Positions 1 to 64,000 of a stretch of 64,000 nt of DNA are shown piece after piece. A program made the translations under genes and the position numbers. Location: assembly GCF_014696715.1 (NCBI RefSeq), contig NZ_JACJQO010000019.1, positions 248,001 through 312,000 on the forward strand. The letters are read 5' to 3'. Source of the stretch: Pseudanabaena sp. FACHB-2040 (GTDB lineage: Bacteria > Cyanobacteriota > Cyanobacteriia > Phormidesmidales > Phormidesmidaceae). Every line of letters begins with the position of its first letter. Positions within the stretch are counted from its first letter, which is position 1. The notes below the pieces were generated by a model. That model was given only the letters and a program-made list of their open reading frames with translations. It ran no database searches and was not told the origin of the DNA.

Positions 1-185
1 CCTATTTAGACGTAGATCTCAACCAAATTGCCGCCAATGCCCGCCAAATCAATCCTCAAGTTAAAATCATTCCCGTCTCCGCCAAAACCGAGGAAGGACT
101 AGCAGCCTGGTTCGACTGGATCCGCGCTGCTGTAGGTAAGAGGTCGCCCCAACTCGTCTCTAGTGCTGATACCGCAAGACCTTGA
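1..185 (+). CDS. hypB: HypB, hydrogenase/urease nickel-insertion GTPase, C-terminal end only
   Basis: Only the last 60 codons are in the window; the reading frame starts at base 3 and stops with TGA at 183-185. The visible tail reads YLDVDLNQIAANARQINPQ, followed by VKIIPVSAKTEEGLAAW and FDWIR. This matches the end of the SIMIBI-class GTPase HypB, including the SAKT guanine-specificity (G5) motif and the closing W-F-x-W-[IL] helix. HypB loads nickel into [NiFe]-hydrogenase with HypA in the cytoplasm. The rest of the gene, and probably other hyp genes, lie upstream of the window. The tail after the last helix (about 18 residues, Ser/Ala rich) is a normal variable end. Confidence 0.8.
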   Translation, partial: YLDVDLNQIAANARQINPQVKIIPVSAKTEEGLAAWFDWIRAAVGKRSPQLVSSADTARP

Positions 186-229
186 GGGAATCGGGATGCC
201 TACTTGAGCACCGAAAACTCAAAGTAAAA

Positions 230-254
230 GGAGATGCAGTTAAACTGCATCTCC
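230..254 (-). terminator. Hairpin between hypB and the glycosyltransferase
   Basis: A 10-bp perfect stem (GGAGATGCAG / CTGCATCTCC) has a 5-nt loop. Read on the minus strand it is followed by a T-rich stretch (CTTTTACTTT), so it fits best as the terminator of the minus-strand glycosyltransferase whose stop is at 400. It could also end hypB on the plus strand, but no U-tract follows in that direction. Confidence 0.5.
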
Positions 255-399
255 CCATAGGATCTACCGAAACTTGAAATCCGTGTTTAGGCCAAATGCA
301 CTGACCTACTCTAGATAGCTATAGCTTCAGCTATAGCTGAACTTTTCAGCTTTTCATCTTCGAGCACGTGAAGAAGCAACCCACTACCCCAAAGCAACA

Positions 400-1317
400 C
401 TAGGGAGAAGTCACCCTAAGCTTTTTTAAGCGGGTTAGCTTTTCTTTGAGCAGCAGCCAGAAGAACGGCAGGTCATCTACCAGATAGCGTTTCCACAAAC
501 GATGGGGCTCGGTAATCAGACGATACAGCCACTCCAAGCCAAGCTGACTCATAAGCTGAGGAGCACGGGGTTTGTTGCCTGCCTCGAAGTCGATTGCTGC
601 TCCCACTGCCAGGAAAATATCAATGTTGGGCAGATGCTCTCTATACTTGGCGATCCACTTCTCTTGCTTAGGAGCGCCTACGCCTACCACCAAAACATTG
701 GCTGAGGACTGGCGAACCATTTCCAGAATGGCCTGGCACTCATCCTCATTACGCTCAAATCCGAAAGAGGGGGAGTGAGCCTCAACAATGATCTCGCGGC
801 CAATTCGCTCGTTGAGGCGGCGGCGCGCTCTAGCGGCAACCCCTTCAGCGCCTCCTAGCAGAAAGATCTTGATGTGCTCATTATCTTTGTGGTGCTCACA
901 GAAGCTAGGGAATAGGTCTGAGCCTGAGATCTTAGCCTTAATAGGCGTTCCTAAGAACTTAGAGGCAAACATCAGAACCTGGCTGTCGCAAACTCGAAAG
1001 TCTGCCTGGCTATAGGCTTCAACGAACTCAGAGTCTCGCTGCAGCTTCATCAGGTGGTCCACATTAGGCGTGAAGACAACGCCTCGCGTCAGGTTGGTCA
1101 AAAATTCATTAATCGACAGATTGTCAATAGGAACATTTAGAATTTCAACCTGCTCACGCAAGTGAGCATACTGCTGCTTCTGGAGTTCTCGCGCTGTAGA
1201 CGTCAGCGCAGCCTTTCGAAACTCGCGGTAAAGCTGCTGAACCTGCTCTGATGACACCCGCTGAGTAGACTTGTGCTCCATAACTTTTCCCACGGTTATA
1301 AATTTCGGTAGATTCAT
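400..1317 (-). CDS. WecG/TagA/CpsF-family glycosyltransferase
   Basis: A 305-residue protein of the WecG/TagA/CpsF (GT26) family, which moves an N-acetylmannosamine-type or related sugar from a UDP donor onto a lipid-linked acceptor at the inner face of the membrane. Family motifs are clear: TPNVDHLM near residue 83, the SGSDLF loop near 130, GVGAPKQEKW near 210, and the C-terminal AIDFEAGNKPRAP and LGLEWLYRL..EPHRLWKRY block. The first 60 residues are a charged extension before the usual domain start. The ATG at 1317 is preceded by AAGAGAAG. In cyanobacteria such enzymes usually serve exopolysaccharide or cell-surface glycan synthesis; no other glycan genes are adjacent, so the product is unknown. 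The exact sugar specificity cannot be read from sequence. Confidence 0.86.
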   Translation of the reverse strand: MNLPKFITVGKVMEHKSTQRVSSEQVQQLYREFRKAALTSTARELQKQQYAHLREQVEILNVPIDNLSINEFLTNLTRGVVFTPNVDHLMKLQRDSEFVEAYSQADFRVCDSQVLMFASKFLGTPIKAKISGSDLFPSFCEHHKDNEHIKIFLLGGAEGVAARARRRLNERIGREIIVEAHSPSFGFERNEDECQAILEMVRQSSANVLVVGVGAPKQEKWIAKYREHLPNIDIFLAVGAAIDFEAGNKPRAPQLMSQLGLEWLYRLITEPHRLWKRYLVDDLPFFWLLLKEKLTRLKKLRVTSP

Positions 1318-1955
1318 CCACTTCTCTTAGACACCCTGAAGCCTGTGCAGGTTCGGAGATCTATGTTTGGACTGGAAGCGGTCGGCAAACAAACTAGGAT
1401 AGGGCTTCCTAATAGAGGGCTTGAAGGACTCATCAGAGCTACTCAAGCCAAAAGCTAGTTCAAAGTATCCCTGATACCGTCAAACAAACCGGGTTATCTC
1501 CATTTCAGTCCCCATGCCGTTTACAGCTCTGTGCTGCATAAAGAAGCGTTGAACGAGATCGGCAGAACAGTTTGAAATGAAGGGTCCTGACTTCTTGGCC
1601 TAGCCTTGAATACAGGACGCTAACATCACTCGCACATCAGTAAGGGGTGTATCTGATTTGCTTTGGAGCTCTGGGGCTGTACGTGATGCTACGTAATCAT
1701 GCTAAGTCACAGTTAAAGAAGGCGGCGCTGGTCTCCCATTGAGTTCACAAAAGCTGAACATGCTTGTGAAGTTTGCATATGGGCTGAATCCGGGCTTTCC
1801 TAAGCTACAGGTGGGCTTTGCGCAGACTAATGCGTTTAGCTTCAAAAAGGGGTCAGCCTTAAGGCAGAAAGTCAGTGATAGCTCAAAAGTCGAAAGCATC
1901 CTTTGGACTTCAAAGGATGCTTTCTTAAAGGCTGCTTTATTTAGAGGCTGATAAA
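1318..1955. other. Non-coding gap between glycosyltransferase and tRNA-Gln
   Basis: About 640 bases without a convincing gene. The only open frames are short and lack family resemblance; one even runs through the tRNA. The promoter of the glycosyltransferase should lie at the low end. The tRNA terminator hairpin (1892-1924) is the only clear structure. Confidence 0.6.
1892..1924 (-). terminator. Terminator of tRNA-Gln
   Basis: A 14-bp perfect stem (GAAAGCATCCTTTG / CAAAGGATGCTTTC) has a 5-nt loop and lies 31 nt after the tRNA 3' end on the minus strand. It is followed on that strand by GACTTTTGAG, a short T-rich run. Position and stem strength make it the likely end of the tRNA transcript. 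Confidence 0.7.
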
Positions 1956-2027
1956 CTGGGGTGCTAGGATTCGAACCTAGGAATGGCGGGACCAAAACCC
2001 GCTGCCTTACCACTTGGCGACACCCCA
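1956..2027 (-). tRNA. trnQ: tRNA-Gln (anticodon UUG)
   Basis: The minus strand folds as a complete 72-nt cloverleaf. The acceptor stem is TGGGGTG / CACCCCA with discriminator base G, as expected for tRNA-Gln. The D arm contains AAGTGGTAAGGC. The anticodon arm is GCGGG TTTTGGT CCCGC, giving anticodon TTG, and the T arm contains GGTTCGAATCC. CCA is not encoded. It stands alone between the glycosyltransferase and the amine oxidase, and is followed by its own terminator hairpin. Confidence 0.96.
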
Positions 2028-2097
2028 TCGGTGCAGGCTTACGTATATTAGCAGTTTCTCAGGGTTTAATGTCAAGAGGTCTTGTTTGTTTTTTTTG

Positions 2098-2141
2098 AGA
2101 AGACAGAAGCGATTAGTTTGAGATAATCGCTTCTGTCTTCT
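2098..2141 (-). terminator. Strong hairpin at the amine oxidase stop codon
   Basis: An 18-bp perfect stem (AGAAGACAGAAGCGATTA and its complement) with an 8-nt loop begins at the last base of the amine oxidase stop codon. On the minus strand it is followed by C and a run of A, not U; the eight-base T run lies on the plus strand before the stem. It may therefore act as a 3' stabiliser or processing site rather than a textbook intrinsic terminator, or it may stop transcription by stem strength alone. Confidence 0.5.
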
Positions 2142-4072
2142 TAACTGTGGCAATGCCCCTGCTTAGGCGGCGATGGCGGCACGTCTAGGGCAGGGTTGCG
2201 GTCAAAGAACCCAACGGGTTTGAGGGTAAAGCCGCTGTAGGCAACTGGCATAACTGGCCAATCTTCAGGGCGGGGAATATGGTGGTGACCGAAGGTGTAC
2301 CAGACGACGACATCAGTGTTTTCGAGGGGTCGGTCTGCCTGGGTCCACTTGGGCAACCCTTCGCCACCTGCGTGCTGGTTGGGATACGCCCCGGCTGAGA
2401 ACTTCTCATCGGCCTGGTAGGGGGTGACCCACAGGTGCTTAGTGAGGAAGCCAGCTCGCTTGAGAATGGGCGCGTCGGGGTGGGCAAAGGGCAGTATGTT
2501 TTCACCGGGAATGAGCTTGAAGGCGACGGGCTTGTCTAGACGGTTGGTAACGTTGGGGTTTACCACTTTCCAGTAGCGGCCTACCAGCGGATCGATGATG
2601 CGCTGCGCTGCTTGCTCTGTGCCAAGCAGCGTTTCGACAGCGTAGCAGGCGTTGCCGTAGGGGTTGTCTGGCCCCATGGGCTCAGAGGCTGTGTTGACCT
2701 CGTACACCGAGTTCTCCCCGCCATCAATGTCGAAGTCTAGCCGCATGCCAAAAAAGTGCTGATGAATAATGGCATTGAGGTCAGGAGCGACTAGAGTGCC
2801 GTACTTGGGCTGATCAGCTAAGGCCCCACACAGCAAAATGCCTGTCAGCTTGATTTCGTATTGGATGGTGCCGTCTTGGTAGAAGTACCAGTAGAAACCG
2901 TATTCGTAGTTATCGACGGTGGCGATGAAGGAGAGAACAAGCCGCCGTGATCGCCGCACATCTGTGTGCTCACGCCGCCAGTCGTAGTGCTTCCAGAGAA
3001 TGCCGAAGTCTTCTTCGTGCAGGCATACGGCATTTTCAGTAATAGCTACATTGCCCCGGCTGTCGGTCAGCACCGCATCAAAGTAGCGAATCTCGCCCAG
3101 GCAGTCGCAGCCGTTGGTGAGGGAATTGGCGAGCATACCGACGCCATGTTCGCCCAGATCAAAGGCATTTTTTCGGAAGTGCTGAGGCCGGGGATCGTTG
3201 TAGGGCACGACCATCTCGGCCATGGAAGCTCGGTAGAGAATGGGCCGTAGCCGTCCTTCATCTTCATATCCCACCTGGTGCAGCACCAGCCCCTCGCGGG
3301 GAGTGAAGCCGATGCGGATATGCCATTTCTGCCACTTGATCAGGTGCCCCTCAATGGTGAAGCTGGGGCCTTCGGGCTGGCTGATGTGAAGCGGCTTGAG
3401 GTCTTGGCGGAATTTGTCTTGATAAAATTCTCGGGCATATTCGCCGGGGTCGGGGGGTACGGGGACGGCTCCCACGTCCTCAATGCGAACGAGCTCCATC
3501 GTATTGAGATCGACGACGGGCACTAGTCCATCGATGGGGCGCGAGTAGAAGTTGCTCTCGGGGGTGTTGCGGACGTAGCAGAGGCAGCGGGAGAGCCGCA
3601 GGCCAACCTCATTTTCAAAGCCAAAGTTGCCGATGGCCCAGGGATCGACCACGACTGTCTCAAGATCCAGTCCTCGCTTCTCGACGGCTGCTTTAAAGGC
3701 TGGGTGAGCTTTAACAGCAGCTTCACATTCAGCCAGTTCGTCGGCCATGATGTTGGGCTGCACGTCGGGGATGTGCTGCCAGGACGTAACGGTATTTTGA
3801 TCGAGGGAGACAATTGCCTCGTAAACTTTGCCGGTGACGTTGTCGAGCAGGATGAAAAAGGCTTCCCGCGCTAGCGCCTCGCCGGGTTTATAGTTCAGAA
3901 CGGCTGTCTTAGGCGGTTCGTGGAGCGTGACGACCGGAAACCGAAAGGTATCACCAGCTGCTTTTTCTTGGCGAACGATTGCAACAGCGCGCTGGATCTC
4001 CTCAGCAGTGAGCGGCTCTAGTGGATGCAGGTGTGGGGTTGAAGCCACGGGGGGTATTGAAGTGAGTGTCAT
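2141..4072 (-). CDS. Copper-containing primary-amine oxidase
   Basis: A 643-residue copper amine oxidase, which oxidises primary amines to aldehydes with release of ammonia and hydrogen peroxide. The TPQ cofactor precursor is Tyr389 in the motif TVDNYEYG. The catalytic base is Asp305 in NAFDLGEHGVG. Copper ligands are His437 and His439 in IIHQHFFG, with the third in the C-terminal FGHHHIPRPEDWP block. Length matches the bacterial family. There is no signal peptide or lipobox, so a cytosolic enzyme is expected, unlike the periplasmic E. coli enzyme. The gene is divergent from a PotD-like binding protein, sharing a 159-bp intergenic region, which suggests a role in using imported amines or polyamines. 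Exact substrate is not readable. Confidence 0.94.
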   Translation of the reverse strand: MTLTSIPPVASTPHLHPLEPLTAEEIQRAVAIVRQEKAAGDTFRFPVVTLHEPPKTAVLNYKPGEALAREAFFILLDNVTGKVYEAIVSLDQNTVTSWQHIPDVQPNIMADELAECEAAVKAHPAFKAAVEKRGLDLETVVVDPWAIGNFGFENEVGLRLSRCLCYVRNTPESNFYSRPIDGLVPVVDLNTMELVRIEDVGAVPVPPDPGEYAREFYQDKFRQDLKPLHISQPEGPSFTIEGHLIKWQKWHIRIGFTPREGLVLHQVGYEDEGRLRPILYRASMAEMVVPYNDPRPQHFRKNAFDLGEHGVGMLANSLTNGCDCLGEIRYFDAVLTDSRGNVAITENAVCLHEEDFGILWKHYDWRREHTDVRRSRRLVLSFIATVDNYEYGFYWYFYQDGTIQYEIKLTGILLCGALADQPKYGTLVAPDLNAIIHQHFFGMRLDFDIDGGENSVYEVNTASEPMGPDNPYGNACYAVETLLGTEQAAQRIIDPLVGRYWKVVNPNVTNRLDKPVAFKLIPGENILPFAHPDAPILKRAGFLTKHLWVTPYQADEKFSAGAYPNQHAGGEGLPKWTQADRPLENTDVVVWYTFGHHHIPRPEDWPVMPVAYSGFTLKPVGFFDRNPALDVPPSPPKQGHCHS

Positions 4073-4231
4073 GCAAAATGCCTACGTTTCGTAACAAGTG
4101 CAGTAGTGCACCAAAAACATTGGGGGTATCGTAATGCAATCCCTGGGTGGCTGGCTGTTTCGCCTCGACACATTTCCGGGAAAAGCCGCGCCCGCTTCCT
4201 CTTTATCCCTGGAGACAGGACTGTTGACTGT
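4073..4231. promoter_or_regulatory. Shared divergent promoter region, amine oxidase / PotD-like
   Basis: This 159-bp gap must hold the promoters of both the amine oxidase and the divergent potD-like gene. I see no clear paired -35/-10 box and no NtcA-type GTA-N8-TAC palindrome. The call rests on gene arrangement only. Confidence 0.35.
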
Positions 4232-5308
4232 ATGAAATTGAAACTGGATGCGATCGCACTTAGCCTCCTCTGGATTTGCCTTACCCTCAGCCTTAGCCTG
4301 ATCAGCTTTACTGCCCCAGCCCAGGCAGCCAGTTGCACCCTTCGCATTATCGGATGGGAGGGCTACATGGATGAGTCTTTTAGCAAACCCTTTGAGGAAG
4401 AGTACGGCTGCAGGGTGGTGCCAACCTATGCCGGGTCCTCCGATGAGATGTATGCCAAAATTCGCGCTAGCAAAGGCAAGAACTACGACTTGGTGACAGC
4501 CTCCGGCGATTTAACCAAGCGCCTATACGATTCTGGCCTGGTAGCGCCTCTGGATCTGGAGCAGGTGCCTAACTACGGCGATCTCTTCCCCATTTTTAAG
4601 CAGCCAGAGTACAACACCTTTGACGGCACCCCCTATGGCGTATCAATCGGTTGGGGGCCGGACTTTCTGATCTACGACACCTCGGTGGTCAAGCAGGAAC
4701 CCCAGTCCTGGGCAGTGCTGTATGAAGAGAAATACAAGGGCAAGATCTCGCTGCCGGACTACCCCATCTTCTCTGCCGATGTGGCCTTGTGGGGTGGCAA
4801 GCCCGACATCTACGACCTGGACAAAAGCACTCTAGACAACGACATCAAGCCCAAGCTGTTTGACCTGCGACCCCAAGTGCGTAAGTTCTGGAGCAGCCAG
4901 GGCGAACTCTCCCAGCTATTCCTAAACAAAGAAGTCACAATGGCCTGGGCCTGGCCGGTCACGATTGAGGAACTAAAGCGGGCCGACTTTCCGATAGGAG
5001 CCACCATTCCCCAAGAAGGGGCGACGGGCTGGAGCGATTCTTGGATGCTGATGAAGGGATCTAAAAACGCTGACATTGCCCATGCCTGGATGAATTACAT
5101 GCTCACTGGGCCCGCTCAAAAGGCGATGTCTGATGTGACTGGCTACTGGCCTGTATCTAGCCAGGTGCTGCCGCTCCTGAGTGAGGAGAAGATTGCTGAC
5201 TGGCACCTAGATGATTTAGAGAACTACTACAGCAATATCTACTTCTGGGAAACAGTGCCCAACTATGATGAATGGGTCGCCCTCTGGAATGAGTTCCGAG
5301 GACAGTAG
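4232..5308 (+). CDS. PotD-like spermidine/putrescine-binding protein (first copy)
   Basis: A 358-residue periplasmic polyamine-type binding protein. I chose the ATG at 4232 because a normal signal peptide starts there: MKLKLDAIALS, a hydrophobic core, then TAPAQAAS with an A-x-A cleavage site. A longer frame upstream adds residues with no export character. The mature part begins with the PotD/PotF pattern LRIIGWEGYMDESFSKPFEE and carries DLVTASGDL, PYGVSIGWGPDFLIYD and the C-terminal WMNYMLTGPAQKAMSD block. It should deliver polyamines or a related cation to an ABC permease. A PotB-like permease lies 1.4 kb downstream, but no PotA or PotC is nearby. The complete pot operon at 49.8-54.1 kb carries a different PotD, so this is a diverged second copy. 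Confidence 0.85.
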   Translation: MKLKLDAIALSLLWICLTLSLSLISFTAPAQAASCTLRIIGWEGYMDESFSKPFEEEYGCRVVPTYAGSSDEMYAKIRASKGKNYDLVTASGDLTKRLYDSGLVAPLDLEQVPNYGDLFPIFKQPEYNTFDGTPYGVSIGWGPDFLIYDTSVVKQEPQSWAVLYEEKYKGKISLPDYPIFSADVALWGGKPDIYDLDKSTLDNDIKPKLFDLRPQVRKFWSSQGELSQLFLNKEVTMAWAWPVTIEELKRADFPIGATIPQEGATGWSDSWMLMKGSKNADIAHAWMNYMLTGPAQKAMSDVTGYWPVSSQVLPLLSEEKIADWHLDDLENYYSNIYFWETVPNYDEWVALWNEFRGQ

Positions 5309-5402
5309 ATGGGGTTTGAATCATAATTGATGCAGTGTTCTATTGCTTAGTTTGGGTTCTAACCAGGCATGACTCAACTGGGCAATCCTTGAGTTAGAAG
5401 CA

Positions 5403-5990
5403 ATGACGGTAGCTACTAATCGTTTCACGTTTGACGAGTATCTGCACTACGAAGATGGCGCAGATACTCGCTATGAGTTAGTTAATGGTGAACTGGTACC
5501 CATGAGTTTGGGCAGTGGGCTACATGGCGAAATCATGCATTTCCTTGAGCGTAGCTTTGAGCAAACTATTCAACAGCAGGCACTACCTTGGGTCGCTCGA
5601 AAAGGCGTTATTGGCGTGCGATCGCCTCAGCGGGGCCGCTGGGATACCTCTCGGATTCCAGACGTCACTGTACTGCCGCTTGAACAATGGAGGCTGCTCC
5701 GCAATCGAGAATCTGTTATTGAGTTGACAGATCCTCCGCCGCTTCTAGTCGTTGAAGTAGTAAGTGAATCTACAAAAAGTGTTGATTACCGTGCTAAGCG
5801 CTCTGAATATGGAGTATTAGGCATTCCTGAATACTGGATTGTGGACCCCTTGGAACAAAAAATTACGCTCTGCGTATTGATTGAAGGTTTCTACGATGCT
5901 TTAACAGTTTCAGGAGCACAGACGATGGCATCAACAACTTTCCCAACGTTAGATTTAACTGCTGAGAAAATTCTCAACCCAGACACCTAA
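5403..5990 (+). CDS. Uma2-family (DUF820) putative endonuclease
   Basis: A 195-residue member of the Uma2/DUF820 family, very numerous in cyanobacteria and predicted to have a PD-(D/E)XK nuclease fold. Visible marks are TFDEYLHYEDGADTRYELVNGE at the N-terminus, SRIPDVTVLP in the middle, and LLVVEVVSESTKSVDYRAKR followed by YGVLGIPEYWIVDP. The D, E and K of the nuclease core are present. Biological role is unknown; these genes multiply and move within cyanobacterial genomes. It is inserted between the potD-like gene and the coq4-like gene and probably has nothing to do with amine uptake. Confidence 0.85.
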   Translation: MTVATNRFTFDEYLHYEDGADTRYELVNGELVPMSLGSGLHGEIMHFLERSFEQTIQQQALPWVARKGVIGVRSPQRGRWDTSRIPDVTVLPLEQWRLLRNRESVIELTDPPPLLVVEVVSESTKSVDYRAKRSEYGVLGIPEYWIVDPLEQKITLCVLIEGFYDALTVSGAQTMASTTFPTLDLTAEKILNPDT

Positions 5991-6076
5991 ATCCACCCTT
6001 TCGGGTGACCTTCCAACCTCAGATTACTCAACATCTTCTCAATTGGCTTTTACCCTGAGAGTAGATGCGTTAATTT

Positions 6077-6700
6077 GTGCCTATGTTAAACGCTCTTAAC
6101 AAAGTGAGTCAACTGCTAGAGGCCAAACAGGAAAACCGTTTGGGAGACTTTGCCATTCTCAAGTCAGACCTTTTTGGAGCAAAGGTAAACCCAAAAGTTG
6201 CCTCTCTTTTGGAGCCAGTTATTGGCTATTACCCCCCTATCGATCTAGACAACTTAATGCAGTATCCGGCAGGCACCTTTGGCTATGAGTACGCCCATCA
6301 TATGAAGGAGAATGGCCTCACGCCTCTTAACGTTAGCCCTGAGTTGGGCGAGGTTGCACGCCGGAATGTATTTGCCCTGCGCTATGCCGTAACCCATGAC
6401 ATTATTCATGTGCTGCTGGGGTTTGACACGAGCTATGCGGGCGAGATTGGGGTGCTGGCTTTTGCAGCGGAGCAGGGTTATAGTCCTTCTCTACGATTTA
6501 GCTTGCAGCTAGCGCGGTGGCTTTACCCGCTGATTGCGCCAGGGCAGAAAGCTGCGATCGCAACCAACACCCGCAAAGGCCGCAACCTGGCTCAACAGGC
6601 CAAATTTCTCCTAGGCTATCGCTTTGAGGAGCACTGGCAGGAAGCTATTGGAGAGGTGCGATCGCAATTAGGCCTGCCGCCTCACCCCGAAGCCCTCTAA
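6077..6700 (+). CDS. Coq4-family protein
   Basis: A 207-residue protein of the Coq4 family. Coq4 organises ubiquinone synthesis in mitochondria; the cyanobacterial homologues have no established function, and cyanobacteria make plastoquinone rather than ubiquinone. The Coq4 zinc-type motif is visible: YAVTHDIIHVLLGFD followed by AGEIGVLAFAAEQ (H-D-x-x-H plus a downstream Glu). The N-terminus (ILKSDLFGAKVNPKVAS) and the YPAGTFGYEYAHHM segment also fit. The start may be GTG at 6077 or ATG at 6083; the choice changes two residues. The next gene, a PotB-like permease, begins 11 nt after the stop, so the two are likely co-transcribed. Confidence 0.8.
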   Translation: MPMLNALNKVSQLLEAKQENRLGDFAILKSDLFGAKVNPKVASLLEPVIGYYPPIDLDNLMQYPAGTFGYEYAHHMKENGLTPLNVSPELGEVARRNVFALRYAVTHDIIHVLLGFDTSYAGEIGVLAFAAEQGYSPSLRFSLQLARWLYPLIAPGQKAAIATNTRKGRNLAQQAKFLLGYRFEEHWQEAIGEVRSQLGLPPHPEAL

Positions 6701-6710
6701 CCCGTTAAGT

Positions 6711-7586
6711 ATGACTGCTATTTTTCCATTTTTGCCTGCCGCAAAGAAACCTGCTTCGACATTTTGGGCAACTTTCCTGCCGCCCTTTGTGTGGATGGCA
6801 GGGTTCTACTTTTTGCCGCTAACGATCTTACTGAGCTACGCCTTCTTTCGGCACGAATATGTCGATATCATTCCTGAGTTTACCTGGGAGAACTTTGGGC
6901 AAATTCTCAGCAATATTGGCTATCGAAATACGCTGGGAAGAACCCTAAGCATTGCCGCCTTGGTGACTGGAATTGATCTAATGTTGGCCTTTCCGGTAGC
7001 GGCGTATCTGGTATTTTATGCAGGCAAATTCAAGCAAACCCTGACGCTCTTGATTTTGCTGCCGCTGTGGTCCAGCTATTTGGTGCGGGTCTTTGCGTGG
7101 CGCATCATTCTCGGCTACAACGGGGTGCTCAATAGCCTGTTGGTGTGGCTGGGGGTCTTGAACGAACCCTCGGCACTGTTTCTCTACAACAAGTTTTCGA
7201 TGGTGATCACGCTCTGCTACGTGTGGCTGCCGTTTATGATTTTGCCTCTAATAACTGCCTTTGAAAGGCTGCCCAAAAATCTGCTGGAAGCCTCTTCCGA
7301 CCTAGGTGCACCGCCGACCTACACCTTTAGGCGGGTAATGTTGCCGCTGGTGCTGCCAGGAATGTTGGCGGGGGGGCTATCAGTGTTCAGCCTGACAATG
7401 GGCGACTACATCACAGCGTCGCTGGTGGGTGGGGCAGGGGATATTCTAGTGGGCAACATTGTGGCTAGCCAGTTTGGCGTAGCGGCCAACTGGCCTCTGG
7501 GATCTGCCTTTGCCGTGGTGGTGCTGCTGGTGTTGTTTGGACTGATTGCCGTGATGGCCAAACGCGGGGTTTTAGAAAACCTGTAG
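6711..7586 (+). CDS. PotB-like ABC permease (first copy)
   Basis: A 291-residue inner-membrane permease of the spermidine/putrescine type with about six membrane helices. The EAA loop that docks the ATPase is present as EASSDLGAPPTYTFRRVMLP, followed by LVLPGMLAGG. The first helix FLPPFVWMAGFYFLPL is typical of PotB. The start ATG lies 10 bases after the coq4-like stop. It probably pairs with the PotD-like protein at 4.2-5.3 kb. No PotC or PotA lies in this cluster: the next gene runs the other way. It must borrow partners from the complete pot operon 43 kb away or from elsewhere, or form a homodimer. Confidence 0.85.
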   Translation: MTAIFPFLPAAKKPASTFWATFLPPFVWMAGFYFLPLTILLSYAFFRHEYVDIIPEFTWENFGQILSNIGYRNTLGRTLSIAALVTGIDLMLAFPVAAYLVFYAGKFKQTLTLLILLPLWSSYLVRVFAWRIILGYNGVLNSLLVWLGVLNEPSALFLYNKFSMVITLCYVWLPFMILPLITAFERLPKNLLEASSDLGAPPTYTFRRVMLPLVLPGMLAGGLSVFSLTMGDYITASLVGGAGDILVGNIVASQFGVAANWPLGSAFAVVVLLVLFGLIAVMAKRGVLENL

Positions 7587-7597
7587 CAATCAGACGA

Positions 7598-10500
7598 TCA
7601 CAATGCCGGTTGCCCTAGCTGCACGAACAGCGGCTCCTCCAGCTGCTGATATTTTCCGGCCAGCACAGCAGCTAGATAGGCCAGCAATTGCTGACACTGA
7701 TCGGTGTTGGGCACATAAATTTGGCCATTTTGGCGAGTGAAGAGGGGGGCCTGGTTGAGCGATCGCACCGTCTCCTCCTCAAGTGAGCTTGCGCTTAGGG
7801 GCGGCACATCATTGACACTAGGCACCAGCCCAGGGGGCAGGCGGCCCTCTAGCAGGGCGATCAGATGCAGCTCACAAGCCTGGGTGTTGACGCCTCGCTG
7901 CTCTAACAGGTGCAAGATGCCGGTTAGCGGCAGGGGCTGATCGGGGAAAGTCCGCACCAGCTCCATCAGCAAAAAGTTGTCGCTGTACTGATGGCGGATC
8001 AGGTCCAGCACCTGAGGATAGCGCACCAAGTTGACCAACCCATAGGCCACCCGGCTACAGCTTGGGGGGCGGTTATTTGGATAGGTGTCTTGAATGATGG
8101 TGGCATTCGGGAACTTCTGTCGCAGCCAACGAGTAATCGAGGGCAGCGAAGCCGTACCCCCTGTACAGATCACCTGGTTAACGCTCTGGGCCGACTGTCC
8201 GCTCTGGCTCATCAGTCGGTTCAAGTGACCATTGATGCGCTGAATATAGGGCAGCACAATGCGATTTTCTAAGTCTTTACGGCGAACCATCCACCGCTGA
8301 TCGGCCAGCTTCAGCTCAAACTGGTTTTGGTGCTGCAGAATGAGTTTTAGATGGCGGGCCGCCTCTAGCACGCTCTGGCCCAGCAGAGAGCTTTCCAGCC
8401 GCTGCTGCAGCCGGTAGCGCAGAGCTGGATCTGGCTCAGCAATGCGGGGCATCTCCAGCTCATCTAGATTTAGAGCCGCCCAGTTGGCCTGGCCCAGGTC
8501 AGGAGACGCCTGCCAGCCCCAGCCTGTCTCGGTAGAAGCCGCTTCTCCGTTCCCTTGCCCTGCTTGAGACTGCCGTCGATCAGCAGGGTGCAGCAGGTAG
8601 GCAATGATGTCTAGGTCAATGCCATCGCCAGCGTAGGCCAGAGAGTGCAGGCCAAAGTCCTGGTAGGCCAAACGACTCAGCGGGCGAGGCAAATTGACCA
8701 CACCCAGTTCGGTGAGGGTAGCCCCAGCGCTGATGACAACTGTTCCGCCCGACCAGTTGCAGGCATAGAGGGTCTGCTGTCGCAGCGGCTGGGTGCTGGC
8801 TGTTTGTACAGGGGTGGCGGGGTTAGGTAGGCCGGAGAGGACAGCTGCGATCGCATCTTCAATGAAGTAAATCTGATCTGCAGATTGAGCCAGCCCAGCG
8901 GCCAGAATCGCCTCGCGCAAGTTAAAGCTGTAGGTATCGGGCCAGTTGGCAGGATAGCTCGCAATCACCCCCTGCAAGTGGCCCAAAGCATGGGTAATGG
9001 CAGCCTCTTCTAACCCCACAGCCCCAACACTCAGCGAGTTCTGGTCGCCTGAGCACAGCGTTGCCAGCAGCGCCTGTAGGCTAGCCTGCACAGACTGCAG
9101 CGGCACCTGCACCGTTTCAGACCACTGCACCTGGGGAGCTTCCTGCCCCGTGTCCCCCTCTCGATAGGAAATACCCAGTTTGAGCAGGGGCTTGAGGTTT
9201 TTGAGCAGCAGGGAGACGCTGTCATTTTCGCCGTCGTCAAAGCGATCCTCGTCGTCCCAAGTCACGGTCAAGGCTGAAGAACCCACTGACTGCAAGCGCC
9301 AGGAATCTTGCCCTGTACGTGCAACGGCTAGAGACGCAATCGTTGGCAGCCGGAAAAACTTGTCAGCAGTTACACCGGAAACCGTATTGTCTACCCAGTA
9401 CAGGGGATATACCTGCCCAGCAATTTGGTTTAGCAGCACCGCCGAGAGACCGGTTGTGCCAATATCTAGGCCCAAGAACCAGGCTTCCCGAACCCCACCT
9501 AAATCGCTCCCCGATTCGGGCACCAAAGCCGCAGTCCCTGAATCTACCGGGGCTGCGACTTCCCCAGCAGTCTCGGGCACGACAGCTCCAGCCTCAGTAA
9601 TTTCCAAAGCAACATCGGGCAGAGGTATTTCCCGACTGATCAAATCTGCCTCTGTCGGCGCAGTCAGCCGATCTGCTGGAGCCTCAATCTCTGTTGGCGA
9701 CGGCCCAGTGAGCAGACCTTCGGTTGGGCTGTCAGCTTCAGGGAGAAAGGGAGGCTCCACCGTTGCAGGTGAAGTCAGCTCGGCTAGCAGTTCCTCGTCA
9801 CTGTCGAGCAAGCCCAACAATTCTAGAGAGAGATCGGGGGTAGTGAGGACACTCAGAGACTGGATCTCGGCTGCACTGGCCTCTATAGGCAAATCCTCCT
9901 GATCAGCCATCATCCGCTGCTGCGAGCTGACTTCCATCGTCTCTGCAGCTTCATCTGCCTCTAGGTCGAGCGGCAGTTGCTCCTGGTCAGGAGCCACTAA
10001 GCGCAGCAAATCAGCCAGCGACAATGCTTCTCCCGAGGGTTCCGGCGCGACGAACGCCTCTGCAGGAGGCGCTTCAGCTAACCAGTCATCCACTGAAGCC
10101 GTCTCAGTCACCGGTAAGCTCAGCTCATCGTCATCAAACAAAGCCAGATTGTCAGCAGCCGTTTCTGGAGGCGCAAGCAAGTCTCCAAATAACCCCTGAT
10201 CGGCCTCGTCCTGGGGAAAAGGAGTTGTCAGGGCCTGGTCTAGAGCAGCATTTAGATCTCCTAGATCTCCTAGCAGCGTTGCATCTTCTAGAAAGGAGGC
10301 TGACTCTTCCAGCACAGGCTCCCCTTCTAGGCCAGCCGCTGCCGACTCCGATTCCAGCAAAGTGGCTAAATCATCCCAGTCAATTACCTCGGAGGGTGCC
10401 GCAGCCGCTGGCGCGTCGTCATTAGATTCCGCACGAGTCTCTAGGAAGGCCATAGGGTCATCCCCCCAGCCATCCTGGGGTGTACCCAGCTCGGCTGAAT

Positions 10501-13500
10501 CCAAAGCTGGCTCTCCGGCTGTCGGTTCGCCCTCATCAGCTGCAGAGGGTAGCATCGTTGGCTCATCGCCAAACAGGTCCAAATCCTCCAGGCTCACTGC
10601 AAACTCAGCTTCAGCCGGAGTCACCTCAGTTCCAGCAGGCTGCCAGTCGTCGGCAAGGCCTGCCAGCGTCTCTTCAGGCTGCTGTTCAGCGCTCTGCTCT
10701 ACCGGTTCTGGAGCAGTAGGGGCTGCAGGTTCTGGCGGCATCACTGGGTCAAGAGAGAGGGTTCCCCGCGCTTCTAGCAAGCTGGCTACATTGTCTAGCA
10801 GATCACTGAGGTCGTCATCGGAGCTAGGTGCAAGGGGCAAAGGCTGACCCTCTGGGGCTATCGCAGCCCCCTCCGGTTCCGGTTCCGGTTCCAGCACCGG
10901 GAAAGGTGAGGGTTCAACCGCAATATCCTCGCCTAAAGCGTCTAACGTGAAGTCTTCAGCGGGTTCACTTGCAGTCAGATCAAAAGTTGAAGCATCTGTT
11001 GCAGAGCCTAAGCTCAGATCCAGGCTCTCCAGCAGATCTAGAGAAAGATCGTCATCGTCAACCGTAGCAGCAGGTTCACGGAACTCGGCTGACGGCAGTT
11101 CAGCCACCTCTTCAAACAGGCTCTCTGCCGTCACAAGTTCCTGGGTTGGCGCTTCCTCCTGAATCGGCGCTTCCGGCTGAGGAGCATCCCCCAGGCTTAG
11201 GTCATCTATAAAATCTTCTAGATTAAGAGCCGCTTCAGTCTCTAAGCTTTCTGCTGAGGGGGATGGGAGGGTTTCAGCAGGCAAATCCGAAAAGAGATCA
11301 GCGCTCAGCGGCTCTGGGGTCGGCTCGTCTAGGACTAGAGGAAGCACTTCGGCAGTTGAGGGCTCCTCCAGTTCAGTAGCCTCTGGCTCAGAAGCCTCCA
11401 GTTCAGTAGCCTCTAGTTCAGTAGCCTCCAGCAAATCTTCTAGGGTCAGGCCCGACTCGCCCACAGCAGAAGGATCTGCCGCTGATGCCAAGCCAAGCTC
11501 CTGAACAATAGACTGTAAATCGTCAGCAGGATCGGGTTCCTCCGCCACTGTCGGAGCATAGGGCTGGTCTGCTGCTACAGATGCTGTGCCCTCCTGGTCA
11601 AAGAGAGACTGCAAATCGTTTACTGGGACAACTTCTGCCGACGGAACGTTGGATTGAACGTCTGCCACAGGTGCCCCCTCTTGATCAGAGAGAGTCTGCC
11701 AATCAAAAGCGGGGTCAGCTTCCTCCTCTGCTGCTGGAACACTGGGCTGAACGTCTACTGCAGGCTCTACTGCCCCCTCTTGATCAGGGATAGCAAAGAG
11801 CTGATCGAGTAAGAAAGTCGCATCTTCTTCGGGGGAAGGCACCTCAGAATCTGAGGTAAAGCCATCATCAACAGTTTGCGCAGAGTCTTCTAAGCTAGCC
11901 GTTGGGTTTGTCTCAAGCTCAGGTGACGCTGGTGCCGTCAACCAAAACTCTTGGGGCAGCACGTTTTGAGGTTCTACAGAAGAACTCTCAGGGCTGGCTT
12001 CAGGAAACAGCTCAAGGTCCGCTGGCTCTGGTGACGGTTCTGACCAATCCTGGGTAGCTGGAGCTAGGTCTTCCTGTAATTCCAGCTGGGACAAATCGGC
12101 ATTGAGCTGTTCAAGGGTGGTTTCACCAAATTCCAGGCCGAAGCCTGAAGCGACTTCTAGGTCATCCGTTGCCAGCAGATCCTCATCCGCCGCTGCTGGG
12201 ATAAAAGTATCTTCTGCTGCACCATATTCCTCCCGACCAAAACCGGTCTCATCGAGAGAATCAGGGGAGCGCGGCTGGAAGGTACCGGGTTCATCGGGCA
12301 GCAGCTGGGCTAGAGAGCTGATAGTCTCAGCGACAATAGTCTCTTCCTCTACCTCTGCCATTAGGGATTGAGAAAAGTCTGCGCCAAAAACCTCATCTAG
12401 GGTTGCAGCCGATTCACCGCTGATAGCAGGCACATCTGGTTCAGTCGGATCAGCCAGGTCAAACGTCTCCGCCGCAGAAGGCTCAGGCACCTGATCCACG
12501 GCTTCATCGAAGAGCAGCGTGTCGAGAGTGGGTTCGTCTTCAAAGGAGCTGCTACTGCTGATATCGAATTGCTGTCCAACAGGTTCACCTACAGTGAGGT
12601 CATCCGCAGAAGATTCACCCACAGCAAATTCATTCACAAAGGGTTCGCCCACAGTGAAGTCGTCTGCCAAGGATTCATTGATAGGTGATTCGCCGTCAGT
12701 CAGGCCTTCTAAAGCGAACTCGTCTGCGGAAGGTTCACTCACAGCAAACTCATCTACCGTGAACCCCTCGACCAGGGGCTGGTCCTCAACCGGATCATCT
12801 CCAGTAAGGTCATTTGCTGTAAGGTCATCTCTAGGAGAGCCGCTGCCCATCAAGTCAGGGAAAGACTCTGCATATGCATCCGTCTCTGTGCCTTCAGGCT
12901 CCCAAGACATCAGATTGAGGTCTGCATCAGTCCTCGGCTCTGTGCCCGGAGAAGCCTCAGCCGGAGCTGCAAGGGAGATGCTGTCTTCACCAAACAGCGT
13001 TTCGTACAGCTCGTCTAGTTCTTGATAGGGGTCTTCTGCCCCGCTGATAGGCTTAACCGAGGCGGCTGGTAGGGTCTCACCCGGCGGGACTTCTACCCGC
13101 GCTTCTGGATCGGGGGCAGCCTCATCTAGCTGATCGAGCAGCCGCAGCGGATCGGTTAAATCTTCGTTCTTGGATTCTTCAACATTGGGGCCTGTTTGAA
13201 TTACAGTCACGTCTTCTGGATCAGCCCCAATCGCAAACGGTGACTCCTCCGGTTCGTCTAGCTGAAGCTGGGTTAGCTCTTCATCCAGCTGAAAGAGTGT
13301 GACTTCCTCGTCTTCCTCAAAGTCTAAATCTAGGTTAAGCGCTTCTAGGGCATCCCAATCTTCATCAACCGATGGGGTTTCCCCTGCTGCTGGGGGTGTC
13401 GCGGCTGTCTGACGAGCCACCGGCAGCTGGGCTGGTTGATCCCCGCGGTCTCTGGCTGCCTCCAGATATGCCGGTCCATCCTGGCTCATCTGCTGAGCTA

Positions 13501-14305
13501 GATGGGCGATCATCGCATTGAACATCATCTCGCCCTGCTGCCCCAGCGTGTGCATCTTGTCGAGGCCCTGGGAGAGCGAATCTTGATAGCTGTAGACGCT
13601 CTGCTGCAGGGCTTCAAACACAGCCCGCAGGGTTTTATCGAGGTTTAGCACCAGCTCATCTGACTGGCGCTGCAGCTGTTTCATTTGCTCTAGTCGCTGA
13701 GCCGGAGACAGCTGGGGCAGCTGTTCGCCCAGATCTGGCGCTGGCTGTGCGGCTTCTGATAGTAGCTGGGTGTTGGTGACTTCAGCATCGAGCCGCTGCA
13801 CGCTCTGCTCAATCTGATACCGCATTTGGCCTTCTAGCCGCTCTGCTAGAGCCTGAAACAGCTGGTCCAGGTTGGCCTGGTCAAGGGCAGGGGCGGGCAG
13901 CTGCATTTGCTGCCGGGTCAGCTCGATCTGCCGAACTTCCTCTAGGAGGGCCTGTCGCTCCTGCTGTAGGTCGCTGATTTCTGAGCGTAGGGGCTGCACC
14001 ATTTGCGATCGCAAATACTGCATCTCCTGCAGCAGGGCCTGCAAAACAGTTCCGGCCGAAGCTTCTAAAGACTCAGAGCCCTCCGCCACCTCACCCACCC
14101 TGAGCTCGCCATCGGCAGTGAGTTCCCCTGTCGTTAAGCCGCTAGAGTGTTCCAGAGTTTGGAGGTATTCATAGACCTTCTCCAGGACTCTACGCTGTTG
14201 AGCTGTTTCGTTAGAAACGACCCAAGGCAGCTTAGGCGATGCTTTGCCCAACATCACCTCTATTTCAGCAATCAGCCCCTGCAGTTGTTCCCTCTGAGAA
14301 GTCAC
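7598..14305 (-). CDS. Giant 2235-residue protein: coiled coil, acidic low-complexity middle, Hsp70/actin-fold ATPase
   Basis: A single frame of 6.7 kb. The GTG start at 14305 is supported by AGGGG seven bases upstream. Residues 1-60 look globular. Residues about 80-275 are Gln/Leu/Glu-rich coiled coil, for example LRSEISDLQQERQALLEEVR. Residues about 310-1600 are very acidic (Glu, Asp, Ala, Ser, Pro, Thr) with degenerate repeats and probably disordered. From about residue 1605 an Hsp70/actin-fold domain begins: phosphate-1 motif FLGLDIGTTGLSAVLL, a connect-like FIEDAIAAVLSGL, and the adenosine motif ICTGGTASLPSITRWL. After it about 110 residues remain with no peptide-binding domain of DnaK type. 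It stands alone, convergent with the PotB-like gene. Function is unknown; a scaffold or cytoskeletal organiser controlled by ATP is one inference. I know of no characterised protein with this layout. Confidence 0.88.
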   Translation of the reverse strand: MTSQREQLQGLIAEIEVMLGKASPKLPWVVSNETAQQRRVLEKVYEYLQTLEHSSGLTTGELTADGELRVGEVAEGSESLEASAGTVLQALLQEMQYLRSQMVQPLRSEISDLQQERQALLEEVRQIELTRQQMQLPAPALDQANLDQLFQALAERLEGQMRYQIEQSVQRLDAEVTNTQLLSEAAQPAPDLGEQLPQLSPAQRLEQMKQLQRQSDELVLNLDKTLRAVFEALQQSVYSYQDSLSQGLDKMHTLGQQGEMMFNAMIAHLAQQMSQDGPAYLEAARDRGDQPAQLPVARQTAATPPAAGETPSVDEDWDALEALNLDLDFEEDEEVTLFQLDEELTQLQLDEPEESPFAIGADPEDVTVIQTGPNVEESKNEDLTDPLRLLDQLDEAAPDPEARVEVPPGETLPAASVKPISGAEDPYQELDELYETLFGEDSISLAAPAEASPGTEPRTDADLNLMSWEPEGTETDAYAESFPDLMGSGSPRDDLTANDLTGDDPVEDQPLVEGFTVDEFAVSEPSADEFALEGLTDGESPINESLADDFTVGEPFVNEFAVGESSADDLTVGEPVGQQFDISSSSSFEDEPTLDTLLFDEAVDQVPEPSAAETFDLADPTEPDVPAISGESAATLDEVFGADFSQSLMAEVEEETIVAETISSLAQLLPDEPGTFQPRSPDSLDETGFGREEYGAAEDTFIPAAADEDLLATDDLEVASGFGLEFGETTLEQLNADLSQLELQEDLAPATQDWSEPSPEPADLELFPEASPESSSVEPQNVLPQEFWLTAPASPELETNPTASLEDSAQTVDDGFTSDSEVPSPEEDATFLLDQLFAIPDQEGAVEPAVDVQPSVPAAEEEADPAFDWQTLSDQEGAPVADVQSNVPSAEVVPVNDLQSLFDQEGTASVAADQPYAPTVAEEPDPADDLQSIVQELGLASAADPSAVGESGLTLEDLLEATELEATELEASEPEATELEEPSTAEVLPLVLDEPTPEPLSADLFSDLPAETLPSPSAESLETEAALNLEDFIDDLSLGDAPQPEAPIQEEAPTQELVTAESLFEEVAELPSAEFREPAATVDDDDLSLDLLESLDLSLGSATDASTFDLTASEPAEDFTLDALGEDIAVEPSPFPVLEPEPEPEGAAIAPEGQPLPLAPSSDDDLSDLLDNVASLLEARGTLSLDPVMPPEPAAPTAPEPVEQSAEQQPEETLAGLADDWQPAGTEVTPAEAEFAVSLEDLDLFGDEPTMLPSAADEGEPTAGEPALDSAELGTPQDGWGDDPMAFLETRAESNDDAPAAAAPSEVIDWDDLATLLESESAAAGLEGEPVLEESASFLEDATLLGDLGDLNAALDQALTTPFPQDEADQGLFGDLLAPPETAADNLALFDDDELSLPVTETASVDDWLAEAPPAEAFVAPEPSGEALSLADLLRLVAPDQEQLPLDLEADEAAETMEVSSQQRMMADQEDLPIEASAAEIQSLSVLTTPDLSLELLGLLDSDEELLAELTSPATVEPPFLPEADSPTEGLLTGPSPTEIEAPADRLTAPTEADLISREIPLPDVALEITEAGAVVPETAGEVAAPVDSGTAALVPESGSDLGGVREAWFLGLDIGTTGLSAVLLNQIAGQVYPLYWVDNTVSGVTADKFFRLPTIASLAVARTGQDSWRLQSVGSSALTVTWDDEDRFDDGENDSVSLLLKNLKPLLKLGISYREGDTGQEAPQVQWSETVQVPLQSVQASLQALLATLCSGDQNSLSVGAVGLEEAAITHALGHLQGVIASYPANWPDTYSFNLREAILAAGLAQSADQIYFIEDAIAAVLSGLPNPATPVQTASTQPLRQQTLYACNWSGGTVVISAGATLTELGVVNLPRPLSRLAYQDFGLHSLAYAGDGIDLDIIAYLLHPADRRQSQAGQGNGEAASTETGWGWQASPDLGQANWAALNLDELEMPRIAEPDPALRYRLQQRLESSLLGQSVLEAARHLKLILQHQNQFELKLADQRWMVRRKDLENRIVLPYIQRINGHLNRLMSQSGQSAQSVNQVICTGGTASLPSITRWLRQKFPNATIIQDTYPNNRPPSCSRVAYGLVNLVRYPQVLDLIRHQYSDNFLLMELVRTFPDQPLPLTGILHLLEQRGVNTQACELHLIALLEGRLPPGLVPSVNDVPPLSASSLEEETVRSLNQAPLFTRQNGQIYVPNTDQCQQLLAYLAAVLAGKYQQLEEPLFVQLGQPAL
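11369..11428 (-). repeat. 15-bp tandem repeat inside the giant gene
   Basis: Four 15-bp units based on CAGTTCAGTAGCCTC, two identical and two with one to four changes. On the coding strand they encode EATEL-type pentapeptides. The unit length keeps the frame, so copy number can change without breaking the protein. Confidence 0.85.
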
Positions 14306-14970
14306 GTTCAGCCCCTTGAATGCACAAGTTCGTCGATTGTAGTCGCTGTAAAGGTGCGAAGATATTAGGCTTGCTCAACTCTAGGTTTGGCCTTCTAGCA
14401 GACAGCGAACAAGCTTTTAGAAGCGCCCCGCTCGGCCAGCGATGAAGAGACCCTAGAGAACCGAGAAGTGGCTTAACAAACGGTTAATGGTACCGCCAGA
14501 TCGCTCACGTAAGCCGTCCAAGTTTCGCTCCCTCTGGACTTTTGCCCAAAGTGTATGCCAGACAGCGGTAAAAGTCACAGTCTAAAGGGAAAATGCGGCG
14601 CAGGTTCAAACTTCTTGATACTCAGTCTCATCTAATTTACCCTCTACCAACGCTGTCCGATGAGGCAGTTTGCCTAGGTGCGATCGCTCATCAACCAGTT
14701 GATCCAGATCCAGCCCAGAAGTCGCTGCTATCTCAAAGAGCCTCCTCTATATAGAAGCGGCCTCTTTTAAGAACTGGTGATATATTGGGTCTGCTAAGGT
14801 ATCGCCCTGAGCCGTACCGGATTACTGTATTAACAGCAGCTTTGGGCTGAGCTTCCTAAACTCGGGCAGCGGCTGAGCCGTTTGGCCACTGTTTTTGAGG
14901 CTATCTCCTGGAATAAAGTCTATAAGCCCTCTGTTGTTCATCATAGTTCCTGCCCCTCTCAAACAGCGCC
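14306..14970. other. Divergent intergenic region between the giant gene and the Crp-family gene
   Basis: About 665 bases between two divergent genes, so it should hold both promoters. It contains one HIP1 site near 14,690 and no open frame with family support. I see no clear promoter pair, riboswitch or RNA gene. Confidence 0.5.
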
Positions 14971-15675
14971 ATGGAAGCTCGCTACGGCATTCGAGACCCC
15001 CAAGCTGATGTCGAACTAATCCGGTCTACTCCTTTTTTTAAAGGGCTACCCGAAGACGCTGTTAAAAACGCCACCAAACAGGTGGTCACCCGCACTCATC
15101 CCGCAAATCAGGTGATTTTGCTAGAGAATGACTGGGGCAGCTCAGTCTATTTCATTTTGGAAGGCTGGGTAAAGATCCGCACCTACAATTTGGATGGCAA
15201 AGAGGTCACACTTAATATCTTAGGGAAGGGTGAATTGTTTGGCGAAATGGCCCCTCTAGATGAAGTACCTCGCTCTACCGACGTACTAACGCTGGTGCCT
15301 ACCGTAATTGGCAGTATGCCCGCTCACGACTTTGTTAACCTGATCCAGACCGAACCCCTAGCCGGTATTCGTCTGGCCCAGCTGATGGCCCGACGCCTGC
15401 GGCAGGTCAACCGGAGGCTGAGACTGAGAGAGTCTGACAGTATGTCTCGCGTAGCCGATATCATTTTGTTTTTAGCTGACGGTCAGGGCCATATGGGCCA
15501 GCAGGGCTACGAAATCCCCAACTTGCCCCACCGGGAACTGAGCAGCCTGAGTGGCCTGGCCCGTGAGACGGTCACCCGCGTACTCAGTAAACTGGAGAAG
15601 AAGGGGTTGATTGCTCGCGATCGCGACATTATGCGTATCCCCGATATCGATGCTCTGGAGCGCCTGTTAGTTTAG
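14971..15675 (+). CDS. Crp/Fnr-family transcription regulator, SYCRP1-like
   Basis: A 234-residue regulator with an N-terminal cyclic-nucleotide-binding barrel (about residues 17-140) and a C-terminal winged helix-turn-helix. The phosphate-binding cassette reads GEMAPLDEVPRSTDV, keeping the G-E and R-S pair that hold cAMP in Crp-type proteins; NtcA lacks this form. The dimer helix (LARLMARRLRQVNRRLRL type) is followed by PHRELSSLSGLARETVTRVL, the recognition-helix region. These features fit the cyanobacterial cAMP-receptor class, but whether it binds cAMP is inferred. It is first in a tight operon: the next start lies 4 bases after its stop, followed by a cobalamin-type gene. Confidence 0.85.
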   Translation: MEARYGIRDPQADVELIRSTPFFKGLPEDAVKNATKQVVTRTHPANQVILLENDWGSSVYFILEGWVKIRTYNLDGKEVTLNILGKGELFGEMAPLDEVPRSTDVLTLVPTVIGSMPAHDFVNLIQTEPLAGIRLAQLMARRLRQVNRRLRLRESDSMSRVADIILFLADGQGHMGQQGYEIPNLPHRELSSLSGLARETVTRVLSKLEKKGLIARDRDIMRIPDIDALERLLV

Positions 15676-15679
15676 GGAC

Positions 15680-16498
15680 ATGAGCCATTCTCCAACCAAT
15701 GCACCGGAGCCAGGCGCACCGGACCAAAACCCTGGTGCCGCTACGCCTGCCGATTCTGGATCAGTCTCGACAGATTCTCAAGCCTTTGACGAGCTAGAAA
15801 CCTATCTGGACTATCAGCCTGCCGCCCCCACCGCGACGCTAAATTCGCTGCATCAGGCCAAGGTAGGGCCGCTGGTTATGGTTGAGACCGCCTTTTTGGC
15901 CAGTACCGCCTGCTTAATATGGCTGGTCAACACCTACTTTCCACCCGGACCCATTCTCAGGATCCTATTTCCGCTGCCAATGGCCTTGGTTTATCTGCGC
16001 TGGGGCGGGCGAGCAGCTTGGATGTCGGCACTGGTGTCTGGGCTGCTGCTAGCGGTGCTGATGGGGCCGCCCCGCAGCCTCTTATTTTTGATGCCTTATG
16101 CTGTTATGGGCGTGCAGCTTGGCTTTCTTTGGTCACGGCGGGCCAACTGGTACGTGGCTATTGGGCTGGGCACCATCATCGGCACCCTTGGCTTCTTCTT
16201 TCGGGTTTGGCTAACGTCGATCTTGCTGGGAGAAGACCTGTGGGTTTACCTCACTAGCCAGGTCACTCAGTTGCTTAGCTGGATTTTGGATCGCCTGATT
16301 GACCTGGGTCTGTTGGGGCTGGGGGTAGTGGGCGAACCTAACCTTGCTGCTGTTCAAGCTCTGGCAGTGGTAATGGTGGTCTTGAGCAACATCGTCTATC
16401 TCTTTACGGTTCACCTAGCGGGCTGGCTGCTGCTGGAGCGCTTGGGTGCCGCTATGCCCGCACCGCCGGAGTGGGTACAGACCCTGCTGGAGGAGTAA
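15680..16498 (+). CDS. DUF2232 membrane protein
   Basis: A 272-residue integral membrane protein of the cyanobacterial DUF2232 type. The first 60 residues are a Pro/Ala/Asp-rich cytoplasmic tail; about six to seven membrane helices follow, including LRILFPLPMALVYLRWGGRA and the WLTSILLGEDLWVYLTSQ region. Related DUF2232 proteins elsewhere resemble small-molecule (S-component-like) carriers, so transport is possible but unproven. It lies between a Crp-family regulator and a CobT-like gene with gaps of 4 and 10 bases, so the three are almost surely one transcript. Confidence 0.75.
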   Translation: MSHSPTNAPEPGAPDQNPGAATPADSGSVSTDSQAFDELETYLDYQPAAPTATLNSLHQAKVGPLVMVETAFLASTACLIWLVNTYFPPGPILRILFPLPMALVYLRWGGRAAWMSALVSGLLLAVLMGPPRSLLFLMPYAVMGVQLGFLWSRRANWYVAIGLGTIIGTLGFFFRVWLTSILLGEDLWVYLTSQVTQLLSWILDRLIDLGLLGLGVVGEPNLAAVQALAVVMVVLSNIVYLFTVHLAGWLLLERLGAAMPAPPEWVQTLLEE

Positions 16499-16508
16499 GA
16501 CCTCCTGT

Positions 16509-17633
16509 ATGACAGCCTTTATTCGCAGGTATACTCAGCCGGAGCGAGCCGCTGCCTGGCTAGATCAATTTACAGGAAAAAAGCCACTGCTGGCTCTGGT
16601 GCTAGGCTTTACCGAAACGGGTCTGATTCCTGGTATCTCTGCTGCCGGAGCCACCCCAGCCGATCGTCGCTACACGGCCCTAGCTGATGCTGAATTTTTG
16701 CTGCGAGGGCCGCAGCCCGCTCCTCGCTTTTCCCTACCGCCGCTACCGGCCGGGGCTTCTCCGACGTTTATTTCACGGGCTATAGTCGCTGATCTGGACC
16801 TACCCGTCACCCTCTTTAATGCAGGATTGCCGCAAGCCCCCTCAGTTCCCTATATCGATCTGGAGGGACTGCCGGCCCAATGTCTAAGCAGCGGTAGAGC
16901 CCTGCCGTTGGCTACGGTTGAGCACCTCTGGCAACTGGGTCTAGTATGGGGCGAAAAGCTAGCTGCTGCCACAGAGGGCTACCTCATGCTCGGGGAATGT
17001 GTGGTGGGGGGCACAACGACGGCTCTCGCAGTTTTACTGGGGCTAGGCATTGCCGCCGAGGGCCGGGTTAACAGTAGCCATCCTACCTGTAACCACGCCC
17101 AGAAGCGATTGCTCGTACAAGCGGGACTGGCCCAGGCAGAGTTAGCAGCAGCAAGCGAGCGGGCTAATCCGTTGTTCTGGGTGGCTGCGGTGGGTGACCC
17201 AATGCAGCCTGTTGTAGCCGGTATGGCACTGGCTGCCAGCCGAACGACTGGCGTGCTGCTGGCGGGTGGCACCCAAATGTTGGCAGTCTATGCACTGATT
17301 AAAGCTCTGGCTGACTACTACCAGCTAGACTGGAACCCGCAGCAGGTGGTGGTGGGAACAACTTGTTGGGTGGCTGAAGATGCAACGGGCGATACCGTGG
17401 GGCTAGCGCAGGCGACAGCCGCCTGTCTATTGGCAGCTCAGCTTAACTTTTCTGGCTCTCAATTTCCCCAGCTCCAGGTGTATGAGCAGGGGTTTGTGAA
17501 AGAGGGTGTGGGGGCCGGAGGCTGTGCGATCGCAGCTCACCTCTACGACGGCTGGGCTCAGGAACAGCTGCTCCAATCAATCGAGGCTCTCCTGGCAGTC
17601 CAGATGCGGCTGGAGCAGAAGAGCCTACTGTAA
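16509..17633 (+). CDS. TIGR00303/CobT-like nicotinate-nucleotide phosphoribosyltransferase
   Basis: A 374-residue protein of the TIGR00303 branch of CobT proteins, which activate the lower-ligand base of cobalamin by moving the ribose phosphate of nicotinate mononucleotide onto it. The start ATG at 16509 follows a GGAGGAG run overlapping the previous stop. Family marks are FTETGLIPGISAAGATPADRR near the N-terminus, EGYLMLGECVVGGTTTALAVL in the middle, and LLAGGTQMLAVYAL near residue 250. The glycine-rich C-terminus GVGAGGCAIA also fits. Cyanobacteria make pseudocobalamin with adenine, so the base used here is uncertain. It is the third gene of the Crp-DUF2232-CobT operon. Confidence 0.83.
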   Translation: MTAFIRRYTQPERAAAWLDQFTGKKPLLALVLGFTETGLIPGISAAGATPADRRYTALADAEFLLRGPQPAPRFSLPPLPAGASPTFISRAIVADLDLPVTLFNAGLPQAPSVPYIDLEGLPAQCLSSGRALPLATVEHLWQLGLVWGEKLAAATEGYLMLGECVVGGTTTALAVLLGLGIAAEGRVNSSHPTCNHAQKRLLVQAGLAQAELAAASERANPLFWVAAVGDPMQPVVAGMALAASRTTGVLLAGGTQMLAVYALIKALADYYQLDWNPQQVVVGTTCWVAEDATGDTVGLAQATAACLLAAQLNFSGSQFPQLQVYEQGFVKEGVGAGGCAIAAHLYDGWAQEQLLQSIEALLAVQMRLEQKSLL

Positions 17634-17675
17634 AAGATTGGCATTGACGATTGAGGAGAAACTAAACAGTGTCGC

Positions 17676-18050
17676 CTATTGAGCGCGGCAGGCTAGAAGC
17701 TGTTCTTCCAGCGCGGCAATCCGGTTGTAGGCAGCCGTCAGCTGAGCGGTTAGCCGCTGAATCTGCACTTCAGAAGACAGTTCGGGCTCACTGCTGCGGC
17801 GATCTAAATCCATATAGGTCGTATCCAGCAGGATGTCCTTGTGTTCAAAAGCGGGGCCTCTCAGGCCATGAACAGGGGATCTTCCTGAGCTTAGATAATG
17901 GCCCTTGGCCAATGAATCACTGCCATCAAAAGAATGAGGTTTTGCACCGGCCAGAATTTCTGAAACCTGAGCATTAATCTGATCAATCATTTGATGCAGC
18001 GCGTCAACTTTGTCTGTCAAAACGACGACTTGTTCCTGAAGGGGATTCAT
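17676..18050 (-). CDS. Hypothetical coiled-coil protein
   Basis: A 124-residue protein with two short coiled coils, at residues 1-35 (LQEQVVVLTDKVDALHQMIDQ) and about 92-120 (QRLTAQLTAAYNRIAALEEQ), joined by a polar Ser/Gly-rich linker. No membrane segment or signal peptide. It is convergent with the CobT-like gene, 42 bases away. I do not recognise the family; the heptad pattern suggests that it dimerises or binds a partner. Confidence 0.6.
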   Translation of the reverse strand: MNPLQEQVVVLTDKVDALHQMIDQINAQVSEILAGAKPHSFDGSDSLAKGHYLSSGRSPVHGLRGPAFEHKDILLDTTYMDLDRRSSEPELSSEVQIQRLTAQLTAAYNRIAALEEQLLACRAQ

Positions 18051-18975
18051 ACGACGCTCAAATAGCTAGTTCCACTACATCGTAGTCGGGGCCTTTAAGA
18101 GTCCGTCCTGATTCCTGAATCATTTAACCTTTGTTGACATGGTTTTAGGAAACTTTCACCAGATAAAAAGCACGTCTACCAGCCAATCTAAAGAGCTATT
18201 AAGTCCTTTAGCGCTCTGTTAAGTTTCCAGAATTACTAAATCGATATTTCCAGTTGAGTTTGTCTGACGGCTGTGCAGTATAAATTCCTAGAGAACGGTT
18301 TTCCACTAGTGTTAGCAGCCCCACCTACCCTAATTAATTGGGGCGAACTGGCTCTAATCTAGGCAAGAATTCTCAAGATTCAGGTACAGAGAGCATCTTT
18401 AGAGAGTTGCCGTTGATTTACAGCTCAATAATGGCCAGAATGCGCTTAGGTTCTACCTTTAAACAGAATCTATCGAAAATTTGGCCCCTTGATGCAGCCT
18501 CTAAGGCTATTTGAAAATCCCCCTTCAGCACATTTACGCAGTAAAACTCTCCCCAAACCCCCTCGCTCGTATACTCACAAAAAAAGCGGCCTAAAATTTA
18601 TTTCTAAGAGTTGCTTTACTCGGTGCAAATTTAGGCGAGCAGCAAGATTCGCAGCTAATTTCAATGCCTAAAATCGAGCACAAAACTAGAAATATGGCCC
18701 CAGCTATGCTGCCCTTTAAAGCAGGCAACAGCAGGCATAACAGCTGAAGAAGACAGACGTGTTTTTTTCTAAAAATTTTGCTGTTAAAAATATCAGTAGA
18801 TTCTCTAATCCTTTGAGAGAAGGCGATCCCCACGTTTTAGGCGCTTGATCTAAGCTTTTATTGAGTCTCCTTGGTTGCGTTTGAGCCTAAATTTATGCCT
18901 GAAATTGTTCGATTGGCTACTCAAGCTTGCTCTGCCACGAGAAAATAGGGAAGTGGTACAAGGGGTTGAAGATTT
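18051..18975. other. Long AT-richer intergenic region
   Basis: About 925 bases, visibly richer in A and T than its surroundings, between divergent genes. Two short open frames occur (18489-18671 plus, 18591-18833 minus) but overlap each other, lack family resemblance and have no good ribosome sites. A GTTAAG-type direct repeat lies at 18198-18223. An undetected small RNA or promoter array is possible; I cannot support one. Confidence 0.5.
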
Positions 18976-20160
18976 ATGAAACGCCGCAAGGTTTTAGCCG
19001 GGGCCGCTGTTCTGCCGATTGGCATGGCTTTGGCTGGCTGTGGTGGCCGGTTTAATTCAACCGGCAATCAGATTCAGTTGCTGGATCGCTCAATTCCCCT
19101 ACGGCTGGTCAGAGACTTTCAGCGGCAGAAGCCACCAGATACTCAGGTTTCCTTTGAGACTCGAGAAACTTTTCTAGAACTGTTTCAGCAGCTGAGGGCT
19201 TGGCAAGCAGAGCCCGCTCAAAATCGGACTGCCCTCAATTTACCCTTGCCCGGCAACCGCGCCTCATCTACCCAACAGGCTGAACTGCTGAGCCTAGGAG
19301 ATTACTGGCTGCGGCCTGCTATCGAGGAGGGATTGATTCAGCCGCTTCCGGTAGAGGCTCTGGCGGCTTGGGCAGATCTGGCCCCAGACTGGCAAGCGTT
19401 AGTGCGGCGCGATCGCAACGGCTTTCCCTCTGCCCAAGGCGAAGTATGGGCTCTACCCTACCGCTGGGGATACCTACAGATGATCTACAACCGCCGACAC
19501 TTTGAGGCGCTGGGCTGGCAGCCCCAGGGTTGGGCCGACTTATTGAGGCCCGAACTTCTGGGCCGTTTGGCCCTGCCCGATCATCCCCGCATTGTTTTGG
19601 GACTGGCTCTAAAGCTTTTAGGAGAGTCGGCCAACACAGCTGATCCCCAAGCCGTTTCTGACTTGGCTCAACAGCTAGCGGCTTTACAGCAGCAGACCCG
19701 GTTCTACAGTTCTGATCACTACCTGGAACCGCTGGTGCTAGAAGACATTTCCCTGGCAGTTGGATGGTCCACCGACATTTTGCCTGCCGCCCAGGAGTAC
19801 CGGCAGTTTGCAGCGCTAGTACCCGAGGAAGGCACGCTGCTCACGGCCGATCTCTGGGTAAGACCTACCCCCTTGCCGGATACGACCCCTGCTCAAGCCC
19901 TCTCTGCCGTGGGCCAAGCCTGGCTCCAGTACTGTCTTGATCCACAGACAGCGCTGGAGTTAACCCTCTATAGCTTGGGAGCCTCACCGCGCTTCTGGGG
20001 TCAGGCGGCAGCGGCACTGCCCGAGGCCCTAAGAAACCGCCCCCAGCTAACCCTGACTCCAGAAACACAGCAGCGCAGCGAGTTTTTACTGCCCCTGCCC
20101 GAAGCTGTGCAACAAGTCTACGACGACCTCTGGCTGCAGATGCGCTCAGCTCTCGTTTAG
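18976..20160 (+). CDS. Orphan extracellular solute-binding lipoprotein (PotD-fold)
   Basis: A 394-residue lipoprotein. The signal peptide MKRRKVLAGAAVLPIGMALAG ends in the lipobox L-A-G-C at Cys22, so it should be anchored in a membrane facing the periplasm. The body follows the polyamine/iron SBP plan: VSFETRETFLELFQQLRAW, EVWALPYRWGYLQMIYNR, WADLLRPELLGRLALPDHP, and AQALSAVGQAWLQYCLDPQ near the C-terminus. Ligand cannot be deduced. No permease or ATPase is nearby, so it is an orphan. Its stop overlaps the 3' end of the convergent radical SAM gene by 15 bases. Confidence 0.78.
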   Translation: MKRRKVLAGAAVLPIGMALAGCGGRFNSTGNQIQLLDRSIPLRLVRDFQRQKPPDTQVSFETRETFLELFQQLRAWQAEPAQNRTALNLPLPGNRASSTQQAELLSLGDYWLRPAIEEGLIQPLPVEALAAWADLAPDWQALVRRDRNGFPSAQGEVWALPYRWGYLQMIYNRRHFEALGWQPQGWADLLRPELLGRLALPDHPRIVLGLALKLLGESANTADPQAVSDLAQQLAALQQQTRFYSSDHYLEPLVLEDISLAVGWSTDILPAAQEYRQFAALVPEEGTLLTADLWVRPTPLPDTTPAQALSAVGQAWLQYCLDPQTALELTLYSLGASPRFWGQAAAALPEALRNRPQLTLTPETQQRSEFLLPLPEAVQQVYDDLWLQMRSALV

Positions 20161-22923
20161 AGGCCCTGCCTCTGCCTGCAGCTGGGGTTTAGATCCTGCA
20201 AACAGGAGTCGATTGCGGTGGATGTGGTGCAGCTGCAGCTGCACTTGGGCAACCTGCTCCAGCATATACACGACCTGCTCTGGGCGCAGCAGCGTGCCGT
20301 CGTTGCGGCAGCTGCCGACATAGCGAATAACCTGCTGCCCAGCTTCAGGACGGCTTTGCTGCGGCAGTTCGGCTAGATCTTCTGGAGCCACCAGGGAGAG
20401 GTGGTGAATGCGATCGCACAAGTTCACCTGCTTCAGCGTGCCCGACTTGGTCTTGTGCTCCCACGGAATTTCAGTTGCCGCTTGAACCGCTTCAACCCAG
20501 CCCGCCCAATCGGCTGCTGCTGCCTGCTCCTCAACCATACTGAGCGTCAGGCAATACTCCGCTTTTTCCAGCACCTTAGTGGCCGAAGGCGACTCTAGCG
20601 GCACCGATTCAACCCCCAGTACCGGAAAGTCAGACGGCAGTTGAGCCGCCAGCCGTTTACCAAAGTCCTCAGGCTCAACCCACGCCTTCAGTTCAAAATC
20701 TACGACCTCGCCACTACTAGTCGCCCCCAGAGGCAGAGCATTGGCAGGCGATATCCGAGGTGTAGGATGGAAGCCGCCGCTAAACGTAATCGGCAACGCC
20801 GCCCGCCGGATCGCGCGATCCAACAGCCGCACTAGATCTAGGTGCCCCAAATAAGCCATCTCCCCCAGCTTGCCCAAGCGCACTCGCAGCCGCTGCACCC
20901 GCTCTTGGCTGGGCTGAAAATGCCCCTCAAAGTGAGGAATCGCCGGTGGCGGCACCACCACATTGTGACCAAAATCAGGGCCGCAAACCCCGCAGTGAGA
21001 ACAGCCCTCAAAAGAGCAATCAGGTACCGTCGCCGCTGCCAGTGCCCGGCTCAAATCCTCCTGCAGCCAGCGCTTGTCAATGCCAGTATCGAGGTGATCC
21101 CAGGGTAGAGGGGTGTCGTAGGAGGGTAGGGGATCAGGGGAGCCGTCCTGGATTTCTGCCCTCTCTCCCTCTTCCTCTTCTGCCTTCCCAAACACATTCC
21201 ACTCGCCCTGCTCCACCTGGCGATACTTCCAGGTTAGGCCCGATTCTTCAATAGCCTGGGTCCAGGCTCCGAAGGCGCGCTCTAGGCTTTCCCACCAGGA
21301 GTCCATGCCGGCCCCGAGTTCCCAGGCGCGGCGCACCACGGCAGATAGCCGACGATCGCCTCGACCGACGAAGTCTTCCATCGCCGAGATTCGCACGTCG
21401 GTAAAGTTGGCTTTGAGTCCTCGCACAGACCGAAATTCTGCTTTGAGCAGGGACTGCTTACGCCTAAACTCAGCCGTCGAGACCGAATGCCATTGGAAAG
21501 GAGTATGGGGCTTGGGCGTGAAGTTGGAAATAGTGAGGTTGAAGTTGAGCGGCTTGCGGCCCTTAATCCAGCACTCTCGCCGCAACCAGCGCACCGTTTC
21601 GGCAATGCCGAGAACATCTTCATCGGTTTCACCTGGCAGGCCAATCATGAAGTAAAGCTTGACCCGGTCCCAGCCCTGCTCATGGGCCGTTCTAACGCCT
21701 CTAAGCAGTTCCTCATTGGTCAGCCCTTTGTTGATGATGTCCCGCATGCGCTGGGTGCCCGCTTCGGGGGCGAAGGTCAGGCCCGTCAGGCGGGTGCCGC
21801 CGATGATGTTGGCAATATTTTCGTCAAAGCGATCAACCCGTTGGCTGGGCAGGGACAGGGAAATGTTTTCGTCCTTCAGACGGTTCTTGATTTCCACCCC
21901 GACCGCCGGTAGGGCCAGGTAGTCAGAGCAGCTTAAGGAGAGCAGAGAAAACTCGTTATAGCCAGTGGCCCGCATGCCTTTTTCGATGGCATCGACCACG
22001 GCCTCTGGCTCAACATCGCGAGCCGGGCGGGTCAGCATACCGGGCTGGCAGAAGCGACAGCCTCGGGTACAGCCCCGGCGAATCTCAATGGTGAGCCGGT
22101 CGTGGACTGTTTCAACGTAGGGTACTAGGCCGGTAGAGTAGGCGGGCAAGGGCGTGGCGACTCGCCGCAGCACGCGCTTTGGCACATCGGGCCGGTTGGG
22201 GTACACCGAGCCGTCTGCGGCCATGTCGTAAAACTGAGGCACATACACGCCTGGCACCTGAGCCAGGTCCAGCAGTAGGGCTTCTCGGCTCAGCCCGGCG
22301 GCCTTGCCCTCTTCTAGCACTAGGCCAATTTCCGGCAGCAGTTCTTCGCCATCACCCAGGGCCACAAAGTCAAAAAAGTCAGCGTAGGGCTCAGGGTTGG
22401 AGGTTGCTGTTTGGCCGCCAGCAAAGATTAAGGGCCAGCTGCCGCCTTCAACCTGCCACGGGCCACTTTGCGATCGCTCCTGCCAGGTCAGGGGAATGTG
22501 GGCCAGCCGCAGCATCTCTAAAATGTTCGTCGCCCCTAGCTCGTAGCTAAGGCTAAAGCCCAGAATGTCAAAGTCTGTAAGGGCTCGGCGCGACTCTACG
22601 GCAAAGAGCGGGGTATCGCTCTGCTGCAGCTTTTGGGCCAGATCGGCGGCAGGCAGATAAGCGCGATCGCACAGTTGACGGGGCTGAGTATTGAGAATGC
22701 TGTAGAGGATAATGTGCCCCAGGTTAGAGGCCCCCACCTCGTAGACTTCTGGATAGGTCAAAACCCAGCGCACCTGGGCGGTGGCCCAGGGTTTATGAGC
22801 AGCGCCCAGTTCGTTGCCCAGATAACGGGCGGGCTTGAGAATGTCGGGGGTGAGAAGGCGGTCAATGGCTGCGGTCACAATCCTCTGGCAAGGCTGAAAG
22901 CCTTTCAAATATTGCTTTTCCAC
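20146..22923 (-). CDS. B12-binding-type radical SAM protein fused to DUF2344 (TIGR03960 + TIGR03936)
   Basis: A 925-residue fusion. Residues about 20-560 are the TIGR03960 radical SAM part, with an N-terminal Rossmann region (WVLTYPEVYEVGASNLGH) and the iron-sulfur motif IRRGCTRGCRFCQPGMLTRPAR, giving C-x3-C-x2-C. A middle linker carries SFEGCSHCGVCG, a second Cys cluster. Residues about 690-900 are the DUF2344 domain, starting RVRLGKLGEMAYLGHLDLVR. In many bacteria the two parts are separate neighbouring genes, some near rnr/rng, hinting at RNA modification; no reaction is established in my knowledge. The frame starts at GTG 22923; GTG 22878 (MTAAIDRLLTPDILKPARY) better matches the family start. 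No tight operon partner. Confidence 0.86.
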   Translation of the reverse strand: MEKQYLKGFQPCQRIVTAAIDRLLTPDILKPARYLGNELGAAHKPWATAQVRWVLTYPEVYEVGASNLGHIILYSILNTQPRQLCDRAYLPAADLAQKLQQSDTPLFAVESRRALTDFDILGFSLSYELGATNILEMLRLAHIPLTWQERSQSGPWQVEGGSWPLIFAGGQTATSNPEPYADFFDFVALGDGEELLPEIGLVLEEGKAAGLSREALLLDLAQVPGVYVPQFYDMAADGSVYPNRPDVPKRVLRRVATPLPAYSTGLVPYVETVHDRLTIEIRRGCTRGCRFCQPGMLTRPARDVEPEAVVDAIEKGMRATGYNEFSLLSLSCSDYLALPAVGVEIKNRLKDENISLSLPSQRVDRFDENIANIIGGTRLTGLTFAPEAGTQRMRDIINKGLTNEELLRGVRTAHEQGWDRVKLYFMIGLPGETDEDVLGIAETVRWLRRECWIKGRKPLNFNLTISNFTPKPHTPFQWHSVSTAEFRRKQSLLKAEFRSVRGLKANFTDVRISAMEDFVGRGDRRLSAVVRRAWELGAGMDSWWESLERAFGAWTQAIEESGLTWKYRQVEQGEWNVFGKAEEEEGERAEIQDGSPDPLPSYDTPLPWDHLDTGIDKRWLQEDLSRALAAATVPDCSFEGCSHCGVCGPDFGHNVVVPPPAIPHFEGHFQPSQERVQRLRVRLGKLGEMAYLGHLDLVRLLDRAIRRAALPITFSGGFHPTPRISPANALPLGATSSGEVVDFELKAWVEPEDFGKRLAAQLPSDFPVLGVESVPLESPSATKVLEKAEYCLTLSMVEEQAAAADWAGWVEAVQAATEIPWEHKTKSGTLKQVNLCDRIHHLSLVAPEDLAELPQQSRPEAGQQVIRYVGSCRNDGTLLRPEQVVYMLEQVAQVQLQLHHIHRNRLLFAGSKPQLQAEAGPLNES

Positions 22924-23030
22924 TATAGCGGAAAGCTTTTGAAGGCTTGCATTCTGGCGCTAGCAAACGCTTCGGCTAAAATTCCTGAAGCTGTTTCCGG
23001 CTAGCCTCTTGAGAGGTAGAGCCCGCCAAT

Positions 23031-23058
23031 AAAAAACTCCTGTGGGGTCACAGGAGTT
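23031..23058 (-). terminator. Intrinsic terminator after the STAS gene
   Basis: A 10-bp stem (AACTCCTGTG / CACAGGAGTT) with a GGGT loop. On the minus strand it is followed directly by a run of T (TTTTATTGG). It lies downstream of the STAS gene on the same strand and upstream of the radical SAM gene. Confidence 0.75.
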
Positions 23059-23286
23059 GTAGAAAGTGAAGGCGTGACTTCAAGATAAGCCTGGTAAGTC
23101 TTGATCTAGGCAAGCGACAAACGCTGGTTCGCTAGCATAAAAGACGCTCAGGCCAGTCGATCAGGGATAGTCACCCCCGGCGTTTTGTGGAAAATTTTCT
23201 CAAGTCTGCTATCTGACCTGAATCAAAACTCTACTCGATTTGACCAGTGGAGCCTCTCTGGCAGAACACCGAATAGCAAAGGAACT

Positions 23287-23613
23287 CTAGGCTGCCAGCA
23301 GAGGGCTGGGCAGTTCGTCGATCATTTCAAACGCCCGATCGAGCTGGGTCAGCTCAAACACAATTCGCAGAGAAGGGGGTACTGAGCAGAGACAGAAGGG
23401 CTTGCTGAGCTGGCGGGCCAGCTTTAGGGCAGACACCAAGGAAATTAGGCTAGCACTGTCTAAAGACTCAACTTGGCTCATATCGACCACCAGACCCGAC
23501 GCGTCGGCAGCCTGAATCCGGCTGGTCAACTCGACTTGGAACTGGCTAGCATTCGATGCGTTTAGGAAACCGCTGGGTTGAAAAATCGCCATCCGTGCGG
23601 ACAAGCTTTGCAT
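23287..23613 (-). CDS. STAS-domain protein, anti-sigma-factor-antagonist type
   Basis: A 108-residue single STAS domain. Such proteins relay signals by being phosphorylated on a serine by a partner kinase and then releasing a sigma factor or another target. The conserved segment is VVDMSQVESLDSASLISLVSAL; the serine of the LDSASL loop is the likely phosphosite. The C-terminal helix LRIVFELTQLDRAFEMI is typical. The ATG at 23613 is preceded by AGGAG nine bases upstream. No kinase, phosphatase or sigma gene is adjacent, so the partner is unknown. It is followed by an intrinsic terminator. Confidence 0.85.
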   Translation of the reverse strand: MQSLSARMAIFQPSGFLNASNASQFQVELTSRIQAADASGLVVDMSQVESLDSASLISLVSALKLARQLSKPFCLCSVPPSLRIVFELTQLDRAFEMIDELPSPLLAA

Positions 23614-23938
23614 ACCGTATCGCTCCTGTTAGGAATGTATCTAAACTTAAACGCCGTGCGGGGACTAACCCGATGTCATGAACTTAAGCCGTATGTCATA
23701 GAGATGCCCACTTCCCCAAAATCAGTTTGCTGAATCTTGATTTGGATTCCCCCTGTGTGAAGTTTTGGGTAAGTGATTCTACCGAAAGTAGCGTTAAGTC
23801 CTGTTAAGTTTAGTGATCAGCATCACAAAACACTGAATTGGAAATCACATTTCTGTCAGCGTTAGATCACTTGCCGAAGCAGAGCCACCAGAGAAAATGT
23901 CTCTAAGCTCTTACACACACCTGATAGGCACGCATCTT
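23614..23938. other. Divergent intergenic region, STAS / small protein
   Basis: About 325 bases between divergent genes. A 10-bp-phased direct repeat of GTTAAG occurs at 23793-23808 (GTTAAGTCCTGTTAAGTTTA). A similar pair with 20-bp spacing occurs at 18198-18223. No RNA gene or open frame is convincing. Confidence 0.4.
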
Positions 23939-24139
23939 ATGCCCATTCGTTCATCTATTACAATCCGCACCCTGGTCGAAAAGGCCCTCTACATCCGGCA
24001 GCTGACTCCTGACATAGAAGCGGGGATTAACTCCGAGTTAACTCGTTTGGGGCACCTACCGGAAGCCGATTTTGAAGCGCTGGAGCTGCTGATGAGCGAG
24101 ATGGATGCAGGCAGAATTAAGCTGGTTCCAAGTTTTTAA
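23939..24139 (+). CDS. Small cyanobacterial protein of unknown function
   Basis: A 66-residue soluble protein starting MPIRSSITIRTLVEKALYI. I placed the start at the ATG at 23939 rather than an upstream ATG at 23897, because the coding character begins there and the longer form adds an unrelated stretch. The remainder (TPDIEAGINSELTRLGHLP, DFEALELLMSEMDAGRI) is predicted helical and acidic. I recall small cyanobacterial proteins of this look but know no function. Stands alone. Confidence 0.65.
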   Translation: MPIRSSITIRTLVEKALYIRQLTPDIEAGINSELTRLGHLPEADFEALELLMSEMDAGRIKLVPSF

Positions 24140-24365
24140 CCCCCATTTCAAAGCCCAATCGGCCCCGCCTAAATCCTAAAGATTTGTGTACGGCTGAGTC
24201 TGTTCGATTTGATACTCCCTGCCAGCAGAGCTAGCTTCACTAAAGCTTTACAGTCTGTTGGGATAAATCTGGATAGATCTATGCAGGGTGGCTTTAAAGG
24301 CTGCTTGATGAGCAGCAGTGGCCTGCTTAAGCAGTTCTAGGCTAAAGCTGCTTTGAACAAGACGA

Positions 24366-24731
24366 CTACGCCTGCCAAAACTGGCGAATAAACCGATGGA
24401 GCCGCTCATGAGTTTGGGTGCGATCGCAATCTTTCAGCTTGTCCTGCTGAATCAGTGCCAGTAGCGGCAGCACTTCCATATCAAGAGCCGGTCTAAACTG
24501 CTCCAGCGGCCAAAGAATATCAGGACCATCGATTAGAGGACACGTGGCCTCTAGGCTAATTTGCTCTAGGTGCTCCCAGGCAAAGACTTCCTCGGGAGCT
24601 GGGGCCTCAATCAGCACCAGCGGCCTAGCCCAGCAAAGCTCTCTATCGGGCACCACCTGAATTACTTCAGCATAGAGTCGGCTGATGCCTTTCTCCAGGT
24701 AAACAATCTGGTACGGCTGAAAGATACTCAT
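24366..24731 (-). CDS. Hypothetical cyanobacterial protein
   Basis: A 121-residue soluble protein. Residues 1-65 look like a small beta domain (PYQIVYLEKGISRLYAEVIQ, then RPLVLIEAP). The end is helical (RTQTHERLHRFIRQFWQA) and the middle holds LIDGPDILWPLEQFRPALD. It has no membrane segment or signal. The pattern of a 'W/R-P-L-x-L' beta core followed by a Trp-tail suggests a conserved fold, but I do not recognise the family. Both neighbours are transcribed on the other strand. Confidence 0.6.
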   Translation of the reverse strand: MSIFQPYQIVYLEKGISRLYAEVIQVVPDRELCWARPLVLIEAPAPEEVFAWEHLEQISLEATCPLIDGPDILWPLEQFRPALDMEVLPLLALIQQDKLKDCDRTQTHERLHRFIRQFWQA

Positions 24732-24965
24732 GCAGATCAGATTGACGGCTGGCCCTTATTCTAGCGAATGCAGCCGTGGAGGTTGGAACGGGTCAGCCGT
24801 CCAAGGCTAGAGTGTGATAAAACAGAAAATAAAGCTTCCAAGCGATTGCGAAAGGTCTATCGGGCAACCATAGGCCGCTTTTTGTGACCAGATTCGCTTC
24901 TGTCGCCAAGTAGTTCAGTGTCTGCTTAGGCTTGTCGATATTCCAGCATCTGGAGAGGAATTCCC

Positions 24966-25253
24966 GTGTCAGTTGAAACTATCGAGCGCAAAGAAACAAC
25001 AACTATTCGTAAACCTGCTCCCCGCTATCGGGTGCTGCTCCACAATGATGAATTCAATACGATGGAGCATGTGGTAGAGAGCCTGATTAAGGTCGTGCCT
25101 AGCCTAACTATGCCGCAGGCTGTAGACATTATGATGCAGGCCCACAGTGCCGGGGTGGCACTCGTGATCACTTGCGCCCTGGAGCACGCCGAGTTTTACT
25201 GTGAAGGACTGCAGTCCCAAGGCTTGACCAGCAGCATTGAGCCTGATGAGTAA
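24966..25253 (+). CDS. clpS: ClpS, adaptor of the ClpA/ClpC-ClpP protease
   Basis: A 95-residue ClpS. It binds N-degron substrates and delivers them to the AAA+ unfoldase. The signature YRVLLHNDEFNTMEHVVESL carries the Asn-Asp pair that grips the N-terminal residue, and QAHSAGVALVITCALEHAEFY provides the second conserved half. The N-terminal 20 residues are flexible. The start is GTG at 24966, preceded by AGAGGAA. Cyanobacteria often have two ClpS copies; which one this is cannot be said. The CPBP protease gene follows after 29 bases. Confidence 0.93.
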   Translation: MSVETIERKETTTIRKPAPRYRVLLHNDEFNTMEHVVESLIKVVPSLTMPQAVDIMMQAHSAGVALVITCALEHAEFYCEGLQSQGLTSSIEPDE

Positions 25254-25282
25254 TCCTGACAAGTACTTCTATTGAGGCTGTC

Positions 25283-26146
25283 TTGAGAAAATTTGTGGCT
25301 GCCCTGGCGCGCCTGACGCCCCCCCTGAGAGTCTTGTTATTTCTAGCAGGGCTAGCCCTGCTGTGGTTGCCGCTGGCGCTGCCGCTCTATATCTTGGCCG
25401 CAACGGGGGCGCTGGATTTAGGGGGCGCGATCGCAACTGGTCTGCTCTACGTCGGCTTTTTGCTGATCTGGCCGACTTGGGCCAAGCAGGTACATCGGCT
25501 GCAGCTGCCCTGGCAAACCTTAGGGCTAATCTGGCGACCCGGCATCGCTGTGGATTGGGTAGTGGGGTTAAGCTTGGGACTGGGCGGCATTGCGGCCTTA
25601 GTCGGCATTGAGCTAGCCCTGGGCTGGGCTGTACTCCTGCCGCCGACCGCTCAGCTGCCTCGATTTTTTGTGGAAGGGGCGCTGGTTGGCCTAGCAGTGG
25701 GAGTAGCCGAAGAAATTTTGTTTCGCGGCTGGCTGCTGTTTGAGCTGGAGCAAGGATGGTCGCGGGGGCAGGCTCTAGTGGGGACGGCTTTGGTATTTGC
25801 GATCGCTCACTTTATCAAACCCCTACCGGCTATCCTGGCCACACTGCCCCAGTTTTTTGGCCTGTTTCTGCTGGCCCTGACCCTGGTGTGGGCAAGGCGC
25901 ACACCGTCCCACGTTCAGTCCCACAACCAACCGGGCCGCACAGCTCTGGGCTATCCGGCCGGGCTACACGGCGGCCTAGTGTGGGGGTATTACCTGGTGA
26001 ATGTGGGCCAGGTCATCCAGATTACCGGAGCCGTACCGGAGTGGGTAACGGGCATTCAAGCCAATCCACTAGCGGGGCTGCTGGGGTTGGGGCTGCTGGC
26101 AGGGCTAGCAGGACTGTTTTACCGCAGCGCTCATCAGCCTGGCTAG
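25283..26146 (+). CDS. CPBP-family intramembrane glutamic-type protease
   Basis: A 287-residue multi-pass protein of the CPBP (Abi) family. Catalytic motifs are VAEEILFRG (E-E-x3-R) near residue 145, FAIAHF near 175, and LHGGLVWGYY near 235. Around eight membrane helices are visible. CPBP proteases act in prenyl-protein processing or signalling; substrate unknown. The TTG start at 25283 is preceded by GAGG five bases upstream, which decides the start. It sits 29 bases after clpS and is probably co-transcribed, linking two proteolysis functions. Confidence 0.86.
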   Translation: MRKFVAALARLTPPLRVLLFLAGLALLWLPLALPLYILAATGALDLGGAIATGLLYVGFLLIWPTWAKQVHRLQLPWQTLGLIWRPGIAVDWVVGLSLGLGGIAALVGIELALGWAVLLPPTAQLPRFFVEGALVGLAVGVAEEILFRGWLLFELEQGWSRGQALVGTALVFAIAHFIKPLPAILATLPQFFGLFLLALTLVWARRTPSHVQSHNQPGRTALGYPAGLHGGLVWGYYLVNVGQVIQITGAVPEWVTGIQANPLAGLLGLGLLAGLAGLFYRSAHQPG

Positions 26147-26195
26147 ATTGACAATTGGTAAGGGTGCCAGGAGCCGTGCTCAATGCAGCGGTCGT

Positions 26196-26286
26196 GTTAT
26201 ACCAATTCTCTAACTAGCCGCTACTCATCCACCCATTCACTCTCCCACCCCTTATCTGCAGCACCTTTTTCTGGAACTGGTATAGC
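26196..26286. repeat. MITE-like element with imperfect terminal inverted repeats
   Basis: A 91-bp stretch bounded by GTTATACCAATTCT and GGAACTGGTATAGC, which are inverted with 11 of 14 matches. The interior carries CTCATCCACCCATTCACTC, which occurs again, inverted, at 31573-31591. No coding potential. Such TATACCA ends are common in dispersed cyanobacterial short elements. Confidence 0.55.
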
Positions 26287-26368
26287 CAACGAACTGACAC
26301 AGCATAGGGCTAACTTGGGAAGTGTTGGGTTGCGCTTGACGCTAACCTACCTCGATCAAGGCAGGCAG

Positions 26369-28519
26369 CTACTCGGCGGACTTGAGGGCTCGCTCCATAA
26401 AAATGGCGTGAGAACTGCGTTGTCTCTGACCTCGTCCGGGTCGCCGCTGGATGTAAGAGCCATCTGGCTGCATATCCCAGGCGTAGCGGTTGTCGGCTAA
26501 GGAAGTTTCTAAAATGTTTTTTAGCTCAGTTCGAATTTGCTCATCTTCTACAGGCACAACCGCTTCAATTCGCCGGTCTAGGTTGCGCGGCATCCAGTCG
26601 GCGCTGCCCAGCAGCATAGTTTCTGGGCCGCCGTTTTGAAAGAAGAAAATGCGGGAATGTTCCAGAAAACGACCAATAATGCTGATTACTCGAATGTTGT
26701 CGCTGATCCCTTCTAAGCCCGGTCTCAGACAGCAAATGCCGCGAATAATCAGGTCAATTTTTACGCCCGCTTGAGAGGCTTCGTAGAGGGCCACAATAAT
26801 CGTTGAATCGACCAAGGAGTTCATCTTGGCGATAATGTGAGCAGGCTTGCCCTGACTAGCCTGCTCCATTTCCCCCCGAATTAGATCAATCATGCGCTGC
26901 CGCAGATTAACCGGGGCTATCAACAGCTTACGGTAGCTGCTTTGGCGGGAGTAGCCTGTGAGGTAGTTAAACAGGTCGCTCAGGTCTGCGCCTAGGTCCT
27001 CAGAGCTGCTTAAAAGGCCCAAATCAGTATAGAGCCTTGCCGTTTTGGGGTTGTAGTTGCCGGTCCCAATGTGGCAGTAGCGGCGAATCTGACCGCCTTC
27101 GCGGCGCACGACTAGCGTCACTTTGGTGTGGGTTTTGAGTCCTACCAATCCATAGACCACGTGAACGCCAGAATTTTCTAGCTTACGGGCCCAGTTGATA
27201 TTGTTTTCCTCGTCAAAGCGCGCCTTTAGCTCTACTAATACAACGACTTGCTTGCCGTTCTCAGCCGCTGAAATTAGGGCATTGACGATCGGAGAATCGC
27301 CAGAGGTACGGTACAAGGTCATTTTGATGGCCAGCACGTTAGGGTCGTGGGCCGCATGGGTGATAAAGCACTGGACCGTGCCTGAAAACGAGTGGTAGGG
27401 GTGATGAATGAGCTGGTCTTGGCGGCGCAGCAGAGTAAACATGTCCTCCGCGTTTTCTTCCTCGTCGTCATGATTGCGGCTGAGGATATCTAGCGCCGCG
27501 GGAATGACTGGGCTCCAGACGGGGTCTTTAAGGTCGGGTAGGGGCAGAGAGAGAAACGTCATCAGATCGCCTAGGCAAAGCAGCCCCTCAACGTCGTAGA
27601 CATCTGCCTCAGTCAGCCCCAGCTCTTCCACCAGCATGGCCCGAACGGGTGGAGGGGTCTGGGCGTGAATTTCGATGCGCACGGCAGATCCTCCCAGTCG
27701 CCGTCGCCGCAGCTCTTGCTCAATAGCCTGCATGAGGTCGTCTGCTTCGTCCTCCTCGACGGCCAGATCGGCGTTTCGAGTCACCCGGAAGGGGTAGTGG
27801 GCCTGAATATCCATGCCGGGGAAGAGAAAGTGCAGGTTATGGGCAATTACCTGCTCCAGCGGCACCCCGATCCAGTGGCAGTTCTCTCGGTCGTCGAATA
27901 GGGATGAGGGCAGGGCCACAAACCGGGGCAGGACCTTGGGCACTTTGACCCGAGCAAAGTGCTCCTCCTTGGTCTGGTGGTCTCGCACTACTACAGCCAG
28001 GTTGAGGCTGAGATTGGAGATGTAGGGAAAGGGATGCCCCGGATCAACGGCCAGGGGCGTCAGTACAGGGAAAATCTGCTCCTCAAAGTAGGTTTTGAGA
28101 TAGTCCTGGGGCTTTGCTTTTAAGTCGGTATAGTCGAGCAGGCAAATGCCGTGGCGATTTAGCTGCGATCGCAACGTCTGCCCAAAAAATTCGTGCTGCT
28201 GGATGACCATAGGCCGCAGCGTTTGGCTGATGGCCTCTAAATGCTCTTCTGGAGCGCGGCCATCGGGGGTACGCTTGCTAACCTGGGCGGCAATCTGCTG
28301 CTTAATGCCAGCCACCCGCACCATAAAAAACTCATCTAGGTTGGAGCTGAAAATTCCTAGAAACTTCAGCCGCTCCAAGAGGGGAGTGCGGTCGTCTAGA
28401 GCCTCATGCAGCACCCGGCGGTTAAACTCCAGCCAGCTTAGTTCCCGACTAATAAAAAATTCGGGACTTCGCAAATTTTGAAAGTTAGTTGTAGGCTCAA
28501 CGGTCGCCACGGTAGTCAT
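26369..28519 (-). CDS. ppk1: Polyphosphate kinase 1
   Basis: A 716-residue PPK1, which reversibly makes inorganic polyphosphate from ATP at the membrane or in the cytosol. The four domains are present: N-domain from PEFFISRELSWLEFNRRVL, head domain, and two PLD-like C-domains. His464 in LKTHTKV aligns with the autophosphorylated histidine of the E. coli enzyme, and His483 in YCHIGTGNYNPKTARLYTDL with the second essential one; both are 19 residues apart as in the family. Length is normal. A small upstream gene overlaps its start by 23 bases, so they form one transcript. Confidence 0.95.
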   Translation of the reverse strand: MTTVATVEPTTNFQNLRSPEFFISRELSWLEFNRRVLHEALDDRTPLLERLKFLGIFSSNLDEFFMVRVAGIKQQIAAQVSKRTPDGRAPEEHLEAISQTLRPMVIQQHEFFGQTLRSQLNRHGICLLDYTDLKAKPQDYLKTYFEEQIFPVLTPLAVDPGHPFPYISNLSLNLAVVVRDHQTKEEHFARVKVPKVLPRFVALPSSLFDDRENCHWIGVPLEQVIAHNLHFLFPGMDIQAHYPFRVTRNADLAVEEDEADDLMQAIEQELRRRRLGGSAVRIEIHAQTPPPVRAMLVEELGLTEADVYDVEGLLCLGDLMTFLSLPLPDLKDPVWSPVIPAALDILSRNHDDEEENAEDMFTLLRRQDQLIHHPYHSFSGTVQCFITHAAHDPNVLAIKMTLYRTSGDSPIVNALISAAENGKQVVVLVELKARFDEENNINWARKLENSGVHVVYGLVGLKTHTKVTLVVRREGGQIRRYCHIGTGNYNPKTARLYTDLGLLSSSEDLGADLSDLFNYLTGYSRQSSYRKLLIAPVNLRQRMIDLIRGEMEQASQGKPAHIIAKMNSLVDSTIIVALYEASQAGVKIDLIIRGICCLRPGLEGISDNIRVISIIGRFLEHSRIFFFQNGGPETMLLGSADWMPRNLDRRIEAVVPVEDEQIRTELKNILETSLADNRYAWDMQPDGSYIQRRPGRGQRQRSSHAIFMERALKSAE

Positions 28520-28733
28520 TTCCTAGTCCAAACACCTCTTCTTCTTGTCCAACCCACCATTCCCCCAGGTTCATCAAATCCTGATGCAGCTCTTCCAAAG
28601 CTGCCTGAAACGCCTCAGGATCCATTTCAGAGCGGCGCTCCTTTAATAGCTGCAAGCGCCACTGCACCAGCAACCAGGGCTTGGATAAGCCATCGGTTGC
28701 TTCAATATATTTAGCCCAATCTTGGCTGTCCAT
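28497..28733 (-). CDS. Hypothetical protein upstream of ppk1
   Basis: A 78-residue soluble acidic protein (DWAKYIEATDGLSKPWLLVQ, then helices with ERRSEMDPEAFQAALEELHQD). Its 3' end overlaps the ppk1 start by 23 bases, which indicates translational coupling. I do not recognise the family. Possible roles are a partner or regulator of PPK1; this is inference from position only. Confidence 0.65.
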   Translation of the reverse strand: MDSQDWAKYIEATDGLSKPWLLVQWRLQLLKERRSEMDPEAFQAALEELHQDLMNLGEWWVGQEEEVFGLGNDYRGDR

Positions 28734-29090
28734 AGAGAGTTGTTGCAGGTGTTTTATCGGTAGGGATAGAGAGTTTTCGGCTAGCCAAAAAGCCAGCTGC
28801 TGCCGGTTAAGAACCCGGTAGGATATACCATCTTAGATGAAATAAAAAATTAGTCCTCACTAAGCGCAGCAAGTCCCGTCTTAGGAAAGAGATTCCCTAA
28901 CGTTTCAATGTATTTTGAGCCGCTTTCCGCTTCTAAAGGAGGACTGGGCAATACTTGTAGCTACCTTGAAATGAGTAGAGCCGCAACGAATAAAGCCGTA
29001 GAGCTCCAAGGGCACTCTACGGCTTTATCCAGCAGTTTTTTCGAGCTTGCTACAGGCTGTTAGATCAGCCGGCCTGCTAACTTAAATGCT
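28734..29090. other. Intergenic region between ppk1 operon and channel-like gene
   Basis: About 357 bases, both neighbours on the minus strand. It holds the terminator of the channel-like gene (28991-29027) and should hold the ppk1-operon promoter below it. No other structure was recognised. Confidence 0.5.
28991..29027 (-). terminator. Terminator after the channel-like gene
   Basis: A 13-bp perfect stem (TAAAGCCGTAGAG and its complement) lies about 65 nt after the stop of the minus-strand channel-like gene. The stem is strong; the following tract on that strand (TTCGTTGCGG) is only weakly T-rich. Confidence 0.65.
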
Positions 29091-30755
29091 CTAGCTCCGG
29101 CGATTAAAGGCGCTAAGCCATTGCCGCAGCTGCTCTCCGGCAACCTCGCGACCGCCAAGGCCAAATGCGATCGCAAAAGCTACCGCAACCGCACCCAACA
29201 GTAGACCAAAGGCCAGGTTGACAATGCTGGTTGCCACACCCATTTGCTGTAGCGCCATTGCACCGACTAGAGCAATGATGGCAATTCGAGCTGCTTGGGC
29301 CAGCATCTGAGACTGGGAGCTGTTGACGCTGTAGATCACCCGGTAAGCCAGATTAGCCAGATACAGACCAATCGCAAAGACAACAACGCCACTGAGCACC
29401 CGAGCTGAAACCAGCAAGAGACTCTGAACAATTGCCGTGAGCTGGGTAAACCCTAAAATCTCAGTAGCCGTGACCACACCAAACAGCACGATGCCGACCA
29501 AAACAATCACCCCTAGCACCTCAGAAGGCGTTTGTCTGGGGGTTTCAATGGTTGTGACAGGCAGCCCTTCTTCATTAAAAGTCGTTCTAGCTTCGGCAGC
29601 AGCAGGACGGCTCAGCTCTGGAATGCCTAAGATGTGCCAGAGGTTGTCAAAGCCCATGCTGCTCAGCACATCGCTCACCAGGTCGGCCACAAACCGACCC
29701 ACCAGGTAGAACAGCACCAGCACCAAGCCCGCCGTTAGGATCTGAGGAATGGCAAATAGCACCCGCTCCAGCATTGAAATTGCTGGGCCAGAAATCGCTA
29801 CGATATCAAGCTCGTTTAGAGCTGCGATCGCAGCCGGAATCAGCACCAAGATATAGGCAATCGTCCCCACCAAATTGGATAGAGCCACCCCTGTCTGGGA
29901 AGACGACTTCAGACCGAGGCGGGTGCCGACTCGATCAGCCCCAACCGCAGCCAGAAAATTGGTCACTACGCCCCGTACGATCCGGGCAACCAGCCAGCCC
30001 AACAGCAAAATCAGTCCAGCCGTGATGATGTTGGGAATCGCCAGCAGGAAGCGGTTGATCAGCGTTTCTACCGGCAGCAGCAGGCCGCGCAGCCCTAATG
30101 CATCTAGCACCAGCGGCAAAAAGAGCAGAAAAATGAACCAATAGAGCGCATTTGCCAGGGTCTCATTCACGGCAAAGGGGCTGGATTGGCCCGGCTCTTG
30201 CCCGGTATGCTCCGCTAGCCGATCATCCAGGCGAAACTGAGAAAGCCCGCGAGCGACAACCACCTTGACCAGGGTTGCCACTGCCCAAGCCACCCCCAAC
30301 AACAGCAGCGCTCCACCAATGCGCGGCAGATAGACAAAGATTTGCTCTAGGAAATTATTCAGCGGTTGGGAGACAACGGCCAGATTCAGAGCATTTAGAA
30401 AGGCGATGATGGCAAAAAGCAAGATCACCCAGTAAACCGCTGCCGAAATCCAATCCTCAACCGGCACATCCTGACTTGGGTCTTGACCCAAAATCTGGTT
30501 GGCGATCCGGTTGTCTAGGCGCGTTCGTTTGAGCAGATTTTTTACCACCAGAGCCGCCACTGTGGCAATGATCCAGCCGAGGAGCAGTAACACCACAGCC
30601 CAGATCAGGCTGGGTAAAAAGCTGCCAAGCTGCAGACCAATTTCGTCTCGAAATCGGTTAGTCGTTGTCGGAACGGGGGTTGTTTGCGCCAGGGTAAGTC
30701 CTAACGCCGGGAGCGGCCCCAATTGAGAAAGCTCCGCTAAGGAGGTTGGAATCAT
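29091..30755 (-). CDS. Mechanosensitive-channel-like protein with repeated TM_helix segments
   Basis: A 554-residue membrane protein with five copies of the conserved TM-helix repeat (PF05552 type), each a Pro/aromatic start, a glycine-rich membrane helix and a short amphipathic tail: SLIWAVVLLLLGWIIA, RIGGALLLLGVAWAVA, NIITAGLILLLGWLVARIV, QILTAGLVLVLFYLVGRFV, and RVLSGVVVFAIGLYLANLA. The MscS beta-domain is absent. Proteins of this kind are annotated as small-conductance channel relatives; gating is not shown. I chose the ATG at 30755 over the earlier TTG at 30782 because the hydrophilic start MIPTSLAELSQLG looks natural. It stands alone with its own terminator. Confidence 0.82.
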   Translation of the reverse strand: MIPTSLAELSQLGPLPALGLTLAQTTPVPTTTNRFRDEIGLQLGSFLPSLIWAVVLLLLGWIIATVAALVVKNLLKRTRLDNRIANQILGQDPSQDVPVEDWISAAVYWVILLFAIIAFLNALNLAVVSQPLNNFLEQIFVYLPRIGGALLLLGVAWAVATLVKVVVARGLSQFRLDDRLAEHTGQEPGQSSPFAVNETLANALYWFIFLLFLPLVLDALGLRGLLLPVETLINRFLLAIPNIITAGLILLLGWLVARIVRGVVTNFLAAVGADRVGTRLGLKSSSQTGVALSNLVGTIAYILVLIPAAIAALNELDIVAISGPAISMLERVLFAIPQILTAGLVLVLFYLVGRFVADLVSDVLSSMGFDNLWHILGIPELSRPAAAEARTTFNEEGLPVTTIETPRQTPSEVLGVIVLVGIVLFGVVTATEILGFTQLTAIVQSLLLVSARVLSGVVVFAIGLYLANLAYRVIYSVNSSQSQMLAQAARIAIIALVGAMALQQMGVATSIVNLAFGLLLGAVAVAFAIAFGLGGREVAGEQLRQWLSAFNRRS

Positions 30756-30782
30756 AGATTTAGCATCAGATCTAAGGGGCAA

Positions 30783-31083
30783 TTATCGACAGATTGGTGA
30801 GAGCGTCTCAGCGTAAACCGCAGAGGCAGCCCAACTAAGCTCACAAAACCTAAAGCAGGGCCAAGCAGCTATAGGCATCCCCCACGGGGGGTTATCTAGG
30901 CATCCCCTCAAAGGAGGACATTTACGTTTAGAGCCGCAAGATTCAGCGGTTTATTCAGATTTAAGCTTTTTTCACCCAGATTCTGCGGCTTGTTCCTGTT
31001 GCAAAAAGGATACGGTAACTTTCGTTAAAAGAAGAGGCCACACGGTAACTTTCTTTAAACAACCCCTTAGAGGATGCGATCGC
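30783..31083. other. Divergent intergenic region, channel-like / SRPBCC
   Basis: About 300 bases between divergent genes. It holds the 18-bp direct repeat (31012-31059), a GC-rich palindromic stretch near 30875-30890 (CCCCCACGGGGGG), and a HIP1 site touching the SRPBCC start. Promoters for both genes must lie here. Confidence 0.5.
31012..31059 (+). repeat. 18-bp direct repeat, possible operator
   Basis: ACGGTAACTTTCGTTAAA at 31012-31029 and ACGGTAACTTTCTTTAAA at 31042-31059, one mismatch, spaced 30 bp (about three helix turns). The second copy ends 24 bases before the SRPBCC ATG. Direct repeats of this size and spacing often bind a dimeric or tandem regulator. Confidence 0.6.
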
Positions 31084-31539
31084 ATGGCCAACCCCCAGGT
31101 ATTTGAGCAGTCCATCTCAATTCGAGCCAGCGCCACCGACGTCGAGCGCTGCCTTACCGACCAGGCCCTAATGCACCGCTGGCTCAACCCGGCCCTACGC
31201 TGCGAACCCCTCGGCGAGTGGAACACCGATCTAGGCGGCAAGAGCCGCTTTATCGTGCAGATGCCGCTGTGGCAGCCGACGCTCACCAGCACCGTCATTG
31301 AGCGCGAACCGGGCCTAATAGTCTGGGGCTTTGACGGCTTTTTTAAGGGTTGCGATCGCTGGCAGTGCATTCCCACCGACAGCGGCACCAATTTGCTCAA
31401 CCGCTTCCAGTTCGAAGTGCCTAACCCCATCGTTCAGTTCGGCTTCAACACCTTTGCCGCCCGCTGGACCCAGCAGGACATGCAGGCCCAGCTTAAGCGG
31501 CTTAAGGTCGTGGCAGAGAGTCTGATGAATCGGTGCTGA
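31084..31539 (+). CDS. SRPBCC-fold (START/cyclase-like) protein
   Basis: A 151-residue protein with the SRPBCC lipid/ligand-binding fold: FEQSISIRASATDVERCL at the start, LMHRWLNPALRC, GGKSRFIVQM, and the long C-terminal helix TQQDMQAQLKRLKVVAESL. These proteins hold hydrophobic ligands; in cyanobacteria ligands are mostly unknown. The ATG at 31084 directly follows a HIP1 octamer (31076-31083), with AGAGGA upstream as the ribosome site. No co-directional neighbour, so it is monocistronic. Confidence 0.75.
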   Translation: MANPQVFEQSISIRASATDVERCLTDQALMHRWLNPALRCEPLGEWNTDLGGKSRFIVQMPLWQPTLTSTVIEREPGLIVWGFDGFFKGCDRWQCIPTDSGTNLLNRFQFEVPNPIVQFGFNTFAARWTQQDMQAQLKRLKVVAESLMNRC

Positions 31540-31572
31540 GGGGACATGGAGGCGAGGGGACACGGGGTAGAT

Positions 31573-31760
31573 GAGTGAATGGGTGGATGAGGGAATCAGG
31601 TGGGAGTTTTACCTCCTCTTTTACGTTTTCCGCAACTCTATACTCACGCTCTCAGCTACGTTCATCTTTCCTAGGGTGCTGGGTCGCGCTGCGCTTGAAA
31701 CCAACCTACAAGCATCTTCCCTATCTCCCCCGCCCACTCATCCACTCATCTACCCACCTT
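31573..31760. repeat. Dispersed short repeats between SRPBCC and rsmI
   Basis: GAGTGAATGGGTGGATGAG at 31573-31591 is the exact inverse of the 19 bases at 26224-26242. A related stretch CCACTCATCCACTCATCTACCC lies near 31733-31755, so the region forms an inverted repeat. Between them, 31677-31710 carries a copy of the GGGT..CGCTGCGCTT..ACCAACC element. The open frames here are artefacts of these repeats. Confidence 0.6.
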
Positions 31761-31771
31761 CCCCCGTCCTC

Positions 31772-32629
31772 CTAACCACCCTCTCCATCCAGAGTCAGCG
31801 AGAGCTGATAGATCTGCTTCTTAGACAATCCCGTACTCGCTGCCAATTGACGGCTGGCATCGCCGCGAGACACGCCCGACTCTAGCAAGCGCTCCAGCTC
31901 GCTCTTGAGGGCAGCTTCTGAAAAGATTTGAGCCGATGGGGGAGTGCCTTCAATGACCAGGGTAAATTCGCCTTTGGGGGCCTCGGCTTCATAATGGGCC
32001 AAAGCTTCGGCTAGCGTACCTCGCCAAAATTCCTCGAATCGCTTAGTCAGCTCTCGGCCCAGGGTAATGCGGCGATCGGGACCTAGCACGCTCTGTAGGT
32101 CGGTCAGGGTCTTGAGCAGTCGGTGAGGGGCTTCGTAAAGAATGAGGGTGCGCGTTTCCGGTTGGAGCACCGTCAGGCGTTCTTGACGGGCGGTGTGTTT
32201 GAGCGGCAAGAACCCTTCAAACACGAATTTGTCCGTCGGTAGACCCGATACGCAGAGTGCTGTTATGGCAGCGGTCGGGCCTGGTATTGGTACTACTGGA
32301 ATGCTCTGATCGAGGCAGGCACAGACCAGTTCGTAGCCTGGATCAGAAACCCCCGGCATACCAGCATCGGTCACTAGAGCAACAGATTTATCCTGGCGCA
32401 GGCGAGTAATTAACTCATCCACGCGGCTTTGGTGGTTGTGCTCGTGATAGCTGATCTGCGGCGTTTGAACTTGAAAGTGCTGGAGCAGTTTGCCCGTGTG
32501 GCGGGTATCTTCGGCGGCGATCAAATCTACAGACTGAAGAATTCGCACGGCCCGAAAGGTCATATCCTCCAGGTTGCCAATTGGCGTACCAACCAGATAG
32601 AGATGTCCGGGCAGGGCATTCATTGTCAC
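31772..32629 (-). CDS. rsmI: RsmI, 16S rRNA (cytidine-1402-2'-O)-methyltransferase
   Basis: A 285-residue SAM-dependent methyltransferase of the tetrapyrrole-methylase fold, adding the 2'-O-methyl group to C1402 in the ribosome decoding centre. Diagnostic motifs are LYLVGTPIGNLEDMT at the N-terminus, EDTRHTGKLLQHF, VTDAGMPGVSDPGYELV and EAPHRLLKTL. The C-terminal helical arm SGVSRGDASRQLAASTGLSKKQIYQL is also present. GTG at 32629 or ATG at 32623 may start it; the ATG (MNALPGHLYLVG) fits homologues. Divergent from the sugar kinase gene. Confidence 0.94.
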   Translation of the reverse strand: MTMNALPGHLYLVGTPIGNLEDMTFRAVRILQSVDLIAAEDTRHTGKLLQHFQVQTPQISYHEHNHQSRVDELITRLRQDKSVALVTDAGMPGVSDPGYELVCACLDQSIPVVPIPGPTAAITALCVSGLPTDKFVFEGFLPLKHTARQERLTVLQPETRTLILYEAPHRLLKTLTDLQSVLGPDRRITLGRELTKRFEEFWRGTLAEALAHYEAEAPKGEFTLVIEGTPPSAQIFSEAALKSELERLLESGVSRGDASRQLAASTGLSKKQIYQLSLTLDGEGG

Positions 32630-32709
32630 AGGTGAAGCGATCCAGAATAATGGACAGGGCGCTCTAGTCCCTGGGTTCAGGATAACGGAATCTATTCGTG
32701 GGAGACCCT

Positions 32710-33597
32710 ATGGCACGTGGGCTATTTGTTGGGCTAATTACGCTGGACTGCATTTATCAGGTCGATCACGTTCCCAGCAGCGACGAAAAGATCGTGGCTG
32801 CAGACTACCTTCTCGTCGCGGGTGGTCCTGCTACGAATGCGGCAGTGGCTTTCCGGTACTTAGGCAACTCAGCTCAGGTGGTCGGGGGGCTGGGCCAGCA
32901 CCCAGTTACCAGCCTGATTCATTCAGACTTAACAGCTCAGAGCGTTGAGGTTCATGACCTGCTGCCAGATCGAACCGCAGCACCGCCCCTCTCGACTATT
33001 CTGGTCACTACCGGCACCGGAGATCGGGCCGTCATCTCTCGCAATGCTGTCAACAGCCAAGCAGGCACTGAGCGCCTGCCGACAAACTTGCTAGACGGGG
33101 TTGAAGGGGTGCTGATCGACGGGCACCAGATGGCTGTCGGGATCCACATTGCTCAACTGGCTCGCGAGCGGCAGATCCCGGTCATTGTCGATGCCGGTAG
33201 CTGGAAGCCAGGGTTCGAAAATTTGCTGCCTTTAGCGACTAGCGTGATTGCCTCGGCACGATTCCTGCCGCCGGGATGCCAGAACCTGAAGGACACTCTG
33301 GACTATTTAGAGCAGCTGGGGGTGCCAGAAACCGCCATTACCCGAGGAACTAAGCCAATTTTGTATCGCCTAGGTTCCCAGCAGGCATCTTTGCCCGTAC
33401 CCGCCGTCATGGCTAAGGATACGCTGGGCGCGGGGGACTTTTTTCACGGGGCATTTTGTCACTACCGGCTACAGGGGAGCACGTTTCAGGCGGCACTGAT
33501 TTTAGCTAGCGTGATCGCGGCTCGAAGCTGCCAGTCCTTCGGCACCCGCGACTGGATGAACGACCCCTGGTCCCCGCCTGAACCGGCTTCACTCTAG
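32710..33597 (+). CDS. PfkB-family sugar kinase
   Basis: A 295-residue ribokinase-fold kinase that phosphorylates a sugar or nucleoside with ATP. The N-terminal GG motif is VAGGPATNAAVAFRYLG; the C-terminal signature DTLGAGDFFHGAFCHY carries the catalytic Asp. The ATG at 32710 is preferred to the GTG four codons earlier because it starts the MARGLFVGLITLD strand. Substrate is unknown. The next gene, a CysQ-type phosphatase, starts 53 bases later on the same strand, so the two may be co-transcribed. Confidence 0.86.
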   Translation: MARGLFVGLITLDCIYQVDHVPSSDEKIVAADYLLVAGGPATNAAVAFRYLGNSAQVVGGLGQHPVTSLIHSDLTAQSVEVHDLLPDRTAAPPLSTILVTTGTGDRAVISRNAVNSQAGTERLPTNLLDGVEGVLIDGHQMAVGIHIAQLARERQIPVIVDAGSWKPGFENLLPLATSVIASARFLPPGCQNLKDTLDYLEQLGVPETAITRGTKPILYRLGSQQASLPVPAVMAKDTLGAGDFFHGAFCHYRLQGSTFQAALILASVIAARSCQSFGTRDWMNDPWSPPEPASL

Positions 33598-33650
33598 GAG
33601 CGCACCCCATTTGGCCCTAGACTAGTAAAGATTTCATTTGCCCCTTCCCT

Positions 33651-34655
33651 ATGGCCTACGAAGCGGAAAGACAGCTAGCGATTGAGGCAGCAACGCTGGC
33701 AGCCCAGCTGTGTGAAACTATTCGCTGGGAAATTGTGCCCACCGCCCTCGAAAAAGACGATCGCAGCCCGGTCACAATTGCCGACTTTGGCGCTCAGGCA
33801 ATTATCTGTCGGGCACTGGCAGCGGCCTTTCCCGAAGATCCGGTCGTAGGGGAAGAAGATGCGGCAGAACTGCGGCAGTCGGATCGGGTGGACATCCTCC
33901 AGCAGGTCACCGCCCAGGTGCAGCGCTGCATTCCTGAGGCCACACCAGCAGACGTTTTAGACTGGATTGACCACGGCAACGGGGCCGTCGGCCAGCGCTA
34001 TTGGACTCTAGACCCAATCGACGGCACCAAGGGCTTTTTGCGGGGGGATCAGTATGCGATCGCACTTGCCCTAATCGAAAATGGCGATATCAAAGTAGGC
34101 GTGCTCGCCTGCCCCGCCCTTCAGTTTGAAAATACCGCTGGCAGCACCGCTGAAAACACTGAGGCAGGGTTACTTTTGGTTGCCGTGCGGGGCGAAGGAG
34201 CCCAGCTCATGCCGCTTTCTAGCCCAGCCCCTCAGCCAATTCAGGTAACCACCGCTGTGAGCACCGGGCAATTTCGGTTTGTCGAAAGTGTCGAAGCCAG
34301 CCACGGCAACCAAGCGCAACAGTCAGCCGTAGCGCAGGCAGTTGGCATCACCCAACCCTCCATCCGCATGGACAGCCAGGCCAAGTACGCTGCCGTCGCC
34401 GCTGGTCAGGCCGTTCTCTACCTGCGCCTGCCTTCACCCAAAACCCCCGACTATCGAGAGAAAATTTGGGACCATGCAGCAGGGGTGATCCTGGTTGAGG
34501 AAGCAGGCGGTCAGGTTACCGATATGCACGGCCAGCCCCTAGACTTCTCTAAAGACATTCGCTTAAACGACAATCGAGGCGTCGTGGTCAGCAATGGCGC
34601 TATCCATGCAACGGTTCTGGCAGCTCTGGCTCAGACCGCTTCTCCGACACTCTAA
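33651..34655 (+). CDS. CysQ/Hal2-type 3'(2'),5'-bisphosphate nucleotidase
   Basis: A 334-residue inositol-monophosphatase-fold enzyme of the CysQ/Hal2/SAL1 type, expected to remove the 3' phosphate of pAp or PAPS during sulfate assimilation. Metal-binding motifs are all present: PVVGEEDA, LDPIDGTKGFLRGDQYAIAL and IWDHAAGVILVEEAGGQVTD. The early segment KDDRSPVTIADFGAQAII is the substrate side. Length is closer to the plant/yeast type (about 330-350) than to E. coli CysQ (246). It precedes a PycTM-like membrane protein by 92 bases. Confidence 0.88.
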   Translation: MAYEAERQLAIEAATLAAQLCETIRWEIVPTALEKDDRSPVTIADFGAQAIICRALAAAFPEDPVVGEEDAAELRQSDRVDILQQVTAQVQRCIPEATPADVLDWIDHGNGAVGQRYWTLDPIDGTKGFLRGDQYAIALALIENGDIKVGVLACPALQFENTAGSTAENTEAGLLLVAVRGEGAQLMPLSSPAPQPIQVTTAVSTGQFRFVESVEASHGNQAQQSAVAQAVGITQPSIRMDSQAKYAAVAAGQAVLYLRLPSPKTPDYREKIWDHAAGVILVEEAGGQVTDMHGQPLDFSKDIRLNDNRGVVVSNGAIHATVLAALAQTASPTL

Positions 34656-34747
34656 AAATTCAGTAGCGAGACTGTAACACCTTTGCCGTCCGTCCTGCGA
34701 TCTCCTGATTACCATTGAGATACGGGCACGAGGGGAACTGTGACGGC

Positions 34748-35443
34748 ATGGTAAAAGCAGTGGCACAGCCAGCATCTATCGAAGAGGTTGCCGAAGATAT
34801 TGTCGAAGGTAGTGCGGCCGAAGGGCCAGCTGAAGACGTCGAAGCTGAAAGCATGGCGTTGAAAAACGCTGCTGAAGATACGCCTGCAGATATTTTGCCT
34901 ACAGATGTCTCACCTACAGATGTCTCGCCCCCCAGCCCTGCTGCCCCCACGCAGCCTGAACCTGCCCCCATCCAGCGAGAAACGCTTGACCTAGCAGCGC
35001 GCGACGTGCGCATGGTGCTGCGGGAGCAGAACGAGCAAAACCAAATGCTCACCACCAAGCTTAATATCCTCTTTGTCGCCAATGGCGCGCTGCTGACCAG
35101 CCTCAGCATTTCTCGGCTGCTGGTGTCGGGTAGCCCATTTAGCCTAGCTGAGGCGTTTGGCTTTTTGCTCAGTTTTACGCTGCTGGTGCGGGCCTTTTTG
35201 CCCCGTCAGGTAGCTGTCACCCCCAACCTGGAGGATCGTAAGTTTTTAGAGACTTACCTAGCCCTCTCCTACCGTGATTACCAGCTGCAGATGCTGGTCA
35301 ACCTGGCAGAGACTTACAATGCCAACAAACAGCGCCTAGAAGATGTTTCTCAAAGCTTAAAATACGCTGCGTACACCACCTGGGTTACGGCTGCTATTAT
35401 GCTGGTACATACCCTGATGACTTATTTTCAGGTAAGCCAATAG
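34748..35443 (+). CDS. Membrane protein with PycTM/SLATT-like topology
   Basis: A 231-residue protein. The ATG at 34748 is preferred; the upstream ATG at 34715 adds eleven unlikely residues. Residues 1-85 are acidic and disordered (Ala, Glu, Pro, Thr). Two close membrane helices follow: MLTTKLNILFVANGALLTSL and AEAFGFLLSFTLLVRAFLPR. Then comes a helical soluble segment (RDYQLQMLVNLAETYNANKQ) and a last membrane helix near the C-terminus (YAAYTTWVTAAIMLVHTLM). The N-G-A-L-L in the first helix, R-x-F-L-P-R after the second, and the L-A-x2-Y-x2-N-K-x-R helix resemble PycTM/SLATT effector domains. No nucleotide cyclase is adjacent. Function unknown; likeness is by eye only. Confidence 0.6.
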   Translation: MVKAVAQPASIEEVAEDIVEGSAAEGPAEDVEAESMALKNAAEDTPADILPTDVSPTDVSPPSPAAPTQPEPAPIQRETLDLAARDVRMVLREQNEQNQMLTTKLNILFVANGALLTSLSISRLLVSGSPFSLAEAFGFLLSFTLLVRAFLPRQVAVTPNLEDRKFLETYLALSYRDYQLQMLVNLAETYNANKQRLEDVSQSLKYAAYTTWVTAAIMLVHTLMTYFQVSQ

Positions 35444-35503
35444 GCTTGATCCGTGGGTTAGTAGCCAAACTGCAACCATTGGCATTTTTTTAGAGTGCTG
35501 GCA

Positions 35504-36007
35504 ATGAATTGGCATATGGATAACGAACAGGCCGAAGCCGAACAGGTCGAAACTGATTCAGGTAGGCGGATTAGCTTACCCGAGCCAGACATCGAGAACA
35601 TTACGGTCTTAACAAAAAGCCTACCCAATGAGCCGATTTTACCCTGGCATCACTTCGACTCCCCCTGGCTAGAGCGAGATGAAACCGATGAGCCATCTGC
35701 CGAGACCGAAGCAGCTCCCGTAGAAGAGGCTCTGAAAGAGAGCACCGCAGAAGAGAGCACTTCAGAAGATGCCTTAGTCTCAGCAGCAGACTCTCAAGCC
35801 GAAAGCACCGATGCGGAGCAGCTGTCTCTGGAGCTTGAGGAAGCTGTGATGGCTCTAGAGGAACAGCCTGCGACCCTCGCGCCCGAAAGCCTATCCCTAC
35901 CAGTCGAACCCGATCCCCTGACAACAAGCGCAGCCGCTGAGCCGCTATCCGCCACAGCTCAGCCCGACAGCGACAGTCATTCTCCCGCTACCCACTCCCC
36001 CTTGTAG
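35504..36007 (+). CDS. Acidic, probably disordered protein
   Basis: About 167 residues. After a short ordered start (RISLPEPDIENITVLTKSL, then LPWHHFDSPWLERDE), the rest is Glu/Ala/Ser/Pro rich with no hydrophobic core. ATG at 35504 or 35516 may start it; GTG 35495 is also open. The conserved-looking motif PWHHFDSPWLERDE could be a docking peptide. It follows the PycTM-like gene by 60 bases on the same strand. Composition resembles the acidic tails of that gene and of the giant protein. I do not recognise a family. Confidence 0.55.
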   Translation: MNWHMDNEQAEAEQVETDSGRRISLPEPDIENITVLTKSLPNEPILPWHHFDSPWLERDETDEPSAETEAAPVEEALKESTAEESTSEDALVSAADSQAESTDAEQLSLELEEAVMALEEQPATLAPESLSLPVEPDPLTTSAAAEPLSATAQPDSDSHSPATHSPL

Positions 36008-36052
36008 AACTCCCTACTGGTGCATCTAGGCTAGAATTGTGCGCTCTTGTGG

Positions 36053-36124
36053 ATTGGGTTCGCTGCGCTTAACCTAACCGCTTCAACAATTTGTTGGGTC
36101 TCACAGGCTCGACACCAACCTACG
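36053..36124. repeat. Dispersed palindromic intergenic repeat
   Basis: A copy of the cyanobacterial GGGTT-CGCTGCGCTT-AACC...GTTGGGT...ACCAACCTACG family, with inverted halves. Related copies lie at 31677-31710 and 26324-26350. It sits between convergent genes. Confidence 0.6.
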
Positions 36125-36184
36125 AAAAGAGGCTAGACACGCCACTAGAGCCGCTTTTTCCGCCTTCAAAGCTAAACCCAACCT

Positions 36185-37099
36185 CTATTTTCCTTGGGGA
36201 TCCAAAATGTCTCGCAAGGCATCCCCCACTGTATTAATACTCAGCACCGTCAAAAAAATCGCCAACCCCGGAAAAATTACCACATGAGGAGCCCCCTCAA
36301 TATAATTCTGGGCATCAAACAGCATTCGCCCCCAGGTCGGTACATCGGGCGAAAAGCCCAACCCTAGAAAGCTCAGAGTCGATTCGGCTAAAATCGCATT
36401 GCCCACGGCTAGCGTAGCCGCAACCGTCACCGGCCCCACCACGTTTGGCAGCAGATGGTCTCGCACCAGCTGCCAAGGATTGGCCCCCAACGCCACTGCC
36501 GCCTGCACAAAATTGCGGTACTTCAGGCTCAAGAACCCTGCCCGCACCAGACGCGCTACCGACATCCAGTTCAGCCCGCCAATCACGCTGACAATCAACA
36601 CAAATACCCCTTGCTCCGGCCCCAGCACCTGCCGCACCAGCTCTCCAAACAGGTAAATTACCAGCAGCACCAGCGGTAGCTGCGGCAGCGACAAAAACAG
36701 ATCTGTCAGCCGCATCAGCCCGCCATCAATCCAACCGCCATAAAAGCCTGCCAGCGAACCTACGAACAGACCCAGCGTGATTGCGATCGCCATTGCCATC
36801 ACCCCCACTGCCAAAGAGATTCGTCCCCCGGACAAAATTCGGGCTAGCTGATCTTGCCCTAGATCATTGGTGCCGAAGGGATAAGCGCTGCTGGGCGGTA
36901 GCAAAGCCCGATCAAAGCTAATCTCACTGGGCGAAGCTGGGTAAAGCCAAGGCCCGACCCAAACTGCTAGAACGATAGCGATAAGGACAATTAAAGCTGC
37001 CGCCCCTATGCGATCGCACCACAGCCGCTGCAGCAGTGCCGGAGACGATCCGGTTGGAACCAGCCCAACAGCAGCGTTCAGAGGGGCAGATTCGGTCAT
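36185..37099 (-). CDS. DppC/OppC-type ABC permease
   Basis: A 304-residue permease for peptides, nickel or similar solutes. It has the OppC N-terminal helix (RIGAAALIVLIAIVLAVWV), the PFGTNDLGQDQLARILSGGR segment and the EAA-like loop AAVALGANPWQLVRDHLLPN. About six membrane helices. The ATG at 37099 is chosen over a TTG two codons earlier. It lies 48 bases after the DppB-type permease on the same strand and is the distal gene of the group. No binding protein or ATPase is adjacent, so partners are elsewhere. Confidence 0.87.
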   Translation of the reverse strand: MTESAPLNAAVGLVPTGSSPALLQRLWCDRIGAAALIVLIAIVLAVWVGPWLYPASPSEISFDRALLPPSSAYPFGTNDLGQDQLARILSGGRISLAVGVMAMAIAITLGLFVGSLAGFYGGWIDGGLMRLTDLFLSLPQLPLVLLVIYLFGELVRQVLGPEQGVFVLIVSVIGGLNWMSVARLVRAGFLSLKYRNFVQAAVALGANPWQLVRDHLLPNVVGPVTVAATLAVGNAILAESTLSFLGLGFSPDVPTWGRMLFDAQNYIEGAPHVVIFPGLAIFLTVLSINTVGDALRDILDPQGK

Positions 37100-37147
37100 G
37101 GCCAAAATCCAAATATTTCAGCCATCCTACCAGGCACAACACCCAAA

Positions 37148-38110
37148 TCAGTCTGTGTAGCGCACTCGGGGGTCAATCACGCCATACAAAATGTCAGCCA
37201 GCAGGTTGAAAAGCACGACCAAAATTGCGTAGATAAATGCGATCGCCATTACCACAGGCGTATCGCCCCGGTAAATTGAGTCAATCAGCAAAGACCCAAT
37301 CCCCGGCACCCGAAACACCTGCTCCGTCACCAGCGAGCCGGTAAACAGGGTGGGAATGTCTAGCGCTACCAGCGTCACCACCGGCATCAGTGCATTTCTC
37401 AGAATGTGGACTCCTATAACCCGAAGCTGCGGCAAGCCCTTTGCTCGCGCTGTCTGAACATAGCCCTGGGGCAGCTCCTCTATCACCGCCGCCCGAATAA
37501 AGCGCAACAGCACCGCCGTCTGAAACAGCACCAACACGCCAATCGGCAAAATTGACTGCCGCACAATCGCCCCTACATCAGACCAGTCGCTCAAGCTCAG
37601 CGTGCTGCTGTAGATAAACGGAAACCAGCCCAGCCGCACGCTAAACAGCAAAATGAATAGCAGCCCAGTAAAAAACGTGGGCAGAGAAAATCCCGCAAAA
37701 GCCAGAGTCGAAATCAGCCGGTCTAGCCAAGAATGACGGCGCAGCGCCGAGAAGACGCCCAGCGGAAAGGCCAAAGCTAGGCTCACCCCATAGGCTGCCC
37801 CCAAAATGCCCAGCGTCACAGGCAGTCGTTGCCAGATCAGCTCACTAACCGGAGCGCGGCTGGTCAGTGAGTAGCCCATATTGCCTGTTAGGAAAGCTAG
37901 GGACCATTTCACATAGCGCACCGGCAGCGGCTGGTCTAGCCCCAGCGATCGCCGGATGTTTTCTCGCACCTCAGCCGTAATCGAGGGGTTAGCAGCCAGA
38001 TCTCCTAAGGGGTTGCCAGGGGCCAGAGCCAAGATTGCAAAGATCACCATGCTGATAGCAATCAAGGTTGGAATGGCCGTGATCAGTCGCTTTACAAGAT
38101 AGGTCAGCAT
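37148..38110 (-). CDS. DppB/OppB-type ABC permease
   Basis: A 320-residue permease with six membrane helices. The family start MLTYLVKRLITAIPTLIAIS, the RRSLGLDQPLPVRYVKW stretch and the EAA loop TARAKGLPQLRVIGVHILRN are clear; so is the end (IYAILVVLFNLLADILYGVIDPRVRY). A GGGG run five bases before the ATG at 38110 supports the start. The gene begins 34 bases after the PgpH-type gene, so the PgpH, DppB and DppC genes are likely one transcript. Solute is unknown. Confidence 0.9.
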   Translation of the reverse strand: MLTYLVKRLITAIPTLIAISMVIFAILALAPGNPLGDLAANPSITAEVRENIRRSLGLDQPLPVRYVKWSLAFLTGNMGYSLTSRAPVSELIWQRLPVTLGILGAAYGVSLALAFPLGVFSALRRHSWLDRLISTLAFAGFSLPTFFTGLLFILLFSVRLGWFPFIYSSTLSLSDWSDVGAIVRQSILPIGVLVLFQTAVLLRFIRAAVIEELPQGYVQTARAKGLPQLRVIGVHILRNALMPVVTLVALDIPTLFTGSLVTEQVFRVPGIGSLLIDSIYRGDTPVVMAIAFIYAILVVLFNLLADILYGVIDPRVRYTD

Positions 38111-38144
38111 GCTGCCCCAGCGAGGTTAAATTGTCCCGATTCTC

Positions 38145-40658
38145 TCAGGAAGCTGGGGAAGATGCCAGGGCAGCCTTGGGGTAAGCAATGCGCTTGTGGT
38201 TATACTGCTGCCACACCTGCACAAAGACCTCAGCAATAACCGTCATTTGCTCCCGCGTCAGGCCGGAGTCTACTAGCTGATTATCCTTCCAGCGCGCCCG
38301 CAAAATCCGGTTGACCAGGGCTAGGGCTTCTTCGGTCGTGGCCTCCTGCATTGAGCGCAGGGCCGCCTCACAAGAGTCGGCCAGCATGACAATGCCAGTT
38401 TCTAGGGACTGGGGAATCGGCCCATCGTAGCGAAAGTCCTGCTCGTTGACTGTCAGCCCCGGGTCTTTGGCGGCCCACTCCTGCGCCTGGTGGTGAAAAT
38501 AGCCAATGACCATCGTTCCCTGATGCTCTGGAATAAACGACTGTACGGCCTTGGGCAAACGGTGTTTACGGGCCATTACGAGCCCCTCAGTGACGTGCTT
38601 TTTGATAATGGCAGCACTGCGCCAAGGGTCGTTCAAAATGTCGTGCTTATTGGGGCCGCCCATCTGGTTCTCAATGAAGCCCAGCGGGTCGTGCATTTTG
38701 CCGATGTCGTGATACAAGGTGCCGGCTCTGACCAACTCCACATTGCAGCCCACGGATCGGGCCGCTGCTTCGGCCAGGCTGGCCACAAATACGGTGTGCT
38801 GAAAGGTGCCGGGAGCTTCCGAGGCTAGTCGCTTTAGCAATGGGCGGTTGGGGTTGGCTAGCTCTGCCAGTCGAATCGGCGTCACCAGATCAAACAGATG
38901 CTCCAGATAGGGGCTTAATCCCAGGGCTACGATGCTGGAAATGATGCCATAGATCCCCTGCATTCCTGCCCCTGTCAAAATGCTGTACCAAGCCGATGGT
39001 GAAACCGGAATAAACATGAGCGTCAGTACTAGGTAGACCACCCCCTGGGTCAAACCTACGCCGCCGCCTAACAGGGCCAGTTCTTCGCGCGATCGCATTC
39101 GGCTCGCTACTAAGCTAGAGACAATTCCCCCCGCCGCGCTAGCCAGCAGCGGAATGGTGCTGACTTGAGTGCCGATCGGCAGCAGCAACGTCAGTAGACC
39201 GACCAGAGAGCTACCCAGGATCGCACCATAGAAAGAGCCCGCCAACAGCCCAATAGCAGGCAAGCTATAGGGCGAAACCCCGGCTACGCTGAGTCCTGCT
39301 GCCCCCAACACCAGCAGCGTAATCAGCAGATGGTCTCGCTGGCGCAGCCCCGGATGAAACCGCCGCTCAATCACCAGAAACACCAAAACGCTGCCGCCCA
39401 CCAACACCCCAAATCCGGTAAATCCTAACCAGTTAAAGCGCCGTTTGCTGAGGTTGAAGTGATCCAGCAAAACAAAGGCACTTGAGCTGATCGGCTCTCC
39501 CGCTTTAACAATGACCTCTCCCTGCTGGGTGCTCACCATAATTGGCTCCACCGCATCAGCCGCCATCTCTGCCTGCAGCCTAGTCTGCTCTGGGTCTTCA
39601 ATGAGGTTGGGCTGCAGCGCCGACATCAGCGTTTGGATGGCAAACTCCTCGGCTGCTGTCGGCACCATTCCCCGCAGCTGTACTGTTACCGCTCGATTTA
39701 GAATCTCAGGCGGCAATCCCGGCATAATGCCCTGGGCCGTCATACGATCGGTGGCTTTGTGCAAAATCAGGCGCGTCGTCTCCCATTCTGAGGCCGTCAG
39801 ATCGAGCGCTGCAGGATTGAGAAAGACATCGCTCTGTTCCGAGCTCGCCATTTTTTTCAGGCTATCTTTAGCCCGCTGGTACTGCCGGCGAGCTCCGGCT
39901 ATCTGGATTTGCAGCTCCAAGAATTTTTGCTGAGAGGTTCGCTGACGATACCCCAACATTTCGCGAACTGTTTTGCGCTGCACCCAGGGCAGCGCCTGAA
40001 ACCGCTCACTGGCCTCTAGCTGGGCCAGCACTGGGGTTGAGACTTCTCCCGAAGTCGCTGAGACCGCCGGCAGCACCAAAGAACTTAGCTCCACCCACTC
40101 CGCTTCATCGGCCCGTCGCACGTAGCGCTGCACTGGGGTAGATAAAACTTCTGTGGAGGTAAAGGGAAACTGGCCGGCTTGCGATCGCAGCATCGATGCC
40201 TGCTGTAGCAAGCTGTTCAATGTCCGGTTTATTCTGACATTGGCTTCTACGTCAATTCTGAGAACTCTCAACGCACCACTGCGAGCCGCCCGCTGCCGGT
40301 CCTCAGTGGCTGTGGCGTCGACCACTGAAGCGTCTCGGGGCGCAGCAACCGTCTCAGGAGCCGCTGTTCCAACCTGCAGCTCAGGCTGGTTGTAAAATCG
40401 CTGCCCCAAGGAAGCCGTCAGAGACAGCACCGCCACCGCATAGATCAACCTAGGATGACGACGAATCGGACTCCGGCGCTTTAGCGGCCGGCAGGGGTCA
40501 CCCGCTTCTACCGGCAGCTGCTCTCCCTCCGATGGGGAGTCGGTCGAAGGCAAGGGCGATCTAGCAGAGGTCAGCGGGACAGAGCCAGAAAGGGAGGCTT
40601 TAAACGAAAGCTGACGCCACTGTTCAACGGCACTAATGAGATCTTGGAGAGCCTTCAT
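38145..40658 (-). CDS. PgpH-family 7TM-HD phosphodiesterase
   Basis: An 837-residue membrane enzyme of the PgpH family, which in other bacteria degrades cyclic di-AMP. A cytosolic Pro/Ser-rich start (1-70) is followed by a membrane helix (PRLIYAVAVLSLTASLGQRFY), a large outside 7TMR-HDED domain (about 95-400), seven membrane helices (about 405-600), and an inside HD domain. The HD motif is TLYHDIGKMHDPLGF, preceded by GTFQHTVFVASLAEAAA and followed by KKHVTEGLVMARKHRLP and IPEHQGTMVIGYFH, giving the metal ligands. Domain order and length match the family. It lies directly upstream of two Dpp-type permease genes, an unusual pairing. Activity on c-di-AMP here is inferred. Confidence 0.9.
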   Translation of the reverse strand: MKALQDLISAVEQWRQLSFKASLSGSVPLTSARSPLPSTDSPSEGEQLPVEAGDPCRPLKRRSPIRRHPRLIYAVAVLSLTASLGQRFYNQPELQVGTAAPETVAAPRDASVVDATATEDRQRAARSGALRVLRIDVEANVRINRTLNSLLQQASMLRSQAGQFPFTSTEVLSTPVQRYVRRADEAEWVELSSLVLPAVSATSGEVSTPVLAQLEASERFQALPWVQRKTVREMLGYRQRTSQQKFLELQIQIAGARRQYQRAKDSLKKMASSEQSDVFLNPAALDLTASEWETTRLILHKATDRMTAQGIMPGLPPEILNRAVTVQLRGMVPTAAEEFAIQTLMSALQPNLIEDPEQTRLQAEMAADAVEPIMVSTQQGEVIVKAGEPISSSAFVLLDHFNLSKRRFNWLGFTGFGVLVGGSVLVFLVIERRFHPGLRQRDHLLITLLVLGAAGLSVAGVSPYSLPAIGLLAGSFYGAILGSSLVGLLTLLLPIGTQVSTIPLLASAAGGIVSSLVASRMRSREELALLGGGVGLTQGVVYLVLTLMFIPVSPSAWYSILTGAGMQGIYGIISSIVALGLSPYLEHLFDLVTPIRLAELANPNRPLLKRLASEAPGTFQHTVFVASLAEAAARSVGCNVELVRAGTLYHDIGKMHDPLGFIENQMGGPNKHDILNDPWRSAAIIKKHVTEGLVMARKHRLPKAVQSFIPEHQGTMVIGYFHHQAQEWAAKDPGLTVNEQDFRYDGPIPQSLETGIVMLADSCEAALRSMQEATTEEALALVNRILRARWKDNQLVDSGLTREQMTVIAEVFVQVWQQYNHKRIAYPKAALASSPAS

Positions 40659-40811
40659 TGTTTGCAGAGTGTCCCTATCAGCTCATAGCACGCCAACTGA
40701 CCCGTAGCAGCAAAGCACCACACCAGTTTTTCATCCGGTGCGTAGAAACAATATTTTATTAAAAGCGTTCCGCTGTTTAGCTACTTATTATAGTTCGGCA
40801 TTTTCAGTGGC

Positions 40812-41651
40812 TTAACCCATCTGGGATCTCATTTGAAGCACAGGATATCCCGAACGACCCTCTGAAGGCAGCCTGGGAGACACCCCTATCCAGCGATAAA
40901 ACAAACCATCGGCAAGCTGCCACAGCCTTTCTTCATGGTCGACGGACCAGTGCCGCAGCAGGTAAACCTGCCCCCGAGGGCTGTTTAGTACCTGTAGCCG
41001 CCAAGCCAAGGGGAGACTCGTCAACCCGCCATGAATGGCTGTCAATACCCCTACCAGAGGCAGCACCCAGGGCTGAGAATTTGTCTGGGCCAGGGCTTGC
41101 CGCAGAGCCAAATCATACTGGCCGCGCGCCTGTATCACTGGGTCAATAGCTTGGGCTAGCAAGGCGTCTGAGGCAGCAGCCGTCAACCAAGCCAGGTCAG
41201 CCCGACGCAGGGGTTCCTCAGAGTGTCCTGCTGCAGCTTTACCAGCCCCCATGCCCTGCTGTAGCAGCTGAAAAACCCGCAGTAGAGTAGCCTGGGTCTG
41301 TGGCTGCAGCCCTTGATCTCCCGCCCAAGCAGCTATTGCGCTCTGGCCCCGGCCCGGCCCCTCTAAATTCAGCAGCAGCAGCGGCAAAGCACTTAAGCTC
41401 AAGAGAACAGGATGCTCTGCCACCGATTGAATCTGAGGTGTCAGAGCCGCCCAGTCAGGCGATACCTCTCGACTAATAGCCTCGCCCATCTGAATCAGCA
41501 GCGGTTTCCAAATTGGCAAGGGAGAGGCTACTGCCCAATCTGTATTCTGTCCCACCTGGGCACTGCTGGCTGGGCCTAAAACTCCTATCATGTCGGCCAG
41601 GACCAAGCCTGTTAAGATAGCGCGGAAACGCAATTGCCAAGATAAATTCAC
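40812..41651 (-). CDS. Secreted hypothetical protein
   Basis: A 279-residue protein with a signal peptide (LRFRAILTGLVLADMIG, cleavage near PASSAQ). The GTG start at 41651 is preceded by AGAGGAG. The mature part is mostly helical, with VGVLTAIHGGLTSLPLAWRLQ near residue 200 and repeated Trp near the end (LRHWSVDHEERLWQLADGLFYRWIGV). ADP-ribosylglycohydrolase-like helices (AAAWTGD-type, GALLAI.GG) come to mind in the HGGLTSLP segment, but the metal motifs are not clear. I do not assign a function. Confidence 0.65.
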   Translation of the reverse strand: MNLSWQLRFRAILTGLVLADMIGVLGPASSAQVGQNTDWAVASPLPIWKPLLIQMGEAISREVSPDWAALTPQIQSVAEHPVLLSLSALPLLLLNLEGPGRGQSAIAAWAGDQGLQPQTQATLLRVFQLLQQGMGAGKAAAGHSEEPLRRADLAWLTAAASDALLAQAIDPVIQARGQYDLALRQALAQTNSQPWVLPLVGVLTAIHGGLTSLPLAWRLQVLNSPRGQVYLLRHWSVDHEERLWQLADGLFYRWIGVSPRLPSEGRSGYPVLQMRSQMG

Positions 41652-41840
41652 GGGGCTCCTCTGGCCAACGACTGTACTGGAAATCTTATCCTGCAGAACT
41701 TACAGGATTGGCTGAAGCACCCCGAGTATGGCAGGAGAGCCTTACCCCAAACGGGTGAACTCCCAGACCGACAGGTTCTATAATTCATCCGGTAGGTACC
41801 CAGTTAGCGACCCCACTTGATTAATTCCTCGCTGCAGGCA

Positions 41841-41909
41841 CCAAACTTCGGAACCCAAACCTCAGAACCGAAATCTCAGAACCTAAACTTCAGAACCTAA
41901 ACTTCAGGC
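41841..41909 (+). repeat. 14-bp tandem repeat ending at the start of the PG-binding gene
   Basis: Five head-to-tail units based on CCTAAACTTCAGAA: one 13-bp and four 14-bp, diverging away from the gene; the last two copies are nearly identical. The array stops one base before the ATG at 41911. It occupies the place of the ribosome-binding site, and no other purine-rich site is seen. Confidence 0.85.
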
Positions 41910-41910
41910 A

Positions 41911-42735
41911 ATGGATATGCAGCAGCCTCGGGCAGGCTTAAGATTTGTCTCCTTATTCCGTCATCCTCAAAGCAGGCTTGCTTTGATTGGAACGCTTGTT
42001 TTAAGCATGACAGCTCCTGGCTTTTTGGGGATGGGCCAGGCAGGCGCGTTGGCCTCTACAGACTCCACCCAAATTGCCCAATCTACCCCGCCAGCCTCCT
42101 CCCCAGTGCCTCCTGACCGCATTGCCCGCCCTACCCTGCGGCTGGGGAGCCAAGGAGAAGTCGTCAATGAACTGCAGGCCATGCTCAAGCTCCTAGGCTT
42201 TTACCCAGACACGGTTACCGGCCAATTTCAGGAGTCTACGCAGGAAGCCGTCAAACAGTTTCAGGCTGCTGCTGGGTTAGCTCCAGACGGCATCGTTGGC
42301 TCAGCCACCTGGAGTCAGCTGTTTCCCACACCCCCTAGCGAAGCCAATCCGCCTACCGCAGCTACTCCCCCACCTGAAACAGCTACGGCAACCCCAGCGG
42401 CTCCAAGCCCTGCCTCCACACCGGCCCCTAGCACTAGTCCGGCCCCCAGCACTAACGAGGCAGCCCCAAGCAGTGCCCCTGCAGCAGCCCCAAGCTCGCC
42501 CCAACCAGCCCCAGCGGCTACCCCCTCTGATCGCCCCGTGCTGCGACCCGGTATGACAGGTCCGGCAGTCAACCGCTTACAGGAGAGATTGCGGGTCTTG
42601 GGTTTCTATCGAGGTGCGGTAGACGGTGTTTTTGGTACCCAGACTGAAAATGCTGTTAAACAGGCCCAGCGCCAATACAACCTGGAGCCAGACGGCATCG
42701 TCGGGCCAGCTACCTGGTCAGCTATCAATCCTTAA
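41911..42735 (+). CDS. Peptidoglycan-binding protein with two PG_binding_1 domains
   Basis: A 274-residue exported protein. The signal segment LALIGTLVLSMTAPGFLGM is followed by two PG_binding_1 domains of about 60 residues: LRLGSQGEVVNELQAMLKLLG...GIVGSATWSQL (about 70-145) and LRPGMTGPAVNRLQERLRVLG...GIVGPATWSAI (about 210-274). A Pro/Ala/Thr/Ser linker of about 65 residues joins them. It should bind the wall and has no catalytic domain, so it may tether or scaffold. The start ATG 41911 (or 41917) comes right after a tandem repeat. A strong bidirectional terminator follows. Confidence 0.88.
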   Translation: MDMQQPRAGLRFVSLFRHPQSRLALIGTLVLSMTAPGFLGMGQAGALASTDSTQIAQSTPPASSPVPPDRIARPTLRLGSQGEVVNELQAMLKLLGFYPDTVTGQFQESTQEAVKQFQAAAGLAPDGIVGSATWSQLFPTPPSEANPPTAATPPPETATATPAAPSPASTPAPSTSPAPSTNEAAPSSAPAAAPSSPQPAPAATPSDRPVLRPGMTGPAVNRLQERLRVLGFYRGAVDGVFGTQTENAVKQAQRQYNLEPDGIVGPATWSAINP

Positions 42736-42790
42736 GGGAAACTAGCTCTAGAAAGAACCAGAATCACCAGCTTAATCTAGGGCCTGAAAT

Positions 42791-42827
42791 CAGAAACGGG
42801 AGCAAGCGACTGCTTGCTCCCGTTTCT
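42791..42827. terminator. Bidirectional terminator between convergent genes
   Basis: A 17-bp perfect stem (CAGAAACGGGAGCAAGC and its complement) with a 4-nt GACT loop between two convergent genes. No long T-tract on either side, but the stem is strong. Confidence 0.75.
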
Positions 42828-42873
42828 GGCTTGGTTGATCCAAAATTCGTAGTTTTTATAGGCTTTGGAATGC

Positions 42874-43173
42874 CTATTCCAAGCGTCCAGGGGTGGTGTA
42901 TGCGGCCTGAACGAGCCAGCCTGGGACATCTTCAGACCAGTCAGCCAACGCAGTATCAGTCGGCACAGCAGTCTGCTCTACCCGAGGCATTTGATTGATG
43001 TAGACCAGATAGTTGCCCATCAAGAAGTAAACACCCATCATGGCCGCTGCCGAGGAGGCAACCAAAAACCCTGCTAGCATCAGGGAGAATTCTTGGCCTT
43101 CGATGGCCTGCTCCATTAGGCGCAGCGCCCAAGCCACCAGAGCAATCACGATTGCAAGGATGAGGAGCATCAT
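42874..43173 (-). CDS. Small membrane protein, two helices
   Basis: A 99-residue protein. Residues 1-20 (MMLLILAIVIALVAWALRL) and about 28-58 (FSLMLAGFLVASSAAAMMGV and YFLMGNYLVYI) form membrane helices; the C-terminal 35 residues are soluble and end WLVQAAYTTPGRLE. I do not recognise a function. It lies 84 bases before hisF on the same strand with the promoter in between. Confidence 0.6.
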   Translation of the reverse strand: MMLLILAIVIALVAWALRLMEQAIEGQEFSLMLAGFLVASSAAAMMGVYFLMGNYLVYINQMPRVEQTAVPTDTALADWSEDVPGWLVQAAYTTPGRLE

Positions 43174-43257
43174 ATAGCAGGGAAAACCGTAACTTTTAGT
43201 GACTTGCTTTTTACATATTGTAACAGCCCTTCATAAAAGCGGCATCCTTATCCTGAA

Positions 43258-44058
43258 TTATTTCACGTTATGGCCTGGCTGAGTTGAGTCCGTCATGCGT
43301 ATGGTGACATCGCGTTTCTGCAGGTAAGCCTTGATTTCAGCCACTGACAGCTGCCCGTAGTGCAGCAACGAGGCGAGCAATGCCGCCTCTGCCCGGCCCT
43401 GAGTAATCGCCTCATAAATGTGTTCACAATTGCCAGCTCCACCTGAGGCGACAATGGGAACAGAGACTTGCTCGGCAATGGATCGGGTCAGATCGAGGTC
43501 ATATCCAGCTTGGGTGCCATCAGCGTCCATACTGGTGACCAGCAGCTCTCCCGCTCCCCGCCGCACGATCTCTTGGGCCCACTGCACCGCGTCTAGGCCG
43601 GTGTTTTCCCGCCCACCTCGAACGTACACGTCCCAGCCGGGATTAGCCGGATCAAGGCGGCGACGGGCATCGATCGCAACCACAATACACTGGCTGCCAA
43701 AGCGATCGCTGGCCTGATTAATTAAATCTGGGTTGCGCACGGCACCGGAGTTGATGCTGACCTTATCAGCCCCTGCCCTTAACAATTTTTTAATGGTTTC
43801 TAAGGATTGAATACCGCCCCCCACTGTGAGAGGGATAAATACCTGCTCGGCTGTTTGGTAGACCACGTCGAAGATAATGTCACGATCTTCATGGGTTGCC
43901 GTGATGTCTAAAAAAACTAGCTCGTCTGCTCCCGCCTGGTTGTAGACCTGAGCCAGTTCGACTGGATCGCCAGCATCCTTGAGATCAACGAAGTTAATGC
44001 CTTTAACGACGCGTCCGGCTTTGACGTCAAGGCAGGGCAGAATTCTCTTGGCCAGCAT
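43258..44058 (-). CDS. hisF: HisF, imidazole glycerol phosphate synthase cyclase subunit
   Basis: A 266-residue (beta-alpha)8 barrel cyclase, joining with HisH to make imidazole glycerol phosphate and AICAR in histidine synthesis. The start [20 protein letters not shown] carries the catalytic Asp11; the second catalytic Asp is in [11 protein letters not shown] near residue 130. Phosphate loops [10 protein letters not shown] and [10 protein letters not shown] are intact. Length is about the norm for the family plus a short tail. No other his gene is adjacent, which is usual in cyanobacteria. Confidence 0.96.
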
Positions 44059-44255
44059 AGGGATTTATAGCAGGGATGAGGGGATGGGGCGGAACCCTAC
44101 CTGGGGGTTTGCCAAAACGGGCTCAGTCTCCAGGGCCTGGAGCTGAGAATAGCTCAGGGCTTCCGGTTTCAGAATAGACCAACTGGGGGCAAGAGGCTGA
44201 TAAACTGTGGATTGGTTTTATTGATTTCTATTGCTGATTGGGAGCCCTAAGCGGA

Positions 44256-44459
44256 ATGGGTCTAGAGATTGGACAAAAGGTCAAAGTTTCTCGTCTGCGT
44301 GATCGCGTTTCAGTAAATGTTGCTGGCTGCCTTGGCAAGAGCGGCGTAATTCGCCAATTTAAGATGGTCGATGGCAGCGGCGTTGGCGTTGTGGTGGAAT
44401 TTGACAATAAATATGCCACCTGGTTCTTTGAAGATGAGCTCAGTCCGATGCAGTCTTAA
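44256..44459 (+). CDS. petP: PetP, cyanobacterial cytochrome b6f subunit (DUF2862)
   Basis: A 67-residue soluble SH3-like protein (GLEIGQKVKVSRLRDRVSVN and DGSGVGVVVEFDNKYATWFF, ending EDEL). This is the DUF2862 pattern of Ssr2998/PetP, a peripheral subunit of the cytochrome b6f complex on the stromal side. I chose ATG 44256, which starts at the conserved M-G-L-E-I-G; an earlier start adds six residues. The next gene, a Get3/ArsA-like protein, starts 33 bases later, and chlG follows, so the three may be co-transcribed. Confidence 0.8.
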   Translation: MGLEIGQKVKVSRLRDRVSVNVAGCLGKSGVIRQFKMVDGSGVGVVVEFDNKYATWFFEDELSPMQS

Positions 44460-44492
44460 TAGATGCAGTCTTAAAGTTGTTAGTGAGCCGTC

Positions 44493-45602
44493 ATGGCCTT
44501 AATTCTGACTTTTTTGGGCAGCGAGGGAACTGACCGGACGATCGCTGCGATCGCATCCGCGAAGCGCCTCGCTGCTGAAGGCAAGCGAGTTTTGCTAGCC
44601 TTTCAAGATCCCGGTCCTGCGCCCAGCCTACTGCTGGGCCAGCCGCTTTCTGCCGACCCCGCTAGCGCAGGCGAGAACTTACAGGCGGTGCAGTTTCTCA
44701 CTGCTACCTTGCTAGAGCGCAGCTGGGACGAGGTCAAAACCCTAGAAGCCCAGTATCTGCGCACACCGCTGCTGAAATCGGTTTACAGCCAGGAGCTAGG
44801 CGTTTTGCCCGGCATGGACAGTGCCCTTGCGCTCAACAGCCTACGCCAGCTCGATAGCAGCGGCCAATATGACGCGATTGTCTACGACGGCAATGGAGAT
44901 CTGACCACCCTGCGAATGCTGGGGATGCCGGAGGTGCTTGACTGGTATGTGCGCCGCTTCCGCGATGTCTTTCAGCAGTCTGACCTGGGCAGAGCCTTGG
45001 GTCCGTTTATTCCCCCCGTTGCGGCGACAGTGCTGGCAGTAGACTGGTCTGGCAATATTTTGGATCGCCCTACTGGGGAAATGCGCTCCATCCTAGAAGA
45101 GGGCAAAGCCGCTATTAACGATCCCTACCGGTTCATGGCCCTGCTGGTATCGAAGCCGGAGGAAACTGCGATCGCAACCAGCCGCTATCTCTGGGGTAGC
45201 GCCCAACAAGTTGGGCTGACCGTAGGCGGCGTGCTGATGATGGCAGAAAACCCAGCAGCTTATGAAGCAAGTTTTGCGCCCCTGTCGGTTTATGGCCTGC
45301 CGTCACTCTCTGGCTCCGTGCCCAATCAAGACTGGCAGCCCCTAATAGCCGCTCTCCCCGACCCTCAAGCGCTGGCAAAAGCCGCCCCTCGTTCGGTCAC
45401 CATCGATGCCGCTGCCGGTACCGTCAGTCTTTTCCTGCCCAGCTTCGATAAGTCTCAGGTCAAGCTAATTCAGTCTGGGCCTGAGGTTACGATTGAAGCG
45501 GGTGATCAGCGTCGCAACCTGCTCCTGCCCCCGGCCCTCACAGGTCGTCCGGTTAAGGGGGCAAAGTTCCAGGATCAGTACTTGGTGCTCACCTTTGCAT
45601 AA
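44493..45602 (+). CDS. Get3/ArsA-fold protein with degenerate P-loop and C-terminal Hsp20-like domain
   Basis: A 369-residue protein of the cyanobacterial Get3/ArsA-like group (NosAFP/Get3d type). Residues 1-290 form the ArsA-like fold and about 305-369 the ArsA_HSP20 (alpha-crystallin) domain, ending PVKGAKFQDQYLVLTFA. The P-loop normally reads G-K-G-G-V-G-K/R-T; here it is FLGSEGTDRTIAA, with both signature-lysine positions lost and the Gly pattern broken. The A-type switch is also altered (FQDPGPAPSLL). The fold is kept but ATP hydrolysis is doubtful. It lies between petP and chlG, suggesting a role in handling thylakoid membrane proteins. Confidence 0.82.
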   Translation: MALILTFLGSEGTDRTIAAIASAKRLAAEGKRVLLAFQDPGPAPSLLLGQPLSADPASAGENLQAVQFLTATLLERSWDEVKTLEAQYLRTPLLKSVYSQELGVLPGMDSALALNSLRQLDSSGQYDAIVYDGNGDLTTLRMLGMPEVLDWYVRRFRDVFQQSDLGRALGPFIPPVAATVLAVDWSGNILDRPTGEMRSILEEGKAAINDPYRFMALLVSKPEETAIATSRYLWGSAQQVGLTVGGVLMMAENPAAYEASFAPLSVYGLPSLSGSVPNQDWQPLIAALPDPQALAKAAPRSVTIDAAAGTVSLFLPSFDKSQVKLIQSGPEVTIEAGDQRRNLLLPPALTGRPVKGAKFQDQYLVLTFA

Positions 45603-45658
45603 GCCCTGCTCCCTCTAAAATTTGGCTCCTTGCCCTTTACTGCCGTTCATCCAAAACC

Positions 45659-46684
45659 ATGACTGAACAGCCTACGCATTCAGCCAATTCGCCCGACGCT
45701 CCTGCACCAGAGACCCCGCTCACTGCCCCCACTGAACAGGGCAGCGTTGCCCGACAGCTCTTGGGCATGAAAGGGGCTAAAGCTGGTGAGACCTCAATCT
45801 GGAAGATTCGGCTGCAGCTGATGAAGCCGATTACCTGGATTCCCCTGATTTGGGGTGTCGTGTGCGGGGCCGCCTCCTCCGGCAACTACCGCTGGACGCT
45901 GGAATATGTTCTGGTATCAGCTGCCTGTATGCTGCTCTCCGGTCCCCTGCTAACGGGCTACACTCAGACACTCAACGATTTCTATGACCGGGAAATCGAT
46001 GCCATCAATGAGCCCTATCGGCCCATTCCCTCCGGAATCATTTCCATTCCCCAAGTAGTGAGCCAAATTTGGCTCTTGCTGCTGGCCGGAATTGGGGTTG
46101 CTTATGCCCTTGATCTCTGGGCTGGTCACACTTTCCCCACGATTACAGCCCTGGCTCTAGGCGGGTCTTTCCTGTCCTACATCTACTCGGCTCCGCCACT
46201 CAAGCTCAAGCAAAATGGCTGGCTGGGTAATTATGCCTTGGGGGCCAGCTATATCGCTTTGCCCTGGTGGGCCGGACACGCCCTATTCGGCGACCTCAAC
46301 TGGACTGTGGCCATTCTCACCCTGATTTACAGCATGGCGGGTTTGGGCATTGCCGTTGTCAATGACTTTAAGAGCGTTGAAGGAGACCGGCAGCTGGGGC
46401 TAAAGTCCCTGCCGGTCATGTTTGGCATCACCACTGCCGCCTGGATCTGTGTGCTGATGATCGACATTTTCCAGGGCGGCATTGCGGCCTATTTGATGGG
46501 TATTCAGCAAAACCTCTATGCTGTTCTGCTGGTGCTGCTGATCATTCCGCAGATTACCTTTCAAGACATGTATTTCCTGCGCGACCCCCTAGGCAACGAC
46601 GTCAAGTACCAGGCCAGCGCTCAGCCTTTTCTGGTGTTGGGAATGCTGGTAGCTGGGCTAGCCCTAGGCCATGCAGGCGTGTAA
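45659..46684 (+). CDS. chlG: ChlG, chlorophyll synthase
   Basis: A 341-residue UbiA-family prenyltransferase that adds the geranylgeranyl/phytyl tail to chlorophyllide in the thylakoid. The two Asp-rich motifs are NDFYDREIDAINEPYRPIPSG and NDFKSVEGDRQLGLKSLPV; the first is the chlorophyll-synthase form. About nine membrane helices. The first 35 residues are polar. It follows the Get3-like gene by 56 bases, with a possible shared transcript. Confidence 0.95.
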   Translation: MTEQPTHSANSPDAPAPETPLTAPTEQGSVARQLLGMKGAKAGETSIWKIRLQLMKPITWIPLIWGVVCGAASSGNYRWTLEYVLVSAACMLLSGPLLTGYTQTLNDFYDREIDAINEPYRPIPSGIISIPQVVSQIWLLLLAGIGVAYALDLWAGHTFPTITALALGGSFLSYIYSAPPLKLKQNGWLGNYALGASYIALPWWAGHALFGDLNWTVAILTLIYSMAGLGIAVVNDFKSVEGDRQLGLKSLPVMFGITTAAWICVLMIDIFQGGIAAYLMGIQQNLYAVLLVLLIIPQITFQDMYFLRDPLGNDVKYQASAQPFLVLGMLVAGLALGHAGV

Positions 46685-46908
46685 ATTGGGCACTTTGTCG
46701 GGCGAGCCGAACATTTTTATAAAGAGAAGGCCAAGATTTTTGAGGCAGAGTAGAGTTGTGCGATCGCACGGTTGAAGAAATCCAAGAAACCCCATACAGT
46801 GCTCAATAGTCGATTTTGATCCCGGCTATTGTGGTACGGGGAAGCCTCGAAGGGGTGACCGGAATGCAGATAATTCCTCTGTCGTTGCTGGGGGGTAGAT
46901 AGGAAAAC

Positions 46909-49365
46909 GTGAAACGCCTGATGACCCGATTTCTTAAACCGTGGTGGGGAATCCCTGTTTCTGACTCCCCGGTCGCCGTTGATTATTCTCGAACGGCCGA
47001 TCGAGACTCTACGCCAGGTCATAACCCTGCTGCCCGCCGCCGCCGTCGCAAGCAGGCCCCCTCGCCTCACCCCCGTCCACCGCTTCAGCGCAGGCCCCTC
47101 TTTTGGCTGGCCCTGCTGGTCAGTGCTGGCGTAGCTGGTGGAATCACGCGGGGGTATCGAGTCTGGGACTCGGTGTATACCAGCCTGCCCGATACCTCCA
47201 AAGCCCTGACCTTTGAGCGTAGCGGCACAATTACGTTGAGGTCAGCCGATGGCGCGATTCTGCAAAAAATTGGCCCAGCAGCTCAGGAAACCCTGACCTA
47301 CGAAGACCTGCCAGAGTATCTAGTAGAAGCCTTTATTGCCTCAGAAGATCGCCGCTTCTACGAGCACAACGGCATCGACTACCGGGGAATTGGTCGGGCA
47401 GTCTTGTCTAACCTGCAGCGGCGAGACGTCGTTGAAGGAGCCAGCACCATTACCCAGCAGTTGGCCCGCATTGTTTTCTTAGACCAAGAGCGCACCCTGG
47501 AGCGCAAGCTGCGAGAGGCCATCGTCGCCACCCGACTAGAAAAAGACCTCACCAAAGAGCAAATCATTGAGCGCTATCTCGGCCTGGTCTATTTGGGCGG
47601 GGGTGCTTATGGTGTGGCCGACGCTGCCTGGATTTACTTTGGTAAAGCCGCCCAAGATCTGACTCTGGCAGAATCAGCGCTAATCGCGGGCATGGCCCCA
47701 GCGCCCAGCGTTTATTCCCCCCTAGTCAACCCTGAAGCTGCTCGGATTCAGAGAGACCGGGTAATTGAGCGAATGCTGACCGTTGGTGTCATTAGCCAGA
47801 GTGAGGCCGAAGCCGCCTGGTCTACCGAAATCAGCACCAAGCCTAAGGAACCCAAGTTTCTCTACAGCGAGTTTCCTTACTTCACCATTTACGTTCAGAA
47901 GCAGCTGGCTGAGATTCTCACCCCAGATCAGATGGAAGCGGGCGGACTCGTCGTTGAAACTACGCTTAACGTAGCTTGGCAGCGAGAAGCCGAAGAGGCT
48001 GTTGAAGAAGCCATTGCCATGGGCCAGCGGCAGCGCTATGAACAGGCAGCCTTGGTCGCAGTTGACCCGCGCAATGGCGAGATTAAAGCCATGGTGGGGG
48101 GCAACGACTTTAACGAAAGTCAGTTTAACCGGGTAACTCAGGCTCAGCGCCAGCCCGGATCAACCTTCAAAACTTTTGTTTATACCACTGCGATCGCAGC
48201 TGGGTTTTCCCCCTACAAAGGCTACGTAGACGCTAAATACGTCATCGACGGCTACGAACCCAAAAACTATGGCGACAGGTTTAGCGGCAGTGTTGATTTG
48301 CTTAAGGCACTGCAGTCCTCCATCAACATCGTTGCGGTTAAAGTGCTGGTCGATGTGGGGTTTGAGCCAGTCATCGAAATGGCTAAGGGCATGGGCATTC
48401 AGTCTAGCCTGATCGATGCCTACTCCCTGGCTCTAGGCTCATCTGAGGTCAACCTACTGGAGCTAACCAGCGCCTACGGCACTCTGGCAAACCAGGGTAA
48501 GCATGTCCCCGTTCACGGCATTCGCCGGGTGCTCAACAGCCAGGGGGAAGTGCTGTACCAGGTGAAAAATGGTCCGGTTCAAGCCGTCGATGCCGATACC
48601 GCCGCCATCATGACTTGGATGCTGGAAGGGGTTGTCCAAGGGGGGACCGGCAGCAATGCGGCGATTGGCCGCCCAGTAGCAGGCAAAACCGGAACCTCAG
48701 AAAGAAACCGAGACCTCTGGTTTGTGGGCTACATCCCCCAGCTAGTCACCGGGGTGTGGTTAGGAAATGATGACAGCACCCCGACCTGGGGAGCCAGCAG
48801 TTCCGCTGCCTACGTCTGGCGCGTGTTTATGAGGGAACTGCTGGATGACATTCCTGAAGAGGGCTTCCCTGAGCGCCCCTCCCTTAATAATCGGGAAGGC
48901 ACCATTGAGGCCAAACCTGTCAAACCCGGTAAAGTCGTTGCGGCTGGAGCCGGTGAGTCTGGTTCAGAGTCCCGCCGGAGATCTTCAGAAGAGTCATCTG
49001 ATGAGGCTCCACCTGCTTCATCGAGACGTTCGGAGCGGTCAGAGCGGTCAGAGCGGTCAGAGCCAGAACCTGAGGAAGCGCCAGCCCCCGCCCGTGAACG
49101 TGAGCAGCCTGCTCCTCGGTCCTCTGGCGGCGGCGGCAACGGCAGTGGTAGCGGCAACAGCAATCCTCCGGCCCCCCGCGAGGCAACTCCTGCAGCTGCC
49201 GAACCACCAGCCGCCAGCCCTCCCCCGGCACCGGCAGCACCGGCGGCCCCACCTCCACCCCCACCCATTGAGGCACCTCCTCCGGCACCTCTACCGGCTC
49301 CAGTCGCGCCGGCTCCAGCACCACCACCGCTAGCTGCCCCAACCGAATCTGGGGAAGCGGAGTGA
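46909..49365 (+). CDS. Class A penicillin-binding protein (PBP1A family)
   Basis: An 818-residue bifunctional wall enzyme. A single membrane helix near residues 63-85 is followed by the glycosyltransferase domain (ASEDRRFYEHNGIDYRGIGR with catalytic Glu, STITQQLARIVFL) and the transpeptidase domain with SxxK (GSTFKT), SxN (SSIN) and KTG (GKTGTSERN). The first 60 residues are basic, with a run of Arg/Lys (RRRRRK). The last about 160 residues are Pro/Ala/Ser-rich, outside the membrane, with an R-S-E repeat. The GTG start at 46909 has AGGA upstream; ATG 46921 is an alternative. Confidence 0.93.
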   Translation: MKRLMTRFLKPWWGIPVSDSPVAVDYSRTADRDSTPGHNPAARRRRRKQAPSPHPRPPLQRRPLFWLALLVSAGVAGGITRGYRVWDSVYTSLPDTSKALTFERSGTITLRSADGAILQKIGPAAQETLTYEDLPEYLVEAFIASEDRRFYEHNGIDYRGIGRAVLSNLQRRDVVEGASTITQQLARIVFLDQERTLERKLREAIVATRLEKDLTKEQIIERYLGLVYLGGGAYGVADAAWIYFGKAAQDLTLAESALIAGMAPAPSVYSPLVNPEAARIQRDRVIERMLTVGVISQSEAEAAWSTEISTKPKEPKFLYSEFPYFTIYVQKQLAEILTPDQMEAGGLVVETTLNVAWQREAEEAVEEAIAMGQRQRYEQAALVAVDPRNGEIKAMVGGNDFNESQFNRVTQAQRQPGSTFKTFVYTTAIAAGFSPYKGYVDAKYVIDGYEPKNYGDRFSGSVDLLKALQSSINIVAVKVLVDVGFEPVIEMAKGMGIQSSLIDAYSLALGSSEVNLLELTSAYGTLANQGKHVPVHGIRRVLNSQGEVLYQVKNGPVQAVDADTAAIMTWMLEGVVQGGTGSNAAIGRPVAGKTGTSERNRDLWFVGYIPQLVTGVWLGNDDSTPTWGASSSAAYVWRVFMRELLDDIPEEGFPERPSLNNREGTIEAKPVKPGKVVAAGAGESGSESRRRSSEESSDEAPPASSRRSERSERSERSEPEPEEAPAPAREREQPAPRSSGGGGNGSGSGNSNPPAPREATPAAAEPPAASPPPAPAAPAAPPPPPPIEAPPPAPLPAPVAPAPAPPPLAAPTESGEAE
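49033..49059 (+). repeat. 9-bp tandem repeat in the PBP tail
   Basis: Three perfect units of GAGCGGTCA, coding an E-R-S repeat in the Pro/Ser-rich tail of the class A PBP. Copy number can change in frame. Confidence 0.8.
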
Positions 49366-49410
49366 GCAGTCCCAAAATCTGTTATTTCGGAAAGAAACCT
49401 TAGATTCTTC

Positions 49411-49416
49411 TATAAT
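49411..49416 (+). promoter_or_regulatory. -10 box (TATAAT) upstream of the Psb35-like gene
   Basis: TATAAT lies 32 bases before the ATG at 49449. A recognisable -35 was not found, and GGAG at 49434-49437 gives the ribosome site. The exact consensus match and the position favour it as the promoter of the photosystem gene. Confidence 0.5.
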
Positions 49417-49448
49417 CGTTTAAGGTTCAGCTCGGAGTAACAGATTAC

Positions 49449-49643
49449 ATGGTGCTACTGTTAGGTGCTGCAGCAGAGAGCGGCCTGCCACTGTCATTCG
49501 TTTTGGTTTACGCGGTTGGCTTTATCGCAGCCGTTGGCATTGGCTCAATCGCCTGGTACAACTCCAGACGTCCTCCAGGTTGGGAAGATAAGAATCGGCC
49601 TGACTTTGTACCCAAAGTCAGCAGCCCTGATCAGAAAGATTGA
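49449..49643 (+). CDS. Photosystem II assembly peptide, Psb35-like
   Basis: A 64-residue peptide with one membrane helix (SFVLVYAVGFIAAVGIGSIA) followed by WYNSRRPPGWEDKNRPDFVPKV. The helix-W-Y-N-S-[KR]-R-P-x-G-W-E pattern matches my memory of Psb35 (Ssl2148 type), a helper of the CP47 module of photosystem II. I am not certain of the family name. GGAG eleven bases upstream and a perfect TATAAT support expression. It stands alone and is closed by a strong terminator. Confidence 0.6.
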   Translation: MVLLLGAAAESGLPLSFVLVYAVGFIAAVGIGSIAWYNSRRPPGWEDKNRPDFVPKVSSPDQKD

Positions 49644-49706
49644 TTGCTAATTGCTTCTTAAGCGGCGCTACTCGATCAGCGCGTAGCAAACGGACAAAAA
49701 CAAACG

Positions 49707-49738
49707 AAACAGGCAGGAAGCGCGCTTCCTGCCTGTTT
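49707..49738. terminator. Bidirectional terminator, Psb35-like / potC
   Basis: A perfect 32-base palindrome: arms of 16 bases AAACAGGCAGGAAGCG with a GCGC turn, ending in TTTTATTAA on the plus strand. The AAAC side gives a short T run on the minus strand too. It separates convergent genes. Confidence 0.9.
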
Positions 49739-49785
49739 TATTAAGGCCAACTCATTTGGGCTATAGCTGCAACCCCTGACCGAGC

Positions 49786-50604
49786 CTATTTGGCCTGAGT
49801 ATTGCGATCGCTCCGATAGCGAATATATTCAGAAGTTGCCGCAATCAGGCCGGAGCCTAAAATCAGGACGACGCTCAGCGCATTGATGTCGGGTTTGACC
49901 CCGGTGCGAACCCGACTAAAGATCTCCAGCGGGAGGGGATTGGCTCCGCCGCCCGCAGTAAAGCTCGAAATCAGCAGATCATCCATGCTGAGGACAAAAG
50001 CCAGCAGGCAGCCTGAGATAATGCCTGGGGCTAGCTGGGGAATTAGTACCTTGATCAGGGCTTGAAAGGGAGTTGCCCCCAAATCCAGGGCTGCTTCTTC
50101 CAAGTTGGGGTCAAGGCCCAGCAGACGGCTGGACACAACCACCGCAATGTAGGCCAGACAAAAGACCATATGAGCCGCAATAATCGTCCAAATGCTGAGG
50201 GGCACTGCCACAGAGGCCAGAAAGACCAGAGTGGCCACTGCGATCGCAATATCTGGCACAATCAGCGGTAGGTAGGAAATGCCCCGATAGAGGGACTTGC
50301 CTGGAAAGCGGTACTTGGCTAGGCCAATCGCCATCAGCGTGCCCAACACTGCTGAAATGCCCACCGCACAAAAAGCTACAAACAGGCTGTCCTGCAGCGC
50401 TGCAAAAATGCGGGCATCGCTAAACAAAGTTTGGTACCAGCGCAGGCTAAACCCCTCCCAGCCGGCACTGTAGCGCGACTCATTGAAGCTGTAGAGAGCC
50501 AGTACCCCAATAGGCAGGTACATAAACACAAACATCAAAGCCGTAAATAGGCTTTGCCAGGAAACCTGCAGTCGTGGACGCAATGAGAAACCTGCCATGA
50601 TCAT
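49786..50604 (-). CDS. potC: PotC, spermidine/putrescine ABC permease
   Basis: About 272 residues, six membrane helices, second permease of the polyamine importer. The EAA loop is EEAALDLGATPFQALIKVLIPQ followed by LAPGIISGCLLAF. The end is IRYRSDRNTQAK. The frame is open from a TTG at 50625; I chose the ATG at 50604, with ATG 50598 (MAGFSLRPRL) also good. It is the last gene of potA-potD-potB-potC, starting 27 bases after the potB stop. Confidence 0.9.
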   Translation of the reverse strand: MIMAGFSLRPRLQVSWQSLFTALMFVFMYLPIGVLALYSFNESRYSAGWEGFSLRWYQTLFSDARIFAALQDSLFVAFCAVGISAVLGTLMAIGLAKYRFPGKSLYRGISYLPLIVPDIAIAVATLVFLASVAVPLSIWTIIAAHMVFCLAYIAVVVSSRLLGLDPNLEEAALDLGATPFQALIKVLIPQLAPGIISGCLLAFVLSMDDLLISSFTAGGGANPLPLEIFSRVRTGVKPDINALSVVLILGSGLIAATSEYIRYRSDRNTQAK

Positions 50605-50631
50605 TTGCTCAAAGAAATCATTCAAGACCGG

Positions 50632-51558
50632 CTACTGATGAGTCTCAGACACTGAAGACCGATCGCCGTAGCGCAGCAGCAGTGCGATCGCCAAGCTAAC
50701 TGCCAAAATCAGCACCATACTCAAGGCCGAACCAAACCCCCAGTTGCGGGTTGGCCCCAAAAACTGGTTGTAGATCAGCCGAGCCACGTTCATTGAAGAC
50801 GCGCCGCCCAAGAGGGTAGGCACCACAAAATCGCCCAAGCTAGTGATAAAGACCAGCAGGGAGCCAGCGGCAATACCGGGCAGAGTCTGAGGAATGGTCA
50901 CCCGCCAAAATGCCTGCGGTGGCGTTGCGCCTAAATCAGAAGCCGCCTCTAACAGCCTCACATCTAGCTTTTCTAGCGAAGCATAGAGAATAAGCACCAT
51001 ATAGGGCAAAAAGCTGTAGCTAAGCCCAATAAAAACAGAAACCGACGTGTTCAGCCATTGCTGTGTCGGTAGCCCCAGCGAACCCAGGATTAGGTTTAAT
51101 AACCCCGTAGGCCGCAAAATCGTAATCCAGGCGTAGGCCCGCAGCAGAGAAGAAGTCCATAGTGGCAGAACAAATGCCACCAGCAAGAGGTTGCGCCAGC
51201 GTTTGGGGGCCATGAGGGCAATCCAGTAGGCTACCGGAAAGCCCAGAGCCAAACAAATGACGGTTGAGCCAACGGCAAAGAAGAGAGAGCGGCCCATCAC
51301 GGTTAGATAGACCGGCTCAAAAATCTGAAGATAATTGCCCAAACCATAGGCCCCGGTCGCTTGGCCCGGTCGCAACCCCGGTACCAGGCTGATGTCTGAA
51401 ATGAGCAGGGTCGGAATGACCAGAAACAGCACCAGCCAGAGGCCAGCTGGGCTTAAAAAAGCCAGCGGTCTCAGCAGACCAAGCAGCCACTGCCGCCAGT
51501 TAATTCGGCCCAGATTGCCTTGGAGCCAATCGGATCGGGTTGAAGTCGGGTTGGCCAT
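50632..51558 (-). CDS. potB: PotB, spermidine/putrescine ABC permease
   Basis: A 308-residue permease. It has the PotB first helix (FLSPAGLWLVLFLVIPTLLI), WIALMAPKRWRNLLLVAFVLPLW near residue 120, and the EAA loop LEAASDLGATPPQAFWRVTIPQ. It pairs with PotC (27 bases downstream) and is energised by PotA. Sequence differs clearly from the PotB-like protein at 6.7 kb, so the two are paralogues. Confidence 0.92.
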   Translation of the reverse strand: MANPTSTRSDWLQGNLGRINWRQWLLGLLRPLAFLSPAGLWLVLFLVIPTLLISDISLVPGLRPGQATGAYGLGNYLQIFEPVYLTVMGRSLFFAVGSTVICLALGFPVAYWIALMAPKRWRNLLLVAFVLPLWTSSLLRAYAWITILRPTGLLNLILGSLGLPTQQWLNTSVSVFIGLSYSFLPYMVLILYASLEKLDVRLLEAASDLGATPPQAFWRVTIPQTLPGIAAGSLLVFITSLGDFVVPTLLGGASSMNVARLIYNQFLGPTRNWGFGSALSMVLILAVSLAIALLLRYGDRSSVSETHQ

Positions 51559-51717
51559 AGCACTGGGCTAAATAGAATGGGTAGAAACGCATATCCTCGA
51601 ACAGTTTACCCAGAGTTGAGAGCAGTAGGCACCCAGCTGCTCAAACTCCAGCTAAAGTACTCGATCCAGTCTCAGGTCGCTGCCAGAAGGGTCCAACCAG
51701 AAGGGCTAAGAGCCCGC

Positions 51718-52887
51718 TTAGGAACTAGTTACCTCAGTCCAATAGCGGTCGTATAAATCAGCGACATCGCCAAGAGGCGCAATGCCCTCGCACTTAGCCA
51801 AGGTAGCGTCGGTCGGAAACAGGTCCTGATTGCTCTTTAGCTCATCGGGCAGCAGATCAAAGGCAGCGCCATTGGGCGTCGCAAAGGAGAGACGCTCCAC
51901 GGCATCCTTAGAAATTTCCGGCTGCAGGATGAAGTTGATCCAGGCGTAGGCGGCATCAGCATTAGGAGCATCGGCAGGAATAACCATGGCGTCAGTCCAG
52001 ACCGATGAGCCGCTAGCCGGGACAATGTACTCCATGCGCTCGTCTTCTAGGGTGGCTGCGATCGCATCTACCGAGTAGCTCATGACTACAGACAGGTCGC
52101 CCCCCAAAAGCTGCTCCTCAAAGCCAAAAGACCTAAATGCAGCCAGATGCGGCTTAATCTCCAGCAATCGCTGGTAGGCTTCCTCAAGCTGCTGCGGATC
52201 GGTCGAATTATAGGAGTAACCTAGGGACTTCAAGACTGCTCCCATTGTTTCTCGCACGTCATCGAGCAGCGTTATGCGGCGCGACAGCGACTCTTTGTTG
52301 TCCCATAGATAGCTCCAGTCTTCGACGCTGCCCGTCACCAGCTCCCGGTTATACAGCAGGCCAGTTGTCCCCCAGCTATAGGGAACGCTGTGGGCATTGC
52401 CGGGGTCGTAAACCGGATCGGTCCACTGATCTAGCAGGTTTTCTTTACCCTTAATCCGCGACTGATCTAGCTCCGTCAGCAGATCCATCTCCAGCATCTG
52501 AGCCACCATGTAGTCGGAGGGGTAAAGAATGCTGTAGGCATTACCTCCCCCCGCCTGCAGCTTGGCCAGCATAGTCTCATTGGAGTCATAGATATCAACG
52601 ACCGCTCTAATGCCCGTTTCTTCAGTAAATCGGGCCGTTAGCTCATCATCGACATAGTCTGCCCAGGTATAAATGTTGAGAGTGCCCGTACCACCAGCCC
52701 CACCCCCGGCTGCAGAGGCATTAGTTGAGTCTGTGCCTGTTTGCACCTCAGCTAAGTTTTGCCGGCAGTTAGACAGCGTCACCCCGGCCAAGGCTGCTGC
52801 CGACCCCTGAAGAAATCGCCGCCGAGTCGCCGAAAAAGCCCGTTGCTTTGAGAATGGAGTTGAAATAAGCGGCCGCTTACGTGGCAT
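51718..52887 (-). CDS. potD: PotD, spermidine/putrescine-binding protein
   Basis: A 389-residue binding protein. I placed the start at ATG 52887, which has GGGGGA seven bases upstream; an earlier ATG at 52914 has none. A long basic lead ends in a twin-arginine-type signal (ATRRRFLQGSAAALAGVT) and a lipobox-like LSNC, so export by Tat as a lipoprotein is possible. The mature part holds LNIYTWADYVDDELTARFTEE, YDSNETMLAKLQAGG, and DAAYAWINFILQPEISKDAVERL, as in PotD. It lies in potA-potD-potB-potC. Confidence 0.93.
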   Translation of the reverse strand: MPRKRPLISTPFSKQRAFSATRRRFLQGSAAALAGVTLSNCRQNLAEVQTGTDSTNASAAGGGAGGTGTLNIYTWADYVDDELTARFTEETGIRAVVDIYDSNETMLAKLQAGGGNAYSILYPSDYMVAQMLEMDLLTELDQSRIKGKENLLDQWTDPVYDPGNAHSVPYSWGTTGLLYNRELVTGSVEDWSYLWDNKESLSRRITLLDDVRETMGAVLKSLGYSYNSTDPQQLEEAYQRLLEIKPHLAAFRSFGFEEQLLGGDLSVVMSYSVDAIAATLEDERMEYIVPASGSSVWTDAMVIPADAPNADAAYAWINFILQPEISKDAVERLSFATPNGAAFDLLPDELKSNQDLFPTDATLAKCEGIAPLGDVADLYDRYWTEVTSS

Positions 52888-52964
52888 GGATATCCCCCAA
52901 CTATGCGAATACAACAGAAACGCTCACCATTGAAGCGGATCTAGCTGCATCAAGCCGTATCGAG

Positions 52965-54089
52965 CTATGCCATCTCTAAAACCAGGCAATCTTTGGGCCG
53001 CCAGTAAGCGTAGACAGTAGTCTGAGGTACCATCATGCTGCCAGCCCGGTTTGGCTGCAGCACTGTCAGCTGTTCTCCTGTTTGAAGCTGCACCATACAG
53101 TGAATATGGGTGCCCAAATACATTACATGGCTGACCTCACCGACAAAGCAGTTTTGGCTCTCGTCAGGGGGTGTCAGGCTCAGGTGAATCTTTTCGGGTC
53201 GAATGCTAATGACCGCTGTTTTAGAGGCCACTACCTCAAAGTCTGGGGGGTCTACCAACAGCTTCAAGCCGCTCTGAGTAGTCACCTGCACCGACGACTC
53301 TAACGGCTCAAGCTGTCCCTCTATCAGGTTAGTATCGCCAATAAAGTCAGCGACAAACGGGGTTTGAGGAGAGTCATAAATTTCGCTAGGCGTGCCGACC
53401 TGCTCAATTTGGCCCGCATTCATTACCGCGATTCGGTCGGAGAGAGATAGAGCCTCTTCCTGGTCGTGGGTCACCATGATGAAGGTAATGCCCAGCTTAC
53501 GATGCAGGTTTGAAAGCTCTACCTGCATCTGCTTGCGCAGCTTCAGATCGAGGGCTCCTAAGGGCTCATCGAGAAGCATCACAGCCGGACGATTGACCAG
53601 TGCCCGAGCCAGCGCTACCCGCTGCTGCTGTCCACCTGAGAGCTGGGTCGGCGACCGCTTGGCAAAAGCCTCCATTTGCACCAGCCGCAGCGCCTCAGCC
53701 ACTCGCTCATGAACCTGAGACTTAGAAAGCCGTTTTATGCGCAGGCCGAAGGCAATGTTGTCCCACACTGTCATGTGGCCGAACAGGGCGTAGCTCTGAA
53801 AAACTGTGTTTACAGGCCGACGGTAGGACGGCACATGGCTCATGTCGCGCCCCTGAATGATCACCTCTCCAGTTGAAGGCGCTTCAAATCCGGCTATTAA
53901 TCGCAGGGTCGTCGTCTTCCCGCAGCCAGAGGGGCCCAAAATGCTGAAGAATTCTCCCTGGCGAATCTCCAAATCAATGCCGCGAACGGCGGGCTCTCCT
54001 CCGTAGATCTTAAATACCTGACGCAGCTCAACGTCCAGCGAGGCATTTGTTTGACCCGTGGGTGGACGTGAAACAGTGGTTTGAGACAT
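52965..54089 (-). CDS. potA: PotA, spermidine/putrescine ABC ATPase
   Basis: A 374-residue ATPase. Walker A GPSGCGKTTTLRLIAG, signature LSGGQQQRVALARAL and Walker B VMLLDEPLGALD are intact, with MVTHDQEEAL as the switch. The C-terminal TOBE domain (from DTNLIEGQLEPLE to YWRPKDCLVL) is present. It is the first gene of the operon and the only polyamine ATPase seen in the window, so it might also serve the PotB-like/PotD-like pair at 4-7 kb. Confidence 0.95.
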   Translation of the reverse strand: MSQTTVSRPPTGQTNASLDVELRQVFKIYGGEPAVRGIDLEIRQGEFFSILGPSGCGKTTTLRLIAGFEAPSTGEVIIQGRDMSHVPSYRRPVNTVFQSYALFGHMTVWDNIAFGLRIKRLSKSQVHERVAEALRLVQMEAFAKRSPTQLSGGQQQRVALARALVNRPAVMLLDEPLGALDLKLRKQMQVELSNLHRKLGITFIMVTHDQEEALSLSDRIAVMNAGQIEQVGTPSEIYDSPQTPFVADFIGDTNLIEGQLEPLESSVQVTTQSGLKLLVDPPDFEVVASKTAVISIRPEKIHLSLTPPDESQNCFVGEVSHVMYLGTHIHCMVQLQTGEQLTVLQPNRAGSMMVPQTTVYAYWRPKDCLVLEMA

Positions 54090-54493
54090 GGCGGCGGTTC
54101 CCTAATCGATCATGCCAACGCAAACCGTTGGAGTCTCTGCTAACAAGCCAGGGCAATAGGTCAGTGAACGCGCCCATTCCCAAGGTTGCCTTTAATTGTA
54201 TGCACGGACAGCCATCAATCCAAGGACGTCGCTCAAAAAGCATGGGAAAGACAGCGTGGGAGCATTTAGTATTCTTTAACGGACTTATAGGGCCAGTAAA
54301 GTATCTGTCGCAACAAAATCATCGACCCCAGCTAAGTCTGCCCTTGACCGTCACGGTTGCACTCTAGAAAATTACCCACTTCCCCTTGTGCCATAACAGG
54401 GGCTGCCACCCCACTAGCGACGACACCCTAACCAGTCTTGTATAATCATCGGTTGCTGCCCATTGTTCGCGGCCGGGTTTGCCGTGTTTGTCT
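54090..54493. other. Divergent intergenic region, potA / mrdA
   Basis: About 400 bases between divergent genes. A TATAAT at 54441-54446, 48 bases before the mrdA start, could be its -10 box. I see no NtcA-type palindrome upstream of potA and no RNA gene. Confidence 0.5.
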
Positions 54494-56311
54494 ATGGCTC
54501 TGCTTCAAAACCTGCCTCAGATCTCCGATCCCTTTAAGGGTCGCACCGTTGGCAAACGCTACCAGGCTGTTTTTCTAATGCTGTTGACCAGCACGGTGCT
54601 AGTGGGAGCCTTTGGCAGCCGCCTGGCTCAGCTGCAGCTAGTTGAGGGCGATCGCAACCGCCAGTTGGCAGAAAACAATCGTATCCGGCTGGTGCCGAAG
54701 CGCCCGGCCCGAGGGGCGCTGCTAGATCGCAACGGTAAGATTTTGGCTGGTAGCCGTCTGTCTCACTCAATTTCTATTTGGCCAATTGCCCTGCCTAAGT
54801 CAGAGTGGCCCACGGTAACTAGTCGCCTGTCGAGCATTCTCAATATTCCTGAAGACGAAATTCGAGGGCGATTGGAGCAGGCGGGCTACGAGTCAATTGA
54901 GTCGATTACAATTGCTCGCGGCATCAGCCCGGCTCAGGCTACGGCGCTAGCCGAGTACGGCGACGAGCTTAAAGGCGTGCGGCTGGAGGCAGAAGCTGTT
55001 CGGAACTACCCGCATGGCGATTTGGCGGCCCACATTCTGGGCTACACGGGAGAGCTAACCGATGACCAGTTTAAGGCCCGTGACGGGCAGGGCTATCGTC
55101 TCGGGGATGTGGTAGGCCAGATGGGCGCTGAAGCGGCTTTTGAGTCGCAGCTGCGGGGCGAGTGGGGCGGGCAACAGGTAGAAGTTGACAGCGCTGGCCG
55201 AGTGCTGCGGATTTTAGGAGACAAACCGGCTAAGTCAGGTAACGACGTGCAGCTCACCCTTGATCTGGAGCTGCAGAAAGCCGCCGAAGCCGCTCTGGGC
55301 GAGCGCACTGGGGCCATTGTGGTGATGGACCCCAATAACGGCGCAATTTTGGCGATGGCTAGCCGCCCCACCTTTGACCCCAATATTTTCTCTACCCGAA
55401 TCACCGAAGATCAATGGGCGCAGCTGCAGGGCGAAACCCATCCCTTTTTGAATCGGGCGCTGCAGGGCTTCCCCCCAGCCAGTACCTTTAAGATTGTGAC
55501 TACGGCTGCTGCGTTGGAGTCGGGCAGTTTTTCGCCCAATACGGTGCTGTCAACCTTTCCCTACATCACTGTCGGCGGCATTCAGTTTTGGGACTGGAAC
55601 AACGCAGGGTTTGGGCCGCTCGGCTTTACTGGCGCAATGGCCATGAGTAGCGACACGTTTTTCTATCAGGTGGCAATGCGAATGAAGGAAAAACCCCTGA
55701 TTGAAATGACCCGCCGCTTTGGCTTTGGCAAGATGACCGGCATCGAAATTCCGAATGAGGAGAGCCCCGGCCTGGTGCCGGATGATGCCTGGAAGCAGAA
55801 AAACTTGGGTGAAGAATGGACGCTAGGCGACACGATTAACATGTCTATCGGCCAGGGTTTTTTGCAGACAACGCCGCTGCAGGTGGCCGTTATGTTTGCG
55901 ATCGCAGCTAACGGGGGCTATCAGGTCAAACCCCACATGCTCAGAGACAACGAAGAAACTAAAAACTGGCAAGAGTCAATCAACCTTAGCAGCGTAACCA
56001 TTGACATCCTGCAGCGTGGGCTTCGGGAAGTTATTAGCAACGGCACCGCTAAGGCGCTCAACGACCCTAGCATTCCACCTGTAGCAGGCAAGACCGGAAC
56101 AGCCGAAGCTCCCCCCTATCAATCCCATACCTGGTTTGGAGCCTACGCTCCTGCCGACAAACCAGAGATCGTCGTGGTCTCCTTTGGAGAACACTCGGGC
56201 GGGGGCGGTGGTTCAATCGCTGCGCCTATGGCTAAGAAGGTATTAGACGTTTACTTCAAAAAGCCTCAGGCTGAGCAAACGCCTACAGCGACGAGTACGC
56301 CCTCAGACTAA
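54494..56311 (+). CDS. mrdA: Penicillin-binding protein 2 (MrdA), class B transpeptidase
   Basis: A 605-residue elongasome transpeptidase that cross-links wall peptides. After a cytosolic start (FKGRTVGKRYQAVF) comes a membrane helix (LMLLTSTVLVGAFGSRLAQL), the dimerisation domain (RLVPKRPARGALLDRNGKIL), and the transpeptidase domain with SxxK (ASTFKIV), SxN-type SSD (AMSSDTFFYQ) and KTG (GKTGTAEAPPY). I chose ATG 54494; an in-frame TTG at 54479 adds five residues. Confidence 0.94.
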   Translation: MALLQNLPQISDPFKGRTVGKRYQAVFLMLLTSTVLVGAFGSRLAQLQLVEGDRNRQLAENNRIRLVPKRPARGALLDRNGKILAGSRLSHSISIWPIALPKSEWPTVTSRLSSILNIPEDEIRGRLEQAGYESIESITIARGISPAQATALAEYGDELKGVRLEAEAVRNYPHGDLAAHILGYTGELTDDQFKARDGQGYRLGDVVGQMGAEAAFESQLRGEWGGQQVEVDSAGRVLRILGDKPAKSGNDVQLTLDLELQKAAEAALGERTGAIVVMDPNNGAILAMASRPTFDPNIFSTRITEDQWAQLQGETHPFLNRALQGFPPASTFKIVTTAAALESGSFSPNTVLSTFPYITVGGIQFWDWNNAGFGPLGFTGAMAMSSDTFFYQVAMRMKEKPLIEMTRRFGFGKMTGIEIPNEESPGLVPDDAWKQKNLGEEWTLGDTINMSIGQGFLQTTPLQVAVMFAIAANGGYQVKPHMLRDNEETKNWQESINLSSVTIDILQRGLREVISNGTAKALNDPSIPPVAGKTGTAEAPPYQSHTWFGAYAPADKPEIVVVSFGEHSGGGGGSIAAPMAKKVLDVYFKKPQAEQTPTATSTPSD

Positions 56312-56387
56312 TTGAGCCTCTGAGGATGTAACCCTACCGAATACCAACGAGCCGATTAGATAGACTGTCGGGGCTAGCCAATTAGGA

Positions 56388-56714
56388 CTAGATGTCCTTA
56401 TCAGTCTGCCGATCAGAGCTGCCGTCTTCCGAATCAGACGAGTCGAAGAGAGCATCGAGCTGTTCGCGGGCATCTCTAACGGAAATTGAACGCATGACCA
56501 GCAGAGGTTCCCGGATCATGTTGCCCTGATCATCAAGCAGTTCTGGGTGAGGCACCGGACGCGCAGACAGGCCGGAGCGAATCCCCCCGCCTGCAGCGTT
56601 ACCCTGCCCCGGACGACGAGCATCGGAACCTAGCAAAATCAAGTTGCGAATGAGGTTGCCGATCGCTAGAAAGGCCAGGACAGCAAACGCAACGATGTAA
56701 AGGAAGTGCCACAT
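56388..56714 (-). CDS. DUF2973 membrane protein
   Basis: A 108-residue protein. I placed the start at ATG 56714 (MWHFLYIVAFAVLAFLAIGN), with GGGGAG 11 bases upstream; the longer frame to 56768 adds 18 unlikely residues. One N-terminal membrane helix, then a cytosolic part with HPELLDDQGNMIREPLLVMR and an acidic Ser-rich tail. The M-W-H-x-L-Y-I-x-A-F start is the DUF2973 pattern, a family restricted to cyanobacteria. Function unknown; often close to DUF2605, as here. Confidence 0.75.
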   Translation of the reverse strand: MWHFLYIVAFAVLAFLAIGNLIRNLILLGSDARRPGQGNAAGGGIRSGLSARPVPHPELLDDQGNMIREPLLVMRSISVRDAREQLDALFDSSDSEDGSSDRQTDKDI

Positions 56715-56987
56715 ATTTTCTGATCTCCCCAAGCAGATCTGGCCTGAAATAACCTGGACCTCAAACAAGCAGCAGGTCCATAAACTGAGAAAGCGCGGTA
56801 AACCGCTTAACTTACTTAACTAAATGTACTCCTGGTCACAGCTGGGAAGCTACCTTCCGAAGCTATAGAGTCGTTGCCAAGAGTGGGATAAGTGTTCTAA
56901 AAGGTGCAGCCTGGCTGTAATCTTCTCTATTGTGCCAAATTATAGGCTGCCGGATACAGCTGTGATCCCCAAGTGATGTGCGATCGC

Positions 56988-57308
56988 TCAACCGTTAGCT
57001 GCATTTTCCTGGCGCAGCCGCCTCGACACCGCCCAACACTCTGCCACTAAGCTATGCCAGGTGAGCACCTGAGACGCTTCTACACCAACCTGGCTATTGG
57101 TTGCCCGAAGCAGCATTTGGGCTGTTTGAGCTTCAGCCAGAGCGGTCTTGACTCGATGGGCCAGCTGGGTTTGCTGCTCCGGGGACAAGAAAGAAATGGG
57201 CTTGGATTCCAAAAGATTGAGGGACTGCTGAAACCACTCTTGAAAGTCCTCTAGCAAGGGCTTGAGTACAGCTGTCAGGAGTTCAGCAGAGTCAGAATGG
57301 TCAGGCAT
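56988..57308 (-). CDS. DUF2605 protein
   Basis: A 106-residue helical protein beginning MPDHSDSAELLTAVLKPLL at ATG 57308 (a longer frame to 57347 adds 13 residues). It contains LLEDFQEWFQQSLNLLE, PEQQTQLAHRVKTALAEAQ and a C-terminal WHSLVAECWAVSRRLRQE. This is the DUF2605 pattern known from cyanobacteria. No membrane segment. It precedes the DUF2973 gene, the two separated by about 270 bases. Confidence 0.75.
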   Translation of the reverse strand: MPDHSDSAELLTAVLKPLLEDFQEWFQQSLNLLESKPISFLSPEQQTQLAHRVKTALAEAQTAQMLLRATNSQVGVEASQVLTWHSLVAECWAVSRRLRQENAANG

Positions 57309-57422
57309 GACGCAGGGGGCACCGGCTAAATAATTTGAGGGAAGCACTCAGCCTTTGGAGCAGACTGACTTCTCACCTTTACCCGTAATTGTAGCTTGGC
57401 TTTACATTGCTTAACGTCCCTC

Positions 57423-57674
57423 TCAGGATTCAGACGGCTCTTCCCTAAAGCTACTCAACGGCTGCCAGCCTGCCTGCCAGAGCGTGCGGTTCTTCAGCTG
57501 CCGGGCATTAATCCAAAACCGTACAGTGGGGTCACAGGAAGAAACGATTTCAGCAAAGACCCAGCGGCCTTCGTTTTTGCGGTTGACGACCTCGAAGTGC
57601 CGCCATCCTTCGACTTTGTGCTGAGCAGTCCACTTTGAGCCCAGCAGGTGGGGAAACTTTTGTTTTTTAGTCAT
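57423..57674 (-). CDS. TIGR02450-family Trp-rich protein
   Basis: An 83-residue soluble protein with conserved Trp residues: GSKWTAQHKVEGWRHFEVVN, GRWVFAEIVSSCDPTVRFWI and LWQAGWQPL. This fits the TIGR02450 family, found in cyanobacteria and some proteobacteria, with no known function. It starts 4 bases after the stop of the upstream gene, so the two are co-translated. Confidence 0.85.
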   Translation of the reverse strand: MTKKQKFPHLLGSKWTAQHKVEGWRHFEVVNRKNEGRWVFAEIVSSCDPTVRFWINARQLKNRTLWQAGWQPLSSFREEPSES

Positions 57675-57678
57675 GACT

Positions 57679-58170
57679 TCACTGCAGACGCTTTTTGAGC
57701 CAGCGCAGGTGAGCCGCTCGGCTGGAGATAAAGGCCCGCTTTTCGGTTAGATGGACGTAGATTTTGCCGGAGAAGAGCTGCCGCAGTACGGGCCGTTGGT
57801 AAACTCTAATCTCGTCGTCGCTGGCGTCAGGATTTTGGCTATAGCCTTTCTCGTCAAGCACCTGCTGAAATTCTCGCAAAAAAGTTTTGCGGCTGGTGAA
57901 GGGGATCTCTAGGACTTTGCCTTGGTTAAAATAGGTGCCGACCAATCCGCCAACAATGCCAAAGAGCAGACCAAATTGATTGGGGATGCCGGTATCTAGA
58001 CCCACGCCCAGAATTTTGACGGCTAGAAAGGTAGTCACCAAAGCGGTTCCAGAAAAGTAGTAGAGAAAAGTCGGTACAAATCCTGGACCTTTGGGGACAA
58101 CAACTTCGTCGCTAGAGAGGGTTAATTTTTCAAGATCGGGGGTTGGCTGGTTGGACATAGGGCGTGGCAT
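57679..58170 (-). CDS. Hypothetical membrane-anchored protein (two helices)
   Basis: A 163-residue protein. After a polar start, two membrane helices (PTFLYYFSGTALVTTFLAVK and FGLLFGIVGGLVGTYFN) and a basic soluble domain with SRKTFLREFQQVLDEKGY, VYQRPVLRQLFSGKIYVHL and RAAHLRWLKKRL. Seems conserved in cyanobacteria, but I cannot name a family; I considered a complex C assembly protein and rejected it. It is 4 bases upstream of the TIGR02450 gene. Confidence 0.65.
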   Translation of the reverse strand: MPRPMSNQPTPDLEKLTLSSDEVVVPKGPGFVPTFLYYFSGTALVTTFLAVKILGVGLDTGIPNQFGLLFGIVGGLVGTYFNQGKVLEIPFTSRKTFLREFQQVLDEKGYSQNPDASDDEIRVYQRPVLRQLFSGKIYVHLTEKRAFISSRAAHLRWLKKRLQ

Positions 58171-58295
58171 ACTGTGCTTTTCCCATCATCTGGCAAGATC
58201 CTGCGTTTGCAAACGGATCCTGTGTAGGAGCGCTCCGTTGATCAGCAGTCTGCCAACCTTTAGCGGCATAATCACGTAGGTAGCGATCCGTTAAT

Positions 58296-58327
58296 CAGGT
58301 CGTCAAACACCCAGGTCGTCAAACACC
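58296..58327 (+). repeat. 16-bp perfect tandem duplication touching the start codon
   Basis: CAGGTCGTCAAACACC occurs twice head-to-tail (58296-58311 and 58312-58327); the second copy ends at the base before the ATG of the ABC ATPase gene. It doubles a weak AGG ribosome-site core. Confidence 0.95.
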
Positions 58328-59350
58328 ATGATCGAAGTTGAGCATCTCAGTAAACACTACGGTTCTACCGCCGCCATTCGGGATGTGACATTCCGGGTTG
58401 AGCCGGGCGAAATTTTGGGCTTTTTAGGGCCGAATGGGGCGGGTAAAACTACTACCATGCGAATTTTGTCGGGCTATCTGCCTGCCACCGAAGGCACCGC
58501 CCGCATTGCTGGATACGACGTTCACACAGATTCAATGGCGGTGCGGCAGCGCATTGGCTATCTGCCGGAGTCGCCACCGCTGTATCCAGAGATGACTGTC
58601 GAGGGCTTTCTCCATTTTGTGGGGCAGATTAAGGGCGTAGCGGCAGGCAGCCGGGGTGAGCGGGCTGCGATCGCAATGGAGCGCTGCGGCCTCATCCACA
58701 AGCGATCGGTGCTGATCCGCAAACTCTCCAAGGGTTATCGTCAGCGAGTGGGTATTGCTCAGGCCATCATTCACGATCCGCCCGTGATTATTCTCGACGA
58801 ACCTACGGTGGGCCTCGACCCCCGGCAGATTACAGAGGTGCGGCAGCTAATTAAAAGCCTAGCCGGAGACCACACAATTATTCTCTCAACCCACATTCTG
58901 CCTGAGGTCAGCATGACCTGTGGTCGGGTTGCCATCATCAGCCGGGGGGAAGTAGTTGCTACGGATGCGCCTGAAAACCTGATGACCCGACTAGCGGGGG
59001 AACTGTCCTACGAAATCGAGGTTCGAGGCGACGGCGAGACTGTCCGTAACGTGCTAGAGTCCGTCGCGCCGATTCGACGGATTGGCGCGCTAGAGGGTGA
59101 CGCCATGCCCGCATCCCACCAGCGGCTGCAGGTCGTGTTTGACTCAGAGCAAGATCCGGGAGGTGCGATCGCAGCCGCTCTGGTTCAAGCCGGTTTAGAG
59201 CTATTTGAGCTGCGCCGCCACCGGGCCAGCCTAGAAGAAGTCTTTTTGAACCTGACAACTGAAGAGGCTACTGAGGGGCCTGCCCCCTTAGAGCCCAACG
59301 ACTTCGCAGCTCCTCCAACCGAGACGGCTGAACCCACTGCCTCTCTTTAA
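58328..59350 (+). CDS. Gld-type ABC transporter ATPase
   Basis: A 340-residue ATPase. Walker A GPNGAGKTTTMRILSG, signature LSKGYRQRVGIAQAI, Walker B VIILDEPTVGLD and the H-switch ILSTHILPEV are intact. After residue 235 comes a C-terminal extension with YEIEVRGDGETVRN and LEEVFLNLTTEEATEG, as in GldA/CcmA-type exporters. It is the first gene of a four-gene cluster with a permease, GldG and a DUF4340 protein, with gaps of 43, 21 and 120 bases. The start lies at a 16-bp duplication. Substrate unknown. Confidence 0.88.
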   Translation: MIEVEHLSKHYGSTAAIRDVTFRVEPGEILGFLGPNGAGKTTTMRILSGYLPATEGTARIAGYDVHTDSMAVRQRIGYLPESPPLYPEMTVEGFLHFVGQIKGVAAGSRGERAAIAMERCGLIHKRSVLIRKLSKGYRQRVGIAQAIIHDPPVIILDEPTVGLDPRQITEVRQLIKSLAGDHTIILSTHILPEVSMTCGRVAIISRGEVVATDAPENLMTRLAGELSYEIEVRGDGETVRNVLESVAPIRRIGALEGDAMPASHQRLQVVFDSEQDPGGAIAAALVQAGLELFELRRHRASLEEVFLNLTTEEATEGPAPLEPNDFAAPPTETAEPTASL

Positions 59351-59393
59351 GGTCTTTTTCACATCCCTTCACTGAGCGAGCCAACTACACGCT

Positions 59394-60206
59394 ATGGGAA
59401 TCGTTTTTGCCAACATTCTGGCCATTTATCAGCGGGAACTGCGGAGCTACTTTGGCTCACCCCTGGCTTATATCATTGCTGGGGTGTTTTGGCTGCTGGG
59501 CGGGTTTTTCCTGGCTGCTATTTTGCTAGGCCCCCAGGGAATCATTGCCCAGATTGCCGCTGCCGACCAGGCGCAGCAGGCAGGCATGGCTGCTACCCCC
59601 TCCTTTGATGTCGCCTACGAATTTCTCAAAGCCTACGTTGGTCTGCTAGGGTCGCTGTCAATGTTTGTACTGCCCATGCTCTCAATGGGGCTCTATGCCG
59701 ACGAGCGCAAGCAAGGCACCCTAGAGCTGCTGGCCACCTCTCCCGTAACTAACTGGGCCGTCGCCCTGGGCAAACTGCTGGCGGTTTTAACCTTCTATGT
59801 CGCTATGATCTTACCCCTGATGGTTTGTCAGGCGGTCGCCCTAGGGGCAGCCAATCCTCCGTTAGGGCCCGGCATTTTTCTGCTTAGTCACTTGGGGCTA
59901 GTGCTTCTGGCCGCTAGCGTATTGTCTCTGGGTATGTTTATCTCCTCTTTGACTGGCAGCACTGTGCTAGCTGCGATCATGACCTTTGCTCTAATTTTAA
60001 TGCTGTGGCTGATTGATGCCATAGCCCAAGGATTGGGTGGGGGACTGGGCGGTGCGCTGGGCCACCTCTCTCTGCTAAAACACTTCACAGAGTTTACAGA
60101 GGGCATCTTCGACACCAGTGGGCTGATTCTTTTTGTGTCTTACATTGTTTTGGGCCTTTACCTGACGGCCCAGTCGGTTGAAACCCTGCGATTCCAGCGG
60201 GCCTAG
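59394..60206 (+). CDS. ABC-2 type permease (GldF-like)
   Basis: A 270-residue permease with six membrane helices (YQRELRSYFGSPLAYIIAGV, then SMFVLPMLSMGLYADERKQG, LAVLTFYVAMILPLMVCQAV, LVLLAASVLSLGMFISSLTG, TFALILMLWLIDAIAQ, LFVSYIVLGLYLTA). The helix-turn ADERKQGTLELLATSPV is the ABC-2 signature. It partners the upstream ATPase and the downstream GldG protein. Confidence 0.87.
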   Translation: MGIVFANILAIYQRELRSYFGSPLAYIIAGVFWLLGGFFLAAILLGPQGIIAQIAAADQAQQAGMAATPSFDVAYEFLKAYVGLLGSLSMFVLPMLSMGLYADERKQGTLELLATSPVTNWAVALGKLLAVLTFYVAMILPLMVCQAVALGAANPPLGPGIFLLSHLGLVLLAASVLSLGMFISSLTGSTVLAAIMTFALILMLWLIDAIAQGLGGGLGGALGHLSLLKHFTEFTEGIFDTSGLILFVSYIVLGLYLTAQSVETLRFQRA

Positions 60207-60227
60207 GGCAGCGATTGGAGGAAACCT

Positions 60228-61805
60228 ATGAAAACTATCGTGGCCTATCGCCAATATCTCAAGTACCTAGCCCTGCTAGGCCTGCTGCTCTCGACCGCCG
60301 GACTGGTGGTGGGGGTGGCTTCTAGCTGGGGCTGGCTGTCAGCGGGCCTGCTATTTGGGGGGCTAGGTCTGCTGCTGGTGGGCTTAGCATTTAGTGATGT
60401 CGTGCAGGGGCGCTTTTGGCAGCAGCGCTCGACTGAGGCCGGAGCCAATGCCCTGATAGCAACGCTAGCGGTGCTGATCATTCTGGCTCTGCTCAACGTT
60501 CTGGCCGTGCGCTACTCCAGCCGCATTGATGTAACGGAAAACCAGATCTTCACTCTGGCCCCCCAGTCTCGGCAGCTGGTGCAGACTTTGGAGCAGCCTG
60601 CCCGAGCCGTGATCTTCGACGTCGCTCAAAATGCCCAGGACCGACAGCTGCTAGAAAGCTATCAGCGGGCAGGCAGCAACTTTGCCTACGAGTACGTTGA
60701 CCCCTACGCCAACCCTCAGCTAGCTCAGCGGTTTGAGGCAACCCGTCCGGGCATGGCCTTTTTAGAGTTGGGCGACCGGCGGGAGTTTCTGCAGAATATT
60801 AGTCCCCAAGAACGTCTTTCAGAGCGCACGCTAACAAACACACTAGATCAGCTAGTGAGCGATCGCACCTTGACGGTCTACTTCACTCAGGGCCACCGAG
60901 AATTTCCCATTGATGGCAGTGAGGCAGGCTTTTCTCAAGCTGTCGCAGCCCTAGAGGAGAAAAACTACACCGTTAGACCCCTCAACTTAGCTGAAACACC
61001 CCAAGTGCCCGAAGACGCCAGCTTGGTTGTCGTCGCTGGCCCGGCCCAGGAGTTCTTTGCCCCTGAGGTCGCAGCGCTTCAAAGCTATCTCGATCGAGGC
61101 GGCAGTCTCATGTTGCTGATCGATCCGCGCACCAATCCTGGATTGGGCAACCTGCTCGATCGCTGGGGGGTCACGCTTGACGAACGCATTGTGCTCGATA
61201 CCTCCGGCGCAGGTCAGCTCGTGGGCTTAGGCCCGGCCGCACCGCTGGTCACCGACTACGGTAGCCATCCCATCACCCAGGATTTTCGAGGCGGTCGCTC
61301 TTTCTATCCGCTGGCTCGCCCGGTAGAGGTGGAGGCCCTGCCCGATATCACTGCCGTGCCGTTGCTGCAGACCAATCCCCAGAGCCGGGCAGAGGCGATT
61401 TCTGAGAGCGGCGAGCTGCAGTACGACCCCAATGCAGTGCCAGAAGGATCGTTTACCCTAGGAGTCGCCCTCAGTCGCCCGGTGGACGCAGCTGCTCCAG
61501 ACCAGTCGCAGACGGCTGAGGCTGAAGAAGCTGCCCCTGAAGCCCGCATGGTTGTGATTGGCAACGCCAGTTTTGCTACCGATGGTTTATTTGATCAGCA
61601 GCTCAACGGCGATGTCTTCCTTAATGCCGTGAGTTGGTTGGGCCAGCAAAACGATGCCGTCCTGTCCATCCGGCCTAGGACGGTGACCAATCGCCGCATC
61701 ACCATGACGGTGCAGCAGCAGCTTGGCCTAGGCGTGTTTTCCTTGCTGGTGCTGCCGCTGATTGGGTTTGCGATGGCGCTAGTGATGTGGTTGCGGCGAC
61801 GCTAG
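60228..61805 (+). CDS. GldG-family ABC auxiliary protein
   Basis: A 525-residue protein with three or four membrane helices at the start (LALLGLLLSTAGLVVGVASS, LFGGLGLLLVGLAF, LIATLAVLIILALLNVLAV), a large outside region with the ABC-transporter auxiliary (PF09822-type) domain (ENQIFTLAPQSRQLVQTLEQ, SLVVVAGPAQEFF, GGSLMLLIDPRTN, WGVTLDERIVLD), and a last helix (GVFSLLVLPLIGFAMALVMW). In Flavobacterium GldG is part of the gliding ABC complex, but the wider family is not tied to motility. Confidence 0.9.
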   Translation: MKTIVAYRQYLKYLALLGLLLSTAGLVVGVASSWGWLSAGLLFGGLGLLLVGLAFSDVVQGRFWQQRSTEAGANALIATLAVLIILALLNVLAVRYSSRIDVTENQIFTLAPQSRQLVQTLEQPARAVIFDVAQNAQDRQLLESYQRAGSNFAYEYVDPYANPQLAQRFEATRPGMAFLELGDRREFLQNISPQERLSERTLTNTLDQLVSDRTLTVYFTQGHREFPIDGSEAGFSQAVAALEEKNYTVRPLNLAETPQVPEDASLVVVAGPAQEFFAPEVAALQSYLDRGGSLMLLIDPRTNPGLGNLLDRWGVTLDERIVLDTSGAGQLVGLGPAAPLVTDYGSHPITQDFRGGRSFYPLARPVEVEALPDITAVPLLQTNPQSRAEAISESGELQYDPNAVPEGSFTLGVALSRPVDAAAPDQSQTAEAEEAAPEARMVVIGNASFATDGLFDQQLNGDVFLNAVSWLGQQNDAVLSIRPRTVTNRRITMTVQQQLGLGVFSLLVLPLIGFAMALVMWLRRR

Positions 61806-61925
61806 CAGCCATCTTCTGAAGCGGCAGCCCGCAGTGGCAGCTCGTCTTTACTCGGTAGGGCTGTGGATCCTCCTACCCTCTTGTCTATGCCCACTCTTTT
61901 TAACGGTTAATCGACCTATCCGACC

Positions 61926-62645
61926 ATGAAACTGCAACGAAATACGGTCGTGCTGCTAGGCATTGCCCTACTGCTGGGGGCAGGGGTAATGGTGTCGGAG
62001 GCCCAGAGGCGCTCGTCTTCTGAGGCCCCTCCAACCCAATCTGCTGGCAACCCCATCTTTGGCTTTGCTGAGGCAGATGTGGTCTCTCTAGTCGTCGAGC
62101 GCGACGGCGAAACTCTAGCTTTTGAGCGAGATGATCAGAACACCTGGCAGATGGTGCAGCCTGTGCAAGCTATAGCCGAGGAAGGAGCCGTTGCCTTTCT
62201 GCTAAGTCGCCTGACAAGTGATGCCCCGGTTCAAGAACTGACGCTGAACCCCGATCAGCAGGCTGAGTTTGGCTTCACGCCACCCTCTGGCACCATCGAA
62301 CTCGCCCTAGCAGACGGCACCCGCCATACTCTCGTCTTAGGAGGCAAGGACTTCAGTGGTACTGCCCTCTATGCGCTGATCGATCCGGAGCAGGTGCCGC
62401 TGCCTGAAGACGCTGGGGAGGTGCCCCTCTATGTCGTGTCTCTTGACGTGGCAAACGGGGTCAACCGTCCTTTGGCAGAGTGGCAAGTTGCTACAGATGC
62501 GCCAGCCAGCACCCCCACTAGCGAGGCTTCGACTGAGGAGCCAGCAACGCCTGCAGCCGAAGATACCACTCAGGAGTCTCCAGAAGCTGCACCTGAAGAG
62601 CCAACGGCAGAAGAGGGTGAATCTGCACCACCGACTACTCCTTAA
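61926..62645 (+). CDS. DUF4340 protein
   Basis: A 239-residue protein anchored by an N-terminal helix (TVVLLGIALLLGAGVMVS). The DUF4340 domain follows (DVVSLVVERDGETLAFERDD, VAFLLSRLTSDAPVQELTL, ADGTRHTLVLGGKDFSG). The last 45 residues are Glu/Thr/Ala-rich and disordered. DUF4340 proteins typically accompany GldG, which is the case here, 120 bases upstream. Role in the transporter is unknown. Confidence 0.85.
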   Translation: MKLQRNTVVLLGIALLLGAGVMVSEAQRRSSSEAPPTQSAGNPIFGFAEADVVSLVVERDGETLAFERDDQNTWQMVQPVQAIAEEGAVAFLLSRLTSDAPVQELTLNPDQQAEFGFTPPSGTIELALADGTRHTLVLGGKDFSGTALYALIDPEQVPLPEDAGEVPLYVVSLDVANGVNRPLAEWQVATDAPASTPTSEASTEEPATPAAEDTTQESPEAAPEEPTAEEGESAPPTTP

Positions 62646-62750
62646 AGGTTTTCAGCTTTGGCTTCTGGAGCACAAAAACTGAAGCCCAGAAAACGGACTG
62701 GCCCGGAACCGAATGATAGGCTAGCGAAGCGCCTGCATGAAAAGATCGCT

Positions 62751-63605
62751 ATGAGTGTTCCTACGGCAACCCTATTAATTTCCTGCCCCGATCAGAGAGG
62801 GTTGGTGGCAAAAATTGCCAGCTTTATTTACTCCAATGGCGGCAATATTGTTCACGCCGACCAGCATCGGGACGAAGAGGCGGGGCTGTTTTTGTCACGA
62901 CTGGAGTGGCAGCTAGAGGGATTTAACCTGCCTAGGGAGCTAATTGGTCCGGCTTTTAATGCGATCGCACAGCCCCTAGGAGCCGACTGGCGACTGCAGT
63001 TTTCTGATGCCGTGCCCCGCATCGCTATCTGGGTCAGCCGTCAAGATCACTGCCTCTTAGATCTGCTCTGGCGACACAAGGCAGGGGAGTTAGCTGGGCA
63101 CATTCCGCTAATCATCAGCAACCACCCCAACCTCAAGCCCATTGCCGACCAGTTTGGCATCGACTATCACCATATTCCCGTCACTGCCGAGACCAAAGCT
63201 GAGCAGGAAGCTCAGCAGGCTAAGCTGCTGCGGCAGTACCAGATCGACTTAGTAGTGCTGGCTAAATACATGCAGGTGCTCTCGCCCGATTTTGTGGCTC
63301 AGTTTCCCAGCATCATCAACATTCACCACTCATTTTTGCCCGCCTTTGTTGGGGCCAATCCTTATCACCGCGCTTACGAACGGGGTGTCAAGATCATTGG
63401 GGCTACCGCCCACTACGTCACCTCTGACCTAGATGCAGGCCCCATTATTGAGCAAGACGTCGTTCGCATTAGCCACCGCGACGAGGTCAAAGACCTAATT
63501 CGCAAGGGCAAAGATCTAGAGCGCATGGTGCTGGCTCGTGCAGTCAGGCTACACCTACAAAACCGCACCCTGATCTACGGCAACCGAACCGTCGTGTTTG
63601 CTTAG
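62751..63605 (+). CDS. purU: PurU, formyltetrahydrofolate deformylase
   Basis: A 284-residue enzyme that releases formate from 10-formyl-THF, giving formate to purine synthesis and balancing the folate pool. An N-terminal ACT domain (PTATLLISCPDQRGLVAKIA) is followed by the formyltransferase fold with NIHHSFLPAFVGANPYHRAY and GATAHYVTSDLDAGPIIEQD, which contain the catalytic Asn, His and Asp. I chose ATG 62751, at the ACT domain start; the frame is open to 62658 but the added 31 residues are basic with no family match. Confidence 0.94.
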   Translation: MSVPTATLLISCPDQRGLVAKIASFIYSNGGNIVHADQHRDEEAGLFLSRLEWQLEGFNLPRELIGPAFNAIAQPLGADWRLQFSDAVPRIAIWVSRQDHCLLDLLWRHKAGELAGHIPLIISNHPNLKPIADQFGIDYHHIPVTAETKAEQEAQQAKLLRQYQIDLVVLAKYMQVLSPDFVAQFPSIINIHHSFLPAFVGANPYHRAYERGVKIIGATAHYVTSDLDAGPIIEQDVVRISHRDEVKDLIRKGKDLERMVLARAVRLHLQNRTLIYGNRTVVFA

Positions 63606-63633
63606 CACAAGAGTTTTAGGTGGCATCACAAAA

Positions 63634-63658
63634 ATGGGACGGAATTACTCCGTCCCAT
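63634..63658 (+). terminator. Terminator of purU
   Basis: A 10-bp perfect stem (ATGGGACGGA and its complement) with a 5-nt loop, 28 bases after the purU stop. No strong T-tract on the plus strand; on the minus strand it is followed by TTTTGTGATG, so it could serve both directions. Confidence 0.7.
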
Positions 63659-63701
63659 CAATGCATCAAGACCTGATTAAATTCAACGTATTTTCTGAGT
63701 T

Positions 63702-63731
63702 CTTAGAGACGGGATTAATCGCGTCTCTAAG
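63702..63731 (-). terminator. Terminator of atpG
   Basis: A 10-bp perfect stem (CTTAGAGACG and its complement) with a 10-nt loop, 25 bases after the atpG stop on the minus strand. Together with the purU hairpin it separates the convergent genes. Confidence 0.65.
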
Positions 63732-63755
63732 CCTCGTACTCATCGTGAAGCCGAT

Positions 63756-64000
63756 TTAGCCTAGCGCCTCAGCACCAGACACAACTTCCAGAAGTTCCTG
63801 CGTGATGGCGGCCTGACGGGCCTTATTGTAAGAGAGCGTCAGATCTTTAGCCAGTTCCTTAGCGTTGTCGCTGGCGTTGTTCATGGCAGTCATTCGAGCC
63901 GCTAGTTCGCTGGCGGCCGATTCCTGCAGCGCCCGCAGAATCTGGTTATTCAGATAAAGCGGCAGCAGCGCATCTAGAATCTGCACCGGATCTTGCTCAA
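63756..64000 (-). CDS. atpG: ATP synthase gamma subunit, C-terminal end only
   Basis: The last 81 codons, cut at the right edge of the window. The visible part reads [20 protein letters not shown], then [20 protein letters not shown] and [20 protein letters not shown], ending [19 protein letters not shown]. This is the C-terminal rotor helix of the F1 gamma subunit, with the conserved SEHAARMxAMxxAxxNA-type motif (here [17 protein letters not shown]). The upstream atp genes should lie beyond the window. Confidence 0.95.

Follow-up and report, generated by a model that had tools for sequence, protein, structure and literature searches.

The giant gene described here encodes a protein that probably organizes other proteins in the cell. 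It combines a conserved helical head, a very long acidic arm and an Hsp70/actin-fold domain with its own C-terminal extension, and the conservation of this layout across many genera is beyond chance. A nucleotide-gated scaffold, as proposed in an earlier note on this DNA, is still the best reading and is favored over the alternatives weighed below. In its specific form, a two-module cyanobacterial scaffold in which the actin-fold subunit would dock on the acidic arm and switch it with nucleotide, we place this reading somewhat short of an even chance. The system is widespread in cyanobacteria and joins acidic scaffolds and actin-fold switches, two ideas that are usually kept apart. Its fused, split and ATPase-less versions provide natural controls, and both the putative docking peptide and the altered active site lend themselves to direct and cheap tests.

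The giant gene, its neighbor and its relatives

The whole gene occupies 7598..14305 on the minus strand of the window (the entire 64,000-nucleotide stretch of DNA that was analyzed), on contig 19 of a 6.28 Mb host genome. It is a single open frame of 2235 codons, running from a GTG start at 14305 down to the stop codon at 7598-7600, and thus exactly the uninterrupted frame of 2235 aa given by the earlier note, which had left the strand unstated; read on the plus strand, the same interval contains many stops. The GTG start is supported by alignment A2, where all 16 rows have Met at this position, and the frames of some relatives reach further upstream than it. The protein, which holds 437 Asp and Glu residues in total, reached no Pfam or NCBIfam cut-off, matching Hsp70, HscA and PilM models only below them, and a single-sequence phmmer search of the PDB gave no match. 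We place it in the Hsp70/actin superfamily as a variant whose architecture we did not find described. No paper on the protein was found in the open-licence literature, an absence that is no proof, since subscription papers mostly lie outside that literature and the locus tags used were partly guessed.

Upstream, an intergenic region (14306..14970) separates the giant gene from a divergent gene for a Crp-family regulator (14971..15675, plus strand). Of 75 testable loci, many of them close relatives, 66 have such a gene in divergent orientation no more than 3 kb away; 97 loci were examined, 18 of which had no head start and 4 too little upstream sequence. The regulator belongs to a conserved row (14971-17633 in the window) with a DUF2232 membrane protein and a CobT-type phosphoribosyltransferase, resembling, by order only, the Synechocystis sll1371-sll1372-sll1373 unit in the available text of one study, which it may match (PMC2633013). 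Control of the giant gene by CRP via TGTGA-N6-TCACA was considered and is not supported, as 67 intergenic regions including that of the window showed no excess of sites (2 with one mismatch vs 1.3 expected; 14 with two mismatches vs 16.1 expected).

Matches to the giant protein were found in 53 of 59 genomes at E ≤ 0.001 (own genome included), a number that includes matches to a head paralogue in an EamA transporter and probably also generic Hsp70 proteins. A profile of the C-terminal part matched 306 of 388 genomes of the class at E ≤ 0.001, the weak matches probably being ordinary Hsp70-family proteins, and 83 of 386 genomes from the phylum at E ≤ 1e-20, all labelled as the family or class of the window. 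A pattern search of named genomes returned 243 stretches, 224 of them encoding relatives, and the best 80, which were kept, carry cyanobacterial titles; among viral contigs, 63 pattern-matched stretches contained no relative of the giant. Loci L037-L054 and L057-L136 comprise 69 fused forms of 1187-2608 aa and 11 separate head genes with an arm. These 69 fused relatives at separate loci refute the idea, raised as a refuting case by the earlier note, that the frame is an assembly or annotation artefact joining two frames by chance, and leave that explanation a negligible probability. What speaks for it are two metagenome-assembled loci (L089 and L097), in which what looks like a frameshift interrupts the giant gene inside the arm, showing that this gene is not free of errors.

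Head and ATPase are encoded as split pairs in at least 37 genomes from 10 families, on the same contig and strand and with the head gene before the ATPase gene. The ATPase frame starts no more than 67 residues from the domain in 20 of the 27 split rows with sequence, so that the arm belongs to the head gene; in the other seven (L037, L089, L097, L103, L104/L214, L210) the ATPase frame carries part of the arm or overlaps with the head frame, or the split may be a frameshift. With the first in-frame start codon taken as the start, the two frames of the 27 rows overlap by as many as 209 bases or lie up to 272 bases apart. A tree built by a quick method from 67 ATPase domains required at least nine changes between the fused and split states, six of them forced by strong branches, compared to 20.9 for shuffled labels. 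The two states are thus clustered by lineage and not of single origin. With four doubtful splits removed seven changes were left, and with long branches removed as well, five.

Sixteen genomes were chosen for having a head match and a weak or missing ATPase match. Twelve of these encode a short head gene only (245-460 aa), with a divergent crp gene visible beside it in 11 of the 12 short stretches fetched. One genome, G209, is 99% complete and encodes a long head gene with no strong ATPase match, while the assemblies of G331 and G306 are 82% and 68% complete. The three-part layout previously described is conserved across many genera, but its parts can come apart: many relatives encode head-arm and ATPase by two neighboring genes, and short heads also occur alone.

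The actin-fold domain and its extension

The Hsp70/actin-fold nucleotide-binding domain spans residues 1607-2097 (8015..9487, minus strand). An AlphaFold2 model of residues 1601-2235, built with 58 sequences, had a pLDDT of 88.5 and a pTM of 0.91, and the best PDB match of the C-terminal part in Foldseek was the nucleotide-binding domain of DnaK (E 8.7e-14). The best 50 rows from VIA-align, with Z of 21.9 to 19.7, were nearly all Hsp70/Hsp110, and MreB aligned with Z 20.1 and an rmsd of 3.2 over 303 residues. Profile alignment with hhalign to four Hsp70s of the same genome gave a probability of 98.1 (E 1.1e-13), the alignment to the full Hsp70s stopping at 490 of 635. The corresponding probabilities were 42.6 for the own-genome MreB and 0.4 for the own-genome PilM (in both cases a single sequence against the profile), a comparison that is uneven because four Hsp70 sequences were used and only one of each of the others. 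The actin-like fold that had been predicted for the C-terminal region is hereby confirmed by structure prediction, structure search and profile-profile alignment. The Pfam cut-offs were missed both for PF00012 (12.3 bits for the whole protein and 15.2 for the C-terminal part alone, vs 20.6) and for PF11104 (12.5 and 14.9 bits, respectively, vs 27), and the three weak families listed for the whole protein included neither an MreB family nor a J-domain. A separate 529-aa Hsp70-family protein (L056:3330-4916), with Pfam matches to HSP70 and MreB, is weakly similar to the C-terminal part of the giant.

The motifs listed in the earlier note all map to this domain: LGLDIGTTG, the phosphate-1 motif, corresponds to residues 1611-1619 (9449..9475, minus strand; Asp1614), the connect-1-like segment to residues 1810-1827, and CTGGTASLP to residues 2047-2055 within the adenosine motif at residues 2044-2070 (QVICTGGTASLPSITRWLRQKFPNATI; 8096..8176, minus strand). 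Conservation was assessed in an alignment of 102 rows (75 fused and 27 split, window included), with four rows lacking a visible head set aside and at least three genomes counted twice. The phosphate-1 Asp was found in 100 of 100 filled rows, Glu or Asp at the connect-1 position (1817) in 98 of the 102, Lys at Lys1987 in 97, and Gly2049 was invariant (102/102). In the phosphate-2 segment, residues 1856-1870 (8696..8740, minus strand), Ser1859 (codon 8729-8731) replaces the Asp of Hsp70 and MreB; this position, the assignment of which is backed by both Hsp70 and MreB alignments, is Asp in 4 of the 102 rows, Ser in 45 and Asn in 45. As the phosphate-2 Asp is substituted, the C-terminal module is likely, judging from its sequence, to bind nucleotide and to hydrolyse it slowly or not at all. 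Some relatives may still be hydrolytic, given the four rows with Asp and the headless locus L047 among those set aside, which also keeps it. The designation as an ATPase is therefore doubtful.

Compared to the nucleotide-binding domain of Hsp70/DnaK, the domain shares the fold, the phosphate-1 loop, the connect-1 acid and the adenosine motif, but it differs in having mostly Ser or Asn at the phosphate-2 position, inserts, a new C-terminal domain where the substrate-binding domain would be, and a head-arm protein to which it is fused or beside which it is encoded. The lack of the phosphate-2 Asp and of the substrate-binding domain places the giant outside the Hsp70 chaperone family. With MreB and other actin-like proteins it shares the superfamily fold and, as seen in the own-genome MreB, the TE ending of the phosphate-2 motif, despite the low profile probability. 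It also falls outside PilM, as the Pfam cut-off for PilM_2 was missed, and its profile did not match the PilM of the same genome.

The earlier note saw no substrate-binding domain after the ATPase. A beta-sandwich domain of this kind is indeed absent from the model, in which residue 2097 is followed by helices and a single short hairpin, but a conserved extension of about 140 residues (2093-2235; 7601..8029, minus strand) had been overlooked, with a mean column identity of 56% in 51 sequences. It is well modelled in context, and its isolated model has a pLDDT of 65.7. Weak structure matches give it a winged-helix-like appearance: Foldseek returned no match at E ≤ 0.001 (best 0.05), and the best Z from VIA was 8.0, where a Z of 8 or less may reflect a common arrangement only. 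Most of the names in its best 50 structure rows are what we take to be winged-helix proteins, with TubR and a centromere-binding protein of pNOB8 among them. Residues 2101-2235 carry a net charge of -7, which makes the extension slightly acidic, and going by these models it is perhaps a winged-helix domain.

The head, the acidic arm and the arm peptide

The head comprises residues 1-290 (13436..14305, minus strand), with conservation starting at residue 1 in A2. The N-terminal coiled coil reported earlier is in line with matches of the head profile to leucine zippers and ZapB, but heptad periodicity was mostly not significant, neither in the three stretches of the window head (p 0.23, 0.02 and 0.26; two of three not significant) nor in the head alignment (p 0.12, 0.12 and 0.91), and the power at a period of 3.6 residues exceeded that at 3.5. 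We still consider a coiled coil likely.

When the own genome was searched with the head at E ≤ 10, only the head itself, the N-terminus of an EamA transporter and a match with E 0.287 in an 88-aa frame were found; with the latter set aside, the transporter is the one credible relative. In the EamA transporter at L055:3587-5464 (minus strand), a long helical domain at the N-terminus is related to the head of the giant. This paralogue, of about 620 aa and present in many genomes, had been taken as a candidate for the type IV pilus protein HmpF, which was rejected since the sequence reads as an EamA transporter, and the own-genome search, with the head as query, revealed no HmpF-like relative of the head in the genome of the window. 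HmpF and other cyanobacterial coiled-coil-rich proteins appear in the available parts of two papers as coiled-coil-like proteins found in cyanobacteria (PMC12288463, PMC7002697). A second head match was present in 15 of 15 further genomes, with the EamA membrane part visible in 14 and the 15th cut at the end of the locus, and in none of the 12 genomes with a short head gene only. The EamA form is also present in G209, G306 and G331, all without a strong ATPase match, and in G166, from which the head gene is absent. On sequence grounds, the paralogue suggests a link between the head and the membrane.

The arm, residues 331-1600 (9506..13315, minus strand), is an acidic region rich in Pro, Ala and Leu. 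A very acidic middle is therefore correct, although the claim of about 1300 acidic residues is not, as the 1270-residue region contains 25.5% Asp and Glu (approximately 324 residues), and the acidic part sits mid-protein and does not form a tail. With 1.2% Lys and Arg, its net charge is -309, or -0.243 per residue, and its Pro content is 10.5%. On a charge-hydropathy plot, 54 of 59 dereplicated arms fell on the disordered side, that of the window included. Arm length ranges from 304 to 1715 residues among fused forms, and the arm of one split gene (L043) is not notably acidic (11.8% Asp and Glu). A 15-base in-frame tandem repeat of the ATELE type (11365..11431, minus strand) hints that arms may grow by repeat slippage.

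A first set of guessed arm motifs had given mixed results. An unbiased count of spaced triplets in the 59 dereplicated arms then led to a motif around D-x-(L/F)Y-x-S-L-F-G, represented in the window by residues 427-441 (YQELDELYETLFGED; 12983..13027, minus strand), which we propose as a docking site. The strict form LYxxLF was found in 39 of the 59 arms, following the head match by 70 to 305 residues, and the relaxed form in 47 of the 59 ATPase-linked arms vs 5.8 expected in shuffles, an enrichment counted on the discovery set of the motif and among arms that share ancestry. None of the 11 dereplicated short ATPase-less arms contained the relaxed motif, and neither did the G209 head gene, of whose 953-residue frame 911 residues were visible; the motif was present in G331, the 82% complete assembly with no strong ATPase match. 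The 12 arms without the motif include eight from the Leptolyngbya/Phormidesmis group, three from families f11, f22 and f23, and L104, which has a degraded relaxed form only. Other LF-acid motifs were enriched in both long arms (98 vs 24.2) and short arms (12 vs 0.5). Elsewhere in the genome the motif showed no excess, with 12 sites vs 14 for the reversed control.

Proposed mechanism and alternatives

In the favored scaffold, module 1 would consist of the helical, probably self-associating head and the long, disordered acidic arm with its short hydrophobic-acidic motifs, and module 2 of the nucleotide-binding domain with its own, perhaps winged-helix, C-terminal domain replacing the Hsp70 substrate-binding domain. 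Repeated fusion and the fixed gene order are the main reason to think that both modules act as one complex. The distribution of (L/F)YxSLFG suggests that it could dock either on module 2 itself or on some partner that is used only alongside module 2. The substituted active site would make module 2 a slow or non-hydrolysing nucleotide switch that opens and closes the scaffold, comparable in its working to FtsA or PilM; these adaptors have the actin fold, bind short partner peptides and show little hydrolysis. From its composition, the arm may act as a repulsive, multivalent spacer similar to the acidic linker of PopZ. This polar scaffold of Caulobacter likewise joins a helical self-associating part to an acidic, Pro-containing disordered linker, which the available text gives as 78 aa with a net charge of -0.28 per residue and 29% Pro (PMC9512792). 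For the giant the similarity is one of composition and charge-hydropathy, its linker being about 1270 aa with 10.5% Pro and -0.243 per residue, and would be a likeness in working and not in family membership. We know of no actin-fold partner of PopZ.

The fullest form of this reading, a cytoplasmic organizer in which an acidic multivalent scaffold is switched by its own Hsp70-fold pseudo-ATPase, either fused or operon-encoded, via LYxSLFG, and in which the same head recruits the EamA transporter, is rather unlikely when all of its elements are taken together. Other functions can be proposed for the same parts. The nearest solved folds and the profile matches are Hsp70 nucleotide-binding domains, and acidic disordered regions occur in chaperones, both of which fit a divergent Hsp70 chaperone machine whose arm shields or holds clients and whose new C-terminal domain replaces the substrate-binding domain. 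However, with no beta-sandwich substrate-binding domain in the model, no phosphate-2 Asp in 98 of 102 rows and no J-domain match of the whole protein in Pfam, we find such a machine unlikely. Because part of the head is common to the EamA transporter, a membrane-transport role could apply instead, with the giant acting together with the transporter, via the common helical head, as a membrane-linked regulator of transport or the envelope. The second head match in all 15 genomes, 14 with the membrane part visible, and the lack of the EamA form in the 12 short-head-only genomes agree with this, but G166 has the EamA form and no head gene, G209, G306 and G331, which carry it too, gave no strong ATPase match, and helical modules can be common to proteins without joint function; this role seems to us decidedly unlikely.

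An involvement in type IV pili or polarity, with a PilM-like adaptor and an HmpF-like coiled-coil partner under the neighboring cAMP-receptor gene, is quite improbable. It draws on PilM_2, to which 10 of 20 family members show a weak match (E up to 0.1), compared to 8 of 20 for HSP70, and on the divergent Crp-family neighbor in 66 of the 75 testable loci, SyCRP1 being tied to pili and motility in the available text on this regulator (PMC2633013). Against it count the hhalign probability of 0.4 with the single own-genome PilM, the EamA transporter as the only credible own-genome relative of the head, the lack of an intergenic excess of TGTGA-N6-TCACA, and the frequent neighbor clusters, none of which proved to be pil genes among those labelled or scanned. 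Still less probable, indeed very unlikely, is a DNA- or nucleoid-linked organizer in which the winged-helix-like extension binds DNA and is switched by the actin-fold domain: TubR and the pNOB8 protein do occur among the structure matches of the extension, yet the best Z of 8.0 lies where values of 8 and under may mean a common arrangement only, the best Foldseek E was 0.05 with none at E ≤ 0.001, confidence in the isolated model is low (65.7), and the extension is slightly acidic (net -7).

Proteins RntA and RntB of natural transformation were considered as a further lead and dropped, as the available portions of the papers describe them with pilin-like signal peptides or as putative pilins (PMC7690421, PMC12288463; also PMC7125226). 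On the other side of the giant gene, a cluster at 2141-7586 of the window ends 11 bases from its stop codon and contains, next to each other, genes for a copper amine oxidase (minus strand) and a PotD/YdcS-like solute-binding protein, followed by those for Uma2, Coq4 and a PotB-like permease; its sequence would be compatible with a possible polyamine uptake and oxidation cluster. Further away, the window encodes an ABC importer set at 51718-52914 and 49786-51558 and another at 36185-38110 (a solute-binding protein with two permeases, and two OppBC-like permeases, respectively).
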